64,000 nucleotides of DNA from Roseimaritima ulvae (GTDB lineage: Bacteria > Planctomycetota > Planctomycetia > Pirellulales > Pirellulaceae), in contig NZ_CP042914.1 of the NCBI RefSeq assembly GCF_008065135.1, positions 7,049,404 through 7,113,403 of the forward strand. Direction: 5' to 3'. Both the position numbers and the translations under genes were made by a program. The notes below the pieces were generated by a model, which saw only the letters and a list, made by a program, of their open reading frames with translations, ran no database searches and had not been told where the DNA came from. How positions within the stretch are numbered: position 1 is the stretch's first letter; every line of letters begins with the position of its first letter. Of the stretch, positions 1 through 64,000 are shown in pieces.

Positions 1-410
1 GTCGGTGCGTTGATACCCCAGCGTCTTCCAGTGATCGTCCACGACATGGTGCTTATGAAAGAATTGATAAGCCGGCCCAAGTCGATTTTCGTCTACAAAC
101 CGAGCGACCGTGAACAGTTCGCCCAAGCGGTTTTCCAACGGCGACCTGACAACACCAGCCGAAACGGACTCTCCAGAGAACGGATCAAATTGCTGGTTTT
201 CGATTCCCAGTTTTTGATCCGTTGCCCCTCATCCAGAAGGAGATGTGCTTGCGAGCGTATGGAACCCGCAATTTGGCGGCAGTAAATCGCTTGCGAACTT
301 TCTCTTGCACATGCAGGATATGTTTGCAGGTGCCCAACCGATTGGTACGAAAGTACTGGTCGTCCTTCCTAGCTTGGGTCCCTGACACGGATACGGATAG
401 CTATAGATTA
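1..410 (-). pseudogene. SNF2-type helicase remnant, left edge
   Basis: Two broken pieces of a SNF2-family helicase can be read on the minus strand. At about 185-388 one frame gives a peptide containing NRLGTCKHI, which resembles the SWIM-like zinc-finger segment found in the N-terminal part of many bacterial SNF2 helicases. At about 1-185 a different frame reads PLENRLGELFTVARFV and then GPAYQFFHKHHVVDDHW, which resembles the segment after the TGTPLENR helicase motif. The two pieces are in different frames. The several hundred residues that normally separate them, including Walker A and DEAH, are absent, so this looks like a deleted and frameshifted gene that may continue beyond the window. 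Motif recognition was by eye; the family call is moderate. Confidence 0.5.
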
Positions 411-579
411 TCAACTAGTGGGGTCTTACAATACAGGACCACCCCCGCCTGCTGTCGCCCTCGGAGGCGCCCTCCATTGGAAAAAATCCTACACACTTTT
501 TCGGACCATGAATCGGCCGCCGCGGCAGCCCGGTCCGACGACAATCGCCTAACCTATCAGCAGCGATTCGATGCCTTTA

Positions 580-670
580 TGGAACTCATGAGCCCCTACT
601 ATGCAGCTGCCGGCGGACTTCAAAGAGTTTATCGAGTTGATGATCTCCGCCAACGTACGGTTTGTGATGA
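580..670 (+). pseudogene. possible nucleotidyltransferase N-terminal stub
   Basis: An ATG at 601 opens a peptide MQLPADFKEFIELMISANV, which resembles the first residues of small MNT/DUF6036-like nucleotidyltransferases, where a similar DFKEF(I/L) start is followed by a GGYA-type motif. Here the similarity stops after about 22 residues. The frame then runs on without a stop into the PSCyt1 gene. I read it as a truncated stub that happens to be in frame with the downstream gene. The resemblance is short and could be chance. Confidence 0.35.
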
Positions 671-3600
671 CTGGAGTCCTCCGAAGTCGAAAGTTTAGTG
701 CCGTGTCGCAAACGAATAGAGATCACTGCAAGTACGACTCAGTAAATTTGCGTGTGCTTATTGGCCTTTTTCTCAGTTGCTTCGGTACGTTTGCCACACC
801 GCAGGTGTTGCTCGCCGATCCAGTCGACGAGGACTTCTTCGAAACGCGGATTCGGCCTGTGCTGGTAGCTCATTGCCAGGAATGCCATGGCGCTAAGAAA
901 CAGGAGTCCGGTCTGCGATTGGATTCTCGTGAAGGCTGGCTGTCCGGCGGCGACAGCGGGGCGGCGATCGTGCCCGGCGAGCCCGACAACAGCTTGGTCA
1001 TTCAAGCGGTGCGGCACAGCGATACCAATCTAGAAATGCCGCCGGACGAACCGCTGACCGATACTCAGATCGCCGACCTCGAAGCTTGGGTCGCCGGCGG
1101 CGCTCCGGATCCTCGCCAACCGCCCGCCACCGACGCGGCGTCGCAGCGCATGGACCTCGAGGCGGCGCAACATTTCTGGGCCTTTCAACCCGTCCGCTCA
1201 CCGCCGCTGCCGGTGCTGGCCGCTGAAGACGCGACGGCCCACCCGATCGATGCGTTCATCGCTCGCCAGCGCCGCGAACACGGTGTCACCGCCATCGCCG
1301 CCGCGGACAAGCGCACACTGATCCGCCGTGCAACGTTTGACTTAACCGGCCTGCCGCCGACGCCGACACAGATTGCAGACTTCTTAGCCGACGACTCCCC
1401 CGACGCATTTTCTTCCCTGATCGATCGCTTGCTGAATTCCCCAGCATACGGTCAGCGTTGGGGAAGGCATTGGTTGGACGTCGCTCGTTATGCGGACACC
1501 GCCGGCGATGGTGCGGATTACCCGGTACGCGAAGCCGGCAAGTATCGCGACTGGGTGGTCGACGCCTTCAACGCGGACATGCCTTACGACGAATTCATTC
1601 GCGAGCAGATCGCCGGCGATATCTTGGCCCAGCAAGGACCGCCGGAAAAATACGCCAGCCGAGTCATCGCGACGGGATTTTTGGCGATCGGCAAACGTTA
1701 TGGATACAAACCCTCGCCAGCTTTCCAACACCTCGACTTCGCCGATGCCATCGATTCGATCGGACGCTCACTGATGGGCCTGTCACTCGGCTGCGCCCGC
1801 TGTCACGACCACAAGTTCGATCCGGTTTCCGCCGCCGACTATTACGCTTTGTACGGGATCCTGCAGAGCACCGAGTGGGCGTTCCCGGGCGGCGAATCCC
1901 AAAAGCGACCATCGTCATTCCCGCCGTTGGTGCCTCCGAAGGAAGCCGCTCTGCTGAAACAACAGCGAGCGAGCGAACTGGCTCACCTGGACGCCGAATT
2001 GGTTGAACTCAAACGCCAACAAGCCCAACTGGATCATTCCTGGCACGCTGGCGGTGTGGATCTGGCCCTGGAACAACAAGCGAACGGCAAGCCGCCCGGT
2101 AAACCCTGGTTCGCCGCCGGCCCCAATCAAGTTTTGGCCGACGCCCAAAGCCCCTTGACGCACGTGCATCCCGCCGGCACGCGGGGCGTGCGTTTGGGCA
2201 GTGGCAAACCCGGCGATGGCTTGCGGTACGTGTTCGAACATTCCTTGCCCACCCCGACCGACCAGTCGATCCATTTCACGGTCGACTTTCGCACCTTGCC
2301 AGAAGAAGCCAAGCCGCCAGCGACCGCAGATGGTTCCCGCGGCGGCTATCGTTTTTTCCTCAGCCGTGGCGTGGCGGCATCGATCGCCGTCGAGTGCAGC
2401 GTGACGCCCACCGAATTTGCCATCCGCAACGGCAACGATTGGGAGGTTGTTCGCAAGCTGCAGCCCGGTCAGTGGTACACGTTGCAGTTGAACCTCGACC
2501 CGAAGGCACGTCGTTACTCCGGATTTGTCGGCACGACAGAGGACCTCACGCACTTCGACGACAAACAGCTGAACCCCAACTGGGACGGCACGATCGACAC
2601 ATTTATCTGCGACGGACACGGGCATGTCCCCGGCCGGACGCCGGCTCGCGACGTGGATAACATCGGACTGCAAACATCCCCCTTTGCCGCCCCCGGCAGC
2701 GAGCCGGTACGGACCGCCGCTGCTGTTCCCGGCGAAGCGGAAAAGTTGGCTGCGGTGCAACAAACCATCAAAACGCTGACATCTAAGCGGCAAACGCTGG
2801 CCACGACGCCTCCTTACGAAGTCGCTTACGGGGTCAGCGATGGTACGCCGGTCGATGCCCCGATTCAACTGCGCGGTGAACCCACACGTCCCGGCAAAGT
2901 TGTTCCGCGACGTTTCTTGGAAGTCCTCGGTGGCGATGCCGTCCCCACAGCGACAGCGGGCAGTGGCCGCTTGCAGTTGGCCGATTGGCTCTCGCGACGT
3001 TCCAACCCGCTGACCGCGCGGGTGTTCGTCAACCGCGTCTGGCAATGGCACTTCGGTCAAGGCCTGGTGACCACGCCCAGTGACTTCGGGGCTCGAGGCG
3101 CCGCGCCCAGCCACCCGGAACTGCTGGATTGGTTGGCTGCCGAGTTCATGGATTCCGGCTGGTCGATCAAACACTTGCATCGCCTGATGATGACTTCGCA
3201 AGTCTATCAACTGGCCAGCGATGACGATTCTGACAACCTGGCGATCGATCCGCTGAACCGCTGGCGTTGGCGTTACGATCGCCAACCGCTGGACGCCGAA
3301 TCGATTCGCGATGCCCTGCTGTCGATCAGCGGAAACCTGGATCACACCGTGCCCGACGGCCATCCCTTCCCTCCGGTCAACACCTGGAGTTTTACGATTC
3401 ACCGCCCATTCCACGCGGTCTATCCATCAAATCATCGCAGTTTGTATCTGATGACCCAGCGGAATCGACGCCACCCATTCCTGGCGTTGTTTGACGGGGC
3501 CGATCCGAATCAGAGCGTCGCCCTGCGGCAACCGACGACCACGCCCACCCAAGCATTGTTCTTGATGAATTCGGAGTTTGTCCACGCGCAGTCACAGGGT

Positions 3601-3840
3601 TTTGCCGCACGTTTGCTGGCGGCCGCCGACACCGCGCCGGAACGAGTACGCTTGGCTTATGAATCGACCACAGGGCGAGTCCCCACCGCGCAGCAAACCG
3701 CCGACGCCCTGGCCTTCTTGGACGCCTATCAACAGCAACTTGACCAACAACAAGTCGCCGACCGACCGGCTTCCCTGGCGGCCTGGGCAGCCTACGCCCG
3801 CGTCCTGATGAGCAGCAACGCTTTCCTGTATGTCGACTGA
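667..3840 (+). CDS. PSCyt1/DUF1549/DUF1553 planctomycete cytochrome-like protein
   Basis: A large exported protein of the family abundant in planctomycetes; it has predicted c-type haem sites but no established reaction. From the ATG at 667 there is a hydrophobic signal segment (LIGLFLSC, about residues 31-50) ending before ADPVDEDFF. A first haem-type motif CQECH lies at about residues 70-74 in the PSCyt1 domain. A DUF1549 domain covers about 190-400 with a second motif CARCH (376-380). A middle beta-rich insert follows, then DUF1553 from about 765 to the end (1,057 residues). The reading frame is open back to 601, but those residues resemble an unrelated gene stub. A TTG at 748 would give an ideal short signal peptide, so the start is uncertain. 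It is followed 11 bp later by a DUF1501 gene, the usual partner of this family. Confidence 0.9.
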   Translation: MTGVLRSRKFSAVSQTNRDHCKYDSVNLRVLIGLFLSCFGTFATPQVLLADPVDEDFFETRIRPVLVAHCQECHGAKKQESGLRLDSREGWLSGGDSGAAIVPGEPDNSLVIQAVRHSDTNLEMPPDEPLTDTQIADLEAWVAGGAPDPRQPPATDAASQRMDLEAAQHFWAFQPVRSPPLPVLAAEDATAHPIDAFIARQRREHGVTAIAAADKRTLIRRATFDLTGLPPTPTQIADFLADDSPDAFSSLIDRLLNSPAYGQRWGRHWLDVARYADTAGDGADYPVREAGKYRDWVVDAFNADMPYDEFIREQIAGDILAQQGPPEKYASRVIATGFLAIGKRYGYKPSPAFQHLDFADAIDSIGRSLMGLSLGCARCHDHKFDPVSAADYYALYGILQSTEWAFPGGESQKRPSSFPPLVPPKEAALLKQQRASELAHLDAELVELKRQQAQLDHSWHAGGVDLALEQQANGKPPGKPWFAAGPNQVLADAQSPLTHVHPAGTRGVRLGSGKPGDGLRYVFEHSLPTPTDQSIHFTVDFRTLPEEAKPPATADGSRGGYRFFLSRGVAASIAVECSVTPTEFAIRNGNDWEVVRKLQPGQWYTLQLNLDPKARRYSGFVGTTEDLTHFDDKQLNPNWDGTIDTFICDGHGHVPGRTPARDVDNIGLQTSPFAAPGSEPVRTAAAVPGEAEKLAAVQQTIKTLTSKRQTLATTPPYEVAYGVSDGTPVDAPIQLRGEPTRPGKVVPRRFLEVLGGDAVPTATAGSGRLQLADWLSRRSNPLTARVFVNRVWQWHFGQGLVTTPSDFGARGAAPSHPELLDWLAAEFMDSGWSIKHLHRLMMTSQVYQLASDDDSDNLAIDPLNRWRWRYDRQPLDAESIRDALLSISGNLDHTVPDGHPFPPVNTWSFTIHRPFHAVYPSNHRSLYLMTQRNRRHPFLALFDGADPNQSVALRQPTTTPTQALFLMNSEFVHAQSQGFAARLLAAADTAPERVRLAYESTTGRVPTAQQTADALAFLDAYQQQLDQQQVADRPASLAAWAAYARVLMSSNAFLYVD

Positions 3841-3851
3841 GGACTCCAGCC

Positions 3852-5282
3852 ATGCAACCGCGAGACACACCTTCGCACCCGAGGCAACCCGGCGGCTCGA
3901 CCACGCGTCGCGACTTTCTACATCGTGCCTCGGGCGGTTTTGGAGCCTTAGCGTTGGCGGGATTGTGGCAGGCGGAAGCGGCCGCGGCAGACAACCCATT
4001 GGCGGCTCGGCCCGGTCACTTTCCGGCCAAAGCGGACCGCGTGATTTTTTTGTATTCCACGGGCGGTGTTTCGCATGTCGATACCTTCGACCGCAAACCT
4101 CGGCTGGTCACCGACCACGGCAAATCCGTCACCGCTACGCGTTGGCTGAATAAAACGGGGCAGTTCAAACGCTATTTGATTCAGCCGCGTTGGGGATTTA
4201 AACAATACGGGCGAGACAGCGGCACCTGGGTCAGCGACCTGTTTCCTCATTTGGGTTCGGTCATCGACGACGTCTGTGTTTTAAATGCGATGCACTGCGA
4301 TAGCGATGGGCACGACAAAGCCACGCTGGCGGCGCACACCGGATCGGCTCAGTTCGCCCGCCCCAGCGCCGGGGCATGGGTCAGCTATGGCCTGGGAACG
4401 GTCAACCAAAATCTGCCCGCCTTCATGGTGCTGGCGCCCGCCGCTCCCTATGCGGGAGCGCAAACCTGGGGCAGCGATTTTTTACCCGCCTGCCATCAGG
4501 GCACGCATGTGGTCCCCGGCAAACATCCCTTACCCAACCTGCAGCCGCGCGTTGCCAGTTCCGACCTACAACAGATGGAACTGGAAATGTTGAATCAAAT
4601 CAATCGTCAGCATTTCAGCAAACGAGCCGCGGACCAGACGCTGGACGCCCGCATCCGCTCCTACGAGACCGCTTTTGGGATGCAGCGTGAGGCGCCCGAA
4701 GCGTTCGACCTTTCAAACGAAACGGCCGAGACTTTAAAGCTTTATGGCCTGCAAGGCGGCGAGACCTCGGGCTTTGGCTGGCAGTGCTTGGTCGCTCGTC
4801 GACTGGCTGAACGAGGCGTACGCTTCCTGGAATTGATCGATGTCGGGTCGAGCAGAAACTGGGACTCTCACGGCAACATGGCCGACCACCAACGTTTGGC
4901 TAAAGCGATCGACCAACCGATTGCCGGTCTGCTGACCGATCTAAAACAACGAGGTATGCTGGAACGGACGCTGGTCGTGTGGACGACGGAATTCGGACGC
5001 ACTCCGTTTCACAAGGATCCCAAGCACGCCGGTCGCGAACATCACAAACACTGTTTCTCCTCTTGGATGGCGGGCGGCGGCGTCAAGGGCGGCATGGTGC
5101 ACGGCGTCTCGGACGAACACGGCATCATGGCTGCCGAAGACACCACCCACACGCATGACTTACACGCCACCATCCTGCACCTGCTGGGCATCGATCACGA
5201 GCGGCTAACGTACCGCCACGCCGGTCGCGACTTTCGCCTGACCGACGTGCACGGAAACGTCATCCAAAAAATCCTGGCCTAA
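3852..5282 (+). CDS. DUF1501 protein, Tat-exported
   Basis: A 476-residue DUF1501 family protein. The N-terminus has a twin-arginine signal: TTRRDFLHRASGG with the arginines at 19-20, followed by a hydrophobic stretch and an AEAAAAD cleavage region. It is therefore probably exported folded by the Tat system. The body carries the alkaline-phosphatase/sulfatase-like features common to the family, such as GGVSHVDTFD near the mature N-terminus, WDSHGN in the middle and TTEFGRTPF with a histidine-rich stretch (GREHHKHCF) near 390. It starts 11 bp after the PSCyt1/DUF1553 gene and the two form the standard planctomycete pair, probably one transcript. The substrate is unknown; a role in handling sulfated polysaccharides is often suggested but is not shown by this sequence. 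Confidence 0.92.
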   Translation: MQPRDTPSHPRQPGGSTTRRDFLHRASGGFGALALAGLWQAEAAAADNPLAARPGHFPAKADRVIFLYSTGGVSHVDTFDRKPRLVTDHGKSVTATRWLNKTGQFKRYLIQPRWGFKQYGRDSGTWVSDLFPHLGSVIDDVCVLNAMHCDSDGHDKATLAAHTGSAQFARPSAGAWVSYGLGTVNQNLPAFMVLAPAAPYAGAQTWGSDFLPACHQGTHVVPGKHPLPNLQPRVASSDLQQMELEMLNQINRQHFSKRAADQTLDARIRSYETAFGMQREAPEAFDLSNETAETLKLYGLQGGETSGFGWQCLVARRLAERGVRFLELIDVGSSRNWDSHGNMADHQRLAKAIDQPIAGLLTDLKQRGMLERTLVVWTTEFGRTPFHKDPKHAGREHHKHCFSSWMAGGGVKGGMVHGVSDEHGIMAAEDTTHTHDLHATILHLLGIDHERLTYRHAGRDFRLTDVHGNVIQKILA

Positions 5283-5294
5283 CCGACTAACCGT

Positions 5295-6470
5295 TTAAAC
5301 CATCCATTGCACGTTGACCGGCAAACCGGTCTCGGTGGGTTTTTGGTCGTTGCTGCCAGGCAACCGCCGCCAGAGGCTCTGCCACCACCGCGGCGCAATG
5401 GTCAGCACCATCATCGCCCACACCAAACTCATCACGGCTAGCACCAACCAGACGCGGTAGCGGGGGCCTCCATAGACGCTGCCCATGCCGACCTCAGGAG
5501 GTTCCGTCGGCGCGATGGCCAAACCATAGCGGTCGGCGATGCCGCGAGCGTCACCGACATGCAGGATCGGCACGCCGCGTTCGAGCATCCGTGACGCGAC
5601 GCAGTCGGGCACGGCGCCGCCAGCTGGCAAGGCGGTATGCAGGCCGGCTGTGAAACTCTGCTGCCCTGCACTGCCCCCAATCGATGCCGAACCACCGCCC
5701 ACGTTGATGTACGCCGCATAGGTTTCCCCCTCTCCGCGGCGTTCATACAGTTCCATTCGCTGGATGATGGAATCATGGATCGAGTCGGTAGCCAATAGCG
5801 GCACCTGGTTCCTGCCGATGGCGGCCAACAACAGCGCCCGCGAATCATCGGTCATCCCGGCCGCTCGGTCGTGCAGCCCACCCAACGACACCGCCGTGGC
5901 GCGAAACGAAATCAATTGTGCATCGAATAGCTCGCGTTCCATATCCACCCACATCATCTCCGGCGCATTCGCGCCGTACTGGCTGGAACCACAAGACAAC
6001 ACCACCGTGGGTCGCAACTGTAACGTCTCTGCCGCCGCGTACACGGCAATGTTCAGCGCCGGCCAGGAACCACTGGCGCCGATGGCAATCCGATCGCCGG
6101 GCTGAACTCCGGCTTCGATCAACCAAGCCGTCACGATGGCTGCGAAGTTGGCGTTGACCGAGGTTTGCTTGGATTCCAAGGCCCCCATTTTGGTCGTCAC
6201 CTGTGACATGGAGGGACCAATCAAATGCGAGTCCTGAGGATCATGTGCCGCCAATCCGCGATGGCCGCGGGCAATTTGCTGAGCGCCAATATGCTGCATC
6301 GCATCGGCGGCTTTCTGCGCCGACTGGCGGAGCGTATCCGCATTCCTGGCCACCGCGTCACTGGTCCACTGTTGAACCAATGCCAGACCGAGCAGCGAGA
6401 CGATCAACGAACACCACAGCCAGCGGCGGGACAAACGTTGGGGACGCCAATAGAGCACTTGGTAATTCAT
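5295..6470 (-). CDS. pgsW: poly-gamma-glutamate system protein, PgsW-like
   Basis: A protein of 391 residues encoded last in the poly-gamma-glutamate operon. It has one N-terminal membrane segment (about residues 20-37), a large soluble domain with a glycine-rich segment (NVGGGSASIGGSAG) and a C-terminal membrane segment (WLVLAVMSLVWAMMVL). This layout fits the 'poly-gamma-glutamate system protein' family found beside pgsB and pgsC in non-Firmicutes. The ATG at 6470 overlaps the TGA of pgsC as ATGA, so translation is probably coupled. A start further upstream (6491) is in frame but would lie inside pgsC. It ends 12 bp from the convergent DUF1501 gene. The biochemical role is not established; export or anchoring of the polymer is an inference. 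Confidence 0.8.
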   Translation of the reverse strand: MNYQVLYWRPQRLSRRWLWCSLIVSLLGLALVQQWTSDAVARNADTLRQSAQKAADAMQHIGAQQIARGHRGLAAHDPQDSHLIGPSMSQVTTKMGALESKQTSVNANFAAIVTAWLIEAGVQPGDRIAIGASGSWPALNIAVYAAAETLQLRPTVVLSCGSSQYGANAPEMMWVDMERELFDAQLISFRATAVSLGGLHDRAAGMTDDSRALLLAAIGRNQVPLLATDSIHDSIIQRMELYERRGEGETYAAYINVGGGSASIGGSAGQQSFTAGLHTALPAGGAVPDCVASRMLERGVPILHVGDARGIADRYGLAIAPTEPPEVGMGSVYGGPRYRVWLVLAVMSLVWAMMVLTIAPRWWQSLWRRLPGSNDQKPTETGLPVNVQWMV

Positions 6471-6937
6471 GACAGCGCCTCCAAACCACAAAGGATAAGA
6501 ATTAAGCGAACCAACACCGCCGCCGACATCATCGGCGATACGGTTTCCACAAACCCCTGTCGCTCAAACCACAGGGCGATCAGTCCCGGAATGATGAACC
6601 CGATCATCACCGTCGCATCCATCTCCGCTTGGCCGCCCACGACTTGGCTGCCGATGACATTGGCCAGCGAGCGAATCGCCATGCCCACGGTAAACCCGAA
6701 CAAGACCGTCAGCACCACGCGCCGCCGGCCGTACAAAACCGTCCAACGCGAGACCAACCGGACCAGTCCCCACGCCGCCACGGCGGCCAGGATGGTCATC
6801 ACCACCGCCAGCGGTTCGTGCAGCGACATCGCCAGGTAACCGGGCACGATCATCCCGCCGACGCTCAGCCCCAAGACTTCCGTAACCACCAAGCTGACCA
6901 CCAAGCCGATGGCAATCGCAATAAGTGTCGCTTCCAT
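6467..6937 (-). CDS. pgsC: poly-gamma-glutamate biosynthesis protein PgsC/CapC
   Basis: A very hydrophobic 156-residue protein with four to five membrane segments. It starts MEATLIAIAIGLVVSLVVTEVLGLSVGGMIVPGYLA, where the GGMIVPGYLA segment is characteristic of PgsC/CapC. This is the membrane partner of the PgsB ligase in the poly-gamma-glutamate synthase complex. The ATG at 6937 overlaps the stop codon of pgsB as TAATG, and its own TGA overlaps the pgsW ATG. The length matches the family (about 150 residues) only from this start; upstream in-frame codons lie inside pgsB. Confidence 0.9.
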   Translation of the reverse strand: MEATLIAIAIGLVVSLVVTEVLGLSVGGMIVPGYLAMSLHEPLAVVMTILAAVAAWGLVRLVSRWTVLYGRRRVVLTVLFGFTVGMAIRSLANVIGSQVVGGQAEMDATVMIGFIIPGLIALWFERQGFVETVSPMMSAAVLVRLILILCGLEALS

Positions 6938-8169
6938 TAGGCTGCTCCTTGCAAGTACATTTCGTTGGGAGCACACGCCCGCGTTTGCTGAGCGTGCTGA
7001 AAATAGTCCAGCAGATCCATGCCTGGACCGGCGATGTTTCCCATCCCCATGACCATCGATGAACGGCCCGATTGACCGCGCAGCAACTGCACGATGTTGC
7101 CCGCCGATTGGGCTTCAGCCGACGTCAACCGATCGGGCGACAAGCCACAGCGAATCGCGTGTTTGGCAAACACATCCGTCCCGGTTCCCGACAACACGTA
7201 ATGATCCGCGGGATGCCAACGCACACAGGCTTCGGCCAACTGCAAGGAGCGATCCGCGCGATCGTTGCGACAATTGAACAACGCGATGCGTCGCTCGACG
7301 TTTTCGTAGCGCTGCACCAAGGTGTTCCAGCTGTGTCCGGTGGATTCCGGATCGTTGGCGGCAAAGCCGTTGACGAACACCATTTCCTGGTCGGCCTCGG
7401 CCATACGGAACAACCGCATCACACCGGGATCGGCCGTAGCGGACCACATGCCCCGCAAAGCTGTGCGGCGTTCGACGCCTAGGTCGGCGCACAAACGCAG
7501 CGCGAGTGCCACGTTGTCGGGGTGTTCGATATGCGAGAACCCACCCAGTTCTTCCCAGGTGACGTCCGCTACCGCGTCATCCAAAATCGAAACCATCCGA
7601 GACCCTCGGTCCGCGGCGGCCGCGGCCAACATGCGGCGCGGTTCGGTTCGCTGCTCGGCCGTGTACAAGGTGCCTCGCAAGGGCGTCGTTCCGGCCAGGG
7701 CTTGCGCCACCCCGACCACATCCGGTCCCATCACGTCCAGATGGTCTGCCCGCGCGTTGGTGATCACGCCGTGCGTCGACTGCACCAGTTTTAGCTCACA
7801 CAGCGACTGCAACTGGGGCTGCAACGCCATGCATTCGACGACCAATGCGTCGGCCCCCAGTTGGGCAGCCGCTCGCACCACTCGGCGCTGCTCGATGATG
7901 TTGGCTCGGGCCGGACGAAACACGGGAGCTTCGCTGCCATCGGGGAAGATCATGCGGGGCACGGTGCCGGTGGTTTTGGCACAGGTGCGAATCCCCCCGG
8001 CTCTCAATCCCGCGGCGATCAACCGCGTGACGCTGGACTTGCCACGTGTCCCATTAACGTGAATACGGATGGGAATTTTTTGTAGGTTGCGTCGATGCAG
8101 CCAGGATTCCAGACATCCGGCAGCGGTTAACGCGGCTGCGCCTGCAGCCAAGGCGAAGGTCCCGTACAT
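6937..8169 (-). CDS. pgsB: poly-gamma-glutamate synthase PgsB/CapB
   Basis: The ATP-dependent amide ligase of poly-gamma-glutamate synthesis, related to Mur ligases. After an N-terminal hydrophobic segment (YGTFALAAGAAALTAAG) comes the nucleotide-binding loop HVNGTRGKSSVTRLI, then KTTGTVPR and the ECMALQPQ and TNARADHLDVMG segments typical of CapB. The 410-residue length is normal for the family. I chose the ATG at 8169 because AAGGAG sits 5 nt upstream; the GTG at 8175 would be too close to that site. It is first in a coupled operon with pgsC and pgsW. No capA/pgsA, capD or pgsE-like gene is visible here, so release or export functions must be encoded elsewhere or by pgsW. Confidence 0.92.
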   Translation of the reverse strand: MYGTFALAAGAAALTAAGCLESWLHRRNLQKIPIRIHVNGTRGKSSVTRLIAAGLRAGGIRTCAKTTGTVPRMIFPDGSEAPVFRPARANIIEQRRVVRAAAQLGADALVVECMALQPQLQSLCELKLVQSTHGVITNARADHLDVMGPDVVGVAQALAGTTPLRGTLYTAEQRTEPRRMLAAAAADRGSRMVSILDDAVADVTWEELGGFSHIEHPDNVALALRLCADLGVERRTALRGMWSATADPGVMRLFRMAEADQEMVFVNGFAANDPESTGHSWNTLVQRYENVERRIALFNCRNDRADRSLQLAEACVRWHPADHYVLSGTGTDVFAKHAIRCGLSPDRLTSAEAQSAGNIVQLLRGQSGRSSMVMGMGNIAGPGMDLLDYFQHAQQTRACAPNEMYLQGAA

Positions 8170-8505
8170 GAACACTCCTTGTTCAGAAAAGACGGTACAG
8201 AGAGAAGAGAGGGTCGCAACGTGTGCGCAGCCAAACCGCCCGAAAGTGTGGGCGTCAGGAAAGTTGCTAGCGAACGCTGCTGAGAAAAGTAGAAAAGCAC
8301 GTGGTTTATACGCCTCAACAGCTCATCGAGACAAGACAGGTTTTTGAGCATCCGTGGCTTGTGCATGGGCCATCAGCAACCCCCACAGAGCGACACCACC
8401 AAACCAACCCGGGGGGCTATCCCAAAATCCCGTTAGACGTAAAATTGCAATCACCCGTTCACTTGGAACGCCGCTCGTGCTAGTTGCCCCTGGCCGAGCG
8501 TGCTA
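8170..8505. other. intergenic region upstream of pgsB, no gene seen
   Basis: This 336-bp stretch separates the pgs operon start from the 3' end of the aldolase gene on the same strand. It should hold the pgs promoter. Short frames on both strands have no recognisable homology or ribosome binding sites, and I could not pick a convincing -35/-10 pair. Confidence 0.5.
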
Positions 8506-8550
8506 GGCTGCCGTGATCACTGCCCCGGTCACGGCAGCCGTTTTCTTTTC
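8506..8550. terminator. stem-loop with T-rich tail at the aldolase 3' end
   Basis: A perfect 11-bp inverted repeat, GGCTGCCGTGA (8506-8516) and TCACGGCAGCC (8529-8539), encloses a 12-nt loop. On the plus strand it is followed by GTTTTCTTTT. The aldolase stop codon (8529-8531, minus strand) lies inside the stem. For minus-strand transcripts the hairpin has no T-tract after it, so it may stabilise the 3' end rather than terminate. For plus-strand (antisense) transcription it has the classic intrinsic-terminator form. Confidence 0.6.
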
Positions 8551-9188
8551 GGTACCCCGGCCAGCTCCAATCCTTCGCTGGTCAGCCGGGTGATTGTCTC
8601 AAAGTCCCCCTGCTGAATCCACTCGGACTTCACCATCCAACTGCCTCCGCAGGCAATCACCTGCGGCAGTGCCAAATACTGTCGCAGATTCTCTTGCCTA
8701 ATGCCGCCGGTGGGCATGAAACGGACGCCGCCGTAGGGCCCGCTGAGCGCCCGCAACATGCGAACGCCCCCCATCGCTTCGGCCGGGAAGAATTTTACAA
8801 CCGTCAAGCCGAACTCGAGCGCCATTTCCAGGTCGGTGGGAGTGGAGACGCCGGGGAACACGGGTACGTGGTGATCGAGACACCACTGGACGGTCTTGGG
8901 GTTTAGCCCCGGCGACACGACAAAGCGAGCACCGGCATCGACCACCTGCTGAGCCTGCGCGACGCTGTGCACGGTACCGGCACCGACCAAAAAATCATCT
9001 CGCTGTGCGAGCGTCCGAATTCCCTCAATCGCTTCGTCGGTCCGCAGCGTAATCTCCGCGCAAGGCAGCCCGCCTTCGACTAGTGCCTCGGCCAAAGGTT
9101 CCGCCGAACAATGCGACTCCAAGGCCACCACCGGAACCAATTTAAACGCGTCCAACCACTCAACAATCTGTGACACAGCCATAGCCAT
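8529..9188 (-). CDS. eda: KDPG/KHG aldolase
   Basis: A class I aldolase of 219 residues that cleaves 2-keto-3-deoxy-6-phosphogluconate to pyruvate and glyceraldehyde 3-phosphate (Entner-Doudoroff or uronate catabolism), in the cytoplasm. Family landmarks are EITLRT near residue 45 (catalytic Glu), GAGTV, SPGLNP, the Schiff-base lysine in VVKFFPAE, and the phosphate-binding PTGGI. The ATG at 9188 has GAGGG 4 nt upstream; another ATG two codons later is equally in frame. It is a single gene here with no edd or kinase beside it, so the exact sugar acid cannot be told from context. Confidence 0.92.
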   Translation of the reverse strand: MAMAVSQIVEWLDAFKLVPVVALESHCSAEPLAEALVEGGLPCAEITLRTDEAIEGIRTLAQRDDFLVGAGTVHSVAQAQQVVDAGARFVVSPGLNPKTVQWCLDHHVPVFPGVSTPTDLEMALEFGLTVVKFFPAEAMGGVRMLRALSGPYGGVRFMPTGGIRQENLRQYLALPQVIACGGSWMVKSEWIQQGDFETITRLTSEGLELAGVPKRKRLP

Positions 9189-9253
9189 CCAACCCTCAAC
9201 GCAGAACTCAAAACCCAGCCACAGCATAGCAGCTCAATCGCCCGCCCCCTATC

Positions 9254-9450
9254 AAGCTGAACAAAAACATCGAGGACAAGAAAGCAAGCAGCAACGACCG
9301 AGCAAATTTTTCATGCCCCAAATCTTTCTGCCCAAACCCGAAAGCGCATCGATTCCCCAAGCCAACCTCCCAAGACCGATGCCCTGAAAGTTGGGCAAGA
9401 ATATCGAGGACAAGAAAACAAGCAGCAACGGCCGAGCAAGTTTTTCAAAC
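9254..9450 (+). repeat. degenerate copies of the 132-bp repeat (left flank)
   Basis: About one and a half diverged copies of the unit that forms the array at 10335-11508, in the same orientation. A full copy runs from about 9254, and a partial one starts at GTTGGGCAAGAATATCGAGG (9390). They share GACAAGAAA, GCAGCAACG.CCGAGCAA and TTTTTCA with the main array but have many substitutions. The two repeat blocks bracket the GxxExxY gene. Confidence 0.8.
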
Positions 9451-9473
9451 GCTCAACCGGCCATCGCATTCAT

Positions 9474-10265
9474 TCATCGCTGTATGTTTTGGAATGTTAG
9501 GCGAGATCGTCCGATATTGGCCCACACGATCGTCAACAACGGACTTGGAGCAAGCAGGCGTCGCAACTGCGTCTCTTGATGCTCACACAACTTGCCATTG
9601 AAGGCTGTCAGATGGAAAGCCGTACTTTCATCCATGAGACAAAAACGCTGACGTCCCACGAAGTGTCCATCGACTTGCATTGCAAGCTTACAAATCACCG
9701 CATCTTCGCCTCCCAGACAATGAACGATTGCTTGTCGGTAAAGCGATACATCTAACCCTGTGCCCCAGTCCTTTACCAAATCGGTTACCAACTCGCGAAA
9801 TTCCGCGGGGCCGAGGTACTTGGATTCATCAACACAAAACTGTCTGCGTTGTGAATGATCAACGCTTGAATTGACAAACCGCGACTCGACCGACGAGGAC
9901 CGGAAGTTGACAAGTTTCCCACGTGCAGCGTTGGTCAAGAACAAGTAGTTCAACAGCTGTGCTTCATGGGCCTTCGTCAATTCTTTTACGGTCTTGGCTT
10001 CGTAGATCACACGCTGATCGACAACCATGTCGAGAAACAGCGGTTTCATATAGTCCCGGAAGGTGAGCGTCACGGGCACTTCTCTATCGATGCAAAAACC
10101 AGCATCCTGAAGTTGCTTTGCCCAACTAGGCTGATAGACACATTCGTCGCAAAGACAGCCAAGAAGCTTGTGATTTGCAAAAGCGTGCCCCATCACAAGA
10201 TAGTCGATCGCACGCATTTCATCCGTGCTCAACCGAGGAAACTCAATCGGACAATCGATCGGCAT
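9474..10265 (-). CDS. GxxExxY-family protein, PD-(D/E)XK nuclease-like
   Basis: A 263-residue protein with an N-terminal GxxExxY-type domain (about 15-125) and a C-terminal extension of about 130 residues that I do not recognise. The family signature appears as GCLCDECVY (residues 36-44). A nuclease-fold core is visible as D79 in LFLDMVV and E89-A-K91 in VIYEAK, followed by AHEAQLLNYL and GKLVNF, as in other GxxExxY proteins. Function is unproven in the family; a PD-(D/E)XK nuclease role is inferred from the fold. I chose the ATG at 10265 (AGGGG 8 nt upstream); a TTG at 10289 is also possible. It is bracketed by copies of a 132-bp repeat. A second GxxExxY gene at about 40 kb is also bracketed by repeats. 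Confidence 0.75.
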   Translation of the reverse strand: MPIDCPIEFPRLSTDEMRAIDYLVMGHAFANHKLLGCLCDECVYQPSWAKQLQDAGFCIDREVPVTLTFRDYMKPLFLDMVVDQRVIYEAKTVKELTKAHEAQLLNYLFLTNAARGKLVNFRSSSVESRFVNSSVDHSQRRQFCVDESKYLGPAEFRELVTDLVKDWGTGLDVSLYRQAIVHCLGGEDAVICKLAMQVDGHFVGRQRFCLMDESTAFHLTAFNGKLCEHQETQLRRLLAPSPLLTIVWANIGRSRLTFQNIQR

Positions 10266-10334
10266 CACAGCAGCCCCTATAAATTTCAAACAGAGGAAAC
10301 TCCTCTAAGTAGCTTCCCCACGTTCTAGCCCCAA

Positions 10335-11508
10335 TCTGCACTCAATATAGCCTCCCCAAGGACAAGAACAAACAAGAACTCAGCTACTGCTTCATGCCCC
10401 CAATCTTCCTGTCCCAACCCAAAAACGCATCGACCGCCCAAGCTCACCAGCCAGCCGACACCCAAAGTTGGGCAAGAATATTGAGGGCAAGAAAACAGAC
10501 TGCAGCAACGACCGGGCAAATTCTTCATGCCCTCAATCTTCCTGCCCAATCCACAAACGCATCGACTGCCCAAGCCCACCAGCCAGCCCACACCCGATGT
10601 TGGGCAAGAATATTGAGGGCAAGAAAACAGACTGCAGCAACGACCGGGCAAATTCTTCATGCCCTCAATCTTCCTGCCCAATCCACAAACGCATCGACTG
10701 CCCAAGCCCACCAGCCAGCCCACACCCGATGTTGGGCAAGAATATCGAGGGCAAGAAAACAGACTGCAGCAACGACCGAGCAAATTCTTCATGCCCTCAA
10801 TCTTCCTGCCCAATCCACAAACGCATCGACCGCCCAAGCCCACCAGCCAGCCCACACCCGAAGTTGGGCAAGCATATCGAGGGCAAGAAAACAGACTGCA
10901 GCAACGACCGAGCAAATTCTTCATGCCCTCAATCTTCCTGCCCAATCCACAAACGCATCGACTGCCCAAGCCCACCAGCCAGCCCACACCCGATGTTGGG
11001 CAAGAATATTGAGGGCAAGAAAACAGACTGCAGCAACGACCGGGCAAATTCTTCATGCCCTCAATCTTCCTGCCCAATCCACAAACGCATCGACTGCCCA
11101 AGCCCACCAGCCAGCCCACACCCGATGTTGGGCAAGAATATTGAGGGCAAGAAAACAGACTGCAGCAACGACCGGGCAAATTCTTCATGCCCTCAATCTT
11201 CCTGCCCAATCCACAAACGCATCGACTGCCCAAGCCCACCAGCCAGCCCACACCCGATGTTGGGCTAAGAATATTGAGGGCAAGAAAACAGACTGCAGCA
11301 ACGACCGGGCAAATTCTTCATGCCCTCAATCTTCCTGCCCAATCCACAAACGCATCGACTGCCCAAGCCCACCAGCCAGCCCACACCCGATGTTGGGCAA
11401 GAATATCGAGGGCAAGAAAACAGACTGCAGCAACGACCGAGCAAATTCTTCATGCCCTCAATCTTCCTGCCCAATCCACAAACGCACCGACAGCCCAAGC
11501 CCACCAGC
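10335..11508 (+). repeat. tandem array of 132-bp palindromic units
   Basis: One diverged unit (about 10335-10466) is followed by eight near-identical units starting at 10467, 10599, 10731, 10863, 10995, 11127, 11259 and 11392, the last one truncated. The period is exactly 132 bp except for one inserted T near 11265. Each unit holds an imperfect inverted repeat with 20-nt arms, GGGCAAGAATATTGAGGGCA and TGCCCTCAATCTTCCTGCCC, pairing at 18 of 20 positions around a loop of about 35 nt. Two linked variants occur, ATTG/CCGGG and ATCG/CCGAG, in the order A A B B A A A B. Because 132 is a multiple of 3, long frames stay open on both strands, but these look like by-products. There are no unique spacers, so it is not CRISPR. 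Confidence 0.95.
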
Positions 11509-11536
11509 CAAGAGGCCGGGAGTACGCTGGCTGTCG

Positions 11537-11800
11537 CTACAAGGCGTCGCAAATGCTTTTGAAGCCGTCACGGATTTCGATCCCGACAAACTTCAACGAT
11601 TCCCAAACCTCTTCGGCCGATTCCGACGCGGCTTTACGAGCCGGTTTGAAGCGATTGTCCAACTTATTCAGACGGTCGTCTAACTGCTCCCAATCTTCCT
11701 GCAATTCCTTCTTGGCTAGATGCAGTTGCAACTTGATTTCGTCGCGTTCGTGCTTGAGCCCGCGAATTAGTTCGGCGACGATTTCTTCTTGTCCGCTCAT
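11537..11800 (-). CDS. small coiled-coil protein
   Basis: An 87-residue acidic/basic protein, nearly all helix-forming. Residues about 5-60 have heptad spacing of Ile/Leu/Val with many Glu/Lys/Arg (EEIVAELIRGLKHERDEIKL, then LAKKELQEDWEQLDDRLNKLDN), consistent with a coiled coil. There is no signal peptide or membrane segment. It starts with ATG at 11800, and no strong ribosome binding site is visible. I recognise no characterised family. It sits between the repeat array and decayed genes, so it might be the only surviving gene of this stretch. Confidence 0.6.
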   Translation of the reverse strand: MSGQEEIVAELIRGLKHERDEIKLQLHLAKKELQEDWEQLDDRLNKLDNRFKPARKAASESAEEVWESLKFVGIEIRDGFKSICDAL

Positions 11801-11860
11801 GTTAGTGTCCGCAGTAAGAGGAAATGGCTACACCGTAAACGTCGACATCACACAACCGGA

Positions 11861-12095
11861 TTAATAGTTCATTACCTTATCGGCTTCGATCAACATTTTG
11901 CCGAGCATCGGCAGCGTGGCGATGTCGGCGTTGCGTTTCAGACCGGGGTCGGTAACGCGAGCCGATTGGGCACAGTGAGGGCACACCAGGACTTTGCCGC
12001 CACCGGCTGCGAACTGATCGTAGTGCTCACTGAGCTTGGGCGAGTCGGGGCCCCAAGTAAAATCCAATTCCTGCTTTCGTTCCGCCAAAGAGAAC
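11861..12095 (-). pseudogene. DsrE-like C-terminal fragment
   Basis: About 75 residues resembling the C-terminal half of DsrE/DsrF-like sulfur-relay family proteins: WGPDSPKLSEHY, then GGGKVLVCPHCAQSARV with a CPHC cysteine pair, ending ADIATLPMLGKMLIEADKVM. The N-terminal half of the fold is absent. The only in-frame start is a TTG at 12088, directly next to a fragment of an unrelated gene in another frame. I take it as a truncated remnant; the family call is tentative. Confidence 0.4.
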
Positions 12096-12099
12096 TGGG

Positions 12100-12335
12100 G
12101 ATTTTTGCGGGCAGGATAATATGGTGCTCGCGGATCACCACGATGATGCCTCGCAAGCAGCCGCTGATATCGAATGCGTCCAATGACTGGCCCATGAAGT
12201 CGGCCAAAAACCCACGGATCGATTCCAACAGAGACTGCTCATCAAATTCGGCCGGCACATCGCCCCAGCGGACGACAATCTCCGCGATCGCTTCGGCAAC
12301 CTGTTGAGCGGCTGCGACCAGGGTTCGTTGAAGCG
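12100..12335 (-). pseudogene. UbiB/AarF (ABC1 kinase) C-terminal fragment
   Basis: About 75 residues match the region following the kinase core in UbiB/AarF proteins: QVAEAIAEIVVRWGDVP, then EFDEQSLLESIRGFLADF, MGQSLDAFDISGCLRGII and HHIILPAKI. In the intact family this is followed by a hydrophobic helix and C-terminal membrane segments, and preceded by several hundred residues of kinase; neither is present. The fragment abuts the DsrE-like fragment in a different frame, so this is the junction of two decayed genes on the same strand. Confidence 0.55.
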
Positions 12336-12471
12336 GCTCTCGAAAATGGCAGAGGCCACGCAGAACGGAAACCCGCTAAATCTGCGATAATTGACGACGC
12401 CGTGTGAAAGATTCCGCTGTCCGCTGAGTCTTCCCAGTAGATACCGTTGTTTTCCAGAAAAATGGTTAGCC

Positions 12472-13164
12472 ATGTCCGTCCGTCTTCCCGAAACGCGAGC
12501 CAGTTTGATTCTGCGGTTGCAGGATGCGGCGGACGTGGCGGCCTGGGATGAATTCGCGGCTACCTACGCTCCGGCCGTGTATCGCTCGGCGCGGCGACAG
12601 GGCTTGCAGGCCGCCGATGCCGACGATCTGGTGCAAGAAGTTCTATCGGCCGTCGCTCGCTCGGTGACCCAGTGGCTGGCGAGGGAGGATCGCGGAGCGT
12701 TCCGAGCTTGGTTGCTGCGCATCGCTCGCAATACGGCCATCGACTTTCTGACGCGACGCAGGCATCTCCCCTGGGCGGCGGGCGGCGATGAGGCCCCAGA
12801 TGAACTCCATCAAGTCCAAGCGGATACGGATGTGTCGAGTCAGCTGGACATGGAATATCGCCGCCAAGTTTTTCTGAAAGCGTCGGAAATCGTCCGCGGG
12901 CAAGTCAGCGAAACGACGTGGCAAGCGTTTCACCGAACCGGCGTCCAACTGCACAGCGTCGCACAAGTTGCTGAAGACTTGCAGATCAGTCTCGGCAGCG
13001 TGTACATCGCTAGAAGTCGGGTGATGAAACGCTTGCAACAAACTGTAAAAACAATCGAAGCCCCAACCTCGTTTAGTCCGTCGCCGAAAGCGCCGACGAA
13101 TACGTCAACCATAAACCGGGGCTGTCCACCACCACCTTCAGGACGTTCTCATGACAAGCTGTGA
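12472..13164 (+). CDS. ECF-type sigma-70 family sigma factor
   Basis: A 230-residue sigma factor with region 2 (AAWDEFAATYAPAVYRSARRQGL, then DADDLVQEVLSAVAR and AFRAWLLRIARNTAIDFL, about residues 20-90) and region 4 (TWQAFHRTGVQLHSVAQVAEDL and GSVYIARSRVMKRL, about 140-195). The C-terminal tail is rich in Pro/Ser/Thr. I chose the ATG at 12472; a start at 12391 would add residues unlike the family. Its last 14 bp overlap the start of the kinase gene, which begins with a putative zinc-binding anti-sigma motif. The two are therefore probably co-expressed and functionally paired. Planctomycetes have many such ECF/kinase pairs. Confidence 0.9.
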   Translation: MSVRLPETRASLILRLQDAADVAAWDEFAATYAPAVYRSARRQGLQAADADDLVQEVLSAVARSVTQWLAREDRGAFRAWLLRIARNTAIDFLTRRRHLPWAAGGDEAPDELHQVQADTDVSSQLDMEYRRQVFLKASEIVRGQVSETTWQAFHRTGVQLHSVAQVAEDLQISLGSVYIARSRVMKRLQQTVKTIEAPTSFSPSPKAPTNTSTINRGCPPPPSGRSHDKL

Positions 13165-16100
13165 TGACTTGGCACTTGATGCCTTGCTGGACGCTGATGA
13201 AGCATCCATTCACTCCGGTGAAAATCTTGCCGACGTCGCACAGCACGTGGAGTCCTGCTCGCGCTGTCAAAGTCGGCTATCGCAACGGGCCGCTGACGAT
13301 CAGCAATGGGACCAACTGCAGCAGTGGCTTTCGCCGGACGAGTTAGACAGCGAAATCGACACCGATTCGCTCGGCGTCCCCACATGCTGGCAGCGTCCCA
13401 CGGCCTGGACCGAGTCGATGGCTAAGGCACTGTTATCACAACCGTTGCACCCCGAGATGCTGGGTCGGATCGGGCGGTATGATGTCGAACGTCTGATCGG
13501 CAGCGGCGGTATGGGCGTGGTATTTAAAGCTCACGACACCGAACTACATCGCCCGGTGGCGATCAAATTACTGGCACCGTATTTGGCCGAAAGCGGAGCT
13601 GCCCGCAAACGGTTTGCTCGCGAAGCCCGTGCGGCGGCGGCGGTCGTCGACGAACATGTAGTGGCGATTCACAATGTCGAATCCGACGTCGATCCCGAAC
13701 AGGCTCCGTTTCTGGTAATGAAATACATTGCCGGCGGTTCGCTGCAACAGCGACTCGATCGTGAAGGATCGCTGGAACTGTGCGAAATCCTTCGCATTGG
13801 CACCCACACCGCCAAGGGACTCGCGGCCGCCCATGCGCAAGGGCTGATCCATCGCGATGTCAAACCGTCAAACATTCTTTTGGACGAAGGCGTCGAGCGT
13901 GCGTTACTAACGGATTTCGGGTTGGCGCGGACCGAAGACGATGCCTGTTTGACGCGTAGCGGCTTCCACCCGGGCACTCCACATTACATGTCGCCCGAAC
14001 AAGTGCGAGGGGAACCCATTGATGCACGCAGCGACCTGTTTGGGTTGGGCTGCGTGCTGTACGCCCTGTGCAGCGGCCATCCTCCGTTCCGCGCCGAGAC
14101 CAGTTACGCCGTACTCCGCCGCATCACCGACGACAGACCGCGACCACTGCGGGAGACCAACGCAAACATTCCCGAATGGCTGGATCGGATCGTGATGAAA
14201 CTGCTGTCCAAGTCGCCCAACGATCGCTTTGCCTCCGCTGCGCAGGTGGCGGAAGTCCTGGAAGGTTGTCTGGCCCACACGCAGCATCCCACGACCACTC
14301 CATTGCCCGATCCCGTGGCCGCTTTGCTTCCTCAACGCTCCCATCGCCCTCCCTGGATCAAGGTTGCGATGGCCGCTGCGTTTGCGTTTGCAATGCTGTT
14401 TGCAGGCGTCCTGCTCGTGCTGGAAACCAACAAGGGAACGATCCGCATCGAAACCAATAGCGACTCTGACATTCCTATCGTCATCCGCCAGGGCGACAAG
14501 ACGGTTGAACACCTAACCGTGACTCAACAAGGCACCGCCATCCGGCTGAAAGCAGGCACGTACATCATCGAGGTCGAAGGCGATGATACGCAGCTGATGA
14601 TCAAAGGCGGTCAAGTAACCCTCACACGTCAGGGCACCTGGCTCGCCATCATTACCGAAACCAAGACTACGGGGACTCCCCCGTCCAACGTTCCGCTGAC
14701 CACCGCCGCCAACCCACTGCTTGGCACCTGGCGCGTCATGTCATTTGTCGACGATGGAACGAAGGTGGCACCCCACGAAAACAGTACCGTCACTTTTGAT
14801 GGCTGGAGAGTAACCTGGACGAACGAACCCGACGACGTAAGCCGGAGCATGTACCGCTTGCTTCCCCATAACACACTGCAGCTGGTAGCGGAGAACGCGA
14901 CATCCACGGCCGACGTCGTCCACCATTATCGCTACACGATGACGGGCCCGGATTCGGTTCGCTTAGAGGCCATTGCAACGCCCGCGAATCCGCACGTCAA
15001 TGGTTCCATCGAACTAGAACGGCTGCGTGATGCGACTGAATTATCTGCTTATGTGTCCCGCTCCGTGACGGTCAACACAAGCGATCGATACGGCGTCAGC
15101 GAAGAGGAAGTGATCCATACTCACGTCATGCTGATTCGCAGCGGAAAATTGTTGGCATCGGTACAGCGACCTGCTGACGGCGAGCTGATGCCAGCCGATA
15201 CAGCCAAAGCAATCCCGTGGTTGCAAGCCAACCTGACGGTTAAACCCACCACCGAAAATCAAATCGAAATCGGCATCCACGGTCACCACAGCAGCAAGCA
15301 GCAGCGGGAGCAAATTGTCGATTCGGTCGTTACGGCCTACAAACAAACGCTTGCCGCAGCGAAAACGGATGCGGCACAAAAGGTCATTCAACGCTTGGTG
15401 AGCGCCCGCGCCGAGCTGCAAGGACAACGGCTTGCTGCCCAAGCGGCGGTTGACCAATTGCGCAAGACGTCCGATGTCGACTCGCCCAAACTCCAGCACG
15501 CCATTGCCCAACTTGACCGTCTCACACAAGTGATCACAAAACTAGATGCGGAGCTTCTGCAGTATGCGGTCCCCGCAAATCCACCAGCCATTGATGCCTT
15601 GCCTGGCCCTGCAGTCATTCCCGCAATGCAAAGAATCGATCAGGCAACCGCGTCCAAGGTTCCCACCAAGTGGGATGTGGAATCCAATCACAACATCCTG
15701 TGGCGAGCTCCCCTGGGGTCGGTTGCGATGCGGGCTCCGCTGGTGCATGGCGACCACGTTTATGTCGGAACCAACAACGATCACGGATACCTTCCGCGCT
15801 ACCCGTCGAGCGTCGACTTGGGCGTGTTATTATGTTTCCGCAAGTCCGATGGCAAATTCATGTGGCAACACAGCAATGAAAAGTTGCCCAGTGGACGCGC
15901 GCATGACTGGCCCCTGCAAGGCATCACCAGTCGTCCCTGCGTGGAAGGCGATCGACTGTGGTACATAACCAATCGCGCCGAAATCGTCTGCTTGGACACG
16001 TCGGGGTTTCGCGACGGAAAAAACGACGGCCCTGTCCAAGACGAAACCAACACCGACGAAAACGAAGCCGACGTGGTGTGGCGACTGGACATGATGCGTG

Positions 16101-17149
16101 AACTGGGCGTGCGACCGCATAACGTCAGCACCTGTACGATCGCGGTCTGGAAGGATCGCATATTCGCGGTCACGGGCAACGGTGTGGGCCCGTCTCATGT
16201 ACCGCCAATAGCCGACGCCCCCAGCTTCATTGCGGTCGACAAATCGACCGGCAAATTACTCTGGCAAGACCATTCGCCGGGACAAAACGTACTGCATGGT
16301 CAATGGGGTTCGCCCCTCGTCGCGGATCTCGCCGGCCGCACGCAAGTCATCTTTCCCGGCGGCGACGGTTGGCTGTACAGCTTTGACCCGCAGGGTACGT
16401 CCGATGGCAAAGCGAAATTGATCTGGAAATTCGACTGCAATCCGAAAGACTCGGTCTGGAAAGCGGGCGGCGCCGCGACCCGCAACAATCTGCTGCACGC
16501 ACCGACCGTACATGACGGTCTGCTGTATATCGCCATGGGGCAAGACCCCGAACATGGCAGCGGACCGGGGCGAGTGTGGTGTATCGATCCATCGGGAAGC
16601 GGAGACGTGAGTCCTGAAATTGTCTTCAATCGACGCGATCCCAAAACACCGATCCCACACCGCCGGATCCAAGCCTGTGTGGCTGCAGGCGGAGACTACA
16701 CCAGTCCCAACCCTAACTCCAAAGCCGTTTGGCAATTTCAGCAAACGGATGTGAATGGCAATGGAGAATTCGAACTCGAAGAACGCATGGGGCGCAGCTT
16801 GAGCACCATTGAAATCCGAGGCGACCTGCTGTTTGTGTCCGACATCGACGGCATCCTGCATTGCCTGGATCGCCGGACGGGAAAGCAGCACTGGGGTTTC
16901 GACACGTTGGCCAACACCTACACAACGCCGCTGATTGTGGGCGACTTTGTGTACCTGGGCAATGAAGATGGAGACGTCTGCGTGTTCCGGTGCTCGGCCG
17001 ATCCCGACGTCGCGATGCCCGGCGGCGAACCGCTCGCCCGCAACTACTGTGACCAGAGCATTAATGCATCAGTGGTTTCAGACGGTACCACCCTGTATTT
17101 CGCCACCAAAAACGAACTGTTCGCCGTCGGTACAAAAATCGCCGAATAG
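13151..17149 (+). CDS. zinc-finger/Ser-Thr kinase/PQQ-propeller fusion
   Basis: A 1,332-residue multidomain protein. Residues 28-42 contain H-x3-C-x2-C (H32, C36, C39), as in zinc-binding anti-sigma factors. A Hanks-type kinase follows: GSGGMG at 117-122, K139, HRD at 234-236, DFG at 255-257 and SPEQ at 281, so it looks active. One membrane segment lies at about 403-424. A domain resembling the planctomycete TIGR03067/lipocalin-like repeat starts near LLGTWRVMSFVDDG (about 520). Charged helical sequence (about 700-800) leads into a PQQ-type beta-propeller with repeated (K/R)xTGKxxW-like blades to the C-terminus. The kinase faces the cytoplasm and the propeller lies outside. The ATG has AGGA 7 nt upstream and overlaps the sigma factor gene by 14 bp. 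The likely job is sensing outside and controlling the sigma factor inside. Confidence 0.9.
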   Translation: MTSCDDLALDALLDADEASIHSGENLADVAQHVESCSRCQSRLSQRAADDQQWDQLQQWLSPDELDSEIDTDSLGVPTCWQRPTAWTESMAKALLSQPLHPEMLGRIGRYDVERLIGSGGMGVVFKAHDTELHRPVAIKLLAPYLAESGAARKRFAREARAAAAVVDEHVVAIHNVESDVDPEQAPFLVMKYIAGGSLQQRLDREGSLELCEILRIGTHTAKGLAAAHAQGLIHRDVKPSNILLDEGVERALLTDFGLARTEDDACLTRSGFHPGTPHYMSPEQVRGEPIDARSDLFGLGCVLYALCSGHPPFRAETSYAVLRRITDDRPRPLRETNANIPEWLDRIVMKLLSKSPNDRFASAAQVAEVLEGCLAHTQHPTTTPLPDPVAALLPQRSHRPPWIKVAMAAAFAFAMLFAGVLLVLETNKGTIRIETNSDSDIPIVIRQGDKTVEHLTVTQQGTAIRLKAGTYIIEVEGDDTQLMIKGGQVTLTRQGTWLAIITETKTTGTPPSNVPLTTAANPLLGTWRVMSFVDDGTKVAPHENSTVTFDGWRVTWTNEPDDVSRSMYRLLPHNTLQLVAENATSTADVVHHYRYTMTGPDSVRLEAIATPANPHVNGSIELERLRDATELSAYVSRSVTVNTSDRYGVSEEEVIHTHVMLIRSGKLLASVQRPADGELMPADTAKAIPWLQANLTVKPTTENQIEIGIHGHHSSKQQREQIVDSVVTAYKQTLAAAKTDAAQKVIQRLVSARAELQGQRLAAQAAVDQLRKTSDVDSPKLQHAIAQLDRLTQVITKLDAELLQYAVPANPPAIDALPGPAVIPAMQRIDQATASKVPTKWDVESNHNILWRAPLGSVAMRAPLVHGDHVYVGTNNDHGYLPRYPSSVDLGVLLCFRKSDGKFMWQHSNEKLPSGRAHDWPLQGITSRPCVEGDRLWYITNRAEIVCLDTSGFRDGKNDGPVQDETNTDENEADVVWRLDMMRELGVRPHNVSTCTIAVWKDRIFAVTGNGVGPSHVPPIADAPSFIAVDKSTGKLLWQDHSPGQNVLHGQWGSPLVADLAGRTQVIFPGGDGWLYSFDPQGTSDGKAKLIWKFDCNPKDSVWKAGGAATRNNLLHAPTVHDGLLYIAMGQDPEHGSGPGRVWCIDPSGSGDVSPEIVFNRRDPKTPIPHRRIQACVAAGGDYTSPNPNSKAVWQFQQTDVNGNGEFELEERMGRSLSTIEIRGDLLFVSDIDGILHCLDRRTGKQHWGFDTLANTYTTPLIVGDFVYLGNEDGDVCVFRCSADPDVAMPGGEPLARNYCDQSINASVVSDGTTLYFATKNELFAVGTKIAE

Positions 17150-17154
17150 TAGAC

Positions 17155-17185
17155 CACTGGGGCAAAATGCCCCGGTGCGAGTTTT
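17155..17185 (+). terminator. hairpin after the kinase gene
   Basis: CACTGGGGCA and TGCCCCGGTG pair over 10 positions (one G-T) around an AAA loop, 6 bp after the kinase stop codon. They are followed by CGAGTTTTGG. The T-tract is short, so it is a plausible but weak intrinsic terminator. Confidence 0.5.
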
Positions 17186-17236
17186 GGTCACGGCACAGGC
17201 TATATAAAACGCACGAACCGCCTGCCAAAACGGCTC

Positions 17237-17253
17237 TGGCACGACGTATGCAT
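17237..17253 (+). promoter_or_regulatory. sigma-54-like promoter of the site-2 protease gene
   Basis: TGGCACGACGTATGCAT fits the RpoN -24/-12 consensus TGGCAC-N5-TTGCA with one change (ATGC for TTGC). The invariant GG and GC are separated by 10 bp. It lies 40-56 bp before the protease ATG, a suitable distance. The call rests on this match only. Confidence 0.55.
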
Positions 17254-17292
17254 TAGCAACTCTCGGTCTCTTTTTATTAGGGAGTATTGAGA

Positions 17293-18285
17293 ATGCTTGG
17301 TTCTTGGAATCTGGGAAAATTTGCCGGCATCGAGGTGCGAATCCATTGGACGTTCCTGCTGTTGCCGATGTGGATTTACTTCTCCAGTCTGGTCGCCGGC
17401 AGCGGCGCGGCTGCTGCCAGCGTGGCAGTGTTGCTAATTCTGGCAATCTTTGGCTGCGTCGTGCTGCATGAATACGGACACGCGTTGACGGCACGGTTGT
17501 TTGGTATCCCCACCAAAGATATTACCTTGCTGCCGATCGGCGGCGTGGCTCGGTTGGAACGTATGCCGCGCAGTCCGCTGCAGGAGTTGGCCATTGCTGT
17601 GGCGGGTCCAGCAGTCAATGTGGTGATTGCGTTTGCGCTGTTTGTCGGATTGGCGTTGCCAGCAGTGGGAGCCTTGTTGCCCGCCGCAGTGGTCGGCTTT
17701 CTATCGAAGCTGGCTTGGGTAAACGTGGCCTTGGTGGTATTCAACATGCTGCCGGCCTTTCCGATGGACGGAGGCCGAGTGCTGCGAGCCAGCTTGGCGT
17801 TGTTCATGCCGTATGCGACGGCGACCCGCGCGGCCGCCCGAGTGGGACAGATCGCCGCCATTGGATTCGCCATTCTGGGACTATTTAACGGCAACCCGAT
17901 GCTGGTCCTGTTAGCCGCCTTTGTGTTCTTGGCGGCCAAAGGGGAAGCCATGATGGTGGCTCGCGAACAGGGAGCCGAAGCGGCGACGGGGAGCGATGCG
18001 TATCGTCCTCAGTCCGATCCGCGTGCGGCTTACCAACCACCAGCACCGATGCGATCGTTGCCGGTGGTCAGCGCGGCTTGGAACGCCCGCAATGTACTGG
18101 GTTGGTTGTCGTCGGACTCGATCGATGAGTTTTTGGTATCCAGCCGCGGCGTGGTGATCGCCATCGTCCGCAAGAGCGATCTGGCCGACGTGGTCCGCTC
18201 GGGCATGGGAACCCTATCGATGGAACGTTTGCTGAGCAACCGCTCGCTGCCGTTCCACGACGTCCGCCGTGGCGCGCCGGCGTAG
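17293..18285 (+). CDS. site-2 protease (M50) family metalloprotease
   Basis: An intramembrane zinc metalloprotease of 330 residues. Membrane segments are seen at about 20-35, 42-70, 100-125 and 140-160. The zinc-binding HEYGH is at 59-63 inside a membrane helix, and the third ligand motif is NMLPAFPMDGGR (N151-R162), both intact. A soluble C-terminal part (about 230-330) looks like a degenerate CBS-pair region (LPVVSAAWNARNVLGWL, then VVIAIVRKSDLADVV). The ATG at 17293 has AGGGAG 8 nt upstream; the TTG at 17287 is too close to that site. The gene stands alone behind a sigma-54-like promoter. Substrates are unknown; regulated cleavage of membrane-bound regulators is the usual role. Confidence 0.9.
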   Translation: MLGSWNLGKFAGIEVRIHWTFLLLPMWIYFSSLVAGSGAAAASVAVLLILAIFGCVVLHEYGHALTARLFGIPTKDITLLPIGGVARLERMPRSPLQELAIAVAGPAVNVVIAFALFVGLALPAVGALLPAAVVGFLSKLAWVNVALVVFNMLPAFPMDGGRVLRASLALFMPYATATRAAARVGQIAAIGFAILGLFNGNPMLVLLAAFVFLAAKGEAMMVAREQGAEAATGSDAYRPQSDPRAAYQPPAPMRSLPVVSAAWNARNVLGWLSSDSIDEFLVSSRGVVIAIVRKSDLADVVRSGMGTLSMERLLSNRSLPFHDVRRGAPA

Positions 18286-18415
18286 CGAGCGGTTTGGTTC
18301 GATTCCGTAGTCGCGAGGGACGTGCGACTGTCAAAAATAGCAGTTAGTTGCTCGGGGTATCGCGGGGGACGTGAAAGGTATTACTGCCGCATTGGACCTT
18401 GGGCCGCTTGCTTCA

Positions 18416-18525
18416 CCCTCCTTTTTAAGGAGGGTCGAGCCTTAGCGAGGGGAGGTTCCTTTGCGGCGGCGCGGTCGCCCTCTCCTCGCTGACGCTCGAC
18501 TCTCCCAGGGGGAGAGTGAAGTGAA
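18416..18525. repeat. palindromic intergenic repeat, copy 1
   Basis: Inside the 379-bp gap between the protease and PNPOx-family genes is a hairpin CCCTCCTTTTTAAGGAGGG (18416-18434). It is followed by GTCGAGCCTTAGCGAGGGGAGG, and further on the inverted counterpart CTCCTCGCTGACGCTCGACT with CTCTCCC and GGGGGAGAGTGAAGTG. The two halves form a long imperfect inverted repeat. A second copy of the CTCGCTGACGCTCGACTCTC core occurs at 30071. This looks like a REP-type element between convergent genes. I see no gene in the rest of this gap. Confidence 0.7.
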
Positions 18526-18664
18526 TCCGTCATTAATACACTTCGCGTCCCGAGCGATTGAAGACAATAGCCAGTGGTAAGCGATTTGAGCGCAAGCGAG
18601 AATTGCGTCACCACCGGTACCGTCTCCCGTGCGTGCTTTCGCCCGGTCTGCGATGGAGCCCTTC

Positions 18665-19147
18665 CTACAGCGACACCGAGGCGTTGGTCGACTTGTCCGT
18701 CTCGGCACGCTCGCCCTGCAGATAGGCTTTACCGGCTTCGATCAAGTACTTCATCCCGGCCATGCCGCTGTTGTCCCAGTATTCGCCCCGAGCCGGCTGC
18801 ACTTTCAGCAACACGATGGAGGTGTCCGTCGAGCCGTCCGGGAACCAGATCTTCCAGGCTTCTTTCCACAGGGATTCGATTTTCTGCTGATCCTTCACCA
18901 CGCGACACTCGCCGCTGAGCGAAACGAACTTTCGCGCGCTCTGCATCGTGACGGCGACGTCGCGATCGTGGATCAGATCCGCGATCTTGCCGGAGTTGCG
19001 GTCGGTGATAAACCACAGCTCGCCCTCCTCGGTCGCCTCCGCGATGGCCATCGGCCGCGCGTGGAGCGCCCCCTCGTCGGTCTTGGTGACCAACATCGCA
19101 TTGTCGAATTCTTGAATCAAATCGATTAGTTTCTGTTGCGTATCCAT
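18665..19147 (-). CDS. PNPOx-family general stress protein
   Basis: A 160-residue protein of the pyridoxamine 5'-phosphate oxidase-like (general stress protein 26) family, a split-barrel flavin-binding fold. Recognisable segments are LIQEFDNAMLVTKTDEGALHARPMAIA, ELWFITDRNSGKIADL, FVSLSGECRVV and the W-rich LWKEAWKIWFPDG. I chose the ATG at 19147 (GAGG 10 nt upstream) because residues upstream of it do not fit the family. It begins 68 bp after the stop of dps on the same strand, so the two may form a stress operon. The substrate is unknown. Confidence 0.88.
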   Translation of the reverse strand: MDTQQKLIDLIQEFDNAMLVTKTDEGALHARPMAIAEATEEGELWFITDRNSGKIADLIHDRDVAVTMQSARKFVSLSGECRVVKDQQKIESLWKEAWKIWFPDGSTDTSIVLLKVQPARGEYWDNSGMAGMKYLIEAGKAYLQGERAETDKSTNASVSL

Positions 19148-19214
19148 TGTGCGTAAACCTCTGCGTTCAGGCGGTTGTAATTGGGTCATCATGAATGCCG
19201 GGCGCGCGACAGAG

Positions 19215-19703
19215 CTAGACTTCTTGAGCCTGCAGCATCCACAGGTGCTTTTCCAAGGGCCCCGAGATGGCGATCAACAGGTCTTCGGTAATCGGGTCCA
19301 CGTCACCGGTCTTCTCGATCGCGTTGCGGAGACTATCGATAGTGGTTTTGGTAGCGTCTGCAACCAACCGGATGGTTTCGTCCACTTTCACGAACTCTCG
19401 TGGATATTGCTTGAGGTCACTCTCCTGAGCGACCGTGGCGGAGCGACCATCGGGAGCCACGCCCAATGTCGACATCCGCTCGGCGACTTCGTCACTGGCG
19501 TCGCGAACCGTGGCGATGATTTCGTCCAACTGCAGATGGATGCTGCGAAAGTTCTTGCCGACAACGTTCCAGTGAGCTTGTTTCATCAGCAGGGCCAGAT
19601 CGATCAAGTTGGTTAAATTCTTCTGCAAGATCAGGGTTACCTGCTCGTTGTTGTCCGCATTCAGAATGTCGCGTTTGAATGCCGTCTGATCAGTGGTAGC
19701 CAT
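19215..19703 (-). CDS. dps: Dps ferritin-like DNA-protection protein
   Basis: A 162-residue Dps/ferritin-like protein that stores iron as a dodecamer and protects DNA from oxidative damage. The inter-subunit ferroxidase residues are visible in LLMKQAHWNVVGKNFRSIHLQLDEII (His, Asp, Glu in the family spacing), and the four-helix pattern continues through VRDASDEVAERM and ITEDLLIAISGPLEKHLWML. Length is typical. It starts with ATG at 19703. A sigma-54-like promoter lies about 50-65 bp upstream on the same strand. A PNPOx-like gene follows. Confidence 0.93.
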   Translation of the reverse strand: MATTDQTAFKRDILNADNNEQVTLILQKNLTNLIDLALLMKQAHWNVVGKNFRSIHLQLDEIIATVRDASDEVAERMSTLGVAPDGRSATVAQESDLKQYPREFVKVDETIRLVADATKTTIDSLRNAIEKTGDVDPITEDLLIAISGPLEKHLWMLQAQEV

Positions 19704-19751
19704 TGAGTGGATTCCTTGGGTGTAGTGAAAAATGGGTCGAAAGGCTTACCG

Positions 19752-19767
19752 GAGCAAACGATGCGCC
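19752..19767 (-). promoter_or_regulatory. sigma-54-like promoter of dps
   Basis: On the minus strand TGGCGC-ATCGT-TTGC matches TGGCAC-N5-TTGC with one change and the correct 10-bp GG-GC spacing. It ends about 49 bp before the dps start codon. Confidence 0.5.
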
Positions 19768-19812
19768 AATCACCGCGTCCGCGGCGGCCGCCAAGGCAAC
19801 GACGACCGGGTT

Positions 19813-19828
19813 TGGCGTGAGGTTTGCG
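19813..19828 (+). promoter_or_regulatory. sigma-54-like promoter of the zinc-ribbon gene
   Basis: TGGCGT-GAGGT-TTGC has the GG and GC of the -24/-12 elements with correct 10-bp spacing but two changes in the -24 hexamer. It lies 76 bp before the zinc-ribbon ATG and 46 bp from the divergent dps site. Weaker than the others. Confidence 0.35.
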
Positions 19829-19903
19829 TACACTACCGACAGTCACCCCAAGATCGCTGGCATACTCATTTCCCCGTTCCACCATCCCACCAGGAAGTCC
19901 GTC

Positions 19904-20104
19904 ATGTCTGCCCCCGAACGCGACATTGCGAAACGCGACACCGCACCGCTCAACCACACATCCTGCCCCGAATGTGGCCGTGAGGTTGATGATCGCTGCC
20001 CAGCCTGCCCGTTTTGCGGCGAGAAAATCTACGTCGAGCACCCCGGCGACACCACTCCCGTTAGGCACCCCCAACTACCGCCACTCCGCGATAGCGAGCG
20101 GTAA
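19904..20104 (+). CDS. small zinc-ribbon protein
   Basis: A 66-residue protein with two CPxCG-type knuckles, SCPECGREV (about residues 22-30) and CPFCGEK (about 37-43), plus a further CPAC, a typical zinc ribbon. There is no membrane segment. The ATG at 19904 has AGGAAG 6 nt upstream, a good ribosome binding site that sets this start; the frame is open further upstream but without a site. It is divergent from dps, and both have sigma-54-like promoters. Function is unknown; such ribbons often bind nucleic acid or partner proteins. Confidence 0.7.
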   Translation: MSAPERDIAKRDTAPLNHTSCPECGREVDDRCPACPFCGEKIYVEHPGDTTPVRHPQLPPLRDSER

Positions 20105-20271
20105 TTGGCCAATCTGTGCGATTCCTACGCACGGCTCCCACCGCCGCGATCGGCTGCGGGTACACTAGCAATTACCGAGGCTTGCAAAAGTCGTACCGCC
20201 ATGCATCGAGAACGCTGCTTGCAAAGTTACACAGGCACCCGTGAGTTGCCAGAGTTGATGGGAAATCATTG

Positions 20272-21423
20272 ATGGACGAAGTACTGCTGCTGATTTATCT
20301 GTTTGTCGCCATCGGATTTTCCTTTTTGTGTTCGATCGCCGAAGCCGTGTTGCTTTCGATCACGCCCAGCTATCTGGCGGAACGCAAGCAGGATCCCAGC
20401 CGATCGGCGCGGCGAATCATTCGCTTGAAAGAAAACGTCGACCGGCCGCTGGCGGCGATCCTCAGCCTCAACACGATCGCTCACACCGTCGGGGCGGCGG
20501 GCGTCGGGGCTCAGGCAACCAAGGTCTTTGACGACCAATACGTGGGGCTGACCAGTGCCGTGCTGACCTTGCTGATTCTGGTGTTCAGCGAGATCATCCC
20601 TAAAACGATCGGCGCGCTGCATTGGCGGCGGTTGGCCAGCGGCGTGGCCATCATGATCGACTGGTTGGTGATTCTGATGTTGCCCCTGGTGTGGATGTCC
20701 GAATTCCTGACGCGACTGTTGTCTAGCGGCGAGAAAGGCCACATGGTGACCCGCGCCGAAGTCGCGGCGATGGCGGAACTGGGCACGCAGCAGGGGATTT
20801 TAAAGGCCCGCGAAACCAAGGTGATGCGGAACCTATTGAAAATGGATTCGATCCACGTGGAAGACGTGATGACGCCGCGCACGGTGGTGATCGCCCAAGA
20901 CCAAACCATGACGCTGGGTGAGTTCTGCGAATTGATTCCCGACCTGCCGGTGTCGCGGATTCCGGTCTACGATGAACATCGTGACAACGTCAAAGGCTTC
21001 GTGCTCAAAAGCGACGTGCTGGTGGCACTGCTGACCGGCGATTCGGATCAAACGTTGTCCGAACTGGCTCGCCCGCTAACCACCATTCGCGAAAACGATT
21101 CCATTGCCGAGGCCTTCGACCTGCTGCTAAACCATCGCGAACACATCGCATTGGTGACCGATGATTTCGGCGGCATGGAAGGCATCGTCACTCTGGAAGA
21201 CATCGTCGAGACGCTGTTGGGCATGGAGATTGTCGACGAGGAGGACGCCGATGTGGACATGCAAAAAGTCGCCCGTGAACGCTGGAACCAAAGAGCCGAA
21301 AAACTAGGCTTGAAGGTAATTGCCGACAACAAATCCGACAACGGATCCGACAGTCCTCCCGACCAAGCCCCCGATTCCGAACCCGACGATGGTCCCGACG
21401 CCTCCCCGCTCGCGACCCAATAA
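20272..21423 (+). CDS. CNNM/CBS-domain membrane protein, CorC/hemolysin family
   Basis: A 383-residue membrane protein with an N-terminal DUF21/CNNM transmembrane domain (about 1-180: LLIYLFVAIGFSFLCSIAEAVLL, NTIAHTVGAAGVG, VLTLLILVFSEIIPKTIGA, MIDWLVILMLPLVW). A CBS-domain pair follows (about 195-320: VEDVMTPRTVVIA, LPVSRIPVYDEHRDNVKGFVL, LVTDDFGGMEGIVTLEDIVETLLG). Such proteins are linked to Mg2+/Co2+ homeostasis. The C-terminal tail is an acidic Ser/Asp/Pro-rich repeat instead of the usual CorC_HlyC domain. The ATG at 20272 was chosen over the TTG one codon earlier. Confidence 0.9.
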   Translation: MDEVLLLIYLFVAIGFSFLCSIAEAVLLSITPSYLAERKQDPSRSARRIIRLKENVDRPLAAILSLNTIAHTVGAAGVGAQATKVFDDQYVGLTSAVLTLLILVFSEIIPKTIGALHWRRLASGVAIMIDWLVILMLPLVWMSEFLTRLLSSGEKGHMVTRAEVAAMAELGTQQGILKARETKVMRNLLKMDSIHVEDVMTPRTVVIAQDQTMTLGEFCELIPDLPVSRIPVYDEHRDNVKGFVLKSDVLVALLTGDSDQTLSELARPLTTIRENDSIAEAFDLLLNHREHIALVTDDFGGMEGIVTLEDIVETLLGMEIVDEEDADVDMQKVARERWNQRAEKLGLKVIADNKSDNGSDSPPDQAPDSEPDDGPDASPLATQ

Positions 21424-21463
21424 GCCGACCCGCGTTTGATACTGCCAGTTCTCAATAGGTTGC

Positions 21464-23023
21464 ATGTACTCCGAATCCACCAGTAGTCGCAAAACAATCG
21501 GCGATGTCGACGTCTTTTATCACGGCGGCATTTACCACCTGTTCCACTTGGTCCTCCCTAACCACGATTTCGTCGCCCACGCCGTTAGCAACGATTGCTT
21601 CAACTGGCGTCGCGTCGAGAACGCCATCCACCTGGGTGATCCTGGTTCCTTTGATGACTCCATGCTATGGACCACGCATGTGACCGAGCACCCGCATCGG
21701 CCGGGTTGGTGGCGGATGTTCTATACCGGGCTGTCGCGCCGCGATCACGGGGTGAAGCAGCGGATTGGGATGGCGGAAAGCAACGATTTGTATCGTTGGA
21801 AGAAAACGCCCGTACGTTGGCAGGACCGGCGGTCCCCCCTGCCCTACGACCTGCCCGGCCAGCCGCCGCAACCGCCTTTTGCCTATGATCCCGACAGCTG
21901 CTTTCCCTTGGAACCGGCTCCGGAATTCTACGAGGCCGATCCCAAACGTCGGCGAAACTGGATTTCTTTCCGCGACCCGTTTTATTACCGCGAAGGCGAC
22001 CGCGGCTTGTTGCTGACCGCCGGCCGCGTCTCCGACGGACCGCTGGTTCGTCGCGGCTGTGTGGCGGTCATGGAAGAGGTCGCGCCAAATCGATTCGTCG
22101 CCCGCCCTCCTCTGCACCAGCCGGGCCTGTACGACGATGTCGAAGTCCCCAACCTGCTGAAGCAAGACGGCGAGTATTATCTGCTGGGCAGCATTCGCGA
22201 AGACGCCAAGGTGCGGTATTGGCATGCCGCCGATCTGAACCATACCTGGCGCAGCCACAGCGACAACGTGCTATTGCCCAGCGGCAACTATGCCGGCCGC
22301 ATCTGCCGCGACAACAAAGGCTGGCTGCTGTTCAGCTTCTACACCCCGGGCGGACCAGATCGCACGGCTTACAACCTGATGCCTCCACCCAAACGTATCG
22401 AGCGGCTGGATAATGGCCACTTGGCCGTCCGCTCCTTCGAGGGCTTCGCCGAACGCGACGGAGAGGACTTGGAAACCACTCGGGTCTGCCCGATCAAACA
22501 ATCCGCCGATGGGCGTTGCATTGTTCCGCGTGACAACTGCTTGGAATTAAGCAACGAAGCGGGCTTTCAAATCTTTGCGTTTGAACAGGACCTCAGCTGC
22601 TTTCAGTTTAACCTCGACTTAGAAATGCGGACCGACGGTAAGTGCGGGCTCGTGTTCCGCTTGAACCGCGAAACCCACGACGGCTATTACTTCTCCCTGG
22701 ACCTATTCAAGGGCGTCGCCCAGGCCCGATCTTGGGGCACGGGGCCGGACGGCAGCGGCGAACACATGATGCAGTTTCACAGCCTGCAAGCCGGGTACTG
22801 GCGGAGCAAACCGAAACCCAAAGCGGAACTGCAACTGATCGCCTTCGGCAGCTACCTGGAACTGAGCGTGGATGGGAACGTGGTCCTCACGCTGGCCGAC
22901 CAGACCTTCCAAAGCGGAGCGTTGGGGGTCAGCGTGGAAAGCGGAATCGCCGTCGCGTCCAACGTTCGACTCCGTAAACTCGCCTCTCCGGTTCAATCGG
23001 ATGAACACTTGGCCAACGGCTAA
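21464..23023 (+). CDS. GH32/GH-J-like glycoside hydrolase
   Basis: A 519-residue protein with a five-bladed propeller of the GH32/43/68 type followed by a beta-sandwich (about 360-510), the layout of GH32 enzymes. Candidate catalytic residues are an Asp in the first blade (GDVDVFYHGGIYHLFH, D14/D16), Asp171 in FRDPFY (the RDP motif of clan GH-J) and Glu227 in VEVPNLL (acid/base). The canonical WMNDPNG of GH32 is absent, so the substrate may not be a fructan. I see no signal peptide, so it may be cytoplasmic. It starts 40 bp after the CNNM gene and may share its transcript. No transporter or sugar regulator is adjacent. Confidence 0.75.
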   Translation: MYSESTSSRKTIGDVDVFYHGGIYHLFHLVLPNHDFVAHAVSNDCFNWRRVENAIHLGDPGSFDDSMLWTTHVTEHPHRPGWWRMFYTGLSRRDHGVKQRIGMAESNDLYRWKKTPVRWQDRRSPLPYDLPGQPPQPPFAYDPDSCFPLEPAPEFYEADPKRRRNWISFRDPFYYREGDRGLLLTAGRVSDGPLVRRGCVAVMEEVAPNRFVARPPLHQPGLYDDVEVPNLLKQDGEYYLLGSIREDAKVRYWHAADLNHTWRSHSDNVLLPSGNYAGRICRDNKGWLLFSFYTPGGPDRTAYNLMPPPKRIERLDNGHLAVRSFEGFAERDGEDLETTRVCPIKQSADGRCIVPRDNCLELSNEAGFQIFAFEQDLSCFQFNLDLEMRTDGKCGLVFRLNRETHDGYYFSLDLFKGVAQARSWGTGPDGSGEHMMQFHSLQAGYWRSKPKPKAELQLIAFGSYLELSVDGNVVLTLADQTFQSGALGVSVESGIAVASNVRLRKLASPVQSDEHLANG

Positions 23024-23195
23024 CCGTGCATAAGTAGCATGGTCCCCCGGGCCGTGCATAAGTAGCATGGTCCCCCGGGCCGTGTTTGTAACCAGCATAG
23101 GCACACGGGCCGGGGACCCATGCTACTTTGGGCGACACGGGCCAGGGCCCCATGCTACTTTGGGCGACACGGGCCGGGGACCCATGCTACTTGGG
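23024..23195. repeat. inverted repeat cluster between convergent genes
   Basis: Two direct copies of CCGTGCATAAGTAGCATGG followed by TCCCCCGGG (23024-23079) are followed by three inverted copies of CACGGGCC(G/A)GGG(A/C)CCC joined to ATGCTACTT (about 23104-23192). The two groups can pair over about 25 bp into very stable hairpins. The cluster fills the 176 bp between the convergent hydrolase and ATPase genes and probably acts as a two-way transcript end. No gene is present. Confidence 0.85.
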
Positions 23196-23199
23196 TGAA

Positions 23200-25083
23200 C
23201 TATTTATCGAAGTCGATCAGCGTCTTCGGCGGGATGGCCACTCGCAGGGCGTTCAGCACGGCGATCACGTCAATGCCTTCTTGCAAAATCGCTCCGGCCA
23301 CCGGCGGCAGATAACCGGCGGACGCGATCAGCATGCCGATCAGACTGAGCGTCATGCCACCGATGGCGCTCTGCAGAGCGATCCGCCGCATCCGCCGACT
23401 GATGTGCAGGAACTCGTCGATCTTCTGCAGCGAACTATCCAGCACGACGATGTCGGCCGCTTCGGTCGTGACGTCACTGTTCTGCCCAAATGCGACCCCC
23501 ACCGTGGCCGCCATTAGAGCCGGAGCGTCGTTGATCCCATCGCCGACAAAAATTGTGTTGGCTTTGGCCGTTTCCGCATTGACCAACTCCAGCTTCTGCT
23601 CGGGACTCTGACTGGAGTAGACATCGTGGATGCCGACCTGTTCGGCCAGATACTGAACTTCCGATTCGCGGTCTCCCGAGACCAACATGGTGCGGGTGAC
23701 CTGATGCCGCGGACCCAGGTGCCGAATGAAGGACGCTCCATCGGATCGGGGTGTGTCGCGAAAGCGATAGGTGGCCGCATACTGATCGTCGACCAAAATC
23801 ACACACTCCAGCCCACCGGCTTGCGGCGGCAACTGCTCTGCCAACTCCGACTGCCGGGTCAGCACTTTCTTTCGGCTGGTGACTTCGATCTTGTGATCGA
23901 CCACGGTACCGACCAGCCCTTGGCCCGGCGGTTCACTTACCGCGGTGACGCCATGGACCGCGGTTTTTGCTTCACTCGCGGCATTGACGATCGCTGCGGC
24001 GAGCGGATGTTTTGAGTAGCGTTCCAAGCTGCCCACATAGGACAGCACTTCCTGACTGCGGCCTTCATCGTCCAACACCTGTTCCACCAGCTTCGGTTCA
24101 CCGTAGGTCAGCGTCCCGGTCTTGTCGAAGATCAGTGTCCGGCAGGTGTCGGCAGTTTCCAACGAGGTCGGATCGCGGACGATAATGGCGCGGCGAGCGG
24201 CCAGCGAAATCGAACCGATGATGGCCACCGGAATGGCGATCAACAACGGACAGGGCGTGGCCACCACCATCACCGCCAGAAAACGCACGGGATCGCCACT
24301 TGCCACCCAAGCGGCCACGCCGATACTGACCGCCAACGGCGTATACCAAGCTCCCAATTTGTCCGCCATCCGTCGCATCTGCGGCTTGTGCTGCTCGGAC
24401 GTCTGCATGACCTCCATGATCTTGGCGTACCGTGAATCGATCGCCAACTTGTCGGCTTGCACGATCAATGCCGATTCCCCGTTGATGGCCCCCGACAGCA
24501 CCGCCGCCCCGGGCACCTTGGACATCAGGTAGGGCTCGCCGGTCAAATACGACTCGTCCATCACCCCGTGGCCTTCGATCACGGTGCCGTCGATCGGACA
24601 GGTTTCGTGCGGGAACACCGCCAACGTGTCGCCGATCTGAATCTCCGCCAGGGGAACGTCTTCGAGGGTTGAACCGAGACGACGATGAGCCACCGCGGGC
24701 ATGCGTTTGCTGAGCGCCCGCAACACCGACGAAGCGCTGCTGACCGCGTACGCCTCCAGCGCCTCGCCGCCGGACAACATCAACACCACCAGCGCCCCAG
24801 CCAAGTACTCGTCCAGCAGCGCGGAGACAACGATCGAAATGCCCGCCAACAGGTCCGAACCGAACTCGCGGCGAAGCATCTTTTGCAGCAGCTCCCAGAC
24901 CAGCGGCGTGCCGCCCAAACCAAGCACCAGCCATAGCGGAATGTTCGCTGCGGTTTCGGAGCTGCCGATGGCGAACCGCAGCACCAGATGGATCGTGATC
25001 ATCAGAAGCGTAAAGATCGCGATCAACATCTCTCGACTCTTCCAGCTCTGGATGTCGCGCGACGGCGGGGCGTTGGTGCTCAC
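23200..25083 (-). CDS. P1B-type metal ATPase with TPCP motif
   Basis: A 627-residue heavy-metal P-type ATPase. Visible landmarks are TGEP (181-184), the metal-site motif TPCP (276-279) in the membrane helix before the phosphorylation domain, DKTGT with Asp320, the HP motif in SKHPLAAAI, and GDGINDAP. In the C-terminal helix pair there is QEGID (601-605). TPCP with QExxD is the signature assigned to the P1B-5 subgroup, linked to Ni2+/Fe2+ export. The soluble hemerythrin-like tail known in some members is missing, and there is no N-terminal metal-binding domain. The start is GTG at 25083 with AAGGA 6 nt upstream. A consensus sigma-54 promoter lies upstream, divergent from the RND operon. Confidence 0.9.
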
Positions 25084-25116
25084 TCTTGTTCCTTACTCGT
25101 GCCACTGCGGCGTAGC

Positions 25117-25132
25117 TGCAAGCACTGTGCCA
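25117..25132 (-). promoter_or_regulatory. consensus sigma-54 promoter of the metal ATPase
   Basis: On the minus strand TGGCAC-AGTGC-TTGCA is a full match to the RpoN -24/-12 consensus. It ends 33 bp before the GTG start of the ATPase, leaving a leader of roughly 20-25 nt that contains the ribosome binding site. Confidence 0.7.
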
Positions 25133-25203
25133 GGGCGTTGAGCGATGCGATCCGACGGCGTCCCGCTCGATGCGGCGTTCGCACGGCAGAAAAGTGGTCA
25201 CTG

Positions 25204-25245
25204 CCGCACACTTGATGTGCGGACCGGAGCAGACACACGCTGTGT
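25204..25245. promoter_or_regulatory. paired palindromes, candidate activator sites
   Basis: CCGCACACTTGATGTGCGG (25204-25222) is a perfect 7-bp-arm palindrome, and ACACACGCTGTGT (25233-25245) is a second one with the same CACA/TGTG core. They lie between two divergent sigma-54 promoters, about 75-115 bp upstream of the ATPase -24 element, where enhancer-binding activators usually bind. Inference from position and symmetry only. Confidence 0.4.
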
Positions 25246-25368
25246 GCCGGACGGTTCGTGATGCCTTCGCCCGAAGGTGGGCGGCTAACGTATTCCATGG
25301 CGGGCTTGCCCGAATGGCGTGGACTTGAGACCGAAAGGTTTCAGCCGCGTAGCGTCGGCAGCATAAAG

Positions 25369-25388
25369 CCTAGGGCGCGAGCCCTAGG
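25369..25388. repeat. 8-bp-arm hairpin
   Basis: CCTAGGGCGCGAGCCCTAGG forms a perfect hairpin with a GCGA loop in the middle of the 525-bp region between the ATPase and RND genes. Apart from this, the palindromes and the two promoters, I see no gene in 25084-25608. Confidence 0.6.
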
Positions 25389-25521
25389 AATGGAGCGAGG
25401 CGAGCATCCAAAGCTGCGGAGCAGCGACAGCGAAACTGCCGATATTTTCTACTGGCTTGGCCCGCGGATCGGCACTTTCGGAGCTGCGAAGTCGTAGCGG
25501 TATCCCGCTCGTTACCGCCCC

Positions 25522-25538
25522 TGGCACGGCACTTGCAA
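25522..25538 (+). promoter_or_regulatory. consensus sigma-54 promoter of the RND operon
   Basis: TGGCAC-GGCAC-TTGCAA is a full match to the RpoN -24/-12 consensus. It lies 70 bp before the ATG of the adaptor gene; the transcript would start near 25548. Confidence 0.7.
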
Positions 25539-25608
25539 TCCCCTTGCGAAGCGCCTCCCAGCTAATGATATCGACACATCACGACATTTCGAAATTCCGG
25601 TTTGCCTC

Positions 25609-26748
25609 ATGCTTCGCATCCCCCCTTCGCTCCTACGCTGGCTTCACCGGCTCTCCAAAGCCGCCGGCATCCTGCTGGCGATGGGGCTGCTGATCGTCAC
25701 TATTGCCTGGCTGGCCGGGATGTTTGAGGACAAGGTGCCGCCGGGCTGGCAAGAACCCCAGGGACTACGGCTGAGCTCGCAACCCACCGACGTGGTCCAT
25801 GAAGTCGAAAAGGCAACGATCGAAGAGGCCGTGGGAACCCTCAGAGCGTCCAGCCGCACGATCGTGTCCTCGAAACTGATGGCCACCATCGATGAGATAA
25901 CGGTGGTGGCGGGCGACCAGGTGGAAAAGGGGCAAGTCTTGATTCGCTTGGACGACAAGGAATACCAAACTCGCTTGGCACAGGCCAAGCGGGCCTTGGA
26001 AGCGGCCACCGCCAACCGTGAGCAAGCTGAAAAACATTTCCAACGAGTACAAACCCTGGCCCAGCAAAACGCCGCCTCGCGATCGGATTTCGACAACGCC
26101 AGCCGCGATGTGCAAGTCACGATCGCCGAGGAGGCGCGGGCCATGCAGGCCGTGCGAGAAACCGAGGTGATGCTGTCCTACGCCACCGTCACAGCGGCTA
26201 AAAACGGCCGGATCGTCGACCGCAGTGCCGAACCCGGCGACGTCGCGCAACCGGGCCAACCAATCTTAACCCTGTACGACGAAACCTCGCTGCGGCTGGA
26301 AGCACCGGTCATGGAACACTTGGCCGTACAACTGCAACCGGGCGACGAGCTGGAAGTTTACGTCGACGCCCTGCAACGCAGCTTTCGCGCCAGCGTCGAC
26401 GAGATCGTCCCGCAAGCCGACGCGCCCAGCCGATCGTTTTTGGTCAAAGCCAGTTTGCCCAAGTCCGAACAGTTATACGAAGGCATGTTCGGACGACTGC
26501 GGATCCCCACCGGCCAACGTCGCCACCTGTGCTTGAACACCGACGCCATCGTGCGGATCGGACAATTGGAATTTGTCGACGTGGTGCTGTCCGACGACGT
26601 CCTGGAACGCCGGCTGATCAAAACCGGCAACCTGGGCATGCCTGGACGCCAGGAGGTCCTCAGTGGTGTAGATGTCGGCGAACGCGTGATCCTGCACGCG
26701 GTCGACCAATCTGCCACGGCTCCCGCGGAGGTCGGCAACGATGAATGA
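25609..26748 (+). CDS. RND efflux periplasmic adaptor
   Basis: A 379-residue membrane-fusion protein that links an RND pump to the outer membrane. It has an N-terminal membrane anchor (about 18-38), a barrel-sandwich lipoyl half (TIDEITVVAGDQVEKGQVLIRLDD, about 95-120), an alpha-hairpin coiled coil (about 120-185, LAQAKRALEAATANREQAEKHF), the second lipoyl half (ATVTAAKNGRIVDRSAEPGDVAQPGQPI) and beta-barrel/membrane-proximal domains to the end. Its last 8 bp overlap the start of the RND permease gene, so the two are translationally linked. No outer-membrane channel gene follows. Confidence 0.93.
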   Translation: MLRIPPSLLRWLHRLSKAAGILLAMGLLIVTIAWLAGMFEDKVPPGWQEPQGLRLSSQPTDVVHEVEKATIEEAVGTLRASSRTIVSSKLMATIDEITVVAGDQVEKGQVLIRLDDKEYQTRLAQAKRALEAATANREQAEKHFQRVQTLAQQNAASRSDFDNASRDVQVTIAEEARAMQAVRETEVMLSYATVTAAKNGRIVDRSAEPGDVAQPGQPILTLYDETSLRLEAPVMEHLAVQLQPGDELEVYVDALQRSFRASVDEIVPQADAPSRSFLVKASLPKSEQLYEGMFGRLRIPTGQRRHLCLNTDAIVRIGQLEFVDVVLSDDVLERRLIKTGNLGMPGRQEVLSGVDVGERVILHAVDQSATAPAEVGNDE

Positions 26749-29700
26749 GCCCGATCGCTCTCCCCTGCTTACCCGCATCGTCGAAGTCTTCCTGCGAGGC
26801 GACGTGGCGATCATGTTGATCGTGCTGTCGCTGTTGTTGGGTGCCGCGGCACTGACGCTGACACCTCGCGAGGAAGAACCTCAAATTGTCGTGCCGATGG
26901 CCGACGTGATGATCAGCGCACCGGGCCTGTCGGCGGCTGAAGTCGAACGTAAGATCACCGACCGCATCGAAAAACTGTTGTACCAGATCGATGGGGTCGA
27001 ATACGTGTATTCGATGTCTCGCCCCGGATCCTGCATTGTCACGGTACGCTTTTACGTGGGTGAAGACCGCGAAGATTCGCTGGTCAAGCTGTACAACAAG
27101 ATCGATTCCTCGACCGACACGATTCCGCCCTCGGTCAGCGCGTGGGTGGTCAAACCGATCGAGGTCGACGACGTGCCGATTGTGATCGCCACCTTGTGGT
27201 CGGAACAACCCGACCGCTACGGCGACCACCAACTGCGGCGTATCGGCGAGGAGCTGCAACACGAACTGCAATCGATCCCCAACACCAACCGTGTGGAAGT
27301 CATCGGCGGACGGCCGCGACGGATCAATGTGCAACTGGACGCGCTGCGGATGGCCGCGCATCAGACCTCGCCACTGCGTGTGGCGGCGGCCTTGCAAGCC
27401 CAGAATGTGACCCGTCGCAACGGTCAGTTCGAACAACAAAATCAATCCTTTCGCGTGGAAACCGGCACCTTCATCCGCGGCGTTGAAGATCTGCAAAACC
27501 TGGTCGTCGGTATCCACGCGGGCCGTCCGGTGTACCTGAAAAACATCGCTACCGTGGTTGACGGTCCCGCCGAAGCGGACAGCTACAGCTGGATCGGCTT
27601 CGGTCCCAGCGATGAAGCCCACGCAGGAGAATCTCAGGTGTATCCCGCGGTCAACCTATCGGTCGCCAAACGCAAGGGCAGCAATGCGGTTCGCGTGGCC
27701 GCCGCGGTACACGAGAAAATGGAACAACTGGCCGAGACGCACCTGCCCGAGGGCGTGCAGTACCGCATTACCCGCGACTATGGTGAAACGGCCAACGACA
27801 AAGTCAACGAACTGGTGGAAGGCCTGGTCGTGGCCGTGTTGACGGTGATCGGGTTGATCGGTTTAACAATGGGCTGGCGACCGGCGTTGGTGATCGCGCT
27901 GGCGATTCCCGTGTGTTATAGCCTAACCCTATTTATCAATCTGATGGTCGGCTACTCGATCAACCGCGTGACCATGTTCGCGTTGATTTTGGCGCTCGGG
28001 TTGTTGGTCGACGACCCCATCACCGACGTCGAAAATATCGCCCGCTACTTCGCCATGAAGGTGCTACCGCCGCGGGAATCGGTACTGCGAGCCGTCCAGG
28101 AAGTCCGCCCGGCATTGCTGCTGTCGACCCTGGCGATCATCGCCAGTTTCCTGCCGCTGGCCTTTATCACCGGCATGATGGGGCCATACATGGGACCGAT
28201 GGCGCTAAACGTCCCGCTGACCGTTACGATTTCCACCATCGTCGCTTTTGTGATCACGCCCTGGTTGGCCATGGTCTCGCTGAAGCAACTGGACAATTCG
28301 CGCAGCGAACAGGAATTCGACATCACGCGGATGCCGCTGTACCGCGTGTCGCGAGCCGTGTTGAGCCCGATCCTGCGAGGCCGTCTACCGGCCGTCGGAG
28401 TCCTGTTGGCGATTCTAGCCTTGCTGGCCGCGGCGGTCACCTTGCCGGTGTTCCGCCTGGTGCCGGTCAAGATGCTGCCGTATGACAATAAGAACGAATT
28501 CCAGCTGGTTGTCGACATGCCCGAAAGCACCACCTTGGAACGCACCGATGCGGTCGCGCGCCGGCTGGGCACCTACCTGGGTGGGCTGGCCGATGTTCGC
28601 GACTACGAAGTTTTTGTAGGGCTCAGTTCGCCGATCGACTTCAACGGCCTGGTCCGCCATTACTTTTTGCGAGAAGGCAATCATGTGGCCGACATCCGCG
28701 TCAACCTGGTGGGCAAAGAGCATCGCGTGCAACAATCGCACGAGTTGATTCTGCGGATCCGCAACGACATCACACGGCTGGCCGACTCGCTGGGCGCCAA
28801 GGTCAAACTGGTCGAAGTCCCGCCGGGTCCGCCGGTGATGGCGTCGATCACGGCGGAGGTCTACGGGCCACCCGAAGGCGACTATGCCGACCAAATCGCT
28901 CTGGCGCGACAGGTCGAAGCGCGACTCGCGGTCGAACCGGGGCTGGTCGACTTGGATGTCAGTGCCGAAGACGATCAGGTTCGCTATGTGTTTGAAACCG
29001 ACAAACCCAAAGCCGCTCTTTCGGGCATTTCCACACAAATGATCGCCGACACGGTGGCCGCGGTACTCAGCGGTCACAAAGCCACGGTGCTGCACTTGCC
29101 TGAAGAAGTCGATCCGCTGTGGATTGAACTAAAACTGCCGCTGGCCAACCGTTCGGCCCTGGATGATCTGGAAGAGATCTACGTACAGGGCGAAACCGGC
29201 AATGTCGTGCAACTGGGCTCGCTGGGCAGCTTTCGCGAGACCGTCGAAGACAAGACGATCTATCACAAGAACTTGCAGCGCGTGGTGTACGTGTATGCTG
29301 AAGTCGCCGGTCGACCGCCGGCCGACGCGATCATGGACGTGGAATGGGATCGTCAAACCGGCCCCGTCACCGCCGACGCGCCGCCGGCCGCCATTGAGCC
29401 GCGGCCCTTGGAAGATCGTTCCTGGCTGTCGATCGGCGGCGGGATCCCCTGGTCGGTCCCGGCCGCATATTCCGTCGTCTGGTCGGGCGAAGGCGAATGG
29501 GACATCACGCTGGACGTGTTCCGCGATCTGGGCCTGGCCTTCGGAGCGGCCTTGTTGGGGATCTTTGTGATCCTGATGTTCCAGACCGGCTCCCGCATCC
29601 TGCCGCTGCTGATCATGTCCGCCATCCCGTTGACGATGATCGGTATCATGCCGGGATTCTGGTTGCTAAACCTGATTATGGATCAACCGATCGACGGGCA

Positions 29701-30040
29701 TCCCAACCCGGTGTTTTTTACCGCCACGGCGATGATCGGCATGATCGCGCTGGCGGGAATCGTGGTCCGCAATTCGGTCGTGCTGATCGACTTCATTCAC
29801 CTGGCTTTGGCCGAAGGGCACGACCTGCGGGAAGCCATTATTCGCAGCGTCGCCGTTCGCACTCGACCGATCCTCTTAACCGCCGGCACGACGCTGCTGG
29901 CCAACTGGGTGATCACCCTGGACCCGGTGTTTTCGGGGCTGGCCTGGGCGATCATCTTTGGCATCCTGACCTCCACCGGGTTCACCCTGATCGTGATTCC
30001 CGCGGCTTATTGGTTGCTGTACCAAGGCAAAACAACCTAA
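26741..30040 (+). CDS. RND efflux permease
   Basis: A 1,099-residue inner-membrane pump of the AcrB/HAE1-CzcA superfamily. It has the expected pattern: a first membrane helix (about 20-40), a large periplasmic loop, helices 2-6 (about 360-510) with the proton-relay segment LILALGLLVDDPITDVENIARY in helix 4 (the paired Asp residues are present), a linker helix, a second periplasmic loop (about 590-900) and helices 8-12 (about 930-1095). The second loop carries a proline-rich insert near 880. Substrate class cannot be settled by eye. The upstream P1B ATPase and matched sigma-54 promoters favour a metal or general stress role. A palindromic repeat follows the stop codon. Confidence 0.93.
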   Translation: MNEPDRSPLLTRIVEVFLRGDVAIMLIVLSLLLGAAALTLTPREEEPQIVVPMADVMISAPGLSAAEVERKITDRIEKLLYQIDGVEYVYSMSRPGSCIVTVRFYVGEDREDSLVKLYNKIDSSTDTIPPSVSAWVVKPIEVDDVPIVIATLWSEQPDRYGDHQLRRIGEELQHELQSIPNTNRVEVIGGRPRRINVQLDALRMAAHQTSPLRVAAALQAQNVTRRNGQFEQQNQSFRVETGTFIRGVEDLQNLVVGIHAGRPVYLKNIATVVDGPAEADSYSWIGFGPSDEAHAGESQVYPAVNLSVAKRKGSNAVRVAAAVHEKMEQLAETHLPEGVQYRITRDYGETANDKVNELVEGLVVAVLTVIGLIGLTMGWRPALVIALAIPVCYSLTLFINLMVGYSINRVTMFALILALGLLVDDPITDVENIARYFAMKVLPPRESVLRAVQEVRPALLLSTLAIIASFLPLAFITGMMGPYMGPMALNVPLTVTISTIVAFVITPWLAMVSLKQLDNSRSEQEFDITRMPLYRVSRAVLSPILRGRLPAVGVLLAILALLAAAVTLPVFRLVPVKMLPYDNKNEFQLVVDMPESTTLERTDAVARRLGTYLGGLADVRDYEVFVGLSSPIDFNGLVRHYFLREGNHVADIRVNLVGKEHRVQQSHELILRIRNDITRLADSLGAKVKLVEVPPGPPVMASITAEVYGPPEGDYADQIALARQVEARLAVEPGLVDLDVSAEDDQVRYVFETDKPKAALSGISTQMIADTVAAVLSGHKATVLHLPEEVDPLWIELKLPLANRSALDDLEEIYVQGETGNVVQLGSLGSFRETVEDKTIYHKNLQRVVYVYAEVAGRPPADAIMDVEWDRQTGPVTADAPPAAIEPRPLEDRSWLSIGGGIPWSVPAAYSVVWSGEGEWDITLDVFRDLGLAFGAALLGIFVILMFQTGSRILPLLIMSAIPLTMIGIMPGFWLLNLIMDQPIDGHPNPVFFTATAMIGMIALAGIVVRNSVVLIDFIHLALAEGHDLREAIIRSVAVRTRPILLTAGTTLLANWVITLDPVFSGLAWAIIFGILTSTGFTLIVIPAAYWLLYQGKTT

Positions 30041-30065
30041 TGCACCAGTCCCCCAAGTAGCCGAA

Positions 30066-30120
30066 AACCCTCCCCTCGCTGACGCTCGACTCTCCCAGGG
30101 GAAGGATAAAGTGAGGGCGT
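30066..30120. repeat. palindromic intergenic repeat, copy 2
   Basis: CTCGCTGACGCTCGACTCTC (30074-30093) followed by CCAGGGGAAGGATAAAGTGAGGG repeats the core of the element at 18416-18525. It sits between the convergent RND permease and DUF1559-operon genes. Confidence 0.7.
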
Positions 30121-30184
30121 ATGGCAATTCAGTGCAATACCACGCACCGCAAAGCTGCTCCCGGCCCGTGACCGCTTGAGATCC

Positions 30185-30555
30185 TCAGCGCTGCACCTGA
30201 TCGTCCAGCAACCGCCGGCAATTCTTGGCGGCTCGCTGCCAGCGCCCCGCCCTGGCATCCGCCACGATCGCCTGCAGTGCCTGGTGAGAGGCATCCGCGG
30301 TGCCCTCCTGCATCGCCGCGTCCAGCAACCCTTCGATCTGCTCCAGGCCCGCTTCGCTCCGCTGATTGCATACCCGGTACAGCGCGATCGTGGTGTCGTA
30401 CTGATTTTCGTTCAGCTGCAGTGGTGGTCGCGTCAGCCACCAGGCTGCCACGGCCAGCCCCACGGTGGCCAACACCGCAGCAACGCCCAGCTTGATCTTC
30501 GCATTGCCGGCGGACGGATCGGTTCCGCGCGACTTGTGTGTATAGCGAGCCGACA

Positions 30556-30556
<1 letters not shown>
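30185..30556 (-). CDS. small single-pass membrane protein
   Basis: A 123-residue protein with one membrane segment (about 22-42, KLGVAAVLATVGLAVAAWWL) and a helical periplasmic part (IEGLLDAAMQEGTADASHQAL). The ATG at 30556 overlaps the TAA of the DUF1559 gene (TAATG) and has GGGAGG 5 nt upstream, so it is co-translated with that gene. I recognise no family. The coupling suggests it works with the prepilin-like protein, for example in its processing or membrane placement, but this is inference. Confidence 0.75.
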
Positions 30557-31719
<1,163 letters not shown>

Positions 31720-31738
31720 TCCAGCTTAGCAACCCAAA

Positions 31739-31756
31739 AGTTAGCCCGCGCTAACT
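31739..31756. promoter_or_regulatory. operator-like palindrome 1
   Basis: AGTTAG-CCCGCG-CTAACT: perfect 6-bp arms around a 6-nt centre, 20 bp upstream of the DUF1559 start. Resembles DtxR-family boxes (GTTAG...CTAAC). A second copy with the same geometry follows at 31808. Confidence 0.55.
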
Positions 31757-31807
31757 ATAAATTTCGAAAACAAACCGGGGTGCGGACACCTCGGCCTACC
31801 TTGCAAA

Positions 31808-31825
31808 AGTTAGCAGCAACTAACT
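31808..31825. promoter_or_regulatory. operator-like palindrome 2
   Basis: AGTTAG-CAGCAA-CTAACT: the same arms and spacing as the site at 31739-31756, 69 bp away, between the DUF1559 gene and the divergent MntR-like regulator. A candidate binding site for that regulator. Confidence 0.55.
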
Positions 31826-31988
31826 TGCCGTCTGAATCTATGCGGCTCGCGTGCGAAATAAAAGGGGGTACTGATATTTTTTCAGATTTAGTAAATTGGC
31901 GGCTCGCCCCCAGCAACCACACCGCTGGGAGCCAACCACGGGTTCCGCGACGGCGCCCCGCACACCGCCCCAACCGCGAGCAGGCAAT

Positions 31989-32396
31989 TTGGCAGAGCGC
32001 ATTCATAAACGCACCCGTAACGATCACGCCACGGAGGTTGCCGAAGACTATGTCGAAGCGATCGCCGAAACGATTTCCGCCAAGGGTCTCTGTCGCTCGA
32101 TCGATCTGGTCCAGCACTTCGCCGTCACTCACGCCACGGTCAACAACACCGTGGCTCGGCTGCAGCGCGATGGGCTGGTTACCACCGAGCCCTATCAGCC
32201 GATCGAATTAACGGCGGCGGGCAAACAATTGGCCACCGCCTCGCGGAAGCGGCATGAGACGGTGCAGGCGTTTTTGGAAGCCATGGGCGTGAGTTCCCAA
32301 ACGGCGGCCATCGACAGCGAAGGTATCGAACACCACGTCAGCAAAGAAACCCTGCAAGCCATGCGACGGATCTTAAAGCACGGCTGGCCGCGGTAG
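31989..32396 (+). CDS. mntR: MntR-like DtxR-family metal regulator
   Basis: A winged-helix regulator of the manganese-responsive MntR group. The N-terminal part has the helix-turn-helix (VAEDYVEAIAETI, then CRSIDLVQHFAVTHATVNNTVARLQRDGLVTTEPYQPIELT). The dimerisation/metal domain carries ERHETVQAFL-like and DSEGIEHHVSKETLQAM segments, where the Glu and His residues bind metal. I place the start at the TTG at 31989 (135 residues) because the product then has normal length. No strong ribosome binding site is seen, and the frame is open back to 31896. Two palindromes lie upstream, so autoregulation and control of the divergent gene are plausible. Confidence 0.8.
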   Translation: MAERIHKRTRNDHATEVAEDYVEAIAETISAKGLCRSIDLVQHFAVTHATVNNTVARLQRDGLVTTEPYQPIELTAAGKQLATASRKRHETVQAFLEAMGVSSQTAAIDSEGIEHHVSKETLQAMRRILKHGWPR

Positions 32397-32429
32397 CCCC
32401 ACCCGCGTGAACGGACGCTCGCGGCCGCG

Positions 32430-33800
32430 TTACAGGTCGATGGACAGTCGCATTCCCAACACGGTGGCCGTGTCGTTGCGTTCGTTGGCTGGCTCGACAA
32501 ATTGCAGGTCGGTTGTCAGGAAACACCAGGGTGTGATCGCGGCGTTATAGTACAACTCGCCGCCCTGGACGTCGTCCAGAGGAATGAGAGGGCTGGCCAA
32601 CGCTTTCAAGTCGCTGCTCAAGCCACTGTAGAAATAGGCCGCCCCCATGCGGTCCTGGGGTCGGCTGCGGACCAGCCCCTGGGCATCCAAGGAAACGTTC
32701 ATGCACCACTGATAGGGAGACGTCTCGGGATCGGCTAGCCCCCACTGACTGAACAGCCCGATGTTGCGATTTTTGTCGCAACGATCCGCCCACAACTGTT
32801 GCTCCAGAATATACGTGGCGCTCCAGCTGCCTTCCGCGTTCGGCACTACCAGACCATCGCCGGGTACAAACGCCCAGCCGTTGGGATCCAGCGAGTTAAA
32901 AGTTCCGGTTCCGTAGGTTCCCATAAATAGATGCGACCCCGGTTGCCCACCCAGGTTTGTAAAAAACCGCCATAAGCCGGCGATGTTGGCACCATTATCA
33001 AACAGTTCGCTCAAACCCGTAGTGGTCGAAATATTATTGCTGTCGTAGACCAGCAGGCCGCCTTGGATACGCCGCTCGTTCAGCTTCAACACGCCCGCCC
33101 CGTTAAACGACAGCGGAATTGTGGTGGCGATGGTTAGCGGCAAAAACGACGAAGCGTTCATGAAGCGATCGATACCGCGTCCGGTCTGCGGATAGATCGT
33201 ATTGAACAAATCCAAGGCATTGATCTTGCCAAACGTAATCGCCCAATCCTCGCTGCAGGCCTGCAGCACCTGAAATCCCGTGATCGCCGTTTCGTGTTCC
33301 AAATTCGGCATCAACATATTGGCGTTGGAAGGCGCCAAACCAACCGCGTCTCGCAGCGTGGCTTCGCCGAACCGCGTCTCGGCGTGCAGCAACAGCGTAA
33401 AGCCCTCGTTCAAACCCAACGGTTCGCCCAAAAACGTCAGGTTGTAGTCCAGCTTGCCGCCGTACCGGAAGGTCTCGTTGTTGCCTCCGCTGGTGACGCC
33501 CTGATAGAACTGAGTAGCGCGGATATCAGCGACCACACCGTGCTCGGCCAGGCAGCTTCGCAGTCCGCCCCAATCGCCCAGCATGTGGTCCCCGCCGAAG
33601 CATTGTTCGCACAGACCGCAGCTGCACCGCTCGCCGTTTCCGTACAAAGAATCGCACCCACCGAGGCGATCACAACTGGAATCCGAATCGCAAAACGCTC
33701 CGCAGTTGCCGCTGCACTGATCGCATTGAGCGTACAGCGGAGTCGAATGTGTTGCGATCAAGGCCACCAGTGACGCGGCGATAAAGCGAATCCATGCCAT
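32430..33800 (-). CDS. OprB-type carbohydrate porin with Cys-rich N-terminus
   Basis: A 456-residue outer-membrane porin. The signal peptide is MAWIRFIAASLVALIATHSTPLYA, with cleavage probably before QCDQC. A short segment with ten cysteines (about residues 25-69) follows, unusual for this family. Next come the OprB landmarks GDWGGLRSCLAEHGV, the beta-strand-rich body (LDYNLTFLGEPLGL, EDWAITFGKINALDLFN) and the typical C-terminal end YYNAAITPWCFLTTDLQFVEPA with a final strand ending LRLSIDL-like. The ATG at 33800 was chosen for the signal peptide. It probably allows sugar or other small-solute entry across the outer membrane. It is convergent with the MntR-like gene. Confidence 0.85.
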   Translation of the reverse strand: MAWIRFIAASLVALIATHSTPLYAQCDQCSGNCGAFCDSDSSCDRLGGCDSLYGNGERCSCGLCEQCFGGDHMLGDWGGLRSCLAEHGVVADIRATQFYQGVTSGGNNETFRYGGKLDYNLTFLGEPLGLNEGFTLLLHAETRFGEATLRDAVGLAPSNANMLMPNLEHETAITGFQVLQACSEDWAITFGKINALDLFNTIYPQTGRGIDRFMNASSFLPLTIATTIPLSFNGAGVLKLNERRIQGGLLVYDSNNISTTTGLSELFDNGANIAGLWRFFTNLGGQPGSHLFMGTYGTGTFNSLDPNGWAFVPGDGLVVPNAEGSWSATYILEQQLWADRCDKNRNIGLFSQWGLADPETSPYQWCMNVSLDAQGLVRSRPQDRMGAAYFYSGLSSDLKALASPLIPLDDVQGGELYYNAAITPWCFLTTDLQFVEPANERNDTATVLGMRLSIDL

Positions 33801-34040
33801 CAAGCGACCCCCGTTAAATGCTTCCCAATTAGCTTCCCTCGGCCCGTTGCTGGAGAACGCTGTAGTTTCGGATTCGGCGCGGCAGCGGGGGTAGCTTAAG
33901 CACTCACGCGGTATGGCCGGCAACACCGCTGACCACGTAGGGTCTGTGGCGGAGGCAGCGATTGTGAGGCCGCTGTACGCCCAACCTTAACGTTGTTGGT
34001 GGCAACCGAGCGACCTGCCGGGCGGCACGCAGAGCGAGCC

Positions 34041-35050
34041 TTACAGCACCGGTCCCAGAGTGGCAAAGATATTGTTCCACAATCGACGCAACGGGGACCA
34101 GGCCTGCACGTCGGGCAACGTCACGGCATCGGCCTGGGCGATGTAGTCATGCTGACGTTGGATCACCGCGGCGGTGAACCGCGGATCGTGCAGCAGAATG
34201 TCGTTTTCATAATTCAGGTCGAAGCTTCGCAGATCCATGTTGGTCGATCCCAACAACGTCACCATGCCGTCAACCGTCAGGGTTTTGGAGTGCAGCAGGC
34301 CACCGTTAAACTCGTAGATTTTGACACCGGCCTCCAGCAAGCGGCGGTAGTAGCTGCGACTGACCGCTGCCACCACCCAGGAATCATTGCGTTTGGGAAA
34401 CACCAACGTGACGTTTACTCCGCGGTAGGCCGCCCCAACGATCGCATCCAAGACCGTCGAATCCGGGACGAAATACGGCGTCGAAATCAGCAGATCTTGC
34501 TGCGCGGTAGCCATTAGCGTTGAGAACAACTGCGGCGTTGCTCCGCGGCGTTCGGTCGGACCATCACCAAATACTTGCGCCGGAAACCCGCCGGGCAACG
34601 CTTCGCTGTGCAGTGGAAAGTCGCTGAGCGCGGCATCCGGGCGATTGAGCATCCAGTCGCTGGCGAACAATAGCTGATTCTGAGCCACCACCGGCCCTTC
34701 AAATCGCCCCATGATGTCCACCCAGGGAGCATACCGAGCCTTCACCCGGAATTCGGGGTCGGCACAGTTTTGGCTACCGCAATACGTAATCCGTCCATCG
34801 ATGATCGAGATCTTGCGATGATTGCGCAAATCGACGCGGCTGAACACGATGGTGCGAAGCAGGTGTCGAAACGACAAAGCCACCTGCACCTCCACGCCAG
34901 TCGAGCACTCGATGACAGGTCATCACGCCACAAAACGCGGGCGGTGAAGATGACGACCAGCAACACATGAATAATCGAGAGGGTAATCACACGGCGTACG
35001 CTGGTTAAAAATGTGTTGCGCAGAAATAGGCACAGCCAAACTGCCGCCAA
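34041..35050 (-). pseudogene. cardiolipin synthase with internal deletion
   Basis: The C-terminal 284 residues (34041-34895) are a good match to cardiolipin synthase/phospholipase D: a first HKD motif in LRNHRKISIIDG, CGSQNCADPEF, WVDIMGRFEGP, TPYFVPDSTVLDAI, and a second HKD motif in LLHSKTLTVDG and LLGSTNMDLRSFDLN-E. The N-terminal membrane part is found in another frame at about 34900-35050 (VITLSIIHVLLVVIFTARVL, SSSARLAW). At about 34900 the sequence jumps from the first membrane region directly to the end of the first half-domain, so roughly 140-150 codons are missing and the frame shifts. The residual frame could still be expressed, but as a cardiolipin synthase it looks broken. It lies directly behind jetD. 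Confidence 0.75.
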
Positions 35051-35052
35051 TT

Positions 35053-36219
35053 CTATAATGTCTTGAGGTTCAGTTGTTCGACAACTGTTTGCATCGGCAA
35101 ATGCTCCTGCTCAATCCGGGTATTATTGGCGCATAGATGCTGGTAACAACGCTGCTCTTGATCGGTCAGGTTGTCCAGAATTTTGGCTGCCACGGCATTT
35201 CCAGGGGTTGCCAGGTGCGAGAATTGGTCGACTGTAGGCTGACACATCAACAGACTCTGTGTCGCCGGCAGCAGTTGCCGGAGTCGATCCAGGATCGCAT
35301 AGCCCTCCGCATCTAAATCGCCCCAGTAATAAACATGATTCTGTTTTAGCCATTCGATCGCCGATAGCTGGGTGACTCCATTGCCCAGGCCCCCTAGGGC
35401 CAGCGAGCGATTCATTCGGGGCAACGACAACAGGCTGACTTTGTTTTCGACAATGATAATGCCCACCTCCCTGACAGCCAGCTTTGAAAGCGAGTCAGCG
35501 GGCAGGGACAGTTCCGCAAATGGCAGGCCCAACTCCTGCTGCAGCTCGACATCGAGCACGCGAAGTAAATAATGCGGTCGCGCATAGCGGAGTCCGTACC
35601 GCGGTTCGAAAGCATCATAGCCATACCGCAGGTCAATCGCGTGGGAGGGCAAAACGATGTCCAGCCACGTAGCCAGCCGCCGGCGATGCCCCTCGATCAA
35701 CTTAGTGGAAACCGGGACCGGCAGTTCACGGGCAAAACAGTCCGGTCGTGGATGCGCAACAAAATAGTCGACGATGCTCAGCAAGTCATCCAGAACGTCC
35801 GCGCATTCAAGCAGCGATTTCCAGTGGGTACTGGTTGTCAGCCAGTGGTTAAGCAAGGGTTGTCGCCGCCGCAGCGTGGCAACGGCCGCTTGCAAACGCT
35901 GCCACGGTTCTTCGCATTTGGCTAATTGCACCAGATCGTCCATCGTATCGATCATGATCGCGTCAGGAAAACGGTTCAAACCATGCGTGCGGCTACGTCG
36001 CGTCTGCCAAACAACACGGTAACCATGCCCCAGCGACTCCTTGCTGGCATCACGCAGCCGTTCCACATCGACGATCGCCCGAGCGTGATCCGGGGGGAGC
36101 GTCAAGTTGGCGGGCAGGCGATAGGGAAAAAAAGAAGCAAGTCGTCCCTGCAACCACTCCTTGACCACTTTGCCAAATAGCCGAGACGCCTTTGCTTCGA
36201 TTTGCTGTGAAGTAATCAT
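35053..36219 (-). CDS. jetD: Wadjet nuclease subunit JetD
   Basis: A 388-residue protein of the Wadjet JetD family (DUF3322 N-terminal, DUF2220 TOPRIM-like C-terminal). The TOPRIM catalytic residues are visible: Glu258 in IIIVENKVSLLSLP and Asp301/Asp303 in YYWGDLDAEGYAIL. The GGLGNGV loop (276-281) lies between them. In the known system JetD cuts circular plasmid DNA after loop extrusion by the JetABC SMC complex. It is the last gene of the jetA-jetB-jetC-jetD operon, 71 bp after jetC. The start is ATG at 36219. It appears intact. Confidence 0.93.
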   Translation of the reverse strand: MITSQQIEAKASRLFGKVVKEWLQGRLASFFPYRLPANLTLPPDHARAIVDVERLRDASKESLGHGYRVVWQTRRSRTHGLNRFPDAIMIDTMDDLVQLAKCEEPWQRLQAAVATLRRRQPLLNHWLTTSTHWKSLLECADVLDDLLSIVDYFVAHPRPDCFARELPVPVSTKLIEGHRRRLATWLDIVLPSHAIDLRYGYDAFEPRYGLRYARPHYLLRVLDVELQQELGLPFAELSLPADSLSKLAVREVGIIIVENKVSLLSLPRMNRSLALGGLGNGVTQLSAIEWLKQNHVYYWGDLDAEGYAILDRLRQLLPATQSLLMCQPTVDQFSHLATPGNAVAAKILDNLTDQEQRCYQHLCANNTRIEQEHLPMQTVVEQLNLKTL

Positions 36220-36290
36220 TAGTCACCGGCACGTCGAACGAGATGGTTTACGTATCCGCGGACGTCTGGGGACGTCTACGGGCTCAACAG

Positions 36291-39200
36291 CTAAATCGAC
36301 AACCGGCCTTCGTCCTGCGCCGCCTCGTATTGCTCCGCGGTCAAACTGATTAACTCGCTGCGATGGGTTTGCGGATCTTTGATGATATGTCCGTAGGTAC
36401 CGACATAACTCTCCGTTATGCGAGCCTTGGCATCCAGGGGCGCAACGATCACTAACTGCAAGCCGAACTGGGCGAATAAATCCAGCGCCGCCTTGGCCCG
36501 TTTGTCGTCGCTGCGGGAAAACATTTCGTCGACCATCACAAAATGAAAGCGATCGTCAGCCGGGTCGTCGGGACGAAGATCGTATTGATAGGCGATCGCG
36601 GCGACCAATACCAGAAACGCCAATTTGCCTTTTTCACCGCCCGATTGCCCCGTCCCGCCGTCGTAATAACTTCCCCCCTGCCCCGTAGCCGCGTCGTACT
36701 CACGGGCCGCGAACCTAAACCAATTGCGAACGTCGATAACTTTTTCCCGCCATCGCAGGTTTGCATCATCCCGCAAGCGTTCCACCAGTTTTTCAACTTT
36801 CTTAAAGGTCGCCTCGTTAGCGTCATCGGTTCCCTCCAGGGTGCCTTCCAAGCAACCGGCCAGCTCGCGGCGAAAGTCTCGAATCTCGGCGTCGGCGGTG
36901 TCACTCGGCTCCAGCCGCATAAACGTGCCGGGATTCCAGTCCAGTTTCCGCAGGGCGACGTTCAGGGTTTCGATCTTGCTGCGAATTTCTTCGCGTTCAT
37001 CCTCCAACGAGCCGTGCAACAAGCCGATTTCCTGTAACACCTTCTCTTTCAATCGCTGTTTAAAGCGTCGTTCATGCCGCGGCAGATCGTCTTTGTTAAT
37101 CCGCTCGGCAAGATGTTCAAAACTGGGCAGTGACTGCGGGGTCGGATCCAGTTCGGATTCAAACACAGGAAACTTGGTCAACAGACGGCCCATCGCCTTG
37201 ACCAGCGTGTCTCGAATCGGATCGATGCGTTGCTCCACAGCAGCGACCTTGGCGGCAAGTTCGTCTGAAACGTCTCTTGGCAACACTCCCATGTTTTCCA
37301 GCGTCAGCAATCGTCCATCGAGCTGGGCGGTAATGTTTGGGAATTGAGCCCGAGCGGACTCCAACCGTCCTTGCTCCACGGCGGCGGCTAGTTTGCCATC
37401 GACACGCTGCAATACGGCTTCGCTTTTTCGAACCTCTGTATCGAGCTGTGAACGTTCGCCGACAAAGCGATCGCGTTCGGCATCCAATCCTTCGATTTCC
37501 GCCTCCAGCCGCTGCAACTTATCCTTCAGTTCCGTGATCTGATTATTGGAGGCTTCCAGTTTTTGCTTTTCAAGACGCAGCTGAGATGCTTCGAAATCGT
37601 GTCGATGATCGTCGAGCGTGTCGAATTCGGTCAGCTCCGCTAATTCTTCCAATACGGCCAACAACCGCGTCGCATGTTCGCTGGAGTTCCGTAGCGACGC
37701 GAGGTTCTGTTCCATCGATGCGATTTCGGCTTGTTGTTCATGGATCGACCGCTGCAGAGCTTCGCGTTTCGGTTTATTGTCCCAGCCCAGCACAAAGTGT
37801 CGCCGATTATCGGGGCCGCCGCGATCATCTTTGGCGTGCTGCCGTAGGTTCTGTTTGACGTGCCGGCGGATCGTCATCGCGCGACGAGATGCCCGTTGGA
37901 AATCCGCTACGTTGTCACACGCCAAGTGGTCAAAACGCGACTGGATTTCACCGCGGACGTAGGGAGTCAAGGGATGGTCATCGCGATAGTGCAACATATC
38001 CGGCAGACTCAGCTCCGACCATCTCGGTTCTCGCGAGGGACTGCCAGCGCCCACGCGGTCATAGGTCAACCGCAATCCGCGACCGCGGGCATCGGTCAAT
38101 CGCGTCGCATCGATATACCCCGAAACCTTGGCATACAAATCGTCGGGAACCAACAGCGTCCGAGCGAAGGCGTGCAAGACCTGTTCAATCGACGGCTCCC
38201 AGCGACGATGGTCGGGATCGACCGACAACAATTCGGCGACAAATGGAAGATCAGTGGGAGATAGTTTGAAGGCTTGACATAGCGCTGCGCGGATTTCGAT
38301 GAAAGCGTCCGGCAAATTCCCCTTGCGACGCCGCAGCGACGCAAGTTCATTCTCGTCCTCGGCCAGACGTTTCCGAAGCACGCCGGCTTGGTAGCTTTTC
38401 TGCTCCAGCTCCGCTGTCGCCGCGTCATGCTGGTCGGTCAACTTGCTGCGTTGTTGGGCAATCCGCTGCAGGGCCTTGCCCAACTGTTCGGTACTGGTGA
38501 TCGAAACCTGAATCCCCGCGAGTTTCAATTTGGTTTCAAAATCTAAGCGTTTCGCTTGCTTGGATTCGGCGAACTGCTGCTGTCGTTCGATCAGGTGCGG
38601 CAATTGTTGCAGTCGAGCATTGCCGCTGTGTTGAATCGCGTGCTCCACCGTGGCGGCTTCACTACGCTTTGCCTTTAGCGATTGGTCCAACAAGCCAATC
38701 TGCTCGCCCAGATGAGCGATTCGCAGTCGCCACTGGTTGCATAACGGACGCAGCAATTCGGCAGTCGTTTGATTAAAGTACAGTCCGGCCGCAGCCTGTT
38801 GATCGCGGGCGGCCTGCAGTTGGTCGCTGGTTTTGCGATACCGCTCCCCGGCCCGCATCACCGGCACCAGCAGCTCCGCTTGTTGACGGACCTGCACCAG
38901 GGCGCGGTGAGCTTCACTCAGTTCGGCAAAGTGGTTCAACAGTTTGGAAACCTTGTCGTTCCAAGGTTTCTTTTCCAGCATGTGGTCCCGAATGAATTGG
39001 TCCAACCGCTGAACGTCTTTCACCGCCACGGTCTGATTAAAAATGTCCATCGCCTTGGCGCGAAATTTTGCTTGCCGCTGGAGCCACGAATGATACTGCT
39101 TATAGCTCTCGGTGACTTGGAAGCCCCGATCGGCCAATGTCGACTTGATTTCGCTGCCCGACTTCAAGCCGCCCAGATCCCCGGCGATCGTGCGGGCCCG

Positions 39201-39695
39201 CGTATCGAAGCCGTACACAATTTTCCGCTCCCCCGTCGAAGTCAAATACATGACCTGGCAAATGGTAAAGGTCTTGCCCGAGGCCTGACTGACGAAGGTG
39301 GCCAACAGTGCCGAGTAAAATCCGCCGCCGTCGCGTAGATACTGTATCTGTGGCCTTTCGTCGCGTCCCGCCGTGCGGTCGTAGGCGCCACGGATGTAGG
39401 TTCGCTCATCGCGTTCCTTCTTCGTGGCCCCCGCGGCGACGTTGTAGTTGCGGACGCCCGGACGCACCAACAGGGTCAGCATCGCGTCCACCAGCGTCGA
39501 CTTGCCGGCACCGTTTTCACCGACCAACAGACAGCTTGTACCGTTGGGATGGATCGCATGCACGTGTCCGTCGAAGGTGCCCCAGTTAAACACCTCAAAG
39601 GTGGCCAGACGAAACCCCGGCAGAGCATGGTCTGCGACCGATTCGTTTGCCAACGGAAGCGGCCGTGGGGGGACAGGAGAGGTTGATTCCGACAT
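36291..39695 (-). CDS. jetC: Wadjet SMC/MukB-like ATPase JetC
   Basis: A 1,134-residue SMC-family ATPase. Walker A GENGAGKST is at 59-67, long coiled-coil arms cover about 200-450 and 620-830 with a hinge between them, and the ABC signature SGGEKGK starts at about 1018. Walker B FHFVMVDEMF with the catalytic Glu is at about 1057. All motifs are intact. It forms the DNA-loop-extruding motor with JetA and JetB. I chose the ATG at 39695 because AGGG sits 8 nt upstream; another ATG two codons earlier (39701) is possible. The frame is open upstream to 39833, but that part belongs to an inserted repeat. In most Wadjet operons jetB and jetC are adjacent; here a 458-bp cassette separates them. Confidence 0.93.
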   Translation of the reverse strand: MSESTSPVPPRPLPLANESVADHALPGFRLATFEVFNWGTFDGHVHAIHPNGTSCLLVGENGAGKSTLVDAMLTLLVRPGVRNYNVAAGATKKERDERTYIRGAYDRTAGRDERPQIQYLRDGGGFYSALLATFVSQASGKTFTICQVMYLTSTGERKIVYGFDTRARTIAGDLGGLKSGSEIKSTLADRGFQVTESYKQYHSWLQRQAKFRAKAMDIFNQTVAVKDVQRLDQFIRDHMLEKKPWNDKVSKLLNHFAELSEAHRALVQVRQQAELLVPVMRAGERYRKTSDQLQAARDQQAAAGLYFNQTTAELLRPLCNQWRLRIAHLGEQIGLLDQSLKAKRSEAATVEHAIQHSGNARLQQLPHLIERQQQFAESKQAKRLDFETKLKLAGIQVSITSTEQLGKALQRIAQQRSKLTDQHDAATAELEQKSYQAGVLRKRLAEDENELASLRRRKGNLPDAFIEIRAALCQAFKLSPTDLPFVAELLSVDPDHRRWEPSIEQVLHAFARTLLVPDDLYAKVSGYIDATRLTDARGRGLRLTYDRVGAGSPSREPRWSELSLPDMLHYRDDHPLTPYVRGEIQSRFDHLACDNVADFQRASRRAMTIRRHVKQNLRQHAKDDRGGPDNRRHFVLGWDNKPKREALQRSIHEQQAEIASMEQNLASLRNSSEHATRLLAVLEELAELTEFDTLDDHRHDFEASQLRLEKQKLEASNNQITELKDKLQRLEAEIEGLDAERDRFVGERSQLDTEVRKSEAVLQRVDGKLAAAVEQGRLESARAQFPNITAQLDGRLLTLENMGVLPRDVSDELAAKVAAVEQRIDPIRDTLVKAMGRLLTKFPVFESELDPTPQSLPSFEHLAERINKDDLPRHERRFKQRLKEKVLQEIGLLHGSLEDEREEIRSKIETLNVALRKLDWNPGTFMRLEPSDTADAEIRDFRRELAGCLEGTLEGTDDANEATFKKVEKLVERLRDDANLRWREKVIDVRNWFRFAAREYDAATGQGGSYYDGGTGQSGGEKGKLAFLVLVAAIAYQYDLRPDDPADDRFHFVMVDEMFSRSDDKRAKAALDLFAQFGLQLVIVAPLDAKARITESYVGTYGHIIKDPQTHRSELISLTAEQYEAAQDEGRLSI

Positions 39696-39718
39696 TGTCA
39701 TAACCCTAAAAGAATTCG

Positions 39719-40176
39719 ACGCAGAGCCGCGAGAGACGGTGAAACGCAGAGCTCGGAAGAGACTAGGTAGAAGAATGGTATTACCCGCTTCCCTATTCCT
39801 TCTCCTTGGGCCTCCGTCAAAGTCACAAACCATTTACCACGCGGTGAAAGCCATCTTTGACCATCCGCTCGCCAAAGTTCACCACAATACCAAGCTTCAG
39901 ATTTATCAAACGTAGGTACGTAAGGCATTGCGCGGCAAATATGTCATTGTATTTGGAAGTTGCCTTGCACTCGACGATCACCAAACCGTTGAGGAGCAGA
40001 TCCAGTTTTAGAGGAGTGGCTAAAACATTCTCCTTGTAAAGAATCGGAACCGCTTTTTGTCGCTCGACACGCAGCCCCGCTTCGCTCAGTTCCCAAGCCA
40101 ACGCTTCCTCATAAACACTTTCAAGCAATCCCGTCTCTCCTACTCTCGCGTCTCCCCACCTCTCGCGCCTCTGCGT
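39719..40176. mobile_element. inverted-repeat cassette carrying a GxxExxY gene
   Basis: The segment is bounded by ACGCAGAGCCGCGAGAG (39719-39735) and its reverse complement with one change (40160-40176, reading ACGCAGAGGCGCGAGAG on the minus strand). That is 16 of 17 matching terminal positions in inverted orientation. Further ACGCAGAG or ACGCGAGAG copies lie just inside each end. The right end touches the jetB stop codon and the left end lies 24 bp before the jetC ATG, so the cassette fills the jetB-jetC junction. I see no target-site duplication and no transposase; the only gene is a GxxExxY protein. It may be a non-autonomous element moved by another system. Confidence 0.6.
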
Positions 40177-40179
40177 CAA
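39823..40179 (-). CDS. GxxExxY-family protein, truncated N-terminus
   Basis: A 118-residue GxxExxY protein. The signature GLLESVYEEALAWEL (residues 17-31) and the PD-(D/E)XK-like core are intact: Asp60 in LKLDLLL, Glu70-C-Lys72 in VIVECK, then CLTYLRL and GIVVNFG. The usual first helix before the signature is missing; the first 16 residues are translated terminal repeat. The only early start is a TTG at 40179 overlapping the jetB stop as TTGA, so expression may depend on read-through or coupling from jetB. It lies inside the 458-bp cassette within the Wadjet operon. Whether it is functional is open. Confidence 0.6.
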   Translation of the reverse strand: MTQRRERWGDARVGETGLLESVYEEALAWELSEAGLRVERQKAVPILYKENVLATPLKLDLLLNGLVIVECKATSKYNDIFAAQCLTYLRLINLKLGIVVNFGERMVKDGFHRVVNGL

Positions 40180-40823
40180 GTTTCATCATTACCCTCCGGT
40201 GCAGCACGGCGCTGTAATTCGGCTTCCAGGTCTCGTCGCAAGCGTTCCAATTCTTCCAACGGCAACCGAGCTTTGAGGATACGACGGATCTCCCAGCTGG
40301 CTGGCTGTTTTTCGAACCGACGCACAAATTTTAATTCTTCCAGCTTCCGCAACTGGCCGCTTAGATTGCGATTTGCTCGCACGTCGTCCTGGTCCCCCGG
40401 CATCAAGGTTTGCCAAACCTCCAACAGCGAGGACTGCAACACCACACAACGATCGTCGCGATGAATTTCTTCTTCGAACCGCCTCAACTCCTCACGTAAC
40501 AATACGCACAACAACGAAGCTTCGAAGGTCAACCGGACGCTGCGAAACAGTTTGGGGATCGAGGGATAGTCTGTCGGTAAGGTTTCCGGTTCGAGCTGAC
40601 GCAAATAAGCGAAACCGTCCTCCTCGTTGACGATCAGCAACAAGCCGATCCGCGCGAAATAATCGCTCAGCGGCGTAGCTCCGGCAAGGATACGCTCCCA
40701 GGTATCCCCGCGGTCGTCATGATAAACAATGCCTTGCAGCAACCGCACGGCCGCGGGCGCCCAGGGCACCGGCGGCGGCAGCATATCGGGCGACAGTGTT
40801 TGATCAGGCGGTAAGTCCGTCAT
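40176..40823 (-). CDS. jetB: Wadjet subunit JetB (DUF4194)
   Basis: A 215-residue JetB/DUF4194 protein, the MukE-like winged-helix partner of the SMC complex. Landmarks are VRLLQGIVYHDD, WERILAGATPLSDYFARIGLLLIVNEEDGFAYLRQ and LSGQLRKLEELKFVRRF with SWEIRRILKARL near the end. I chose the ATG at 40823 (GAGGA 4 nt upstream, 13 bp after the jetA stop); an in-frame ATG at 40868 would overlap jetA by 32 bp. Its stop codon touches the terminal repeat of the inserted cassette. Confidence 0.9.
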   Translation of the reverse strand: MTDLPPDQTLSPDMLPPPVPWAPAAVRLLQGIVYHDDRGDTWERILAGATPLSDYFARIGLLLIVNEEDGFAYLRQLEPETLPTDYPSIPKLFRSVRLTFEASLLCVLLREELRRFEEEIHRDDRCVVLQSSLLEVWQTLMPGDQDDVRANRNLSGQLRKLEELKFVRRFEKQPASWEIRRILKARLPLEELERLRRDLEAELQRRAAPEGNDET

Positions 40824-40836
40824 CCCATCCTCGTTC

Positions 40837-42366
40837 TCAGCGGGGCTTGCCTTTGCGTATGGTTTCATTCTTGGCTTGTCGAGTCCGGTAAAATGTCACC
40901 AGCGGGACCCGTACGCGCACGGTGCTCGATCGCTCACTAACCGGATCTTTTGTGGTCACGGTGATCGTTTCCATGGAATCTCGGTCGATACGATGCCCGT
41001 CTTCATGGGCGATCTGCAGCCAGCCGACCAACTCGATCACGCCCACTTGCGGTGGACGATGACGAAGCAACTGCGACAACGCGACGGTGGGCAGTGAATC
41101 GGTGAGCCGCTGAATCAGATCTCGCATGCGATCCCACTGCAAACGTTGCATCCCCGCTAGTTTCCGTGCCTGACGCTGAACTGTTTCCAAATCGACTTCA
41201 TGCACCTGAGGTGCGATATCGAAGGTCTCCGCTGGTGTCCAAAAAGGACGCGCAAATGGCGAATCGACACCGCTCGACGTCTGGACTTGCAAGCCAATCG
41301 GCTGTGGCACGGGTTCGTTGGTGGCGTCGCCCGACTGTTTCAGTTTGGCGGCCAAGGTTCGGATGTCCTTCAAGACTTCGGCGGTCCGCCTGCGGTGTCC
41401 GGTCGACTCGCTGTCTAGCAAGCGGCGCAGGGTCTGAGACAATCGACCGGTTTGACGAAGCACGTTCTCGGCCTCGGCCAGCAGGTTTGGCACCATCGTG
41501 CGGATGTGCTCGATCCCGCCGCGATCATTTGCCAAAGCCTCCAGCGAAAGCACTTCGGAAATCGTTTCGCGAAGCCGAGTTTGCGCTTGTGGTGAAAACA
41601 AGAAGGACACAAAAGCGTCGAAACTAACGCCCTCGTCCTGTTGCTTGACCAAGTCCTCCGCGTCCAGTGCCCCGGCCAGAATCTCTCCGCGGCCGCGTTC
41701 AAGATCGAAGGCGCTGCGAGTGACCTCACGAGCGATTTCCTCGAACCGATCCTCAACCGCGCGAAAGTCGCCCTGCAGGGTCTTTAGCAAGTCGACGGCC
41801 GTGTTAAATCGTTCCCGCACCTGAGCCAGGTGATAGGTGTCGACGGGGGCGCCACCGCGAATCGCCTCGATTTCACGATCCGATCGTTCGCGCTCAGCAA
41901 GCAGCGACTGCAAACGCCGACCGGGATCCGCCGAAGAACCGCGGACCAAATCCGTCAGCGTGTCGATCACCAGCCGCAACCGGCTTTCCGTTCCCACCAT
42001 GCGGTGCTGGCGAGACAGTCCCGCATCGACAAACTGGATGGCATCTTCGGCGTAGCGGGTCAGTTGATAACTGGGGCCTGACGAATCGGCGGGCAGGAAC
42101 CGCCGCAACCAGCCGGCGTCGGACCACTCTCGCAGATAACGATCCGGCGTCCCCGACAGCACGTCGTAGCCATCGTTTTGCAGGTTTTCCTGAAAAATGC
42201 TCAGCTGATGCAGCAGGTCGTCATGCGACATCGAAATGGCGGAATCTTCGCCGGTTAATTTCAACGTTTGCCGCAGAAAAAACAGCACATAAGCCCCCTG
42301 ATCGGCGCGCAGCAGGCGCACCGTCGGCGAAGCTTCCAGATAGGCAAGGACGCGTTCCATTTCCAT
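40837..42366 (-). CDS. jetA: Wadjet subunit JetA (DUF3375)
   Basis: A 509-residue JetA/DUF3375 protein, the kleisin-like (MukF-like) subunit that bridges the JetC heads. It starts VLAYLEASPTVRLLRAD and has long helices and family segments such as FVSFLFSPQAQTRLRETI and WLQIAHEDGHRID near the C-terminus. It is the first gene of the operon; the ATG at 42366 has no strong ribosome binding site. The 105 bp upstream, before the PEP-CTERM gene on the same strand, should hold the promoter. Confidence 0.92.
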   Translation of the reverse strand: MEMERVLAYLEASPTVRLLRADQGAYVLFFLRQTLKLTGEDSAISMSHDDLLHQLSIFQENLQNDGYDVLSGTPDRYLREWSDAGWLRRFLPADSSGPSYQLTRYAEDAIQFVDAGLSRQHRMVGTESRLRLVIDTLTDLVRGSSADPGRRLQSLLAERERSDREIEAIRGGAPVDTYHLAQVRERFNTAVDLLKTLQGDFRAVEDRFEEIAREVTRSAFDLERGRGEILAGALDAEDLVKQQDEGVSFDAFVSFLFSPQAQTRLRETISEVLSLEALANDRGGIEHIRTMVPNLLAEAENVLRQTGRLSQTLRRLLDSESTGHRRRTAEVLKDIRTLAAKLKQSGDATNEPVPQPIGLQVQTSSGVDSPFARPFWTPAETFDIAPQVHEVDLETVQRQARKLAGMQRLQWDRMRDLIQRLTDSLPTVALSQLLRHRPPQVGVIELVGWLQIAHEDGHRIDRDSMETITVTTKDPVSERSSTVRVRVPLVTFYRTRQAKNETIRKGKPR

Positions 42367-42471
42367 CGCAGCATTCTAACCGCTGCCACGGACACGTTTG
42401 GTCACCGTCCACGACAGATTGATATGTGTCGAATGCTGACAGGGCTCCGCAAATCCATTGACAAACGTCAG

Positions 42472-43185
42472 CTACACGGACATGGCCTCGCGTGTTACGT
42501 TTCGGTGCCGGCGGCGGGAGTAAGTGACTGCCATGCCGATGATGGCGAACACAGAAAGACTGGTGGGCTCGGGAACGGCAGACACGGCTGTGGATGCGGA
42601 GGGGATGGCGACCGGACTGCTGGCCGACGTATCCACCACGGTTCCGTCGAACTCGACCACGGGGATGAACGAAAAGTTCGGAGCGAAGTCAGGAGTATCA
42701 AGAAGTAGCCCTCCTGTATCGATGCTTAAGCTCAACTCACCTGTAAATCCTGGCAGGGTGCTGACCACCACCTGGGCCAGCGAGTTGTTCACTCCGGGCA
42801 CCACATCGTACCCGAGAAACCCAGCATCAAAATCGGAAAGCGTTAGTCGTTCCGTCGAACTGGAGTCCAGATTCGATGTCGCATCAAACCAGTCAGCTGC
42901 AGGGAACACGTAATTGGTCGGCGCGGCGGTGGTAGCCCCCCCATCGAAGAAAAAATCGGTGCCCGCCGTTCCGGTGCTGCTCGACAGTAGTATGTCGATG
43001 TTGTAGGAAGCCAAATTGGTGAGGGCGGGAAGTTCGACCGAAACGGTAAACGGAGTCCCAGGAGTAAATTTCGTGTCAGAGACATCAAGGGTGATCATGC
43101 CGGCGCTAGCGACACGGGGCAGTAGTAGCGACAGTCCGATGGCCAACCAAAGCCACGGTTTATGGACGCTGGAAGTAATCTGCAT
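42472..43185 (-). CDS. PEP-CTERM anchored exported protein
   Basis: A 237-residue exported protein. It has a signal peptide (PWLWLAIGLSLLLPRVASAG, about 10-29), a beta-rich Ser/Thr/Asp-rich body resembling a cohesin-like or PEP-CTERM sorting substrate, and a C-terminal sorting signal VPEPTSLSVFAIIGMAV followed by SRRRHR. The signal marks it for exosortase-mediated processing and attachment to the envelope or polysaccharide matrix. It lies 54 bp after the giant secreted-protein gene on the same strand and may be co-transcribed. The specific function is unknown. Its cohesin-like appearance next to a dockerin-bearing protein is noted as a finding. Confidence 0.85.
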   Translation of the reverse strand: MQITSSVHKPWLWLAIGLSLLLPRVASAGMITLDVSDTKFTPGTPFTVSVELPALTNLASYNIDILLSSSTGTAGTDFFFDGGATTAAPTNYVFPAADWFDATSNLDSSSTERLTLSDFDAGFLGYDVVPGVNNSLAQVVVSTLPGFTGELSLSIDTGGLLLDTPDFAPNFSFIPVVEFDGTVVDTSASSPVAIPSASTAVSAVPEPTSLSVFAIIGMAVTYSRRRHRNVTREAMSV

Positions 43186-43239
43186 GGTGAGTTCTCAAAC
43201 AAATTGAGTAAATAGGGGGAAACAACGGAAACAATAGGT

Positions 43240-46200
43240 TTAAAGCGAGCCAGCAAGTTGTGCCTGGTCGTCGGCCAGCAGATTCAGCAGATCGTCTTCC
43301 TCCTCATCCTGATCTGCGAATGAGTTTGCCCCGGCATGCAAGGTCGACAGCGCTGCGGGTTCCGGCGGAGGCGTCACCGAGCGCCCCATCGCCCGAGCAA
43401 CCAAGATACGGTCACGAACCGTGATCCGGCCATCACGGTCGAGATCGGCATTGGGATCAAAGTTCGGCATTGAGGCGTGACGCCCCATGGACTGCAAGAC
43501 CACCGACATATCTGCCCCATCGACCACCCCACTGCCGTCCGCATCCCCGTTCAGACGGTGGAATATCAGCAAGAAATCATCGCCTCCAATGCCATCCCCA
43601 TTTCCATCGAGAAGGTTTCCGGTAACGTCTGAGACAACGGAAGCATCAATAGTAAATACGTAAACGCCATCGGCTAACGACTGGCGTCCAGAATTAAACT
43701 CGTCTAGCGACCACGTCAATCGCGATGAGCCGGTTTCTTCGTCAAACTCGTATCGGAATTGGTTCGCAGTCGTTGAGACCGGAGTGTCTGGATCGGCATC
43801 GGCGTTGATACCCAAATTTGTAATCGTAACGGCCGATGTGATCGCACCATTTGCGATCAAATCTCCCAGGTTCGTCGCCTCATCAAACGTAAAGCTCAGA
43901 GTGTCGACATAGGACCGCTGAGATGCGCCTGCTTGTACATTCTCGGCAATTGCTCGTGGCGGAATTTCGTCCGGAGGGTCAGGTGTTGTGATCGTGGCGT
44001 CTGCAACATGCGGCGCCTCTTCGACATTGCCAACGAGGTCGCGAGCGATGCTGTAGAAACTATATTGCGTGCTTGGCTCACCAAGGAACTCCGCGGAGGT
44101 CAATTCTGTGTCGGCAAGCCATAATGCGTATCCGCCGTCATTCGCTCGGACGTAGACGTCGTACGTCGAATGGCCCGAACCAATATCTCCGTCGTCGCCC
44201 GCCCAACTCACCGGGATTCGTTGATCACCCACCGGCGACGTAATCGAGGCAACCGACGAGTCTGGGGCCATCGCATCGATCGTGTTGAAGATCGGCGGAG
44301 TGTCGATGGGCGCATTCTCATCGAAGAAGATTCTCGCCTCGGCGTCGATCCTCGCTCCATTGGGCGACGAGGCTCGCGGACGAACCGTGTAAGATACGAA
44401 TCCATCCCCCTCCGGCGCCGTCACATTGGGAGGCAGGAAGCCGATAAAGCGATCGAGCGGCACCTCGCCGGTGAGCGGGTCAATTGACGTGAGTTGCCAG
44501 AATACTTCGCCGGCCGATACGTCTACGCCAGCAGCGACATCAACAAAGATTCCATACCGTTCGCGGAGATCGAGGCGGGTCGCGTAGAACGAACGATTCT
44601 CAGGCATCAGAAATACGAGGTCACCGAACCCGAAGTCTCCCAAGCGGAAGGTTCGAGCATCGACGTCACTGTCCAGAGTTTGGGTGATCCGCACGACCTG
44701 GGCGGGAGCATTCGCGGCTTCCGGATCGTTCTCAAAGCGGACCGTGTAGTTCAGCGTGTCGACAACGGACACCCATCGTTCATCGCCAACTCCCTCTGGA
44801 CCGAGGATGTCGTTCGGGTCAAATGATCGCGGGAAAGTCACAGTCGGGCTGTGTGGTGGTTCTTGCTGACCAGGAGGTGTAACCGGCGTCTCACCGCCAG
44901 GAGGCTGTTCAGATGGTGGAGCAGGAGTTCCCGGCGGATCATTGCATCCCTCCAGAAGATTTTGATACCGTTCACACGCGTATGCCGGGTCAAGTCCCCG
45001 TCGAACGTAGTCCTTGGCTACATGAGTGCCGCGTGCAAACTCACTAGGGTTCTCGACCGCGACCGCAACTGCCCCACCTGCCGAAGGGAACCGCTTCGGC
45101 GAAAACAATCCAAACACAATCCCCTCAAGTGTTACGCTGCCAGTACTAATGTAACTCCCAAAGATTCCAGCCCCGATACCAATCCCGATGAGTAACAACG
45201 GGTTCTGTCCCGCTGGATCGACATAAATCGACGGTGAGTTGAGAGCGTACTGATATAGATTAGTACTTCCACCAGCGAGGCCAATCGGATCAACCGAAGT
45301 AAACCGCCCTTGCATCGAAGAGTAATTCCGATCCCTCATGTTGAGGAAACCGTCGCCATTGTCTGTCACGCCTAAACCCCCAGAAAATCGAAAGCGATTG
45401 CCGATTGTCTCTAGTACGTCAATCGATTGCCCAAACGGACTATAGGAATAGGCATTGAGCACTGTCCCCAAAGAGCTAGTCAGAGCTGTTACATTGCCAA
45501 GCAGATCCGTTTCGTAGTACGAGAGGTCTCCATTTGCACCCTCCGCACGACCCGTGAGAGTTGCACCATAGATGTAGCGAGCGACCAGGGAACCGCCCGA
45601 ATCGTATTCAGAAGCAATCGAGCGAATCCCTTCTGGGTCGACGAGGAAGCTAGTCCGACTCCCATTCAAATCGATGGAAGCCAGAGTTCCAAATGCGTCA
45701 TAGTCGTAACGCCACTCCTGCCCCGGACGACTTGCGGAAATCAGTTGGTTCTGCGTGTCGTAGGCAAATGTGCTCGCTAAACCACCTGCCATTAGTCGTA
45801 CAAGATTTCCATCGGCGTCATATTCCAGGCTTGCGTCACCGATCTGCTCATACTGATTGAGCGTATTGACGACGTAGGACACCGTCGTCGCTCCTTCAAC
45901 TGACCGAAGTCTATTACCAACCGCGTCGTAGCTATACTCGAAGTACTGGTCTTCGAGTCCGCTGCCCATTGCTGCAATGAATTCTGCCGCAACGAGTTGC
46001 CCAATCGCATCATACGAGTACTCCCACGTCCCTCCGTCGGTCGAGTCGCTTATTGGTCTTCCCAGCACGTCATATGTGTACGCGTGGCTAGAACGAACAG
46101 ACTGGTCGGGTGAATAGTGGGCTAGGCTACCCACATAGCCTGCGTCATTGAGTGCAAGCTCTGAGAACGTACCGTTGCCACGCTGGATTCGCTCAATCTG

Positions 46201-49200
46201 TCCGGAAATGCCGTAGCTATAACGCGCTATGAGCGATCCGTTGCCCAATACTTCCGACAGCCTTCCAACGTTGTCGTAGCTGTAAGTAACGCGGTAACCT
46301 TCCTGGTCCACCATCGATACCCTGCGGCCGAAGCTGTCGTATTCAAATTCCAGGAATCTTCCACTTGGGTCAGTGACGCGAGTCAGGCGATCCGATGTGT
46401 CGTATTCGAATATTGTTGTCTCGCCCCCAGACTCTGTCACCCTGGTTAGACGACCTAGGGCATCGTAGGTCATTTCAACCGTCGAACCATCGTCGAATAC
46501 AATTCCCGCTAGCTGTCCAGAGTCGGTAAATGACTGTTGAGTCACATGCCCACGTCTGTTGACATATTCGAGAATGTTTCCACTTGAGTCGTACTGAGGC
46601 AGGAATTCAGTACTGCCATCGGCATACGTAACCGAATTGCGATTGCCAAGAGTGTCGTAGCCGTAACGAGTCGAATTGCCGTTAGCGTCCGTATATGCAG
46701 CTAGACGGCGCATAGAATTAACGCCGCCCATCCACTCGTAGCTGTAGGCCGTCGAGTTGCCAAGTTGGTCAGTTGCGCTGACCAAGTTGCCAAACTCATC
46801 CCATTCAAAACCCTGCGTCTGACCTAGGGCATCGGTAATCAACGAAACCAGGCGATCAGCGTTGTAGCTGATACTTGTCGAATACCCTATTGAGTCAGTT
46901 ATTCTGGAAAGCAATCCGCTAGAGTTGTACAGAAGCGTAGCTGTGCCGAGTTGGTCATTTACTTGAATTGCCCCCGCGCGGTCGTAACTAAACGAGACGC
47001 CTGGAGCTGTTTCTAGAGTGCCGATCGAGGCAATCCGTCCCCGAAAATCGTAACCGTAGTTGAGCAAGACTCCGCCTGTAACCTGCGAGGTCAGGGCACC
47101 GCGATGCATCGCGTTACTCGACGTGTCGTAGGCGTATTCTGTAACGGTATTATCCGGGGCAACTACGCGTACTAGATACGTGTTTGTCGAGTCGTAGGTA
47201 TATGTTGCTGATCGCGCAAGGTGGTCGCTAATAGAGCGAATGTGCCCGAAGGCGTCGTAGGCAATTGCAAGATGTTGTCCAGAGCTGTGCTCTAGAAGAC
47301 TCAGCTTGCCGTTGCTGTAAGATGCCGAGATGCGATTCGAGTTGGCATCTTCAATGTACGCGAGCTGCCCATTAGCTGAATAACCAGTTCTTAATCCCGA
47401 CGTACTTTGCAGAACCCACTCGCCATCAACTAAAGTCAGCAAATCTGAAGTTGAGTATGCCGGTGAGTAAATCCCGGGCTGGTCATCAACCGGGAAGAAG
47501 TGCCTATCGCCGCCCGATCCGTTCAGTATGGTTACGCGACCGCCTGACGACTCTTGCAGAGTGCTTTCCCAAATGGTACGCCATCCGCTTCCGAAGATTC
47601 CGTCATGGTCACGTGCAATGATGCTCGATCCGAAATTACGCGAGAGATCAAGTGTTAAACCTGGAGCGGTGACGGTGATATCAGTCATCGACGCAAGCGT
47701 GTGAACTGGTCCGAGCGAGTTCATAGCTTGCTGCACTTCAAAATCCCAAAGCGTCGCAATATCGTTTGCGCGCTCACCTAGCTGACTCAAATGCGTGGCG
47801 TTTTCATTCAGCATCACAACGAAATCACCCCAGGTCGGGATGTCCGACGTAAGGTTCGCGAACACAGCGTCCCACGCTTGTTCGGATAGGTTCTCCGGTT
47901 TGAGGACGTCACGCTGAGCGGCCCAATCGATGGGCGTGCGGTCTTGCGCTGAGATGATCCCCATGTCCAGGGCGATCTGGGCGGCGTTCGGTCGGAAGAA
48001 GACGGGGATCGTGGCGGTGTCGCCGGGCGAGTAGATGCCGGCGGGGCCTTCGTCGTTGATTGCAAGGAACTGCACCGTTTGCACGGCAAGGTTCGTCGGC
48101 GAGAAGCCGAACGGGGTACCGAGCCGCTCGGAGCTGAGCGTAATCAGCGGGGCATATGTATCCGCGGTGCTGGTGTTGCCGATCAACAGGTCTACCGGGT
48201 GTGTCAGATTGATCTGGACGCTGTCAGCTCCCTCGAACCGTGCGGTAATGCGGCCGCTGTTGCGGGTGTTGGCGATGACTTCAACCGACTCCGCCACCGT
48301 CACCGTCCCACCAATGGGATCGCTGACCCGCAGGTCGTACTCGCCCAAGGGAATCTCGTTGCCGGGCATGCCTTGCAGGTCGAATGTCGCGTAAAGCGTC
48401 GACGTGTCCGTCATCCAGTAGTTGACGGCCGGAATGACTAGGTCCCCCAGCACCAACTCGGCCGTTGTGCGACCGGTGAACTTGGCGCCGTTGATGCGGA
48501 TGGTGTTGAGCCCCGATAGGTCTTCGCCTTCGACGAATTGCGTGGTTTGATTAGAGCTTGTCGCCCCGAGCGAGCCAAAATCCGTGTCGAGCACGCTGAA
48601 CTCGACAGTCCGAGCGACGAGGTTGAACGGCAATGCGGCTTCGATGTCCGCCCCATAGCCGAGGATGTAGTAGGTGCCGGCCCGTGTAATCGGAACGATC
48701 ACACGCTGGTCGGTCGAGTAGGGTTCAACGTCGCTGAAGTCCGACAGGCTGCGCGACGGCAGGTCGTCGAAGCGGACGTAGAGTTCAACCGATGAATCGG
48801 CCGACGGCTGGTCGAGTTCGATCACGAGGGTGTCGCCTAACTCGACATCGACGCGGTAGTAAACCGATCGGTCATCGGCGATTTGGCCCGCGACCGGAGT
48901 ACCCAGCGTCAATTCTGCGACATCGACCGCAAACGAGTCGAGGCTTCCCGAAAGGTTGTTGGTCTCGTCGCTCTCGGGGAGGTTGTTGAGGATGTCGGAC
49001 CGCACAATAACGTGGTAGTCGCCCGGGAGCACGCCGGGGAGCGGTGCGGTATTCGTGCTGGTGTAGCTCTCGCCCGCGAGCACGTTGCCGTTGTGAGTGA
49101 CGCGGCCGAAGAACGCGTCGTTGATGTCCCACGTCTCGTCGGAGGACAGGTAAATCGCATCTGACCAGGAGCCCGTCGCAGGGTTCAGCCCCGTGTTGTT

Positions 49201-52200
49201 GACGGTGAAGGTGATCGTGGCGTCCTGGCCTGGCATGCCCGACGCTGGGATGGTGATCTCACCGACCACTAGGTCGGCCGGGGGTATGTGAAGAATCTCA
49301 ATGGACGCGTCCGCGACGCGAGCGTTGTTCGATTCTCCGTTACGCTCGTACAGACGGTCGGTAGAGTCGGCAACCACGATGACAAAAAACCGCCCACCAA
49401 GTGCCGCCGGTACCGAAACAGTTCCGCTACTTGTGTAAGAGCCGCTGGGGGCGACCGGAGTGGATCGATCGACGTAGCCAATCGAGATGTCGGTGGCGCG
49501 GTCGAAGATCGGGTCGAGCGACAAATAGACGCTGTCGAACCAATTGCCTTCAGCAGTCCCCGGACCGGTGTTTTGGACGGTCCACGACAGGTCAAAGGTC
49601 CGCCCGGAGGATGCTGTCGACGGGGCGGTAATCGACGTAACGACGAGGTCGGGAGTGGGGTTGAGCGAGATCGCGATCGGCGCGGCGCTACGGTTCTCGT
49701 TGTTCCCCTCGAACGCGCCTTCCGCTACCGCGTTGCCGAAGTCGGTCTGGACGACGACGTAGAAATCGCCTTCCAGGTCGACATCGAGTTCGTAGTTCAG
49801 CGTGCGGGAATACGATGCCCCAGCATCTAACCGTTCGGTGCGTCGTATCGACCCGATCATCAGGTCGTCGGGACCAACCGTAGTATCGGTCGATAGCCAG
49901 ACGCGGTCGGTCCACAAGCTGACCGGGGTCCGCCGCGTGCCGGCGTTGCTCACCTGCCAGGAAACCGACAACGTCTCTCCCGAGAGCGCCGTGGCAGGGG
50001 CCACAACCGAGTCGACCACTAGGTCAGCCGCGTCGGTGGGGCTGGCAACTCCGACAACCAGCGGAGCGAAGCTCAGCGTGTTGTTCGACTCGTCGCTTTC
50101 GGTCATCGCGTCTCCTGAGTCGGTGCTCAGGAACAATCGATAGGTCCCCGCCGGCGTGCCGAAGGGCACCGCAACGTTTAAGCTAGCGCGGGAATAACTT
50201 GCGGACGGCGCGAGAGAGGCCGGACCATCGAAACTGCCGAGTTGAATGTCGTCCGAGTTGCCCAGGATGTCGTCCGACGAAAGGACAAGGCTGTCACGCC
50301 AGATAGAACTGTACGTGGGGCCGACTCCATTATTCGCTACGCTGTAGTCAAAGGTGATGGTCCCGCCGGGCAGCACCTGCCCTCCCGTCACGCGCGGATT
50401 AAACGAGGTGAGCTGGGGGTCTGGGCGGTCGTCGGTGATCGTAAGCGGCAACGCGAACAGGTTGTTCTCGTCGTCTAGCTCGAAGACTTGATTCGTGGCG
50501 TCCGAAACGATCAGCAGGAACCGGGAGCCGAACTCTCCTGCGGGGAGTATCGTGGCGACAGAGAGCGACTCCTGCTGGCCGCTGGCCAACACGCCCGTAC
50601 GCCGCCGGGAGCCGAGCGAAACATCCGACGGGTCGAGTGTGGCGTCGTTCGAAAGGAAGTAGGCATCGAACCAGACGTTGCTCGGAGTCGGCACCGGCCC
50701 CGAGTTGAGGACCGTGTAGTCGACGACGAATTCACGGCCGCTTCTCGGTTGCGAGTTCGACGATGCAGCCGTGACGCGCAGGTCGGGCGGTGATACGGCG
50801 ACCGCGATGTGCTCCGCAGACACACGGGTGTTGTTGTCGTCGTCGGACTCAAACACGGTGTTGAACGTGTCGGAAACGACGAAGACATAGAACTCGCCGG
50901 TGAGCGTGTTCGGGAGCGTGAAGGTGTGGGTCTGGGTCTCCGACTCTCCTAGGTCCAGCACGCCACTGCGGAGTCGATTGCCGAGCAGCATGTCGGTGTC
51001 GGGGTCGAGCTGGTCGTCCGTGGAGATGTAGACTGCGTCGCTCCACGAAGCGACGGGCGTCGCGTTGGCGCCTTCGTTGGTTACGACGTATTGGACCGTG
51101 AATGGTTGGCCCGCGTAGGCGTTCGCAGGGGCGTTCAACTCCGTCACAACCAGGTCAGGTGTCGGCGACTGCAACACCTCGATCGACCGAGAGCCGTCAT
51201 TGTTAAAGTCCAAGACGTGTTCGTAGACCTGCCCCAGGGCGTTGGTGCGCACGATGACGTGAGCGGTCCCGGACGCGGCGAACGGCGTGGCGATTGAAAT
51301 ACCGCTCACCGTGTACGTTCCATCGGGAGCCAGTTCGTCAAACCGAGGAACGCTAGCCACCAGCATGTCCTCGGCATCGATGGTGTCGCCGTTGAACGAC
51401 AGGAAAACTTGGTCCGTCCAGGCCACGCCACGCGTGCTGCCGATACCCTGATTACGGACGGTCCACCCGATCTGGAACGGCGTTCCGGAGAAGACCAGGC
51501 TCGTCGCCGACACGGCGTCGACCACCAAGTCCGGTGGCGGTGTGAGGTTCACCGTTGTAATGGTACTTGCCCGGGTGTTGTCATCCTCGGCTTCTGGCTC
51601 AACAAGACTATTGAAACCATCCGCGACTACGATAAACCGGTAGTTGTTTTCAATTCCTTGTGGGAGCCGAGCGGTCAACGTGCTTTGGTAACTCTCACCC
51701 GAGTTGAGGTAGCTGCCGTTCCGTACTGAACCAAGGAATCGATCATTGCCGTCGAGAGTATCGTCGAGCGAAAGGTAGACCACGTCCGACCACGACAGTG
51801 CGTTCGTCGCACCAGTACCGACATTCTGGATTACCCATTCAATCGTCACTTCTTGGTTGGAAAATGCGGTTGCGGGAGCGACAATAGAGTCGACGACAAG
51901 ATTGGGAGCTGCTGGTGCTATGACGCTCAGTGTTTGATCGTCGATGGCTTCGTTGTTGTTTTGACCGGCAAGCTCAAAGACCGAGTTGTCGCGGTCAGTT
52001 CCAACAACCAAACGCACCGGGCCCGAAACTCCTGCAGGAAACGCAATTGTTTGCGTACGGGTGATAGATGCCCCTGGCATCAGGGTACCAACGAAATCGA
52101 ATTGCCCCAAAGAAATGTCATTGCCAATCGCGTTGTCAAGCGAATACAAGACTCGGTCGCTCCACGGTCCACTGGCAACACCATCCCCTCGATTCTCAAC

Positions 52201-55200
52201 TGTCCAGCTGACCTCTATTGATTGTCCAGCAATCACTTCCGCAGCGGTCGTGATATCGCTGACCACTAAATCGGGCAAGAGTGGATACTCAACCTGGATC
52301 GCGGGCGAAGCCACAATATTATTGGCCTCATCCGTCTCTAGTTCCGAAGCGAGCGAGTCAGTAACGACCAATAGGTGATACTGGCCAATGTCCGTGCCGA
52401 ACGGAAGAGTTGTAGAGCCGTTGATCATGTACCCAGTGCCCGTTTGAGTAAGCGGCAACGAGGCAGCGGGGCTTACAAACTCACTAAGCAGAATATCACT
52501 GGAGTCGAACGTTACGTCGCTGGAGAGATAAACTCGATCGATCCAAGTGTCGACAGTATTACCGTCCCCCGTATTGGCGATTGTGAAGGAATAGTCGAAC
52601 GGAACGCTGAGTTGGATCGTAGCCGGAGCATTGTTGATCGCTGGAATAAGATCCGGTTCAGCCCGGCGGGTTATCGTCACAATCTCCGATGCAATCGTAT
52701 TGTTATCACCGAACGTGAACTCGTATTCATCTCCAGTCGCATTGACGAGCAGAATTAAATAGTGGTCACCGTCGATGCGTTCCGGCAATGTCACGTCGAC
52801 CGCAAATGCTTCGGAGTCACCGACGTCTATTGCGTGCTGGATTGTCGTACTATTCAGTAGAGTGTCATCGGCACTGAGCGTGGAATCCGTGGACAGATAG
52901 AGCCGATCGGTCCAAGGTCCCGAGGCGTCACGAATACCTTGGTTGGCCGTCGTCCAGGTGACATGAAGTAACTGACCGCTGGAAGCGCTGGTAACGGAAT
53001 GGAGTTCATCGGGAAGCAGGTCGACATAGCGACCGGGCGCGATCGAGACCACATCATGCGTCCTCGCCACGTTCGATTTAATATCGTCGTATTCATAGAC
53101 GATCGCATCGCTGTCAACACGCACGAACCAGTGATATGAACCTTCAAGACCGCTGGGCACCTCACCAGTCCAACTGCCGGAATAGCTCTCTCCGGCGGCC
53201 AGCGAACCGTCACGGATGACTTCGGCGATCAAACGATCGTCGGCATTTCCGAAGGTTGAGTCGGTCGATACGTAGACGCGATCGACCCAGGATTCGATCA
53301 CACCATCGGGCGTCCCATCGCCGGTGGTACCCGTTCCTGCATTGGATACATTCCAATTTACCGTCGCCGGCTCACCGACAATCGCCAACTCAGGAGCGAC
53401 GACCTCGGTCGCATGTAAGTCCGCATAAGGCGTCAATGTGATGTCTGATGCCGCGAGGGAACGGACATTGTTGTCTTCGAACAGAAACTCAGCGATTTGG
53501 TCCGTGGCATCGGTTTTGACCAGAACTTGATAGTCCCCCGAAACACCGATGGGCAACTGCACGAGTGTGTTTTGTGTATAGGTGTCATTGACAGCCAAGA
53601 CGCCATTGCGAGGAACATCCGCCAAATGAACATCGTCCGCATCTCCCACGCGATCATTCAAACTCAAGAAGACTCGATCGACCCACTGATCGCCTTGCGT
53701 GTCCACCGCGCCAAAGTTTCCGACCGTCCAAAGAATCTCAACTTGCTGTCCACTTTGTAGCGTGTCGTCCGAGACCGTCAGCTCGGAAACAGACAGGTCG
53801 GCAAAGTCCAGCGAACTGGTGGGTTGTATGGAAACATCAATGACATAAGCCGCATCAGGACCTTCCCCGTCAAATCCCACTACATCGATATAATAGATGC
53901 CGCCTTCTGAAATGTCGGCCCGAACGACGTTGGCGTCCACCGGATTAGGGCTGAGCGAAATGACTTCGTCGTTTGCGTTGCGAATCTCTAGAACGGGCAC
54001 GAGCGTGCTGTATTCTGGCAGCCGCGCGCGAGCCAAGATGGTTTGGTCAGCCCCCACGTTGCCGATATTGAAATAGTCTTCATCGACATTGCTGTTTTCC
54101 CCTCGCATGACCGTGCCGGCAACAGCGATCGAAATCGTATCGCCGTCAACCATGCGGGTGACGACGTCCGCACCACTCGTGTTATCGTTGGCATAGCCCG
54201 CATCGGTTTCCAGATCGAGCCCCCGTGCGACGTTGATTCGAACGTCGTATCCTCCGGGAGTGCTGTCATAGTATTGTTTCCCTATCCGTACGTAGTACGT
54301 CGTCGTGGCGGGAAGTTCGTAGCCGCTGATGTAGGCGTCATCGCCGGGCCCCGCTCCGCCACTCACACCGTTGCTGATTAGCAACTGCACACCATCGCCC
54401 GAGTCATTCAGGCGGTATAACGCGGCGTACGGTCGTAACGTTTCTAGCTGCTGACTCCATACGTCCACCCGGTCGCCAGCCAGGCCTTCAAAGCTCCACC
54501 AATCGTATTCGCCGTAGCTCTGGTACGGGGCCGGATCGATCGAACCGTAGCCCACTTCGCTTCGCAACCACCCTGTCCCGTTGGCATCCGCGGTGAATGC
54601 AAGCGGGGTCGCTTTGGCATATGAATTGTTGTCAGAGCCTTCGAACACCGCGTTCTCGGGAACCGCATCTACCGTAAACGAACGAACGAAGTCTCTCCCC
54701 GCGGCGCCGTCGGCATCGCCGTCGAGCGCATTACCCGCAACGCCCTCGGCGACCGGCAAGTCCGTCAAGCTGTCGGAGATCGTGAACCGATGCTCACCGT
54801 CGACAAGCGGTCCGTCAGTGACCGTGAAATGGAGCGTCAGATCACTGCGACTATAGCTCAGGCCGTAGACGCTATCGTCCGCGGTGTCGAACACTCCGTC
54901 AGCGCCCGCTGTCCGCAGGTCAAACGCGTCGGCGGAGAGCGTTGCCGGATCGAGTTCGCTGAACGTCACATTGAATGTGCTCAACACCTGTTCCAAGGTG
55001 CCACCTTCGGCGGGAAGACGGTTGACCGTCGTCACCACCGGCGGCACCAGATCGCGCAGTTCCACCGATGCGTTTAGGACGTACTGTGACTGCACTCCAG
55101 CACCGGCGAGTTCGGGATCGCCAACTTCGGTAGCGGTCTCAATCACACCACGAAAACTGTATGTCGAGTATATGTCATACCAATAGCCGTTGGAGGACAG

Positions 55201-58200
55201 ATAGGCATGGTCATAGCTGGGCGTATTCGGCTCATTACTAGCCCAACGCGTAAAGGTCACCGGCGAACCATCGCTCCATTGGTATGTTCCCTCCGACGCC
55301 TGATCGGTGAACCCGATCCAGTGGCTGCCGCCAAGCGTACCGTGAATCAATTCGTTCTCTGCGAGCGAATCGATCGATACCAGATCTCCACCGGCCGCCT
55401 GAGCCTCGGCACGCACGGCGTCCCAGCCGGCGGACTGATCCGTTAACGTGTACCGACTACCGTCTAAGACTGCAAACTCGGTTCGCACCCGAGCAAAATA
55501 GTTGCCATCGACCAGGGCAGTAAAACTCGCCGACAGGGGATCGGCACCGTTTGCTTCTGCCACCACCTCGCCCGACGCATCGAGGATCTCCAGCGTCGGC
55601 GCCAACGCGCTCCACTCGGGCAAGTCCAGCGAAAGGCTGATCAGTGAATCGGCGCGCATGAAGCCCAGGGCGAACAGATCCTCATCGAGGTTGCTCGACT
55701 CCGCCCCCATCACCGTTCCGGCAACCTTCGCCGTCCGCAACGCCCCGCTCTGTTCAAACGTCAGCCCGTCCGCGCCGCCCGTGGTGTCGTTGGCATAGTT
55801 CTGATCGGTTTCCAGCTCGACTCCCCGAGCGAGGTTGACGCGAAGATCGTAGCCACCGGGCGTTTGATCCCAGTAATATTTCCCCATCCGCACGTAGTAC
55901 GTCGTTGTCGCGGGAAGTTCGTAGCCGCTGATGTAGGCGTCGTTATCCGGGCCCGACCAACCACCGTTGCCATTGCCAGTCAGCGATTGCACGCCATCGC
56001 CCGCGTCGTTCAGGCGGTACAATTGGGCATAGGGGCGCAATTCTTCCAGGGCCTGGCTCCAGACGTCCACACGGTCGCCCGCCTGGCCTTCGAAGCTCCA
56101 CCAATCGTATTCGCCGTTGCTGCCGTATATCGCTGGGTCGATCGAACCGTAGCCCACCTCGCTTCGCAACCAGTCTGTCCCGTTGGCATCCGCGGTCAAC
56201 TCCAACGGCGTTGCTTTATCGAACGAGTCGTTGTCAGCCCCCTCAAACACCACACCGTCTGGAACCGCATCGATCGTAAACGAACGGATGAAGTCACCGC
56301 CCGCGGTGCCATTGGCATCGCCGTCGAGCGCATTACCCGCAACGCCCTCGGCGACCGGCAAGTCCGTCAAGCTGTCGGAGATCGTGAACCGATGCTCACC
56401 GTCGACAAGCGGTCCGTCAGTGACCGTGAAATGGAGCGTCAGATCACTGCGACTATAGCTCAGGCCGTAGACGCTATCGTCCGCGGTGTCGAACACTCCG
56501 TCAGCGCCCGCTGTCCGCAGGTCAAACGCGTCGGCGGAGAGCGTTGCCGGATCGAGTTCGCTGAACGTCACATTGAATGTGCTCAACACCTGTTCCAAGG
56601 TGCCACCTTCGGCGGGAAGACGGTTGACCGTCGTCACCACCGGCGGCACCAGATCGCGCAGTTCCACCGATGCGTTTAGGACGTACTGTGACTGCACTCC
56701 AGCACCGGCGAGTTCGGGATCGCCAACTTCGGTAGCGGTCTCAATCACACCACGAAAACTGTATGTCGAGTATATGTCATACCAATAGCCGTTGGAGGAC
56801 AGATAGGCATGGTCATAGCTGGGCGTATTCGGCTCATTACTAGCCCAACGCGTAAAGGTCACCGGCGAACCATCGCTCCATTGGTATGTTCCCTCCGACG
56901 CCTGATCGGTGAACCCGATCCAGTGGCTGCCGCCAAGCGTACCGTGAATCAATTCGTTCTCTGCGAGCGAATCGATCGATACCAGATCTCCACCGGCCGC
57001 CTGAGCCTCGGCACGCACGGCGTCCCAGCCGGCGGACTGATCCGTTAACGTGTACCGACTACCGTCTAAGACTGCAAACTCGGTTCGCACCCGAGCAAAA
57101 TAGTTGCCATCGACCAGGGCAGTAAAACTCGCCGACAGGGGATCGGCACCGTTTGCTTCTGCCACCACCTCGCCCGACGCATCGAGGATCTCCAGCGTCG
57201 GCGCCAACGCGCTCCACTCGGGCAAGTCCAGCGAAAGGCTGATCAGTGAATCGGCGCGCATGAAGCCCAGGGCGAACAGATCCTCATCGAGGTTGCTCGA
57301 CTCCGCCCCCATCACCGTTCCGGCAACCTTCGCCGTCCGCAACGCCCCGCTCTGTTCAAACGTCAGCCCGTCCGCGCCGCCCGTGGTGTCGTTGGCATAG
57401 TTCTGATCGGTTTCCAGCTCGACTCCCCGAGCGAGGTTGACGCGAAGATCGTAGCCACCGGGCGTTTGATCCCAGTAATATTTCCCCATCCGCACGTAGT
57501 ACGTCGTTGTCGCGGGAAGTTCGTAGCCGCTGATGTAGGCGTCGTTATCCGGGCCCGACCAACCACCGTTGCCATTGCCAGTCAGCGATTGCACGCCATC
57601 GCCCGCGTCGTTCAGGCGGTACAATTGGGCATAGGGGCGCAATTCTTCCAGGGCCTGGCTCCAGACGTCCACACGGTCGCCCGCCTGGCCTTCGAAGCTC
57701 CACCAATCGTATTCGCCGTTGCTGCCGTATATCGCTGGGTCGATCGAACCGTAGCCCACCTCGCTTCGCAACCAGTCTGTCCCGTTGGCATCCGCGGTCA
57801 ACTCCAACGGCGTTGCTTTATCGAACGAGTCGTTGTCAGCCCCCTCAAACACCACACCGTCTGGAACCGCATCGATCGTAAACGAACGGATGAAGTCACC
57901 GCCCGCGGTGCCATTGGCATCGCCGTCGAGCGCATTACCCGCAACGCCCTCGGCGACCGGCAAGTCCGTCAAGCTGTCGGAGATCGTGAACCGATGCTCA
58001 CCGTCGACAAGCGGTCCGTCAGTGACCGTGAAATGGAGCGTCAGATCACTGCGACTATAGCTCAGGCCGTAGACGCTATCGTCCGCGGTGTCGAACACTC
58101 CGTCAGCGCCCGCTGTCCGCAGGTCAAACGCGTCGGCGGAGAGCGTTGCCGGATCGAGTTCGCTGAACGTCACATTGAATGTGCTCAACACCTGCTCCAG

Positions 58201-61152
58201 GGTGCCCCCTTCAGCAGGAAGTCGATTCACCGCCGTCACGACCGGTGGCACCAAGTCACGCAGTTCCACCGAAGCGGACAGCACATACTGAGCCTCTAAA
58301 CTCGCACCGGCGGATACCGGATCACCAGCCTCGGAAGATGTCTCGATGATACCTCGGAGACTGCCTGTCAACGGGTAGTCGTACCAATAGCTGTTGGAGG
58401 ACAGAAACGCGTGGTCATAGCTCGGCGTATTCGGCTCGTTGTTACCCCAGCGCGTGTAGGTCACCGGTGATCCATCGATCCATTGATAAGTTCCTTCGAT
58501 AGCCTGATCGGTGAACCCGATCCAGTGGCTACCCCCAAACGTGGCATGAATCCATTCGTTCTCTTCGAACGAACCGATCGAGACCAAGTCGCCGCCCGCC
58601 GCCTCCGCCTCGGCACGAACCACACCCCAGTCATCAGCCTGATCAGTCAGCGTGTACCGACTGCCATCAAGGATCGCCACTTCGGTGCGAACTCGGGCGA
58701 AGTAGTTTCCATCGGCCAATGCGGTAAAGCTCATCGACAGCGGACCGGAATCAGACGCTTCCGCCACAACCGCACCAGAGCTATCAAGAATCTCCAATGT
58801 CGGAGACAACGTGCTCCAATCAGGCAGGTCCAACGACAGACTGATTAACGAGTCCGCCCGCATGTACCCAAGGGTGAACAGGTCTTGATCGGTGTTACTG
58901 TTCTCGCCAGCCATCACCGTCCCGGCAACGCTCGCGGTCCGCAACGCTCCGCTCTGCTCAAACGTCAGTCCATCCGCTCCGTTCGTGCTGTCGTTGACGT
59001 AGTTCGCATCCGTCTCAAGATCCAGTCCCCGCGCAACATGGATCTGGACATCGTATCCGCCCGGGGTTTGATCATAGCGGTACTTACCCATCAGGACGTA
59101 ATACGTTGTCGTCACAGGAAGTTCGTAGCCACTGATGTAGGCGTCGTTGCCCGGACCTGACCAGCCACCGTTGCCATCCCTAGTCAGTAACTGCACTCCG
59201 TCGCCAGCGTCGTTCAGACGATAGAGTTGAGCGTACGGTCGCAGCGATTCCAGTTGCTGACTCCATACGTCCACATGGTCGCCCGCTTGTCCTTCGAAGC
59301 TCCACCAGTCGTACTCGCCATAACTGTTGTATGGAGCCGGATCGATCGAACCATAGCCCACTTCGCTTCGCAGCCACCCCGTTTCATTGGCATCCGCCGT
59401 TAATTCAAGGTGCGTTGCTTTATCGAACGATCCGTTGTCCGAGCCCTCGAACACTACACCATCGGGAACTGCATCGATCGTAAACGAACGTATAAAGTCA
59501 CCGCCCGCGGTGCCGTCCGCATTACCATCGAGGGCATTTCCAGGAACGGCCTCAGCGACCGGCAAGTCCGTTAAGCTATCGACGATCGTGAAGCGATGCG
59601 GCCCGTCGACGAGTGGGCCGTCAGTGACCGTGAAATACAACGTCAGATCGTTGTGGCTGTAGCTCAGTCCGTAAACGTGATCGTCTGCGGTGTCGAACAC
59701 CCCGTCGTTGCCCGCCGCCCGCAAGTCGAACGCTCCGTCGGAGAGCGTTTCCGGGTCCAGTTCGCTGAGCGTCACGTTGAATGTGCTCAATACCTGCTCT
59801 AGGGTGCCGTCTTCAGTAGGAAGACGGTTCACCACGGTCACCACTGGCGGCACAAAGTCTCGCAGTTCCACCGACGCAGACAGCACGTATTGAGCCTCTG
59901 CGCCGGCGTGGGCGACCAATGGATCACCAACCTCGGAAGATGTTTCGATAATGCCGCTGTAATTAGCAGTTGACGAATGGTCGTACCAGTGGGCGTTGGT
60001 GCTCAGATAAGCGTGATCATAGCTCGGAGTATTCGGCTCATTACCTGCCCAGCCCGTGTAGGTCACCGGCGATCCGTCGATCCACTGGTAAGTGCCTTCG
60101 GATGCCTGATCGGTGAACCCAATCCAGTGGTTGCCTCCAAAGGTATCGTGAATCCATTCGTTCTCTTCGAATGAACCGATAGAGACCAGATCGCCGCCTG
60201 CGGCTTGTGCCTCGGCACGAACTACACCCCAGTCATCAGACTGATCAGTCAGCGTGAACCGACTGCCATTTAGAATCACCAGCTCGGTTCGCACCCGTGC
60301 GAAGTAGTTGCCGTCCACCAGTGCGCTAAAGCTGACCGAAAGCGGACTGGATTCAGAGGCTTCCGCCACAACCGCACCGGAGCTATCAAGAATCTCCAAC
60401 GTCGGAGACAACGTGCTCCACTCGGGCAAGTCCAGCGAAAGGCTGATCAGTGAATCGGCGCGCATGAAGCCCAGGGCGAACAGATCCTCATCGAGGTTGC
60501 TCGACTCCGCGCCCATCACCGTTCCGGCAACGCTCGCCGTCCGCAACGCCCCGCTCTGTTCAAACGTCAGTCCGTCCGCGCCGCCGGTGGTGTCATTGAC
60601 ATAGTTCTGATCGGATTCAATGTCGATACCGCGTCCAAGATCAATGCGAAGCTGGTACGGCCCCGATGTCGTTGTATCGTCTCCGATCACTTCAGCATAG
60701 AATCGCCCGCTGGTCGGAACCGTGTATACCGAGGTCAAACTATCGCTAGCTGGTCCGGCATCGCGGTCGCGGAGGAGTTGGCCACCGGCAGAATTGCGGA
60801 GGATCACTTCGGGATCTAGCAGGCCGTCGGCGGCGTCGACGCTGAGCGTGATCTGATCACCAGCCAAAGCGGTGAAAGTGAAATAGTCCGTGTCTCCGGG
60901 GTCGATTGTCCCCCTGGCAAAACCGGCGTGATAGCCGCTTCCACTTGGGCCCTCGACAATCGAAACTTCGTTCGCCGCCACGCGACCATCGTTCGGCTCG
61001 ATCTCGGGGCTGACCACCGCCAACAGCCGCCGAGCTTCCAACAGTTCGCTCCGCAACAACGCTCGCCGGCGATGGGCGGGAACGCGACGCCCCCGCTTCC
61101 GCTGTTCAAGATTTCGCCAATCAAAGGGGTTCCGAAAACAGAATTTTGGCAT
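43240..61152 (-). CDS. giant secreted lectin-like/CARDB/RHS/dockerin protein
   Basis: A 5,970-residue secreted protein in one frame. Order: an N-terminal planctomycete motif (LLRSELLEARRLLAV, about 34-48) and a pre-peptidase-type domain. Next, four repeats (about 100-2,300) of PPC-like, C-type-lectin-like (WIGFTDQ, EPN, WYD, no cysteines) and Ig-like (LSTFNVT.SELDP) modules. Thirteen CARDB-type modules (PDLVV-x-WTVxNxG) cover about 2,440-4,080. A TIG-like region is followed by an RHS/YD block (about 4,480-5,320) ending in the core RFTSVDPIGLAGG, then a DUF11/DUF7619-like region, an Ig-like domain and a dockerin-like pair (GDADGSGVVDGADMSVVLQ, DLDRDGRITVRDRILVAR). The ATG at 61152 has CGGAG 9 nt upstream. 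Probably an adhesin or matrix protein on the cell surface. Confidence 0.9.
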   Translation of the reverse strand: MPKFCFRNPFDWRNLEQRKRGRRVPAHRRRALLRSELLEARRLLAVVSPEIEPNDGRVAANEVSIVEGPSGSGYHAGFARGTIDPGDTDYFTFTALAGDQITLSVDAADGLLDPEVILRNSAGGQLLRDRDAGPASDSLTSVYTVPTSGRFYAEVIGDDTTTSGPYQLRIDLGRGIDIESDQNYVNDTTGGADGLTFEQSGALRTASVAGTVMGAESSNLDEDLFALGFMRADSLISLSLDLPEWSTLSPTLEILDSSGAVVAEASESSPLSVSFSALVDGNYFARVRTELVILNGSRFTLTDQSDDWGVVRAEAQAAGGDLVSIGSFEENEWIHDTFGGNHWIGFTDQASEGTYQWIDGSPVTYTGWAGNEPNTPSYDHAYLSTNAHWYDHSSTANYSGIIETSSEVGDPLVAHAGAEAQYVLSASVELRDFVPPVVTVVNRLPTEDGTLEQVLSTFNVTLSELDPETLSDGAFDLRAAGNDGVFDTADDHVYGLSYSHNDLTLYFTVTDGPLVDGPHRFTIVDSLTDLPVAEAVPGNALDGNADGTAGGDFIRSFTIDAVPDGVVFEGSDNGSFDKATHLELTADANETGWLRSEVGYGSIDPAPYNSYGEYDWWSFEGQAGDHVDVWSQQLESLRPYAQLYRLNDAGDGVQLLTRDGNGGWSGPGNDAYISGYELPVTTTYYVLMGKYRYDQTPGGYDVQIHVARGLDLETDANYVNDSTNGADGLTFEQSGALRTASVAGTVMAGENSNTDQDLFTLGYMRADSLISLSLDLPDWSTLSPTLEILDSSGAVVAEASDSGPLSMSFTALADGNYFARVRTEVAILDGSRYTLTDQADDWGVVRAEAEAAGGDLVSIGSFEENEWIHATFGGSHWIGFTDQAIEGTYQWIDGSPVTYTRWGNNEPNTPSYDHAFLSSNSYWYDYPLTGSLRGIIETSSEAGDPVSAGASLEAQYVLSASVELRDLVPPVVTAVNRLPAEGGTLEQVLSTFNVTFSELDPATLSADAFDLRTAGADGVFDTADDSVYGLSYSRSDLTLHFTVTDGPLVDGEHRFTISDSLTDLPVAEGVAGNALDGDANGTAGGDFIRSFTIDAVPDGVVFEGADNDSFDKATPLELTADANGTDWLRSEVGYGSIDPAIYGSNGEYDWWSFEGQAGDRVDVWSQALEELRPYAQLYRLNDAGDGVQSLTGNGNGGWSGPDNDAYISGYELPATTTYYVRMGKYYWDQTPGGYDLRVNLARGVELETDQNYANDTTGGADGLTFEQSGALRTAKVAGTVMGAESSNLDEDLFALGFMRADSLISLSLDLPEWSALAPTLEILDASGEVVAEANGADPLSASFTALVDGNYFARVRTEFAVLDGSRYTLTDQSAGWDAVRAEAQAAGGDLVSIDSLAENELIHGTLGGSHWIGFTDQASEGTYQWSDGSPVTFTRWASNEPNTPSYDHAYLSSNGYWYDIYSTYSFRGVIETATEVGDPELAGAGVQSQYVLNASVELRDLVPPVVTTVNRLPAEGGTLEQVLSTFNVTFSELDPATLSADAFDLRTAGADGVFDTADDSVYGLSYSRSDLTLHFTVTDGPLVDGEHRFTISDSLTDLPVAEGVAGNALDGDANGTAGGDFIRSFTIDAVPDGVVFEGADNDSFDKATPLELTADANGTDWLRSEVGYGSIDPAIYGSNGEYDWWSFEGQAGDRVDVWSQALEELRPYAQLYRLNDAGDGVQSLTGNGNGGWSGPDNDAYISGYELPATTTYYVRMGKYYWDQTPGGYDLRVNLARGVELETDQNYANDTTGGADGLTFEQSGALRTAKVAGTVMGAESSNLDEDLFALGFMRADSLISLSLDLPEWSALAPTLEILDASGEVVAEANGADPLSASFTALVDGNYFARVRTEFAVLDGSRYTLTDQSAGWDAVRAEAQAAGGDLVSIDSLAENELIHGTLGGSHWIGFTDQASEGTYQWSDGSPVTFTRWASNEPNTPSYDHAYLSSNGYWYDIYSTYSFRGVIETATEVGDPELAGAGVQSQYVLNASVELRDLVPPVVTTVNRLPAEGGTLEQVLSTFNVTFSELDPATLSADAFDLRTAGADGVFDTADDSVYGLSYSRSDLTLHFTVTDGPLVDGEHRFTISDSLTDLPVAEGVAGNALDGDADGAAGRDFVRSFTVDAVPENAVFEGSDNNSYAKATPLAFTADANGTGWLRSEVGYGSIDPAPYQSYGEYDWWSFEGLAGDRVDVWSQQLETLRPYAALYRLNDSGDGVQLLISNGVSGGAGPGDDAYISGYELPATTTYYVRIGKQYYDSTPGGYDVRINVARGLDLETDAGYANDNTSGADVVTRMVDGDTISIAVAGTVMRGENSNVDEDYFNIGNVGADQTILARARLPEYSTLVPVLEIRNANDEVISLSPNPVDANVVRADISEGGIYYIDVVGFDGEGPDAAYVIDVSIQPTSSLDFADLSVSELTVSDDTLQSGQQVEILWTVGNFGAVDTQGDQWVDRVFLSLNDRVGDADDVHLADVPRNGVLAVNDTYTQNTLVQLPIGVSGDYQVLVKTDATDQIAEFLFEDNNVRSLAASDITLTPYADLHATEVVAPELAIVGEPATVNWNVSNAGTGTTGDGTPDGVIESWVDRVYVSTDSTFGNADDRLIAEVIRDGSLAAGESYSGSWTGEVPSGLEGSYHWFVRVDSDAIVYEYDDIKSNVARTHDVVSIAPGRYVDLLPDELHSVTSASSGQLLHVTWTTANQGIRDASGPWTDRLYLSTDSTLSADDTLLNSTTIQHAIDVGDSEAFAVDVTLPERIDGDHYLILLVNATGDEYEFTFGDNNTIASEIVTITRRAEPDLIPAINNAPATIQLSVPFDYSFTIANTGDGNTVDTWIDRVYLSSDVTFDSSDILLSEFVSPAASLPLTQTGTGYMINGSTTLPFGTDIGQYHLLVVTDSLASELETDEANNIVASPAIQVEYPLLPDLVVSDITTAAEVIAGQSIEVSWTVENRGDGVASGPWSDRVLYSLDNAIGNDISLGQFDFVGTLMPGASITRTQTIAFPAGVSGPVRLVVGTDRDNSVFELAGQNNNEAIDDQTLSVIAPAAPNLVVDSIVAPATAFSNQEVTIEWVIQNVGTGATNALSWSDVVYLSLDDTLDGNDRFLGSVRNGSYLNSGESYQSTLTARLPQGIENNYRFIVVADGFNSLVEPEAEDDNTRASTITTVNLTPPPDLVVDAVSATSLVFSGTPFQIGWTVRNQGIGSTRGVAWTDQVFLSFNGDTIDAEDMLVASVPRFDELAPDGTYTVSGISIATPFAASGTAHVIVRTNALGQVYEHVLDFNNDGSRSIEVLQSPTPDLVVTELNAPANAYAGQPFTVQYVVTNEGANATPVASWSDAVYISTDDQLDPDTDMLLGNRLRSGVLDLGESETQTHTFTLPNTLTGEFYVFVVSDTFNTVFESDDDNNTRVSAEHIAVAVSPPDLRVTAASSNSQPRSGREFVVDYTVLNSGPVPTPSNVWFDAYFLSNDATLDPSDVSLGSRRRTGVLASGQQESLSVATILPAGEFGSRFLLIVSDATNQVFELDDENNLFALPLTITDDRPDPQLTSFNPRVTGGQVLPGGTITFDYSVANNGVGPTYSSIWRDSLVLSSDDILGNSDDIQLGSFDGPASLAPSASYSRASLNVAVPFGTPAGTYRLFLSTDSGDAMTESDESNNTLSFAPLVVGVASPTDAADLVVDSVVAPATALSGETLSVSWQVSNAGTRRTPVSLWTDRVWLSTDTTVGPDDLMIGSIRRTERLDAGASYSRTLNYELDVDLEGDFYVVVQTDFGNAVAEGAFEGNNENRSAAPIAISLNPTPDLVVTSITAPSTASSGRTFDLSWTVQNTGPGTAEGNWFDSVYLSLDPIFDRATDISIGYVDRSTPVAPSGSYTSSGTVSVPAALGGRFFVIVVADSTDRLYERNGESNNARVADASIEILHIPPADLVVGEITIPASGMPGQDATITFTVNNTGLNPATGSWSDAIYLSSDETWDINDAFFGRVTHNGNVLAGESYTSTNTAPLPGVLPGDYHVIVRSDILNNLPESDETNNLSGSLDSFAVDVAELTLGTPVAGQIADDRSVYYRVDVELGDTLVIELDQPSADSSVELYVRFDDLPSRSLSDFSDVEPYSTDQRVIVPITRAGTYYILGYGADIEAALPFNLVARTVEFSVLDTDFGSLGATSSNQTTQFVEGEDLSGLNTIRINGAKFTGRTTAELVLGDLVIPAVNYWMTDTSTLYATFDLQGMPGNEIPLGEYDLRVSDPIGGTVTVAESVEVIANTRNSGRITARFEGADSVQINLTHPVDLLIGNTSTADTYAPLITLSSERLGTPFGFSPTNLAVQTVQFLAINDEGPAGIYSPGDTATIPVFFRPNAAQIALDMGIISAQDRTPIDWAAQRDVLKPENLSEQAWDAVFANLTSDIPTWGDFVVMLNENATHLSQLGERANDIATLWDFEVQQAMNSLGPVHTLASMTDITVTAPGLTLDLSRNFGSSIIARDHDGIFGSGWRTIWESTLQESSGGRVTILNGSGGDRHFFPVDDQPGIYSPAYSTSDLLTLVDGEWVLQSTSGLRTGYSANGQLAYIEDANSNRISASYSNGKLSLLEHSSGQHLAIAYDAFGHIRSISDHLARSATYTYDSTNTYLVRVVAPDNTVTEYAYDTSSNAMHRGALTSQVTGGVLLNYGYDFRGRIASIGTLETAPGVSFSYDRAGAIQVNDQLGTATLLYNSSGLLSRITDSIGYSTSISYNADRLVSLITDALGQTQGFEWDEFGNLVSATDQLGNSTAYSYEWMGGVNSMRRLAAYTDANGNSTRYGYDTLGNRNSVTYADGSTEFLPQYDSSGNILEYVNRRGHVTQQSFTDSGQLAGIVFDDGSTVEMTYDALGRLTRVTESGGETTIFEYDTSDRLTRVTDPSGRFLEFEYDSFGRRVSMVDQEGYRVTYSYDNVGRLSEVLGNGSLIARYSYGISGQIERIQRGNGTFSELALNDAGYVGSLAHYSPDQSVRSSHAYTYDVLGRPISDSTDGGTWEYSYDAIGQLVAAEFIAAMGSGLEDQYFEYSYDAVGNRLRSVEGATTVSYVVNTLNQYEQIGDASLEYDADGNLVRLMAGGLASTFAYDTQNQLISASRPGQEWRYDYDAFGTLASIDLNGSRTSFLVDPEGIRSIASEYDSGGSLVARYIYGATLTGRAEGANGDLSYYETDLLGNVTALTSSLGTVLNAYSYSPFGQSIDVLETIGNRFRFSGGLGVTDNGDGFLNMRDRNYSSMQGRFTSVDPIGLAGGSTNLYQYALNSPSIYVDPAGQNPLLLIGIGIGAGIFGSYISTGSVTLEGIVFGLFSPKRFPSAGGAVAVAVENPSEFARGTHVAKDYVRRGLDPAYACERYQNLLEGCNDPPGTPAPPSEQPPGGETPVTPPGQQEPPHSPTVTFPRSFDPNDILGPEGVGDERWVSVVDTLNYTVRFENDPEAANAPAQVVRITQTLDSDVDARTFRLGDFGFGDLVFLMPENRSFYATRLDLRERYGIFVDVAAGVDVSAGEVFWQLTSIDPLTGEVPLDRFIGFLPPNVTAPEGDGFVSYTVRPRASSPNGARIDAEARIFFDENAPIDTPPIFNTIDAMAPDSSVASITSPVGDQRIPVSWAGDDGDIGSGHSTYDVYVRANDGGYALWLADTELTSAEFLGEPSTQYSFYSIARDLVGNVEEAPHVADATITTPDPPDEIPPRAIAENVQAGASQRSYVDTLSFTFDEATNLGDLIANGAITSAVTITNLGINADADPDTPVSTTANQFRYEFDEETGSSRLTWSLDEFNSGRQSLADGVYVFTIDASVVSDVTGNLLDGNGDGIGGDDFLLIFHRLNGDADGSGVVDGADMSVVLQSMGRHASMPNFDPNADLDRDGRITVRDRILVARAMGRSVTPPPEPAALSTLHAGANSFADQDEEEDDLLNLLADDQAQLAGSL
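54712..58194. repeat. 1,602-bp tandem duplication inside the giant gene
   Basis: Sequence from 54712 repeats exactly at 56314 and again at 57916, giving 2.17 copies of a 1,602-bp (534-codon) unit. I found no difference between the copies by eye. Identity ends at 58195. The outer copies of the same domain set (54-54.7 kb and 58.2-60.6 kb) are clearly diverged, so this duplication is recent. The unit keeps the frame and adds one PPC, one Ig-like and one lectin-like module per copy. Confidence 0.93.
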
Positions 61153-61255
61153 CACACAGGGCTCCGCAAGCAGGTTTCAGTCCGTAAATCCAGCTTCGAT
61201 CGCAACTCATTTTGCGATTTCCTCAGAAATCCTACTCACTACCTCTGGTAACGAA

Positions 61256-61270
61256 GCGCAAACAGTGCGC
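61256..61270. promoter_or_regulatory. inverted repeat in the divergent promoter
   Basis: GCGCA-AACAG-TGCGC, 5-bp arms, lies between the giant gene and the divergent XRE-type regulator, about 100 bp from the giant gene start and 50 bp from the regulator start. A possible operator; the arms are short. Confidence 0.3.
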
Positions 61271-61320
61271 AAAATGGGGGCCCACCAAACAACCTACACC
61301 GGGGACTTCGGAGAGGGGCA

Positions 61321-62328
61321 ATGCCGAGGGGCAGCAAACGCATTCGCGAGCGGCGTAACGAACTGGGAATGACGCAATCGGAAGTGGCTTCGGAGGCGGA
61401 CGTCTCGCTGAGAACCATTCAATTGGCGGAATCCGGCAAGTCCAGCGTGCGGGCCGCCACGATTCACCGCATCACGGACGCCATAGGCCTGCGCTATGAC
61501 GAGGCTGTGCTATCCGAACAGATGGCGAGCTCTGAGAACGCCGAGCGGCATGATGCGTTCTCTGCATGGCCATGGTCCCTGTCACAATATGTTCAAGGCA
61601 CCACTTCGCCGAGCGACTTGGCGCGCTGCGGTACGAAACAAGATGCCGAATGGGCAATCCGCTCAATGCGAGCCAGCTGGAACGACCATTTGCACCGATC
61701 GCAGGCGCACCAATGCGGCCCAGAACTGCATGACGCAGACCGCAAACTAAACCAAGCATTCGACGACTATCTATGCAGGTATTTGCAAATTTGGGAAACC
61801 AACCCTGATACATTTCGCTTTTCAATCGCGGGGCAGGAAAGATCTGGAGTTTGTGTCGTTCTGCCAGTTACCGACACCGCCTACGACGACATCCGTTATG
61901 GGCACCGCTCGTTCATGCAGATCGGTGCGAAGGACATCCTGCCGGAAAGCCAAAAACTGATTTTGGATTCTGCGGTAGAGATTCCCTGTGCCCTTACCAG
62001 GCCTTGGTACCAGATCACCGACTCATTGAGTTTCACGTTGTTCTATCAGCTGGCCCTGCTTTCCACCGAACCATGCAACGATGGTTTTCGGATGCTTGGA
62101 TTTGCCGCCAGCCCAACCAATCTTCAACGCCTCCGCGGCATGGGCTTCGTCGATTGTGACGTGACAATGCCGCAATACGGATATGCCATCTATGAGTTTT
62201 CTGTATTCGCAAAGGAGCAGGCAGCCGAAGCTGGTAAACGTGCTGCCACGACGACCCACTACGTAAACCTATACAAGAAGTTCTCGTTAAAATCCGCCAT
62301 GCCAGATCCGTCCCCTAATACGATTTGA
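61321..62328 (+). CDS. XRE-type HTH regulator with unknown C-terminal domain
   Basis: A 335-residue protein with an N-terminal helix-turn-helix of the XRE/Cro type (about 8-60: RIRERRNELGMTQSEVASEADVSLRTIQLAESGKSSVRAATIHRI). The C-terminal 270 residues include RSFMQIGAKDILPESQKLILDSAVEIP and FSLKSA near the end, and I cannot assign them to a family; a ligand-binding or acyltransferase-like fold is possible but unproven. The ATG at 61321 has GAGAGGGG just upstream. It is divergent from the giant secreted-protein gene across 168 bp, so it is a natural candidate regulator of it. Confidence 0.75.
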   Translation: MPRGSKRIRERRNELGMTQSEVASEADVSLRTIQLAESGKSSVRAATIHRITDAIGLRYDEAVLSEQMASSENAERHDAFSAWPWSLSQYVQGTTSPSDLARCGTKQDAEWAIRSMRASWNDHLHRSQAHQCGPELHDADRKLNQAFDDYLCRYLQIWETNPDTFRFSIAGQERSGVCVVLPVTDTAYDDIRYGHRSFMQIGAKDILPESQKLILDSAVEIPCALTRPWYQITDSLSFTLFYQLALLSTEPCNDGFRMLGFAASPTNLQRLRGMGFVDCDVTMPQYGYAIYEFSVFAKEQAAEAGKRAATTTHYVNLYKKFSLKSAMPDPSPNTI

Positions 62329-62382
62329 GCAACCGTGAACTCGCGCACCACGGTGCCAAAATAAGATCCGCCACCGTCGCGT

Positions 62383-62601
62383 TCAGCCGTCGCTCAGTTC
62401 GGTTTCGCTTTTTAGCACTTGGTCGCCGTCGTCTTGTTCGATCAGGTACGCGGGTTCGTCCTCGCTGGCGTTGCGAGTGATTTCGGCGTCCTTGATGGTT
62501 TTGGTCACCTTCTCCTTAAACACCTCTTTGACTTTTCCTATTGCGGTGCCACGCCCGTAATTCCACTGGACGTATTGATTGACCTGAAATTTTTGACTCA
62601 T
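62383..62601 (-). CDS. DUF2945 TUDOR-like small protein
   Basis: A 72-residue protein of the DUF2945/'hypervirulence-associated TUDOR' family: VNQYVQWNYGRGTAIGKVKEVF at the start, an interrupted KVTKTIKDAEITRNASEDEPAYLIEQDDGDQVLK core and an acidic end. The fold is a small beta-barrel; the molecular role is unknown. The ATG at 62601 has GAGGG 6 nt upstream. It is a single gene between the XRE regulator and the sulfatase. Confidence 0.85.
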   Translation of the reverse strand: MSQKFQVNQYVQWNYGRGTAIGKVKEVFKEKVTKTIKDAEITRNASEDEPAYLIEQDDGDQVLKSETELSDG

Positions 62602-62792
62602 GAGATACCCTCGTGGGAGCTAGTCGGCGCCGAGTGGCCGAAGCCGGCCGATGGCACTTAAGCCTAGGCAATCGTCAAGCCAAGCCGCGGTTTTTCGCTG
62701 CTCGTGGCTGGCATCGCGGCCGGCCGACACGTCACGCTCCAAAATTGCCCCCGAGCGGGCTCGGGATTCGGCCCTTTTGCGTCGGTTCGGTC

Positions 62793-62798
62793 TATAAT
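62793..62798 (+). promoter_or_regulatory. possible -10 element before the sulfatase
   Basis: TATAAT, a perfect -10 hexamer, 93 bp before the sulfatase ATG. No matching -35 at 16-18 bp spacing, so confidence is low. The rest of 62602-62890 holds no gene I can support. Confidence 0.3.
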
Positions 62799-62890
62799 GC
62801 GTGTTCTTTTCGCTGGTTTGCCTTGGCTGCTCATCCCGAGATTCGATAGCCTGGCCCCGACGCATCATTTCCGATAAACCGAGCCGCTGT

Positions 62891-64000
62891 ATGACGACCT
62901 CTGCCCGCCACTCGCTTCGTGTATTCGCCGCTACTCTCGCTCTGCTCTGCCTGGCACCTACGGGGTACGCCGAAACACCCAATGTGATCGTGATCATGGC
63001 CGACGACTTGGGCTATGGCGACGTGTCCTGTTACGGGGCCACTGAGCTGTCGACGCCGAACATCGATCAACTGGCCGCCGAAGGTTTGCGGTTCACCAGC
63101 GGCTACTGTTCGGCTTCGACCTGCACGCCCACGCGGTATTCGATGTTGACGGGCACCTATGCCTTTCGCGGCCAGCGCACCGGCATCGCGCCGCCCAACG
63201 CGCCGGCGATCATTCAACCCGGCACCGAAACGGTGGCTTCGATTCTGCAAGGCGCCGGTTACGCGACGGCGGTGATCGGCAAATGGCACCTGGGGCTCGG
63301 CGGCCCGAGCGGCCCGGACTGGAACGGGGAATTGAAACCGGGGCCGCTGGAAATCGGCTTCGACACCTGCTTCCTGCTGCCCACCACCAACGATCGCGTC
63401 CCCCAAGTGTACGTGCATGACCATCATGTGCCCAATCTGGACCCCGCCGACCCGCTGTGGGTGGGCAACAAAAAACCCAGCCCCGATCATCCCACCGGGA
63501 TCACCCATCGCGACACGCTGAAGATGGATTGGTCACACGGACATAACTCCACCATCCACAACGGCATCAGCCGGATCGGCTTTTACACCGGAGGGCATGC
63601 GGCCCGGTTCCGCGATGAAGATCTGGCCGACAAGTGGGTGGAGAAATCGACGGAGTTCATCGAGCAACACCAAGACGAACCGTTCTTCTTGTTCTTTTCG
63701 TCACACGACATCCACGTGCCGCGAATCCCCCACGAGCGATTTCAAGGTAAGACCTCGCTGGGCTTTCGCGGCGACGCGATCGTGGAACTCGATTGGTGCG
63801 TCGGCGAACTGATGAACACGCTGGATCGACTGAAGCTGGCCGAAAACACGCTGGTCGTATTCTGCAGCGACAACGGACCGGTGCTGGACGATGGCTACAA
63901 AGACGGTGCGATCGAAAAAAATGGACAACATCGCGCCGCTGGCCCCTACTCCGGCGGCAAATACAGCGTCTACGAAGGCGGCACGCGGACGCCCTTCATC
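62891..64000 (+). CDS. arylsulfatase, 3' end beyond the window
   Basis: The first 370 residues of a secreted type I sulfatase, cut by the window edge. It has a signal peptide (MTTSARHSLRVFAATLALLCLAPTGYA), the metal-binding DDLG (38-41), and the formylglycine site CTPTR at 78-82, the cysteine-type motif that sulfatase-modifying enzyme converts to formylglycine. GKWHLG follows at about 133, DIHVP with the metal-site His near 277, and a metal-binding SDNGP at about 325. All active-site motifs visible so far are intact. Planctomycetes carry many sulfatases for sulfated algal polysaccharides; the substrate cannot be read here. Confidence 0.93.
   Translation, partial: MTTSARHSLRVFAATLALLCLAPTGYAETPNVIVIMADDLGYGDVSCYGATELSTPNIDQLAAEGLRFTSGYCSASTCTPTRYSMLTGTYAFRGQRTGIAPPNAPAIIQPGTETVASILQGAGYATAVIGKWHLGLGGPSGPDWNGELKPGPLEIGFDTCFLLPTTNDRVPQVYVHDHHVPNLDPADPLWVGNKKPSPDHPTGITHRDTLKMDWSHGHNSTIHNGISRIGFYTGGHAARFRDEDLADKWVEKSTEFIEQHQDEPFFLFFSSHDIHVPRIPHERFQGKTSLGFRGDAIVELDWCVGELMNTLDRLKLAENTLVVFCSDNGPVLDDGYKDGAIEKNGQHRAAGPYSGGKYSVYEGGTRTPFI

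Follow-up and report, generated by a model that had tools for sequence, protein, structure and literature searches.

The jetB-jetC junction and its inserted cassette

The window (the whole 64,000-nucleotide stretch of Roseimaritima ulvae DNA that was analyzed) contains all four genes of a type I Wadjet system on the minus strand, in the order jetA-jetB-cassette-jetC-jetD: jetA (DUF3375; 40837..42366), jetB (DUF4194; 40176..40868), jetC (SMC/MukB-like; 36291..39701), and jetD (35053..36219). Between jetB, the upstream neighbor, and jetC, the downstream neighbor, lies a 458-bp cassette (39719..40176, minus strand), counted from the outer end of one arm's strongest 17-nt stretch to that of the other, with a 118-residue GxxExxY / PDDEXK_3 nuclease frame that has a TTG start (39823..40179, minus strand). 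The two ends, ACGCAGAGCCGCGAGAG (39719-39735) and ACGCAGAGGCGCGAGAG (40160-40176, minus strand), are identical at 16 of 17 positions; with the GxxExxY profile matches over cut-off reported below, they bear out the inverted-repeat-bounded GxxExxY cassette of the preliminary description. The full arms are longer, spanning 35 nt (39713-39747 and 40148-40182) with 28 identities. In gene sense, the left arm upstream of the nuclease gene (40148..40182, minus strand) reads AACTTGA CGCAGAGg CGCGAGAGg TGGGGAGa CG..., a degenerate core array, and the inverted right arm (39713..39747, plus strand) reads AATTCGA CGCAGAGc CGCGAGAGa CGGTGAAa CG.... By eye, the unit spacing of the right arm approximates that of the left.

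Local alignment of the flanks of the jet cassette scored 18.5, whereas a score of at least 14 was reached in 2 of 112 random placements in the same genome and in 8 of 203 shifted controls. A whole-genome search with the 17-nt ends gave two exact matches, both at the jet cassette, and 80 matches with up to three mismatches compared to 59 for a backwards-read control. With no exact copy elsewhere in the genome, a local repeat family was rejected for these ends, and the other genomic copies raised in the preliminary description did not materialize. Their absence does not refute a cassette, since the ends are particular to each cassette while the format and the left-right agreement are shared across the class. 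The lack of a further exact copy and the degeneracy of the jet arms would suit repeats that flank an ordinary small intergenic gene by chance, but matched arms exceed controls across the class, and we regard this explanation as extremely improbable.

The junctions largely follow the earlier account. The left arm contains the jetB stop codon TGA (40178-40176; ACTTGA|CGCAGAG), in keeping with a cassette that ends at this stop; the GxxExxY frame begins on a TTGA overlapping jetB, and its approximately 16 N-terminal residues are translated arm; and the AGGG resembling the jetC ribosome-binding site is intact outside the right arm. The 23 bp said to separate jetB and jetC without the cassette holds when counted to the second in-frame ATG of jetC (39695), whereas the first ATG (39701) leaves 17 bp. 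The sequence AGGGTTATGA (39698..39707, minus strand) matches AGGGTAATGA at the jetB end (40186-40195) at 9 of 10 positions; this pair, which was spotted by eye and for which other cassettes gave no confirmation, is a possible imperfect 10-bp target duplication.

The nuclease and its state at the jet locus

The jet protein scores 110.7 bits against TIGR04256 (cut-off 35) and 101.4 bits against PF13366 (cut-off 22), and its alignment retains the GLLESVY motif together with D60, E70, K72, Q84, and Y88. However, the match to TIGR04256 begins at profile position 19 of 116 (19-20 over both profiles), from which it follows that the start codon and first helix of the family are missing; residues 1-15 have a pLDDT below 50 and the first helix is absent. 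The jet copy is therefore a true GxxExxY family member, yet truncated, and is probably decaying and no longer functional. The preliminary description had not remarked on the missing start codon and helix.

Across 24 aligned GxxExxY proteins the D-ExK-Q residues are invariant and the Y is kept in at least 90%. The nearest fold identified by Foldseek is that of Cas4 SSO0001 (probability 1.00, TMq 0.51), with no Foldseek match to the GxxExxY model at E ≤ 0.001; a sequence search of solved structures returned a single match, at E 0.22, which was disregarded. GxxExxY proteins thus resemble Cas4, RecB, and lambda exonuclease in predicted fold and in the motif residues D-ExK-Q...Y, but differ in being stand-alone proteins of about 120 residues. 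The five pairs for which dN/dS could be computed (12 tried) gave values of 0.04-0.07, showing strong purifying selection on the protein in the testable pairs. GxxExxY exceeded the curated cut-off in 64 of the 98 genomes searched, R. ulvae included. Searches with an L038-type query (E 1e-5) matched 8 of 72,556 plasmid records and none of 50,697 phage records, and the nuclease matched no PHROGs family at E 0.001.

Two readings of the insertion had been put forward at the outset: a harmless small mobile element with a nuclease passenger, or a nuclease recruited as a fifth Wadjet component. The latter could appeal to the location inside the operon and to the TTGA overlap with jetB. However, none of the 19 other jetB-jetC junctions compared contains GxxExxY, cassettes of the same type occupy other operons, the jet copy lacks its first helix, and PADLOC contains no model matching the cassette nuclease (E 0.001). 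In this junction survey, two JetB matches below cut-off (G264, G314) were left out and three loci (L267, L268, L277) were checked by translation. We consequently reject a fifth Wadjet component, for which the likelihood is minimal. The mobile-element reading is instead supported by the 19 of 19 uninterrupted junctions and by the occurrence of cassettes in varied surroundings in many phyla.

Inverted arms and their core arrays across the family

GxxExxY genes generally sit within inverted-arm cassettes. Among the copies from relatives, arms scoring at least 14 flank 84 of 108 (shifted controls: 8 of 203); in the GTDB-wide set, drawn from the best 80 matches, they flank 60 of 77 (shifted controls: 1 of 260). 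Such scores were obtained within one cassette for 144 of 185 copies and between arms of different cassettes in 99 of 1480 comparisons; the remaining 41 copies have no arms at this threshold. The median cassette size is 508 bp. The 108 loci comprise the best listed matches down to about 120 bits (30 + 80) plus L001 and L002 from R. ulvae itself, with L054, L114, L134, and L148 dropped for short flanks; weaker, fragmentary, and unlisted matches fall outside this set, as do L003, L004, and the broken gene L005/L006 of R. ulvae, the last examined by repeat finding alone. One peptide pattern was used for the GTDB-wide scan, from which the 80 best listed matches were taken and three then dropped for short flanks. 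L077 and L185 turned out to be a single locus, so the 185 copies represent 184 distinct loci. The suggestion that GxxExxY proteins travel with repeats therefore proved far more general than first stated, but it does not extend to the gene at 9.5 kb that had helped to prompt it: that gene (L004) is longer, has repeats of another kind, and lacks arms (score 7.0), as does L003 (8.5), another of the longer GxxExxY genes of R. ulvae.

In 78 of the 185 copies, both arms consist of at least three 7-nt cores (about CRCNNAK) at 8-12-nt steps; this three-core format is missing from at least one arm in 107, and was found in the opposite orientation in 24. Core letters and steps differ among cassettes, yet within a cassette the left and right arms agree. 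Core spacing is equal on the left and right in 69 of the 78, compared to a mean of 15.0 and a maximum of 27 in 5000 re-pairings, and of those 69, 60 have a single letter at core position 2 throughout their six cores, 59 at position 5, and 62 at position 7 (re-paired means 34.0, 31.9, and 41.0); the constancy of positions 1, 3, and 6 is built in, because the core-scan regular expression fixes them. Position 7 tracks the protein tree, with 4 changes compared to a mean of 14.1 and a minimum of 12 in 300 shuffles, whereas positions 2 (13 changes; shuffled minimum 12) and 5 (15 changes; shuffled minimum 15) follow it weakly. The jet cassette fits the class in its inverted arms (18.5; 28/35) and in having the stop of a co-directional upstream gene, jetB, within an arm. 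Its arms are nevertheless a degenerate form that fails the class format of at least three cores C[AG]C..A. per arm: they pass neither core scan, falling outside the 78 three-core cassettes in one and forming no chain in the stricter window scan.

Mismatches between left and right arms fall at core position 4 (28%) and in spacers (43%), and wobble-compatible and wobble-incompatible mismatches are about equally frequent (59 vs. 66). Position-specific mismatches with no wobble excess favor recognition of the DNA sequence over an RNA stem. This bears on an RNA-level explanation modeled on the intervening sequences (IVS) of 23S rRNA, in which the arms pair in the transcript, RNase III excision makes the insertion harmless, and pairing preserves the arms. 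The sense orientation of cassettes within operons would suit it, and the layout matches that of the tolerated 428-nt Coxiella IVS (PMC4990558), which has inverted repeats, carries one small gene (S23p) with tandem heptamers ahead of it, and is removed by RNase III. However, the mismatch pattern lends no support to RNA-stem selection on the arms, and we judge this explanation improbable; transcript pairing of the arms may occur as a side effect. Two Rfam matches far below gathering score (lncRNAs HOXB13-AS1 and ZEB2-AS1) were taken as chance. The 23S rRNA IVS with their S23p/four-helix-bundle gene share with GxxExxY cassettes a small gene, inverted repeats, short units in tandem upstream of that gene, and a tolerated insertion, but differ in their protein, in their 7-nt units (8-12-nt steps for GxxExxY), and in residing in rRNA rather than protein operons. 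Membership of the jet cassette among these IVS was rejected, as it has a different protein and sits in a protein operon.

Gene context, and proposed mobility and mechanism

Most cassettes share the direction of the genes on both sides, and about half lie close behind the upstream stop. Around the 123 of 144 arm-positive loci with a long open frame on each side, gene orientations were ++ in 73 and -- in 13 (p 2.7e-11), +- in 26, and -+ in 11. The left arm lies within -10 to +20 nt of an upstream stop in 52 of 100 cassettes, compared to 41 of 668 random points.

Several observations bear on mobility. Homologous arm-bounded cassettes occur in differing surroundings in many phyla. Among 130 pairs with at least 70% identity (ordered, not independent, and excluding matches over 800 nt as orthologous), homology continued beyond the arm end by over 15 nt in 1 pair on the left and 4 on the right, and its limit lay no more than 15 nt from that end in 44 and 50, respectively; in most pairs it stops inside the cassette rather than at the arm. 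At the imuB-dnaE2 junction, one genus presents a series of a full cassette, a full cassette with a hairpin end, and a right-arm relic, and eight junctions in other families have no cassette (L306, L308, and L313 judged by eye, the other five by motif). These come from 19 imuB loci (L309 omitted), of which G093 and L296 are full, L305 is the relic, eight are without, and eight are unassigned, including L295, which belongs to that genus as well. Gene-less solo hairpins of cassette format are also present in the R. ulvae genome. In 76 cassettes, no target duplication was found at a constant position next to the arms; short words shared by the flanks were in excess (6-mers: 41, compared to 10.1 expected when partners were shuffled across genomes) but at scattered offsets, which local base composition could explain. 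A reciprocal comparison of L055 and L110 for empty sites gave one shared 1.2-kb stretch only. Several cassettes are old and were inherited vertically together with their flanks, so that members of the class do not move frequently.

A non-autonomous cassette would account for part of this evidence: the arms would be ends for an unrelated transposase acting in trans, and GxxExxY a passenger kept for other reasons (e.g., its own maintenance or defence). Homology seldom extends beyond the arms, the cassettes are small (the 508-bp median), gene-less hairpins exist, and four-helix-bundle genes occupy cassettes that are positioned alike but differ in arm format, so that at least two gene families share this lifestyle. 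However, arm format depends on the protein family, with a broad 8-10-nt periodicity for GxxExxY and sharp 7-nt units for the four-helix-bundle genes, and core position 7 tracks the GxxExxY tree. Neither is expected from a common trans-acting enzyme, and we consider this alternative unlikely.

On balance, we lean towards reading the jet segment as one decayed copy of a small cassette that is, or once was, mobile and whose nuclease would act on its arms. Such a cassette would be laid out as a left arm, one Cas4/RecB-like PD-(D/E)XK nuclease gene (GxxExxY) of about 120 codons, and an inverted right arm, and would have landed between jetB and jetC. An oligomeric nuclease would bind the phased cores of both arms and make the DNA breaks by which the cassette is copied or moved, and gene-less hairpins would be copied or moved in trans by the same nuclease. 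Insertion after a stop codon within an operon would provide expression from the host promoter and render the element harmless.

Known systems resemble such cassettes in part. REPtrons comprise an enzyme gene flanked by palindromic repeats; they are like GxxExxY cassettes in combining an enzyme gene (TnpA-REP, or RAYT) with the REP repeats that it may mobilize. RAYT is a tyrosine (HuH) transposase, whereas the cassette enzyme is a PD-(D/E)XK nuclease; unlike REP, the arms are phased 7-nt cores with letters varying by cassette, and the jet ends occur nowhere else in the genome. A RAYT/REP system was rejected for the jet cassette, as its gene is PDDEXK_3 and no tyrosine (HuH) transposase is present. 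MITEs are small elements with inverted ends and free-standing homing endonuclease genes are intergenic nuclease genes; GxxExxY cassettes share one or other of these features, contain no transposase gene, and have many different target sites, so this is not site-specific homing. The TIGR04256 and PF13366 entries name the protein but no cassette. In the literature searched, we found no description of GxxExxY arm cassettes, no match to the core strings, and nothing on the S23/heptamer combination; GxxExxY is mentioned in the context of CRISPR reverse transcriptases in one paper (PMC8934634).

More tentatively, GxxExxY cassettes may constitute an undescribed, widespread class of prokaryotic mobile element. 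Its sole enzyme would be a stand-alone Cas4/RecB-like nuclease of about 120 residues recognizing arms of three or four phased 7-nt cores, with arm letters and protein changing together, and insertion would be directed or restricted to the sense gap after a stop. Gene-less hairpins would be satellites, and four-helix-bundle (S23p) cassettes with 7-nt arms, including the 23S rRNA IVS, would form a sister class with the same lifestyle. At the jet locus, the findings caution annotators that a small gene within a defence operon need not be part of the defence system. If the wider proposal is true, a common nuclease family with no described function in the literature searched and a set of repeat hairpins would become one testable system, adding a mobile element with a minimal Cas4-like nuclease as its enzyme and giving a rule for its insertion (in sense, after stop codons). 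The long-standing puzzle of the 23S rRNA IVS would then join a wider family of operon-dwelling cassettes.

The jetB–jetC insertion

The genes surrounding the segment at window positions 39719–40176 (minus strand) match JetA1, JetB1, JetC1, and JetD1. The preliminary description had proposed that a GxxExxY cassette with terminal inverted repeats lies here, ending at the jetB stop codon and sparing the jetC ribosome-binding site, and our analysis bore this out. The ends are identical at 16 of 17 nt, with 458 bp between their limits; by alignment, the inverted flanking repeats (arms) span 35 nt with 28 identities. The cassette gene scores above the curated cut-offs of both TIGR04256 (GxxExxY) and PF13366 (PDDEXK_3), the jetB stop codon falls within the left arm, upstream of the nuclease gene, and the AGGG preceding jetC is beyond the right arm.

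The match of the encoded protein to the family profile begins at position 19 of 116. Alignment with 14 other members, the nearest being those of loci L097 (65% identity) and L100 (62%), shows that neither the start methionine nor the first helix is present, translated arm standing in for them; D, ExK, Q, and Y are all kept. In its predicted structure (mean pLDDT 84.2, vs 96.8 for an intact relative), the first helix is absent and residues 1–15 have pLDDT below 50. The segment is a genuine insertion and a damaged member of the GxxExxY cassette class.

Of 98 genomes, 8 contained JetB; among 392 sampled from the phylum, 12 genomes had matches above the cut-off, at 12 other loci. Both genome counts include the window's own genome. 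At all 19 other loci (18 genomes), jetC directly follows jetB with no comparable insert. This argues strongly against the nuclease being a part of Wadjet, and with that against the earlier alternative of recruitment as a fifth component. Since the insert is missing from all of these junctions, the cassette most likely entered along the lineage of this genome. Elsewhere in the window, a single open frame of 5,971 codons (43240–61155) contains long internal repeats and, by eye, RHS-like and dockerin-like stretches.

Arms and placement of GxxExxY cassettes

Arms were detected by aligning the 250 nt upstream of each gene with the reverse complement of the 250 nt downstream, at a threshold score of 14. 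Among relatives, 84 of 108 GxxExxY genes scored at least 14, compared to 8 of 203 shifted controls; in a GTDB-wide set spanning Planctomycetota, Proteobacteria, Bacteroidota, Chloroflexota, Acidobacteria, Cyanobacteria, Spirochaetes, archaea, and others, the same held for 60 of 77 genes and 1 of 260 controls. A gene's own two flanks reached this score in 144 of 185 cases, vs 99 of 1480 pairings of upstream and downstream flanks from different cassettes. Locus L077 (genome G020) holds a stretch identical to locus L185. GxxExxY genes in general thus come with flanking repeats. The earlier suggestion that these proteins travel with repeats therefore stands for the inverted arms, but not for the window's gene at ~9.5 kb, which has another kind of repeat and scores 7.0; the other longer GxxExxY gene of this genome (G000:C1:1565390) is likewise under the threshold, at 8.5. 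The former (window 9474–10289) encodes a 271-aa protein (PF13366, 80 bits) and adjoins ~132-nt hairpin-bearing tandem repeats (window ~10300–11700), an architecture and repeats unlike those of the cassette class. One or both cassette ends are full hairpins (arm, loop, inverted arm) at loci L090, L112, L116, L138, L141, L142, L097, and L296.

Placement was analyzed for 123 arm-positive cassettes that have long open frames both upstream and downstream. Between same-direction neighbors, 73 cassettes lie in sense and 13 antisense (p = 2.7e-11); neighbors are convergent in 26 cases and divergent in 11. In the 73 in-sense cassettes, the left arm lies a median of 10 nt behind the upstream stop codon, the next start follows the right arm at a median of 28 nt, and the median summed gap is 39 nt. 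The left arm begins within −10 to +20 nt of a stop codon in 52 of 100 cases vs 41 of 668 random points, a contrast somewhat overstated by the coding positions among the latter. Judged by sequence, the neighbors presumably include 2-oxoacid dehydrogenase E2/lpd, imuB/dnaE2, gatA/gatB, and hsdS/hsdR; jetB/jetC is a further example of such placement.

Cores of 7 nt (C[AG]CNNAN), three or more per arm and spaced in steps of 8–12 nt (almost always 8–11), occur in both arms at 78 of 185 loci, most commonly with AAC preceding the first core. Reverse-oriented arrays occur in 24 of 185, as happens where the ends themselves form hairpins. Core letters vary among cassettes (e.g., CACGAAG, CGCAGAG, CACGGAT, CGCCAAG, CGCTAAT) and are mostly alike within one. 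Left and right spacing patterns are equal in 69 of the 78, compared to a mean of 15.0 and a maximum of 27 upon re-pairing (5000 draws). In those 69, left–right mismatch is 3–5% at core positions 2, 5, and 7 (the search pattern fixes 1, 3, and 6), rising to 28% at position 4, to 43% for spacers, and to 52–77% outside the arms, counted from the fifth base on the outer side and the first base on the inner side. Wobble-compatible mismatches are not in excess in this comparison (59 vs 66). The pattern is such as DNA recognition by a fixed-ruler protein would leave. The last core letter tracks the protein tree (4 changes vs a shuffled minimum of 12; 300 shuffles), as does spacing (27 vs 35), while core positions 2 and 5 track it weakly (13 vs 12 and 15 vs 15).

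The nuclease and the putative mobile unit

The GxxExxY fold is predicted at high confidence. Its nearest solved folds are Cas4 and phage and lambda-type exonucleases, all at E > 0.001, with no match at E ≤ 0.001 in this comparison. The residue set D-ExK-Q...Y is conserved in the family, and we take it to suit the Cas4/lambda-type exonuclease branch. From these fold neighbors and conserved residues, we infer that the nuclease is probably the enzyme acting on the arms. Twelve pairs were tried for dN/dS, of which two were saturated and five differed in length; five GxxExxY pairs gave 0.04–0.07. The family is under purifying selection in the pairs open to test.

Limits of homology were determined for 130 ordered cassette pairs with at least 70% DNA identity, excluding matches above 800 nt as orthologous. 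Homology stopped no more than 15 nt from the arm end in 44 (left) and 50 (right) pairs and ran more than 15 nt beyond it in 1 and 4, the remainder ending inside the cassette; these limits point to the arm-to-arm segment as the unit that moves. Other pairs are orthologous together with their flanks, so cassettes can also persist long. At the imuB–dnaE2 junction of one genus, genome G093 has a complete cassette, G482 a complete cassette with a hairpin as its right end, and G077 a right-arm relic from which the gene is absent; in other families, 8 junctions were cassette-free (8 further loci are outside this count).

The window's own genome also contains gene-less hairpins of cassette format (33 matches to one pattern and 11 to another; none in backwards-read controls), several of them in pairs. 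Gene-less CACAGAT hairpins at several places on G000:C1 (L282–L286) have similar flanks and form part of a larger dispersed repeat, and a GxxExxY gene match in two pieces lies behind a tandem CACAGAT-type hairpin array at G000:C1:7995460-7996531 (L005, L006, L287). Genome G063 carries related cassettes at two sites (L128 and L150; 79% DNA identity), one with an internal stop codon. Two Bacteroidota records (L193 and L203) share 702 bp at 85% identity, with sharp limits at repeats of a different type (GCTACTC.TT).

Four-helix-bundle cassettes and known systems

Inverted arms also flank four-helix-bundle genes (S23p, TIGR02436) of the same genomes (28 of 30 loci, L155–L184, vs 1 of 59 controls); the window's own genome has 10 S23p-like matches. 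Of 19 such cassettes, 14 lie in sense between co-directional genes, behind stop codons. This placement resembles that of GxxExxY cassettes, whereas the arms are built of 7-nt tandem units (autocorrelation 0.68 at 7, 0.66 at 14, and ~0.3 elsewhere) rather than cores at 8–12-nt steps. The Coxiella 23S rRNA intervening sequence is reported to comprise tandem heptamers followed by an S23p gene and to be excised by RNase III (PMC4990558). Given this shared combination of S23p gene and heptamers, 23S rRNA intervening sequences would seem to be a particular instance of cassettes of this kind.

The literature searched, whose coverage left out most subscription journals, yielded no description of the GxxExxY cassette class; among the systems compared, REP/RAYT systems are the closest parallel having a known enzyme. 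We group GxxExxY cassettes with the inverted-repeat-bounded selfish cassettes, and there is a fair chance that the class deserves more than this.
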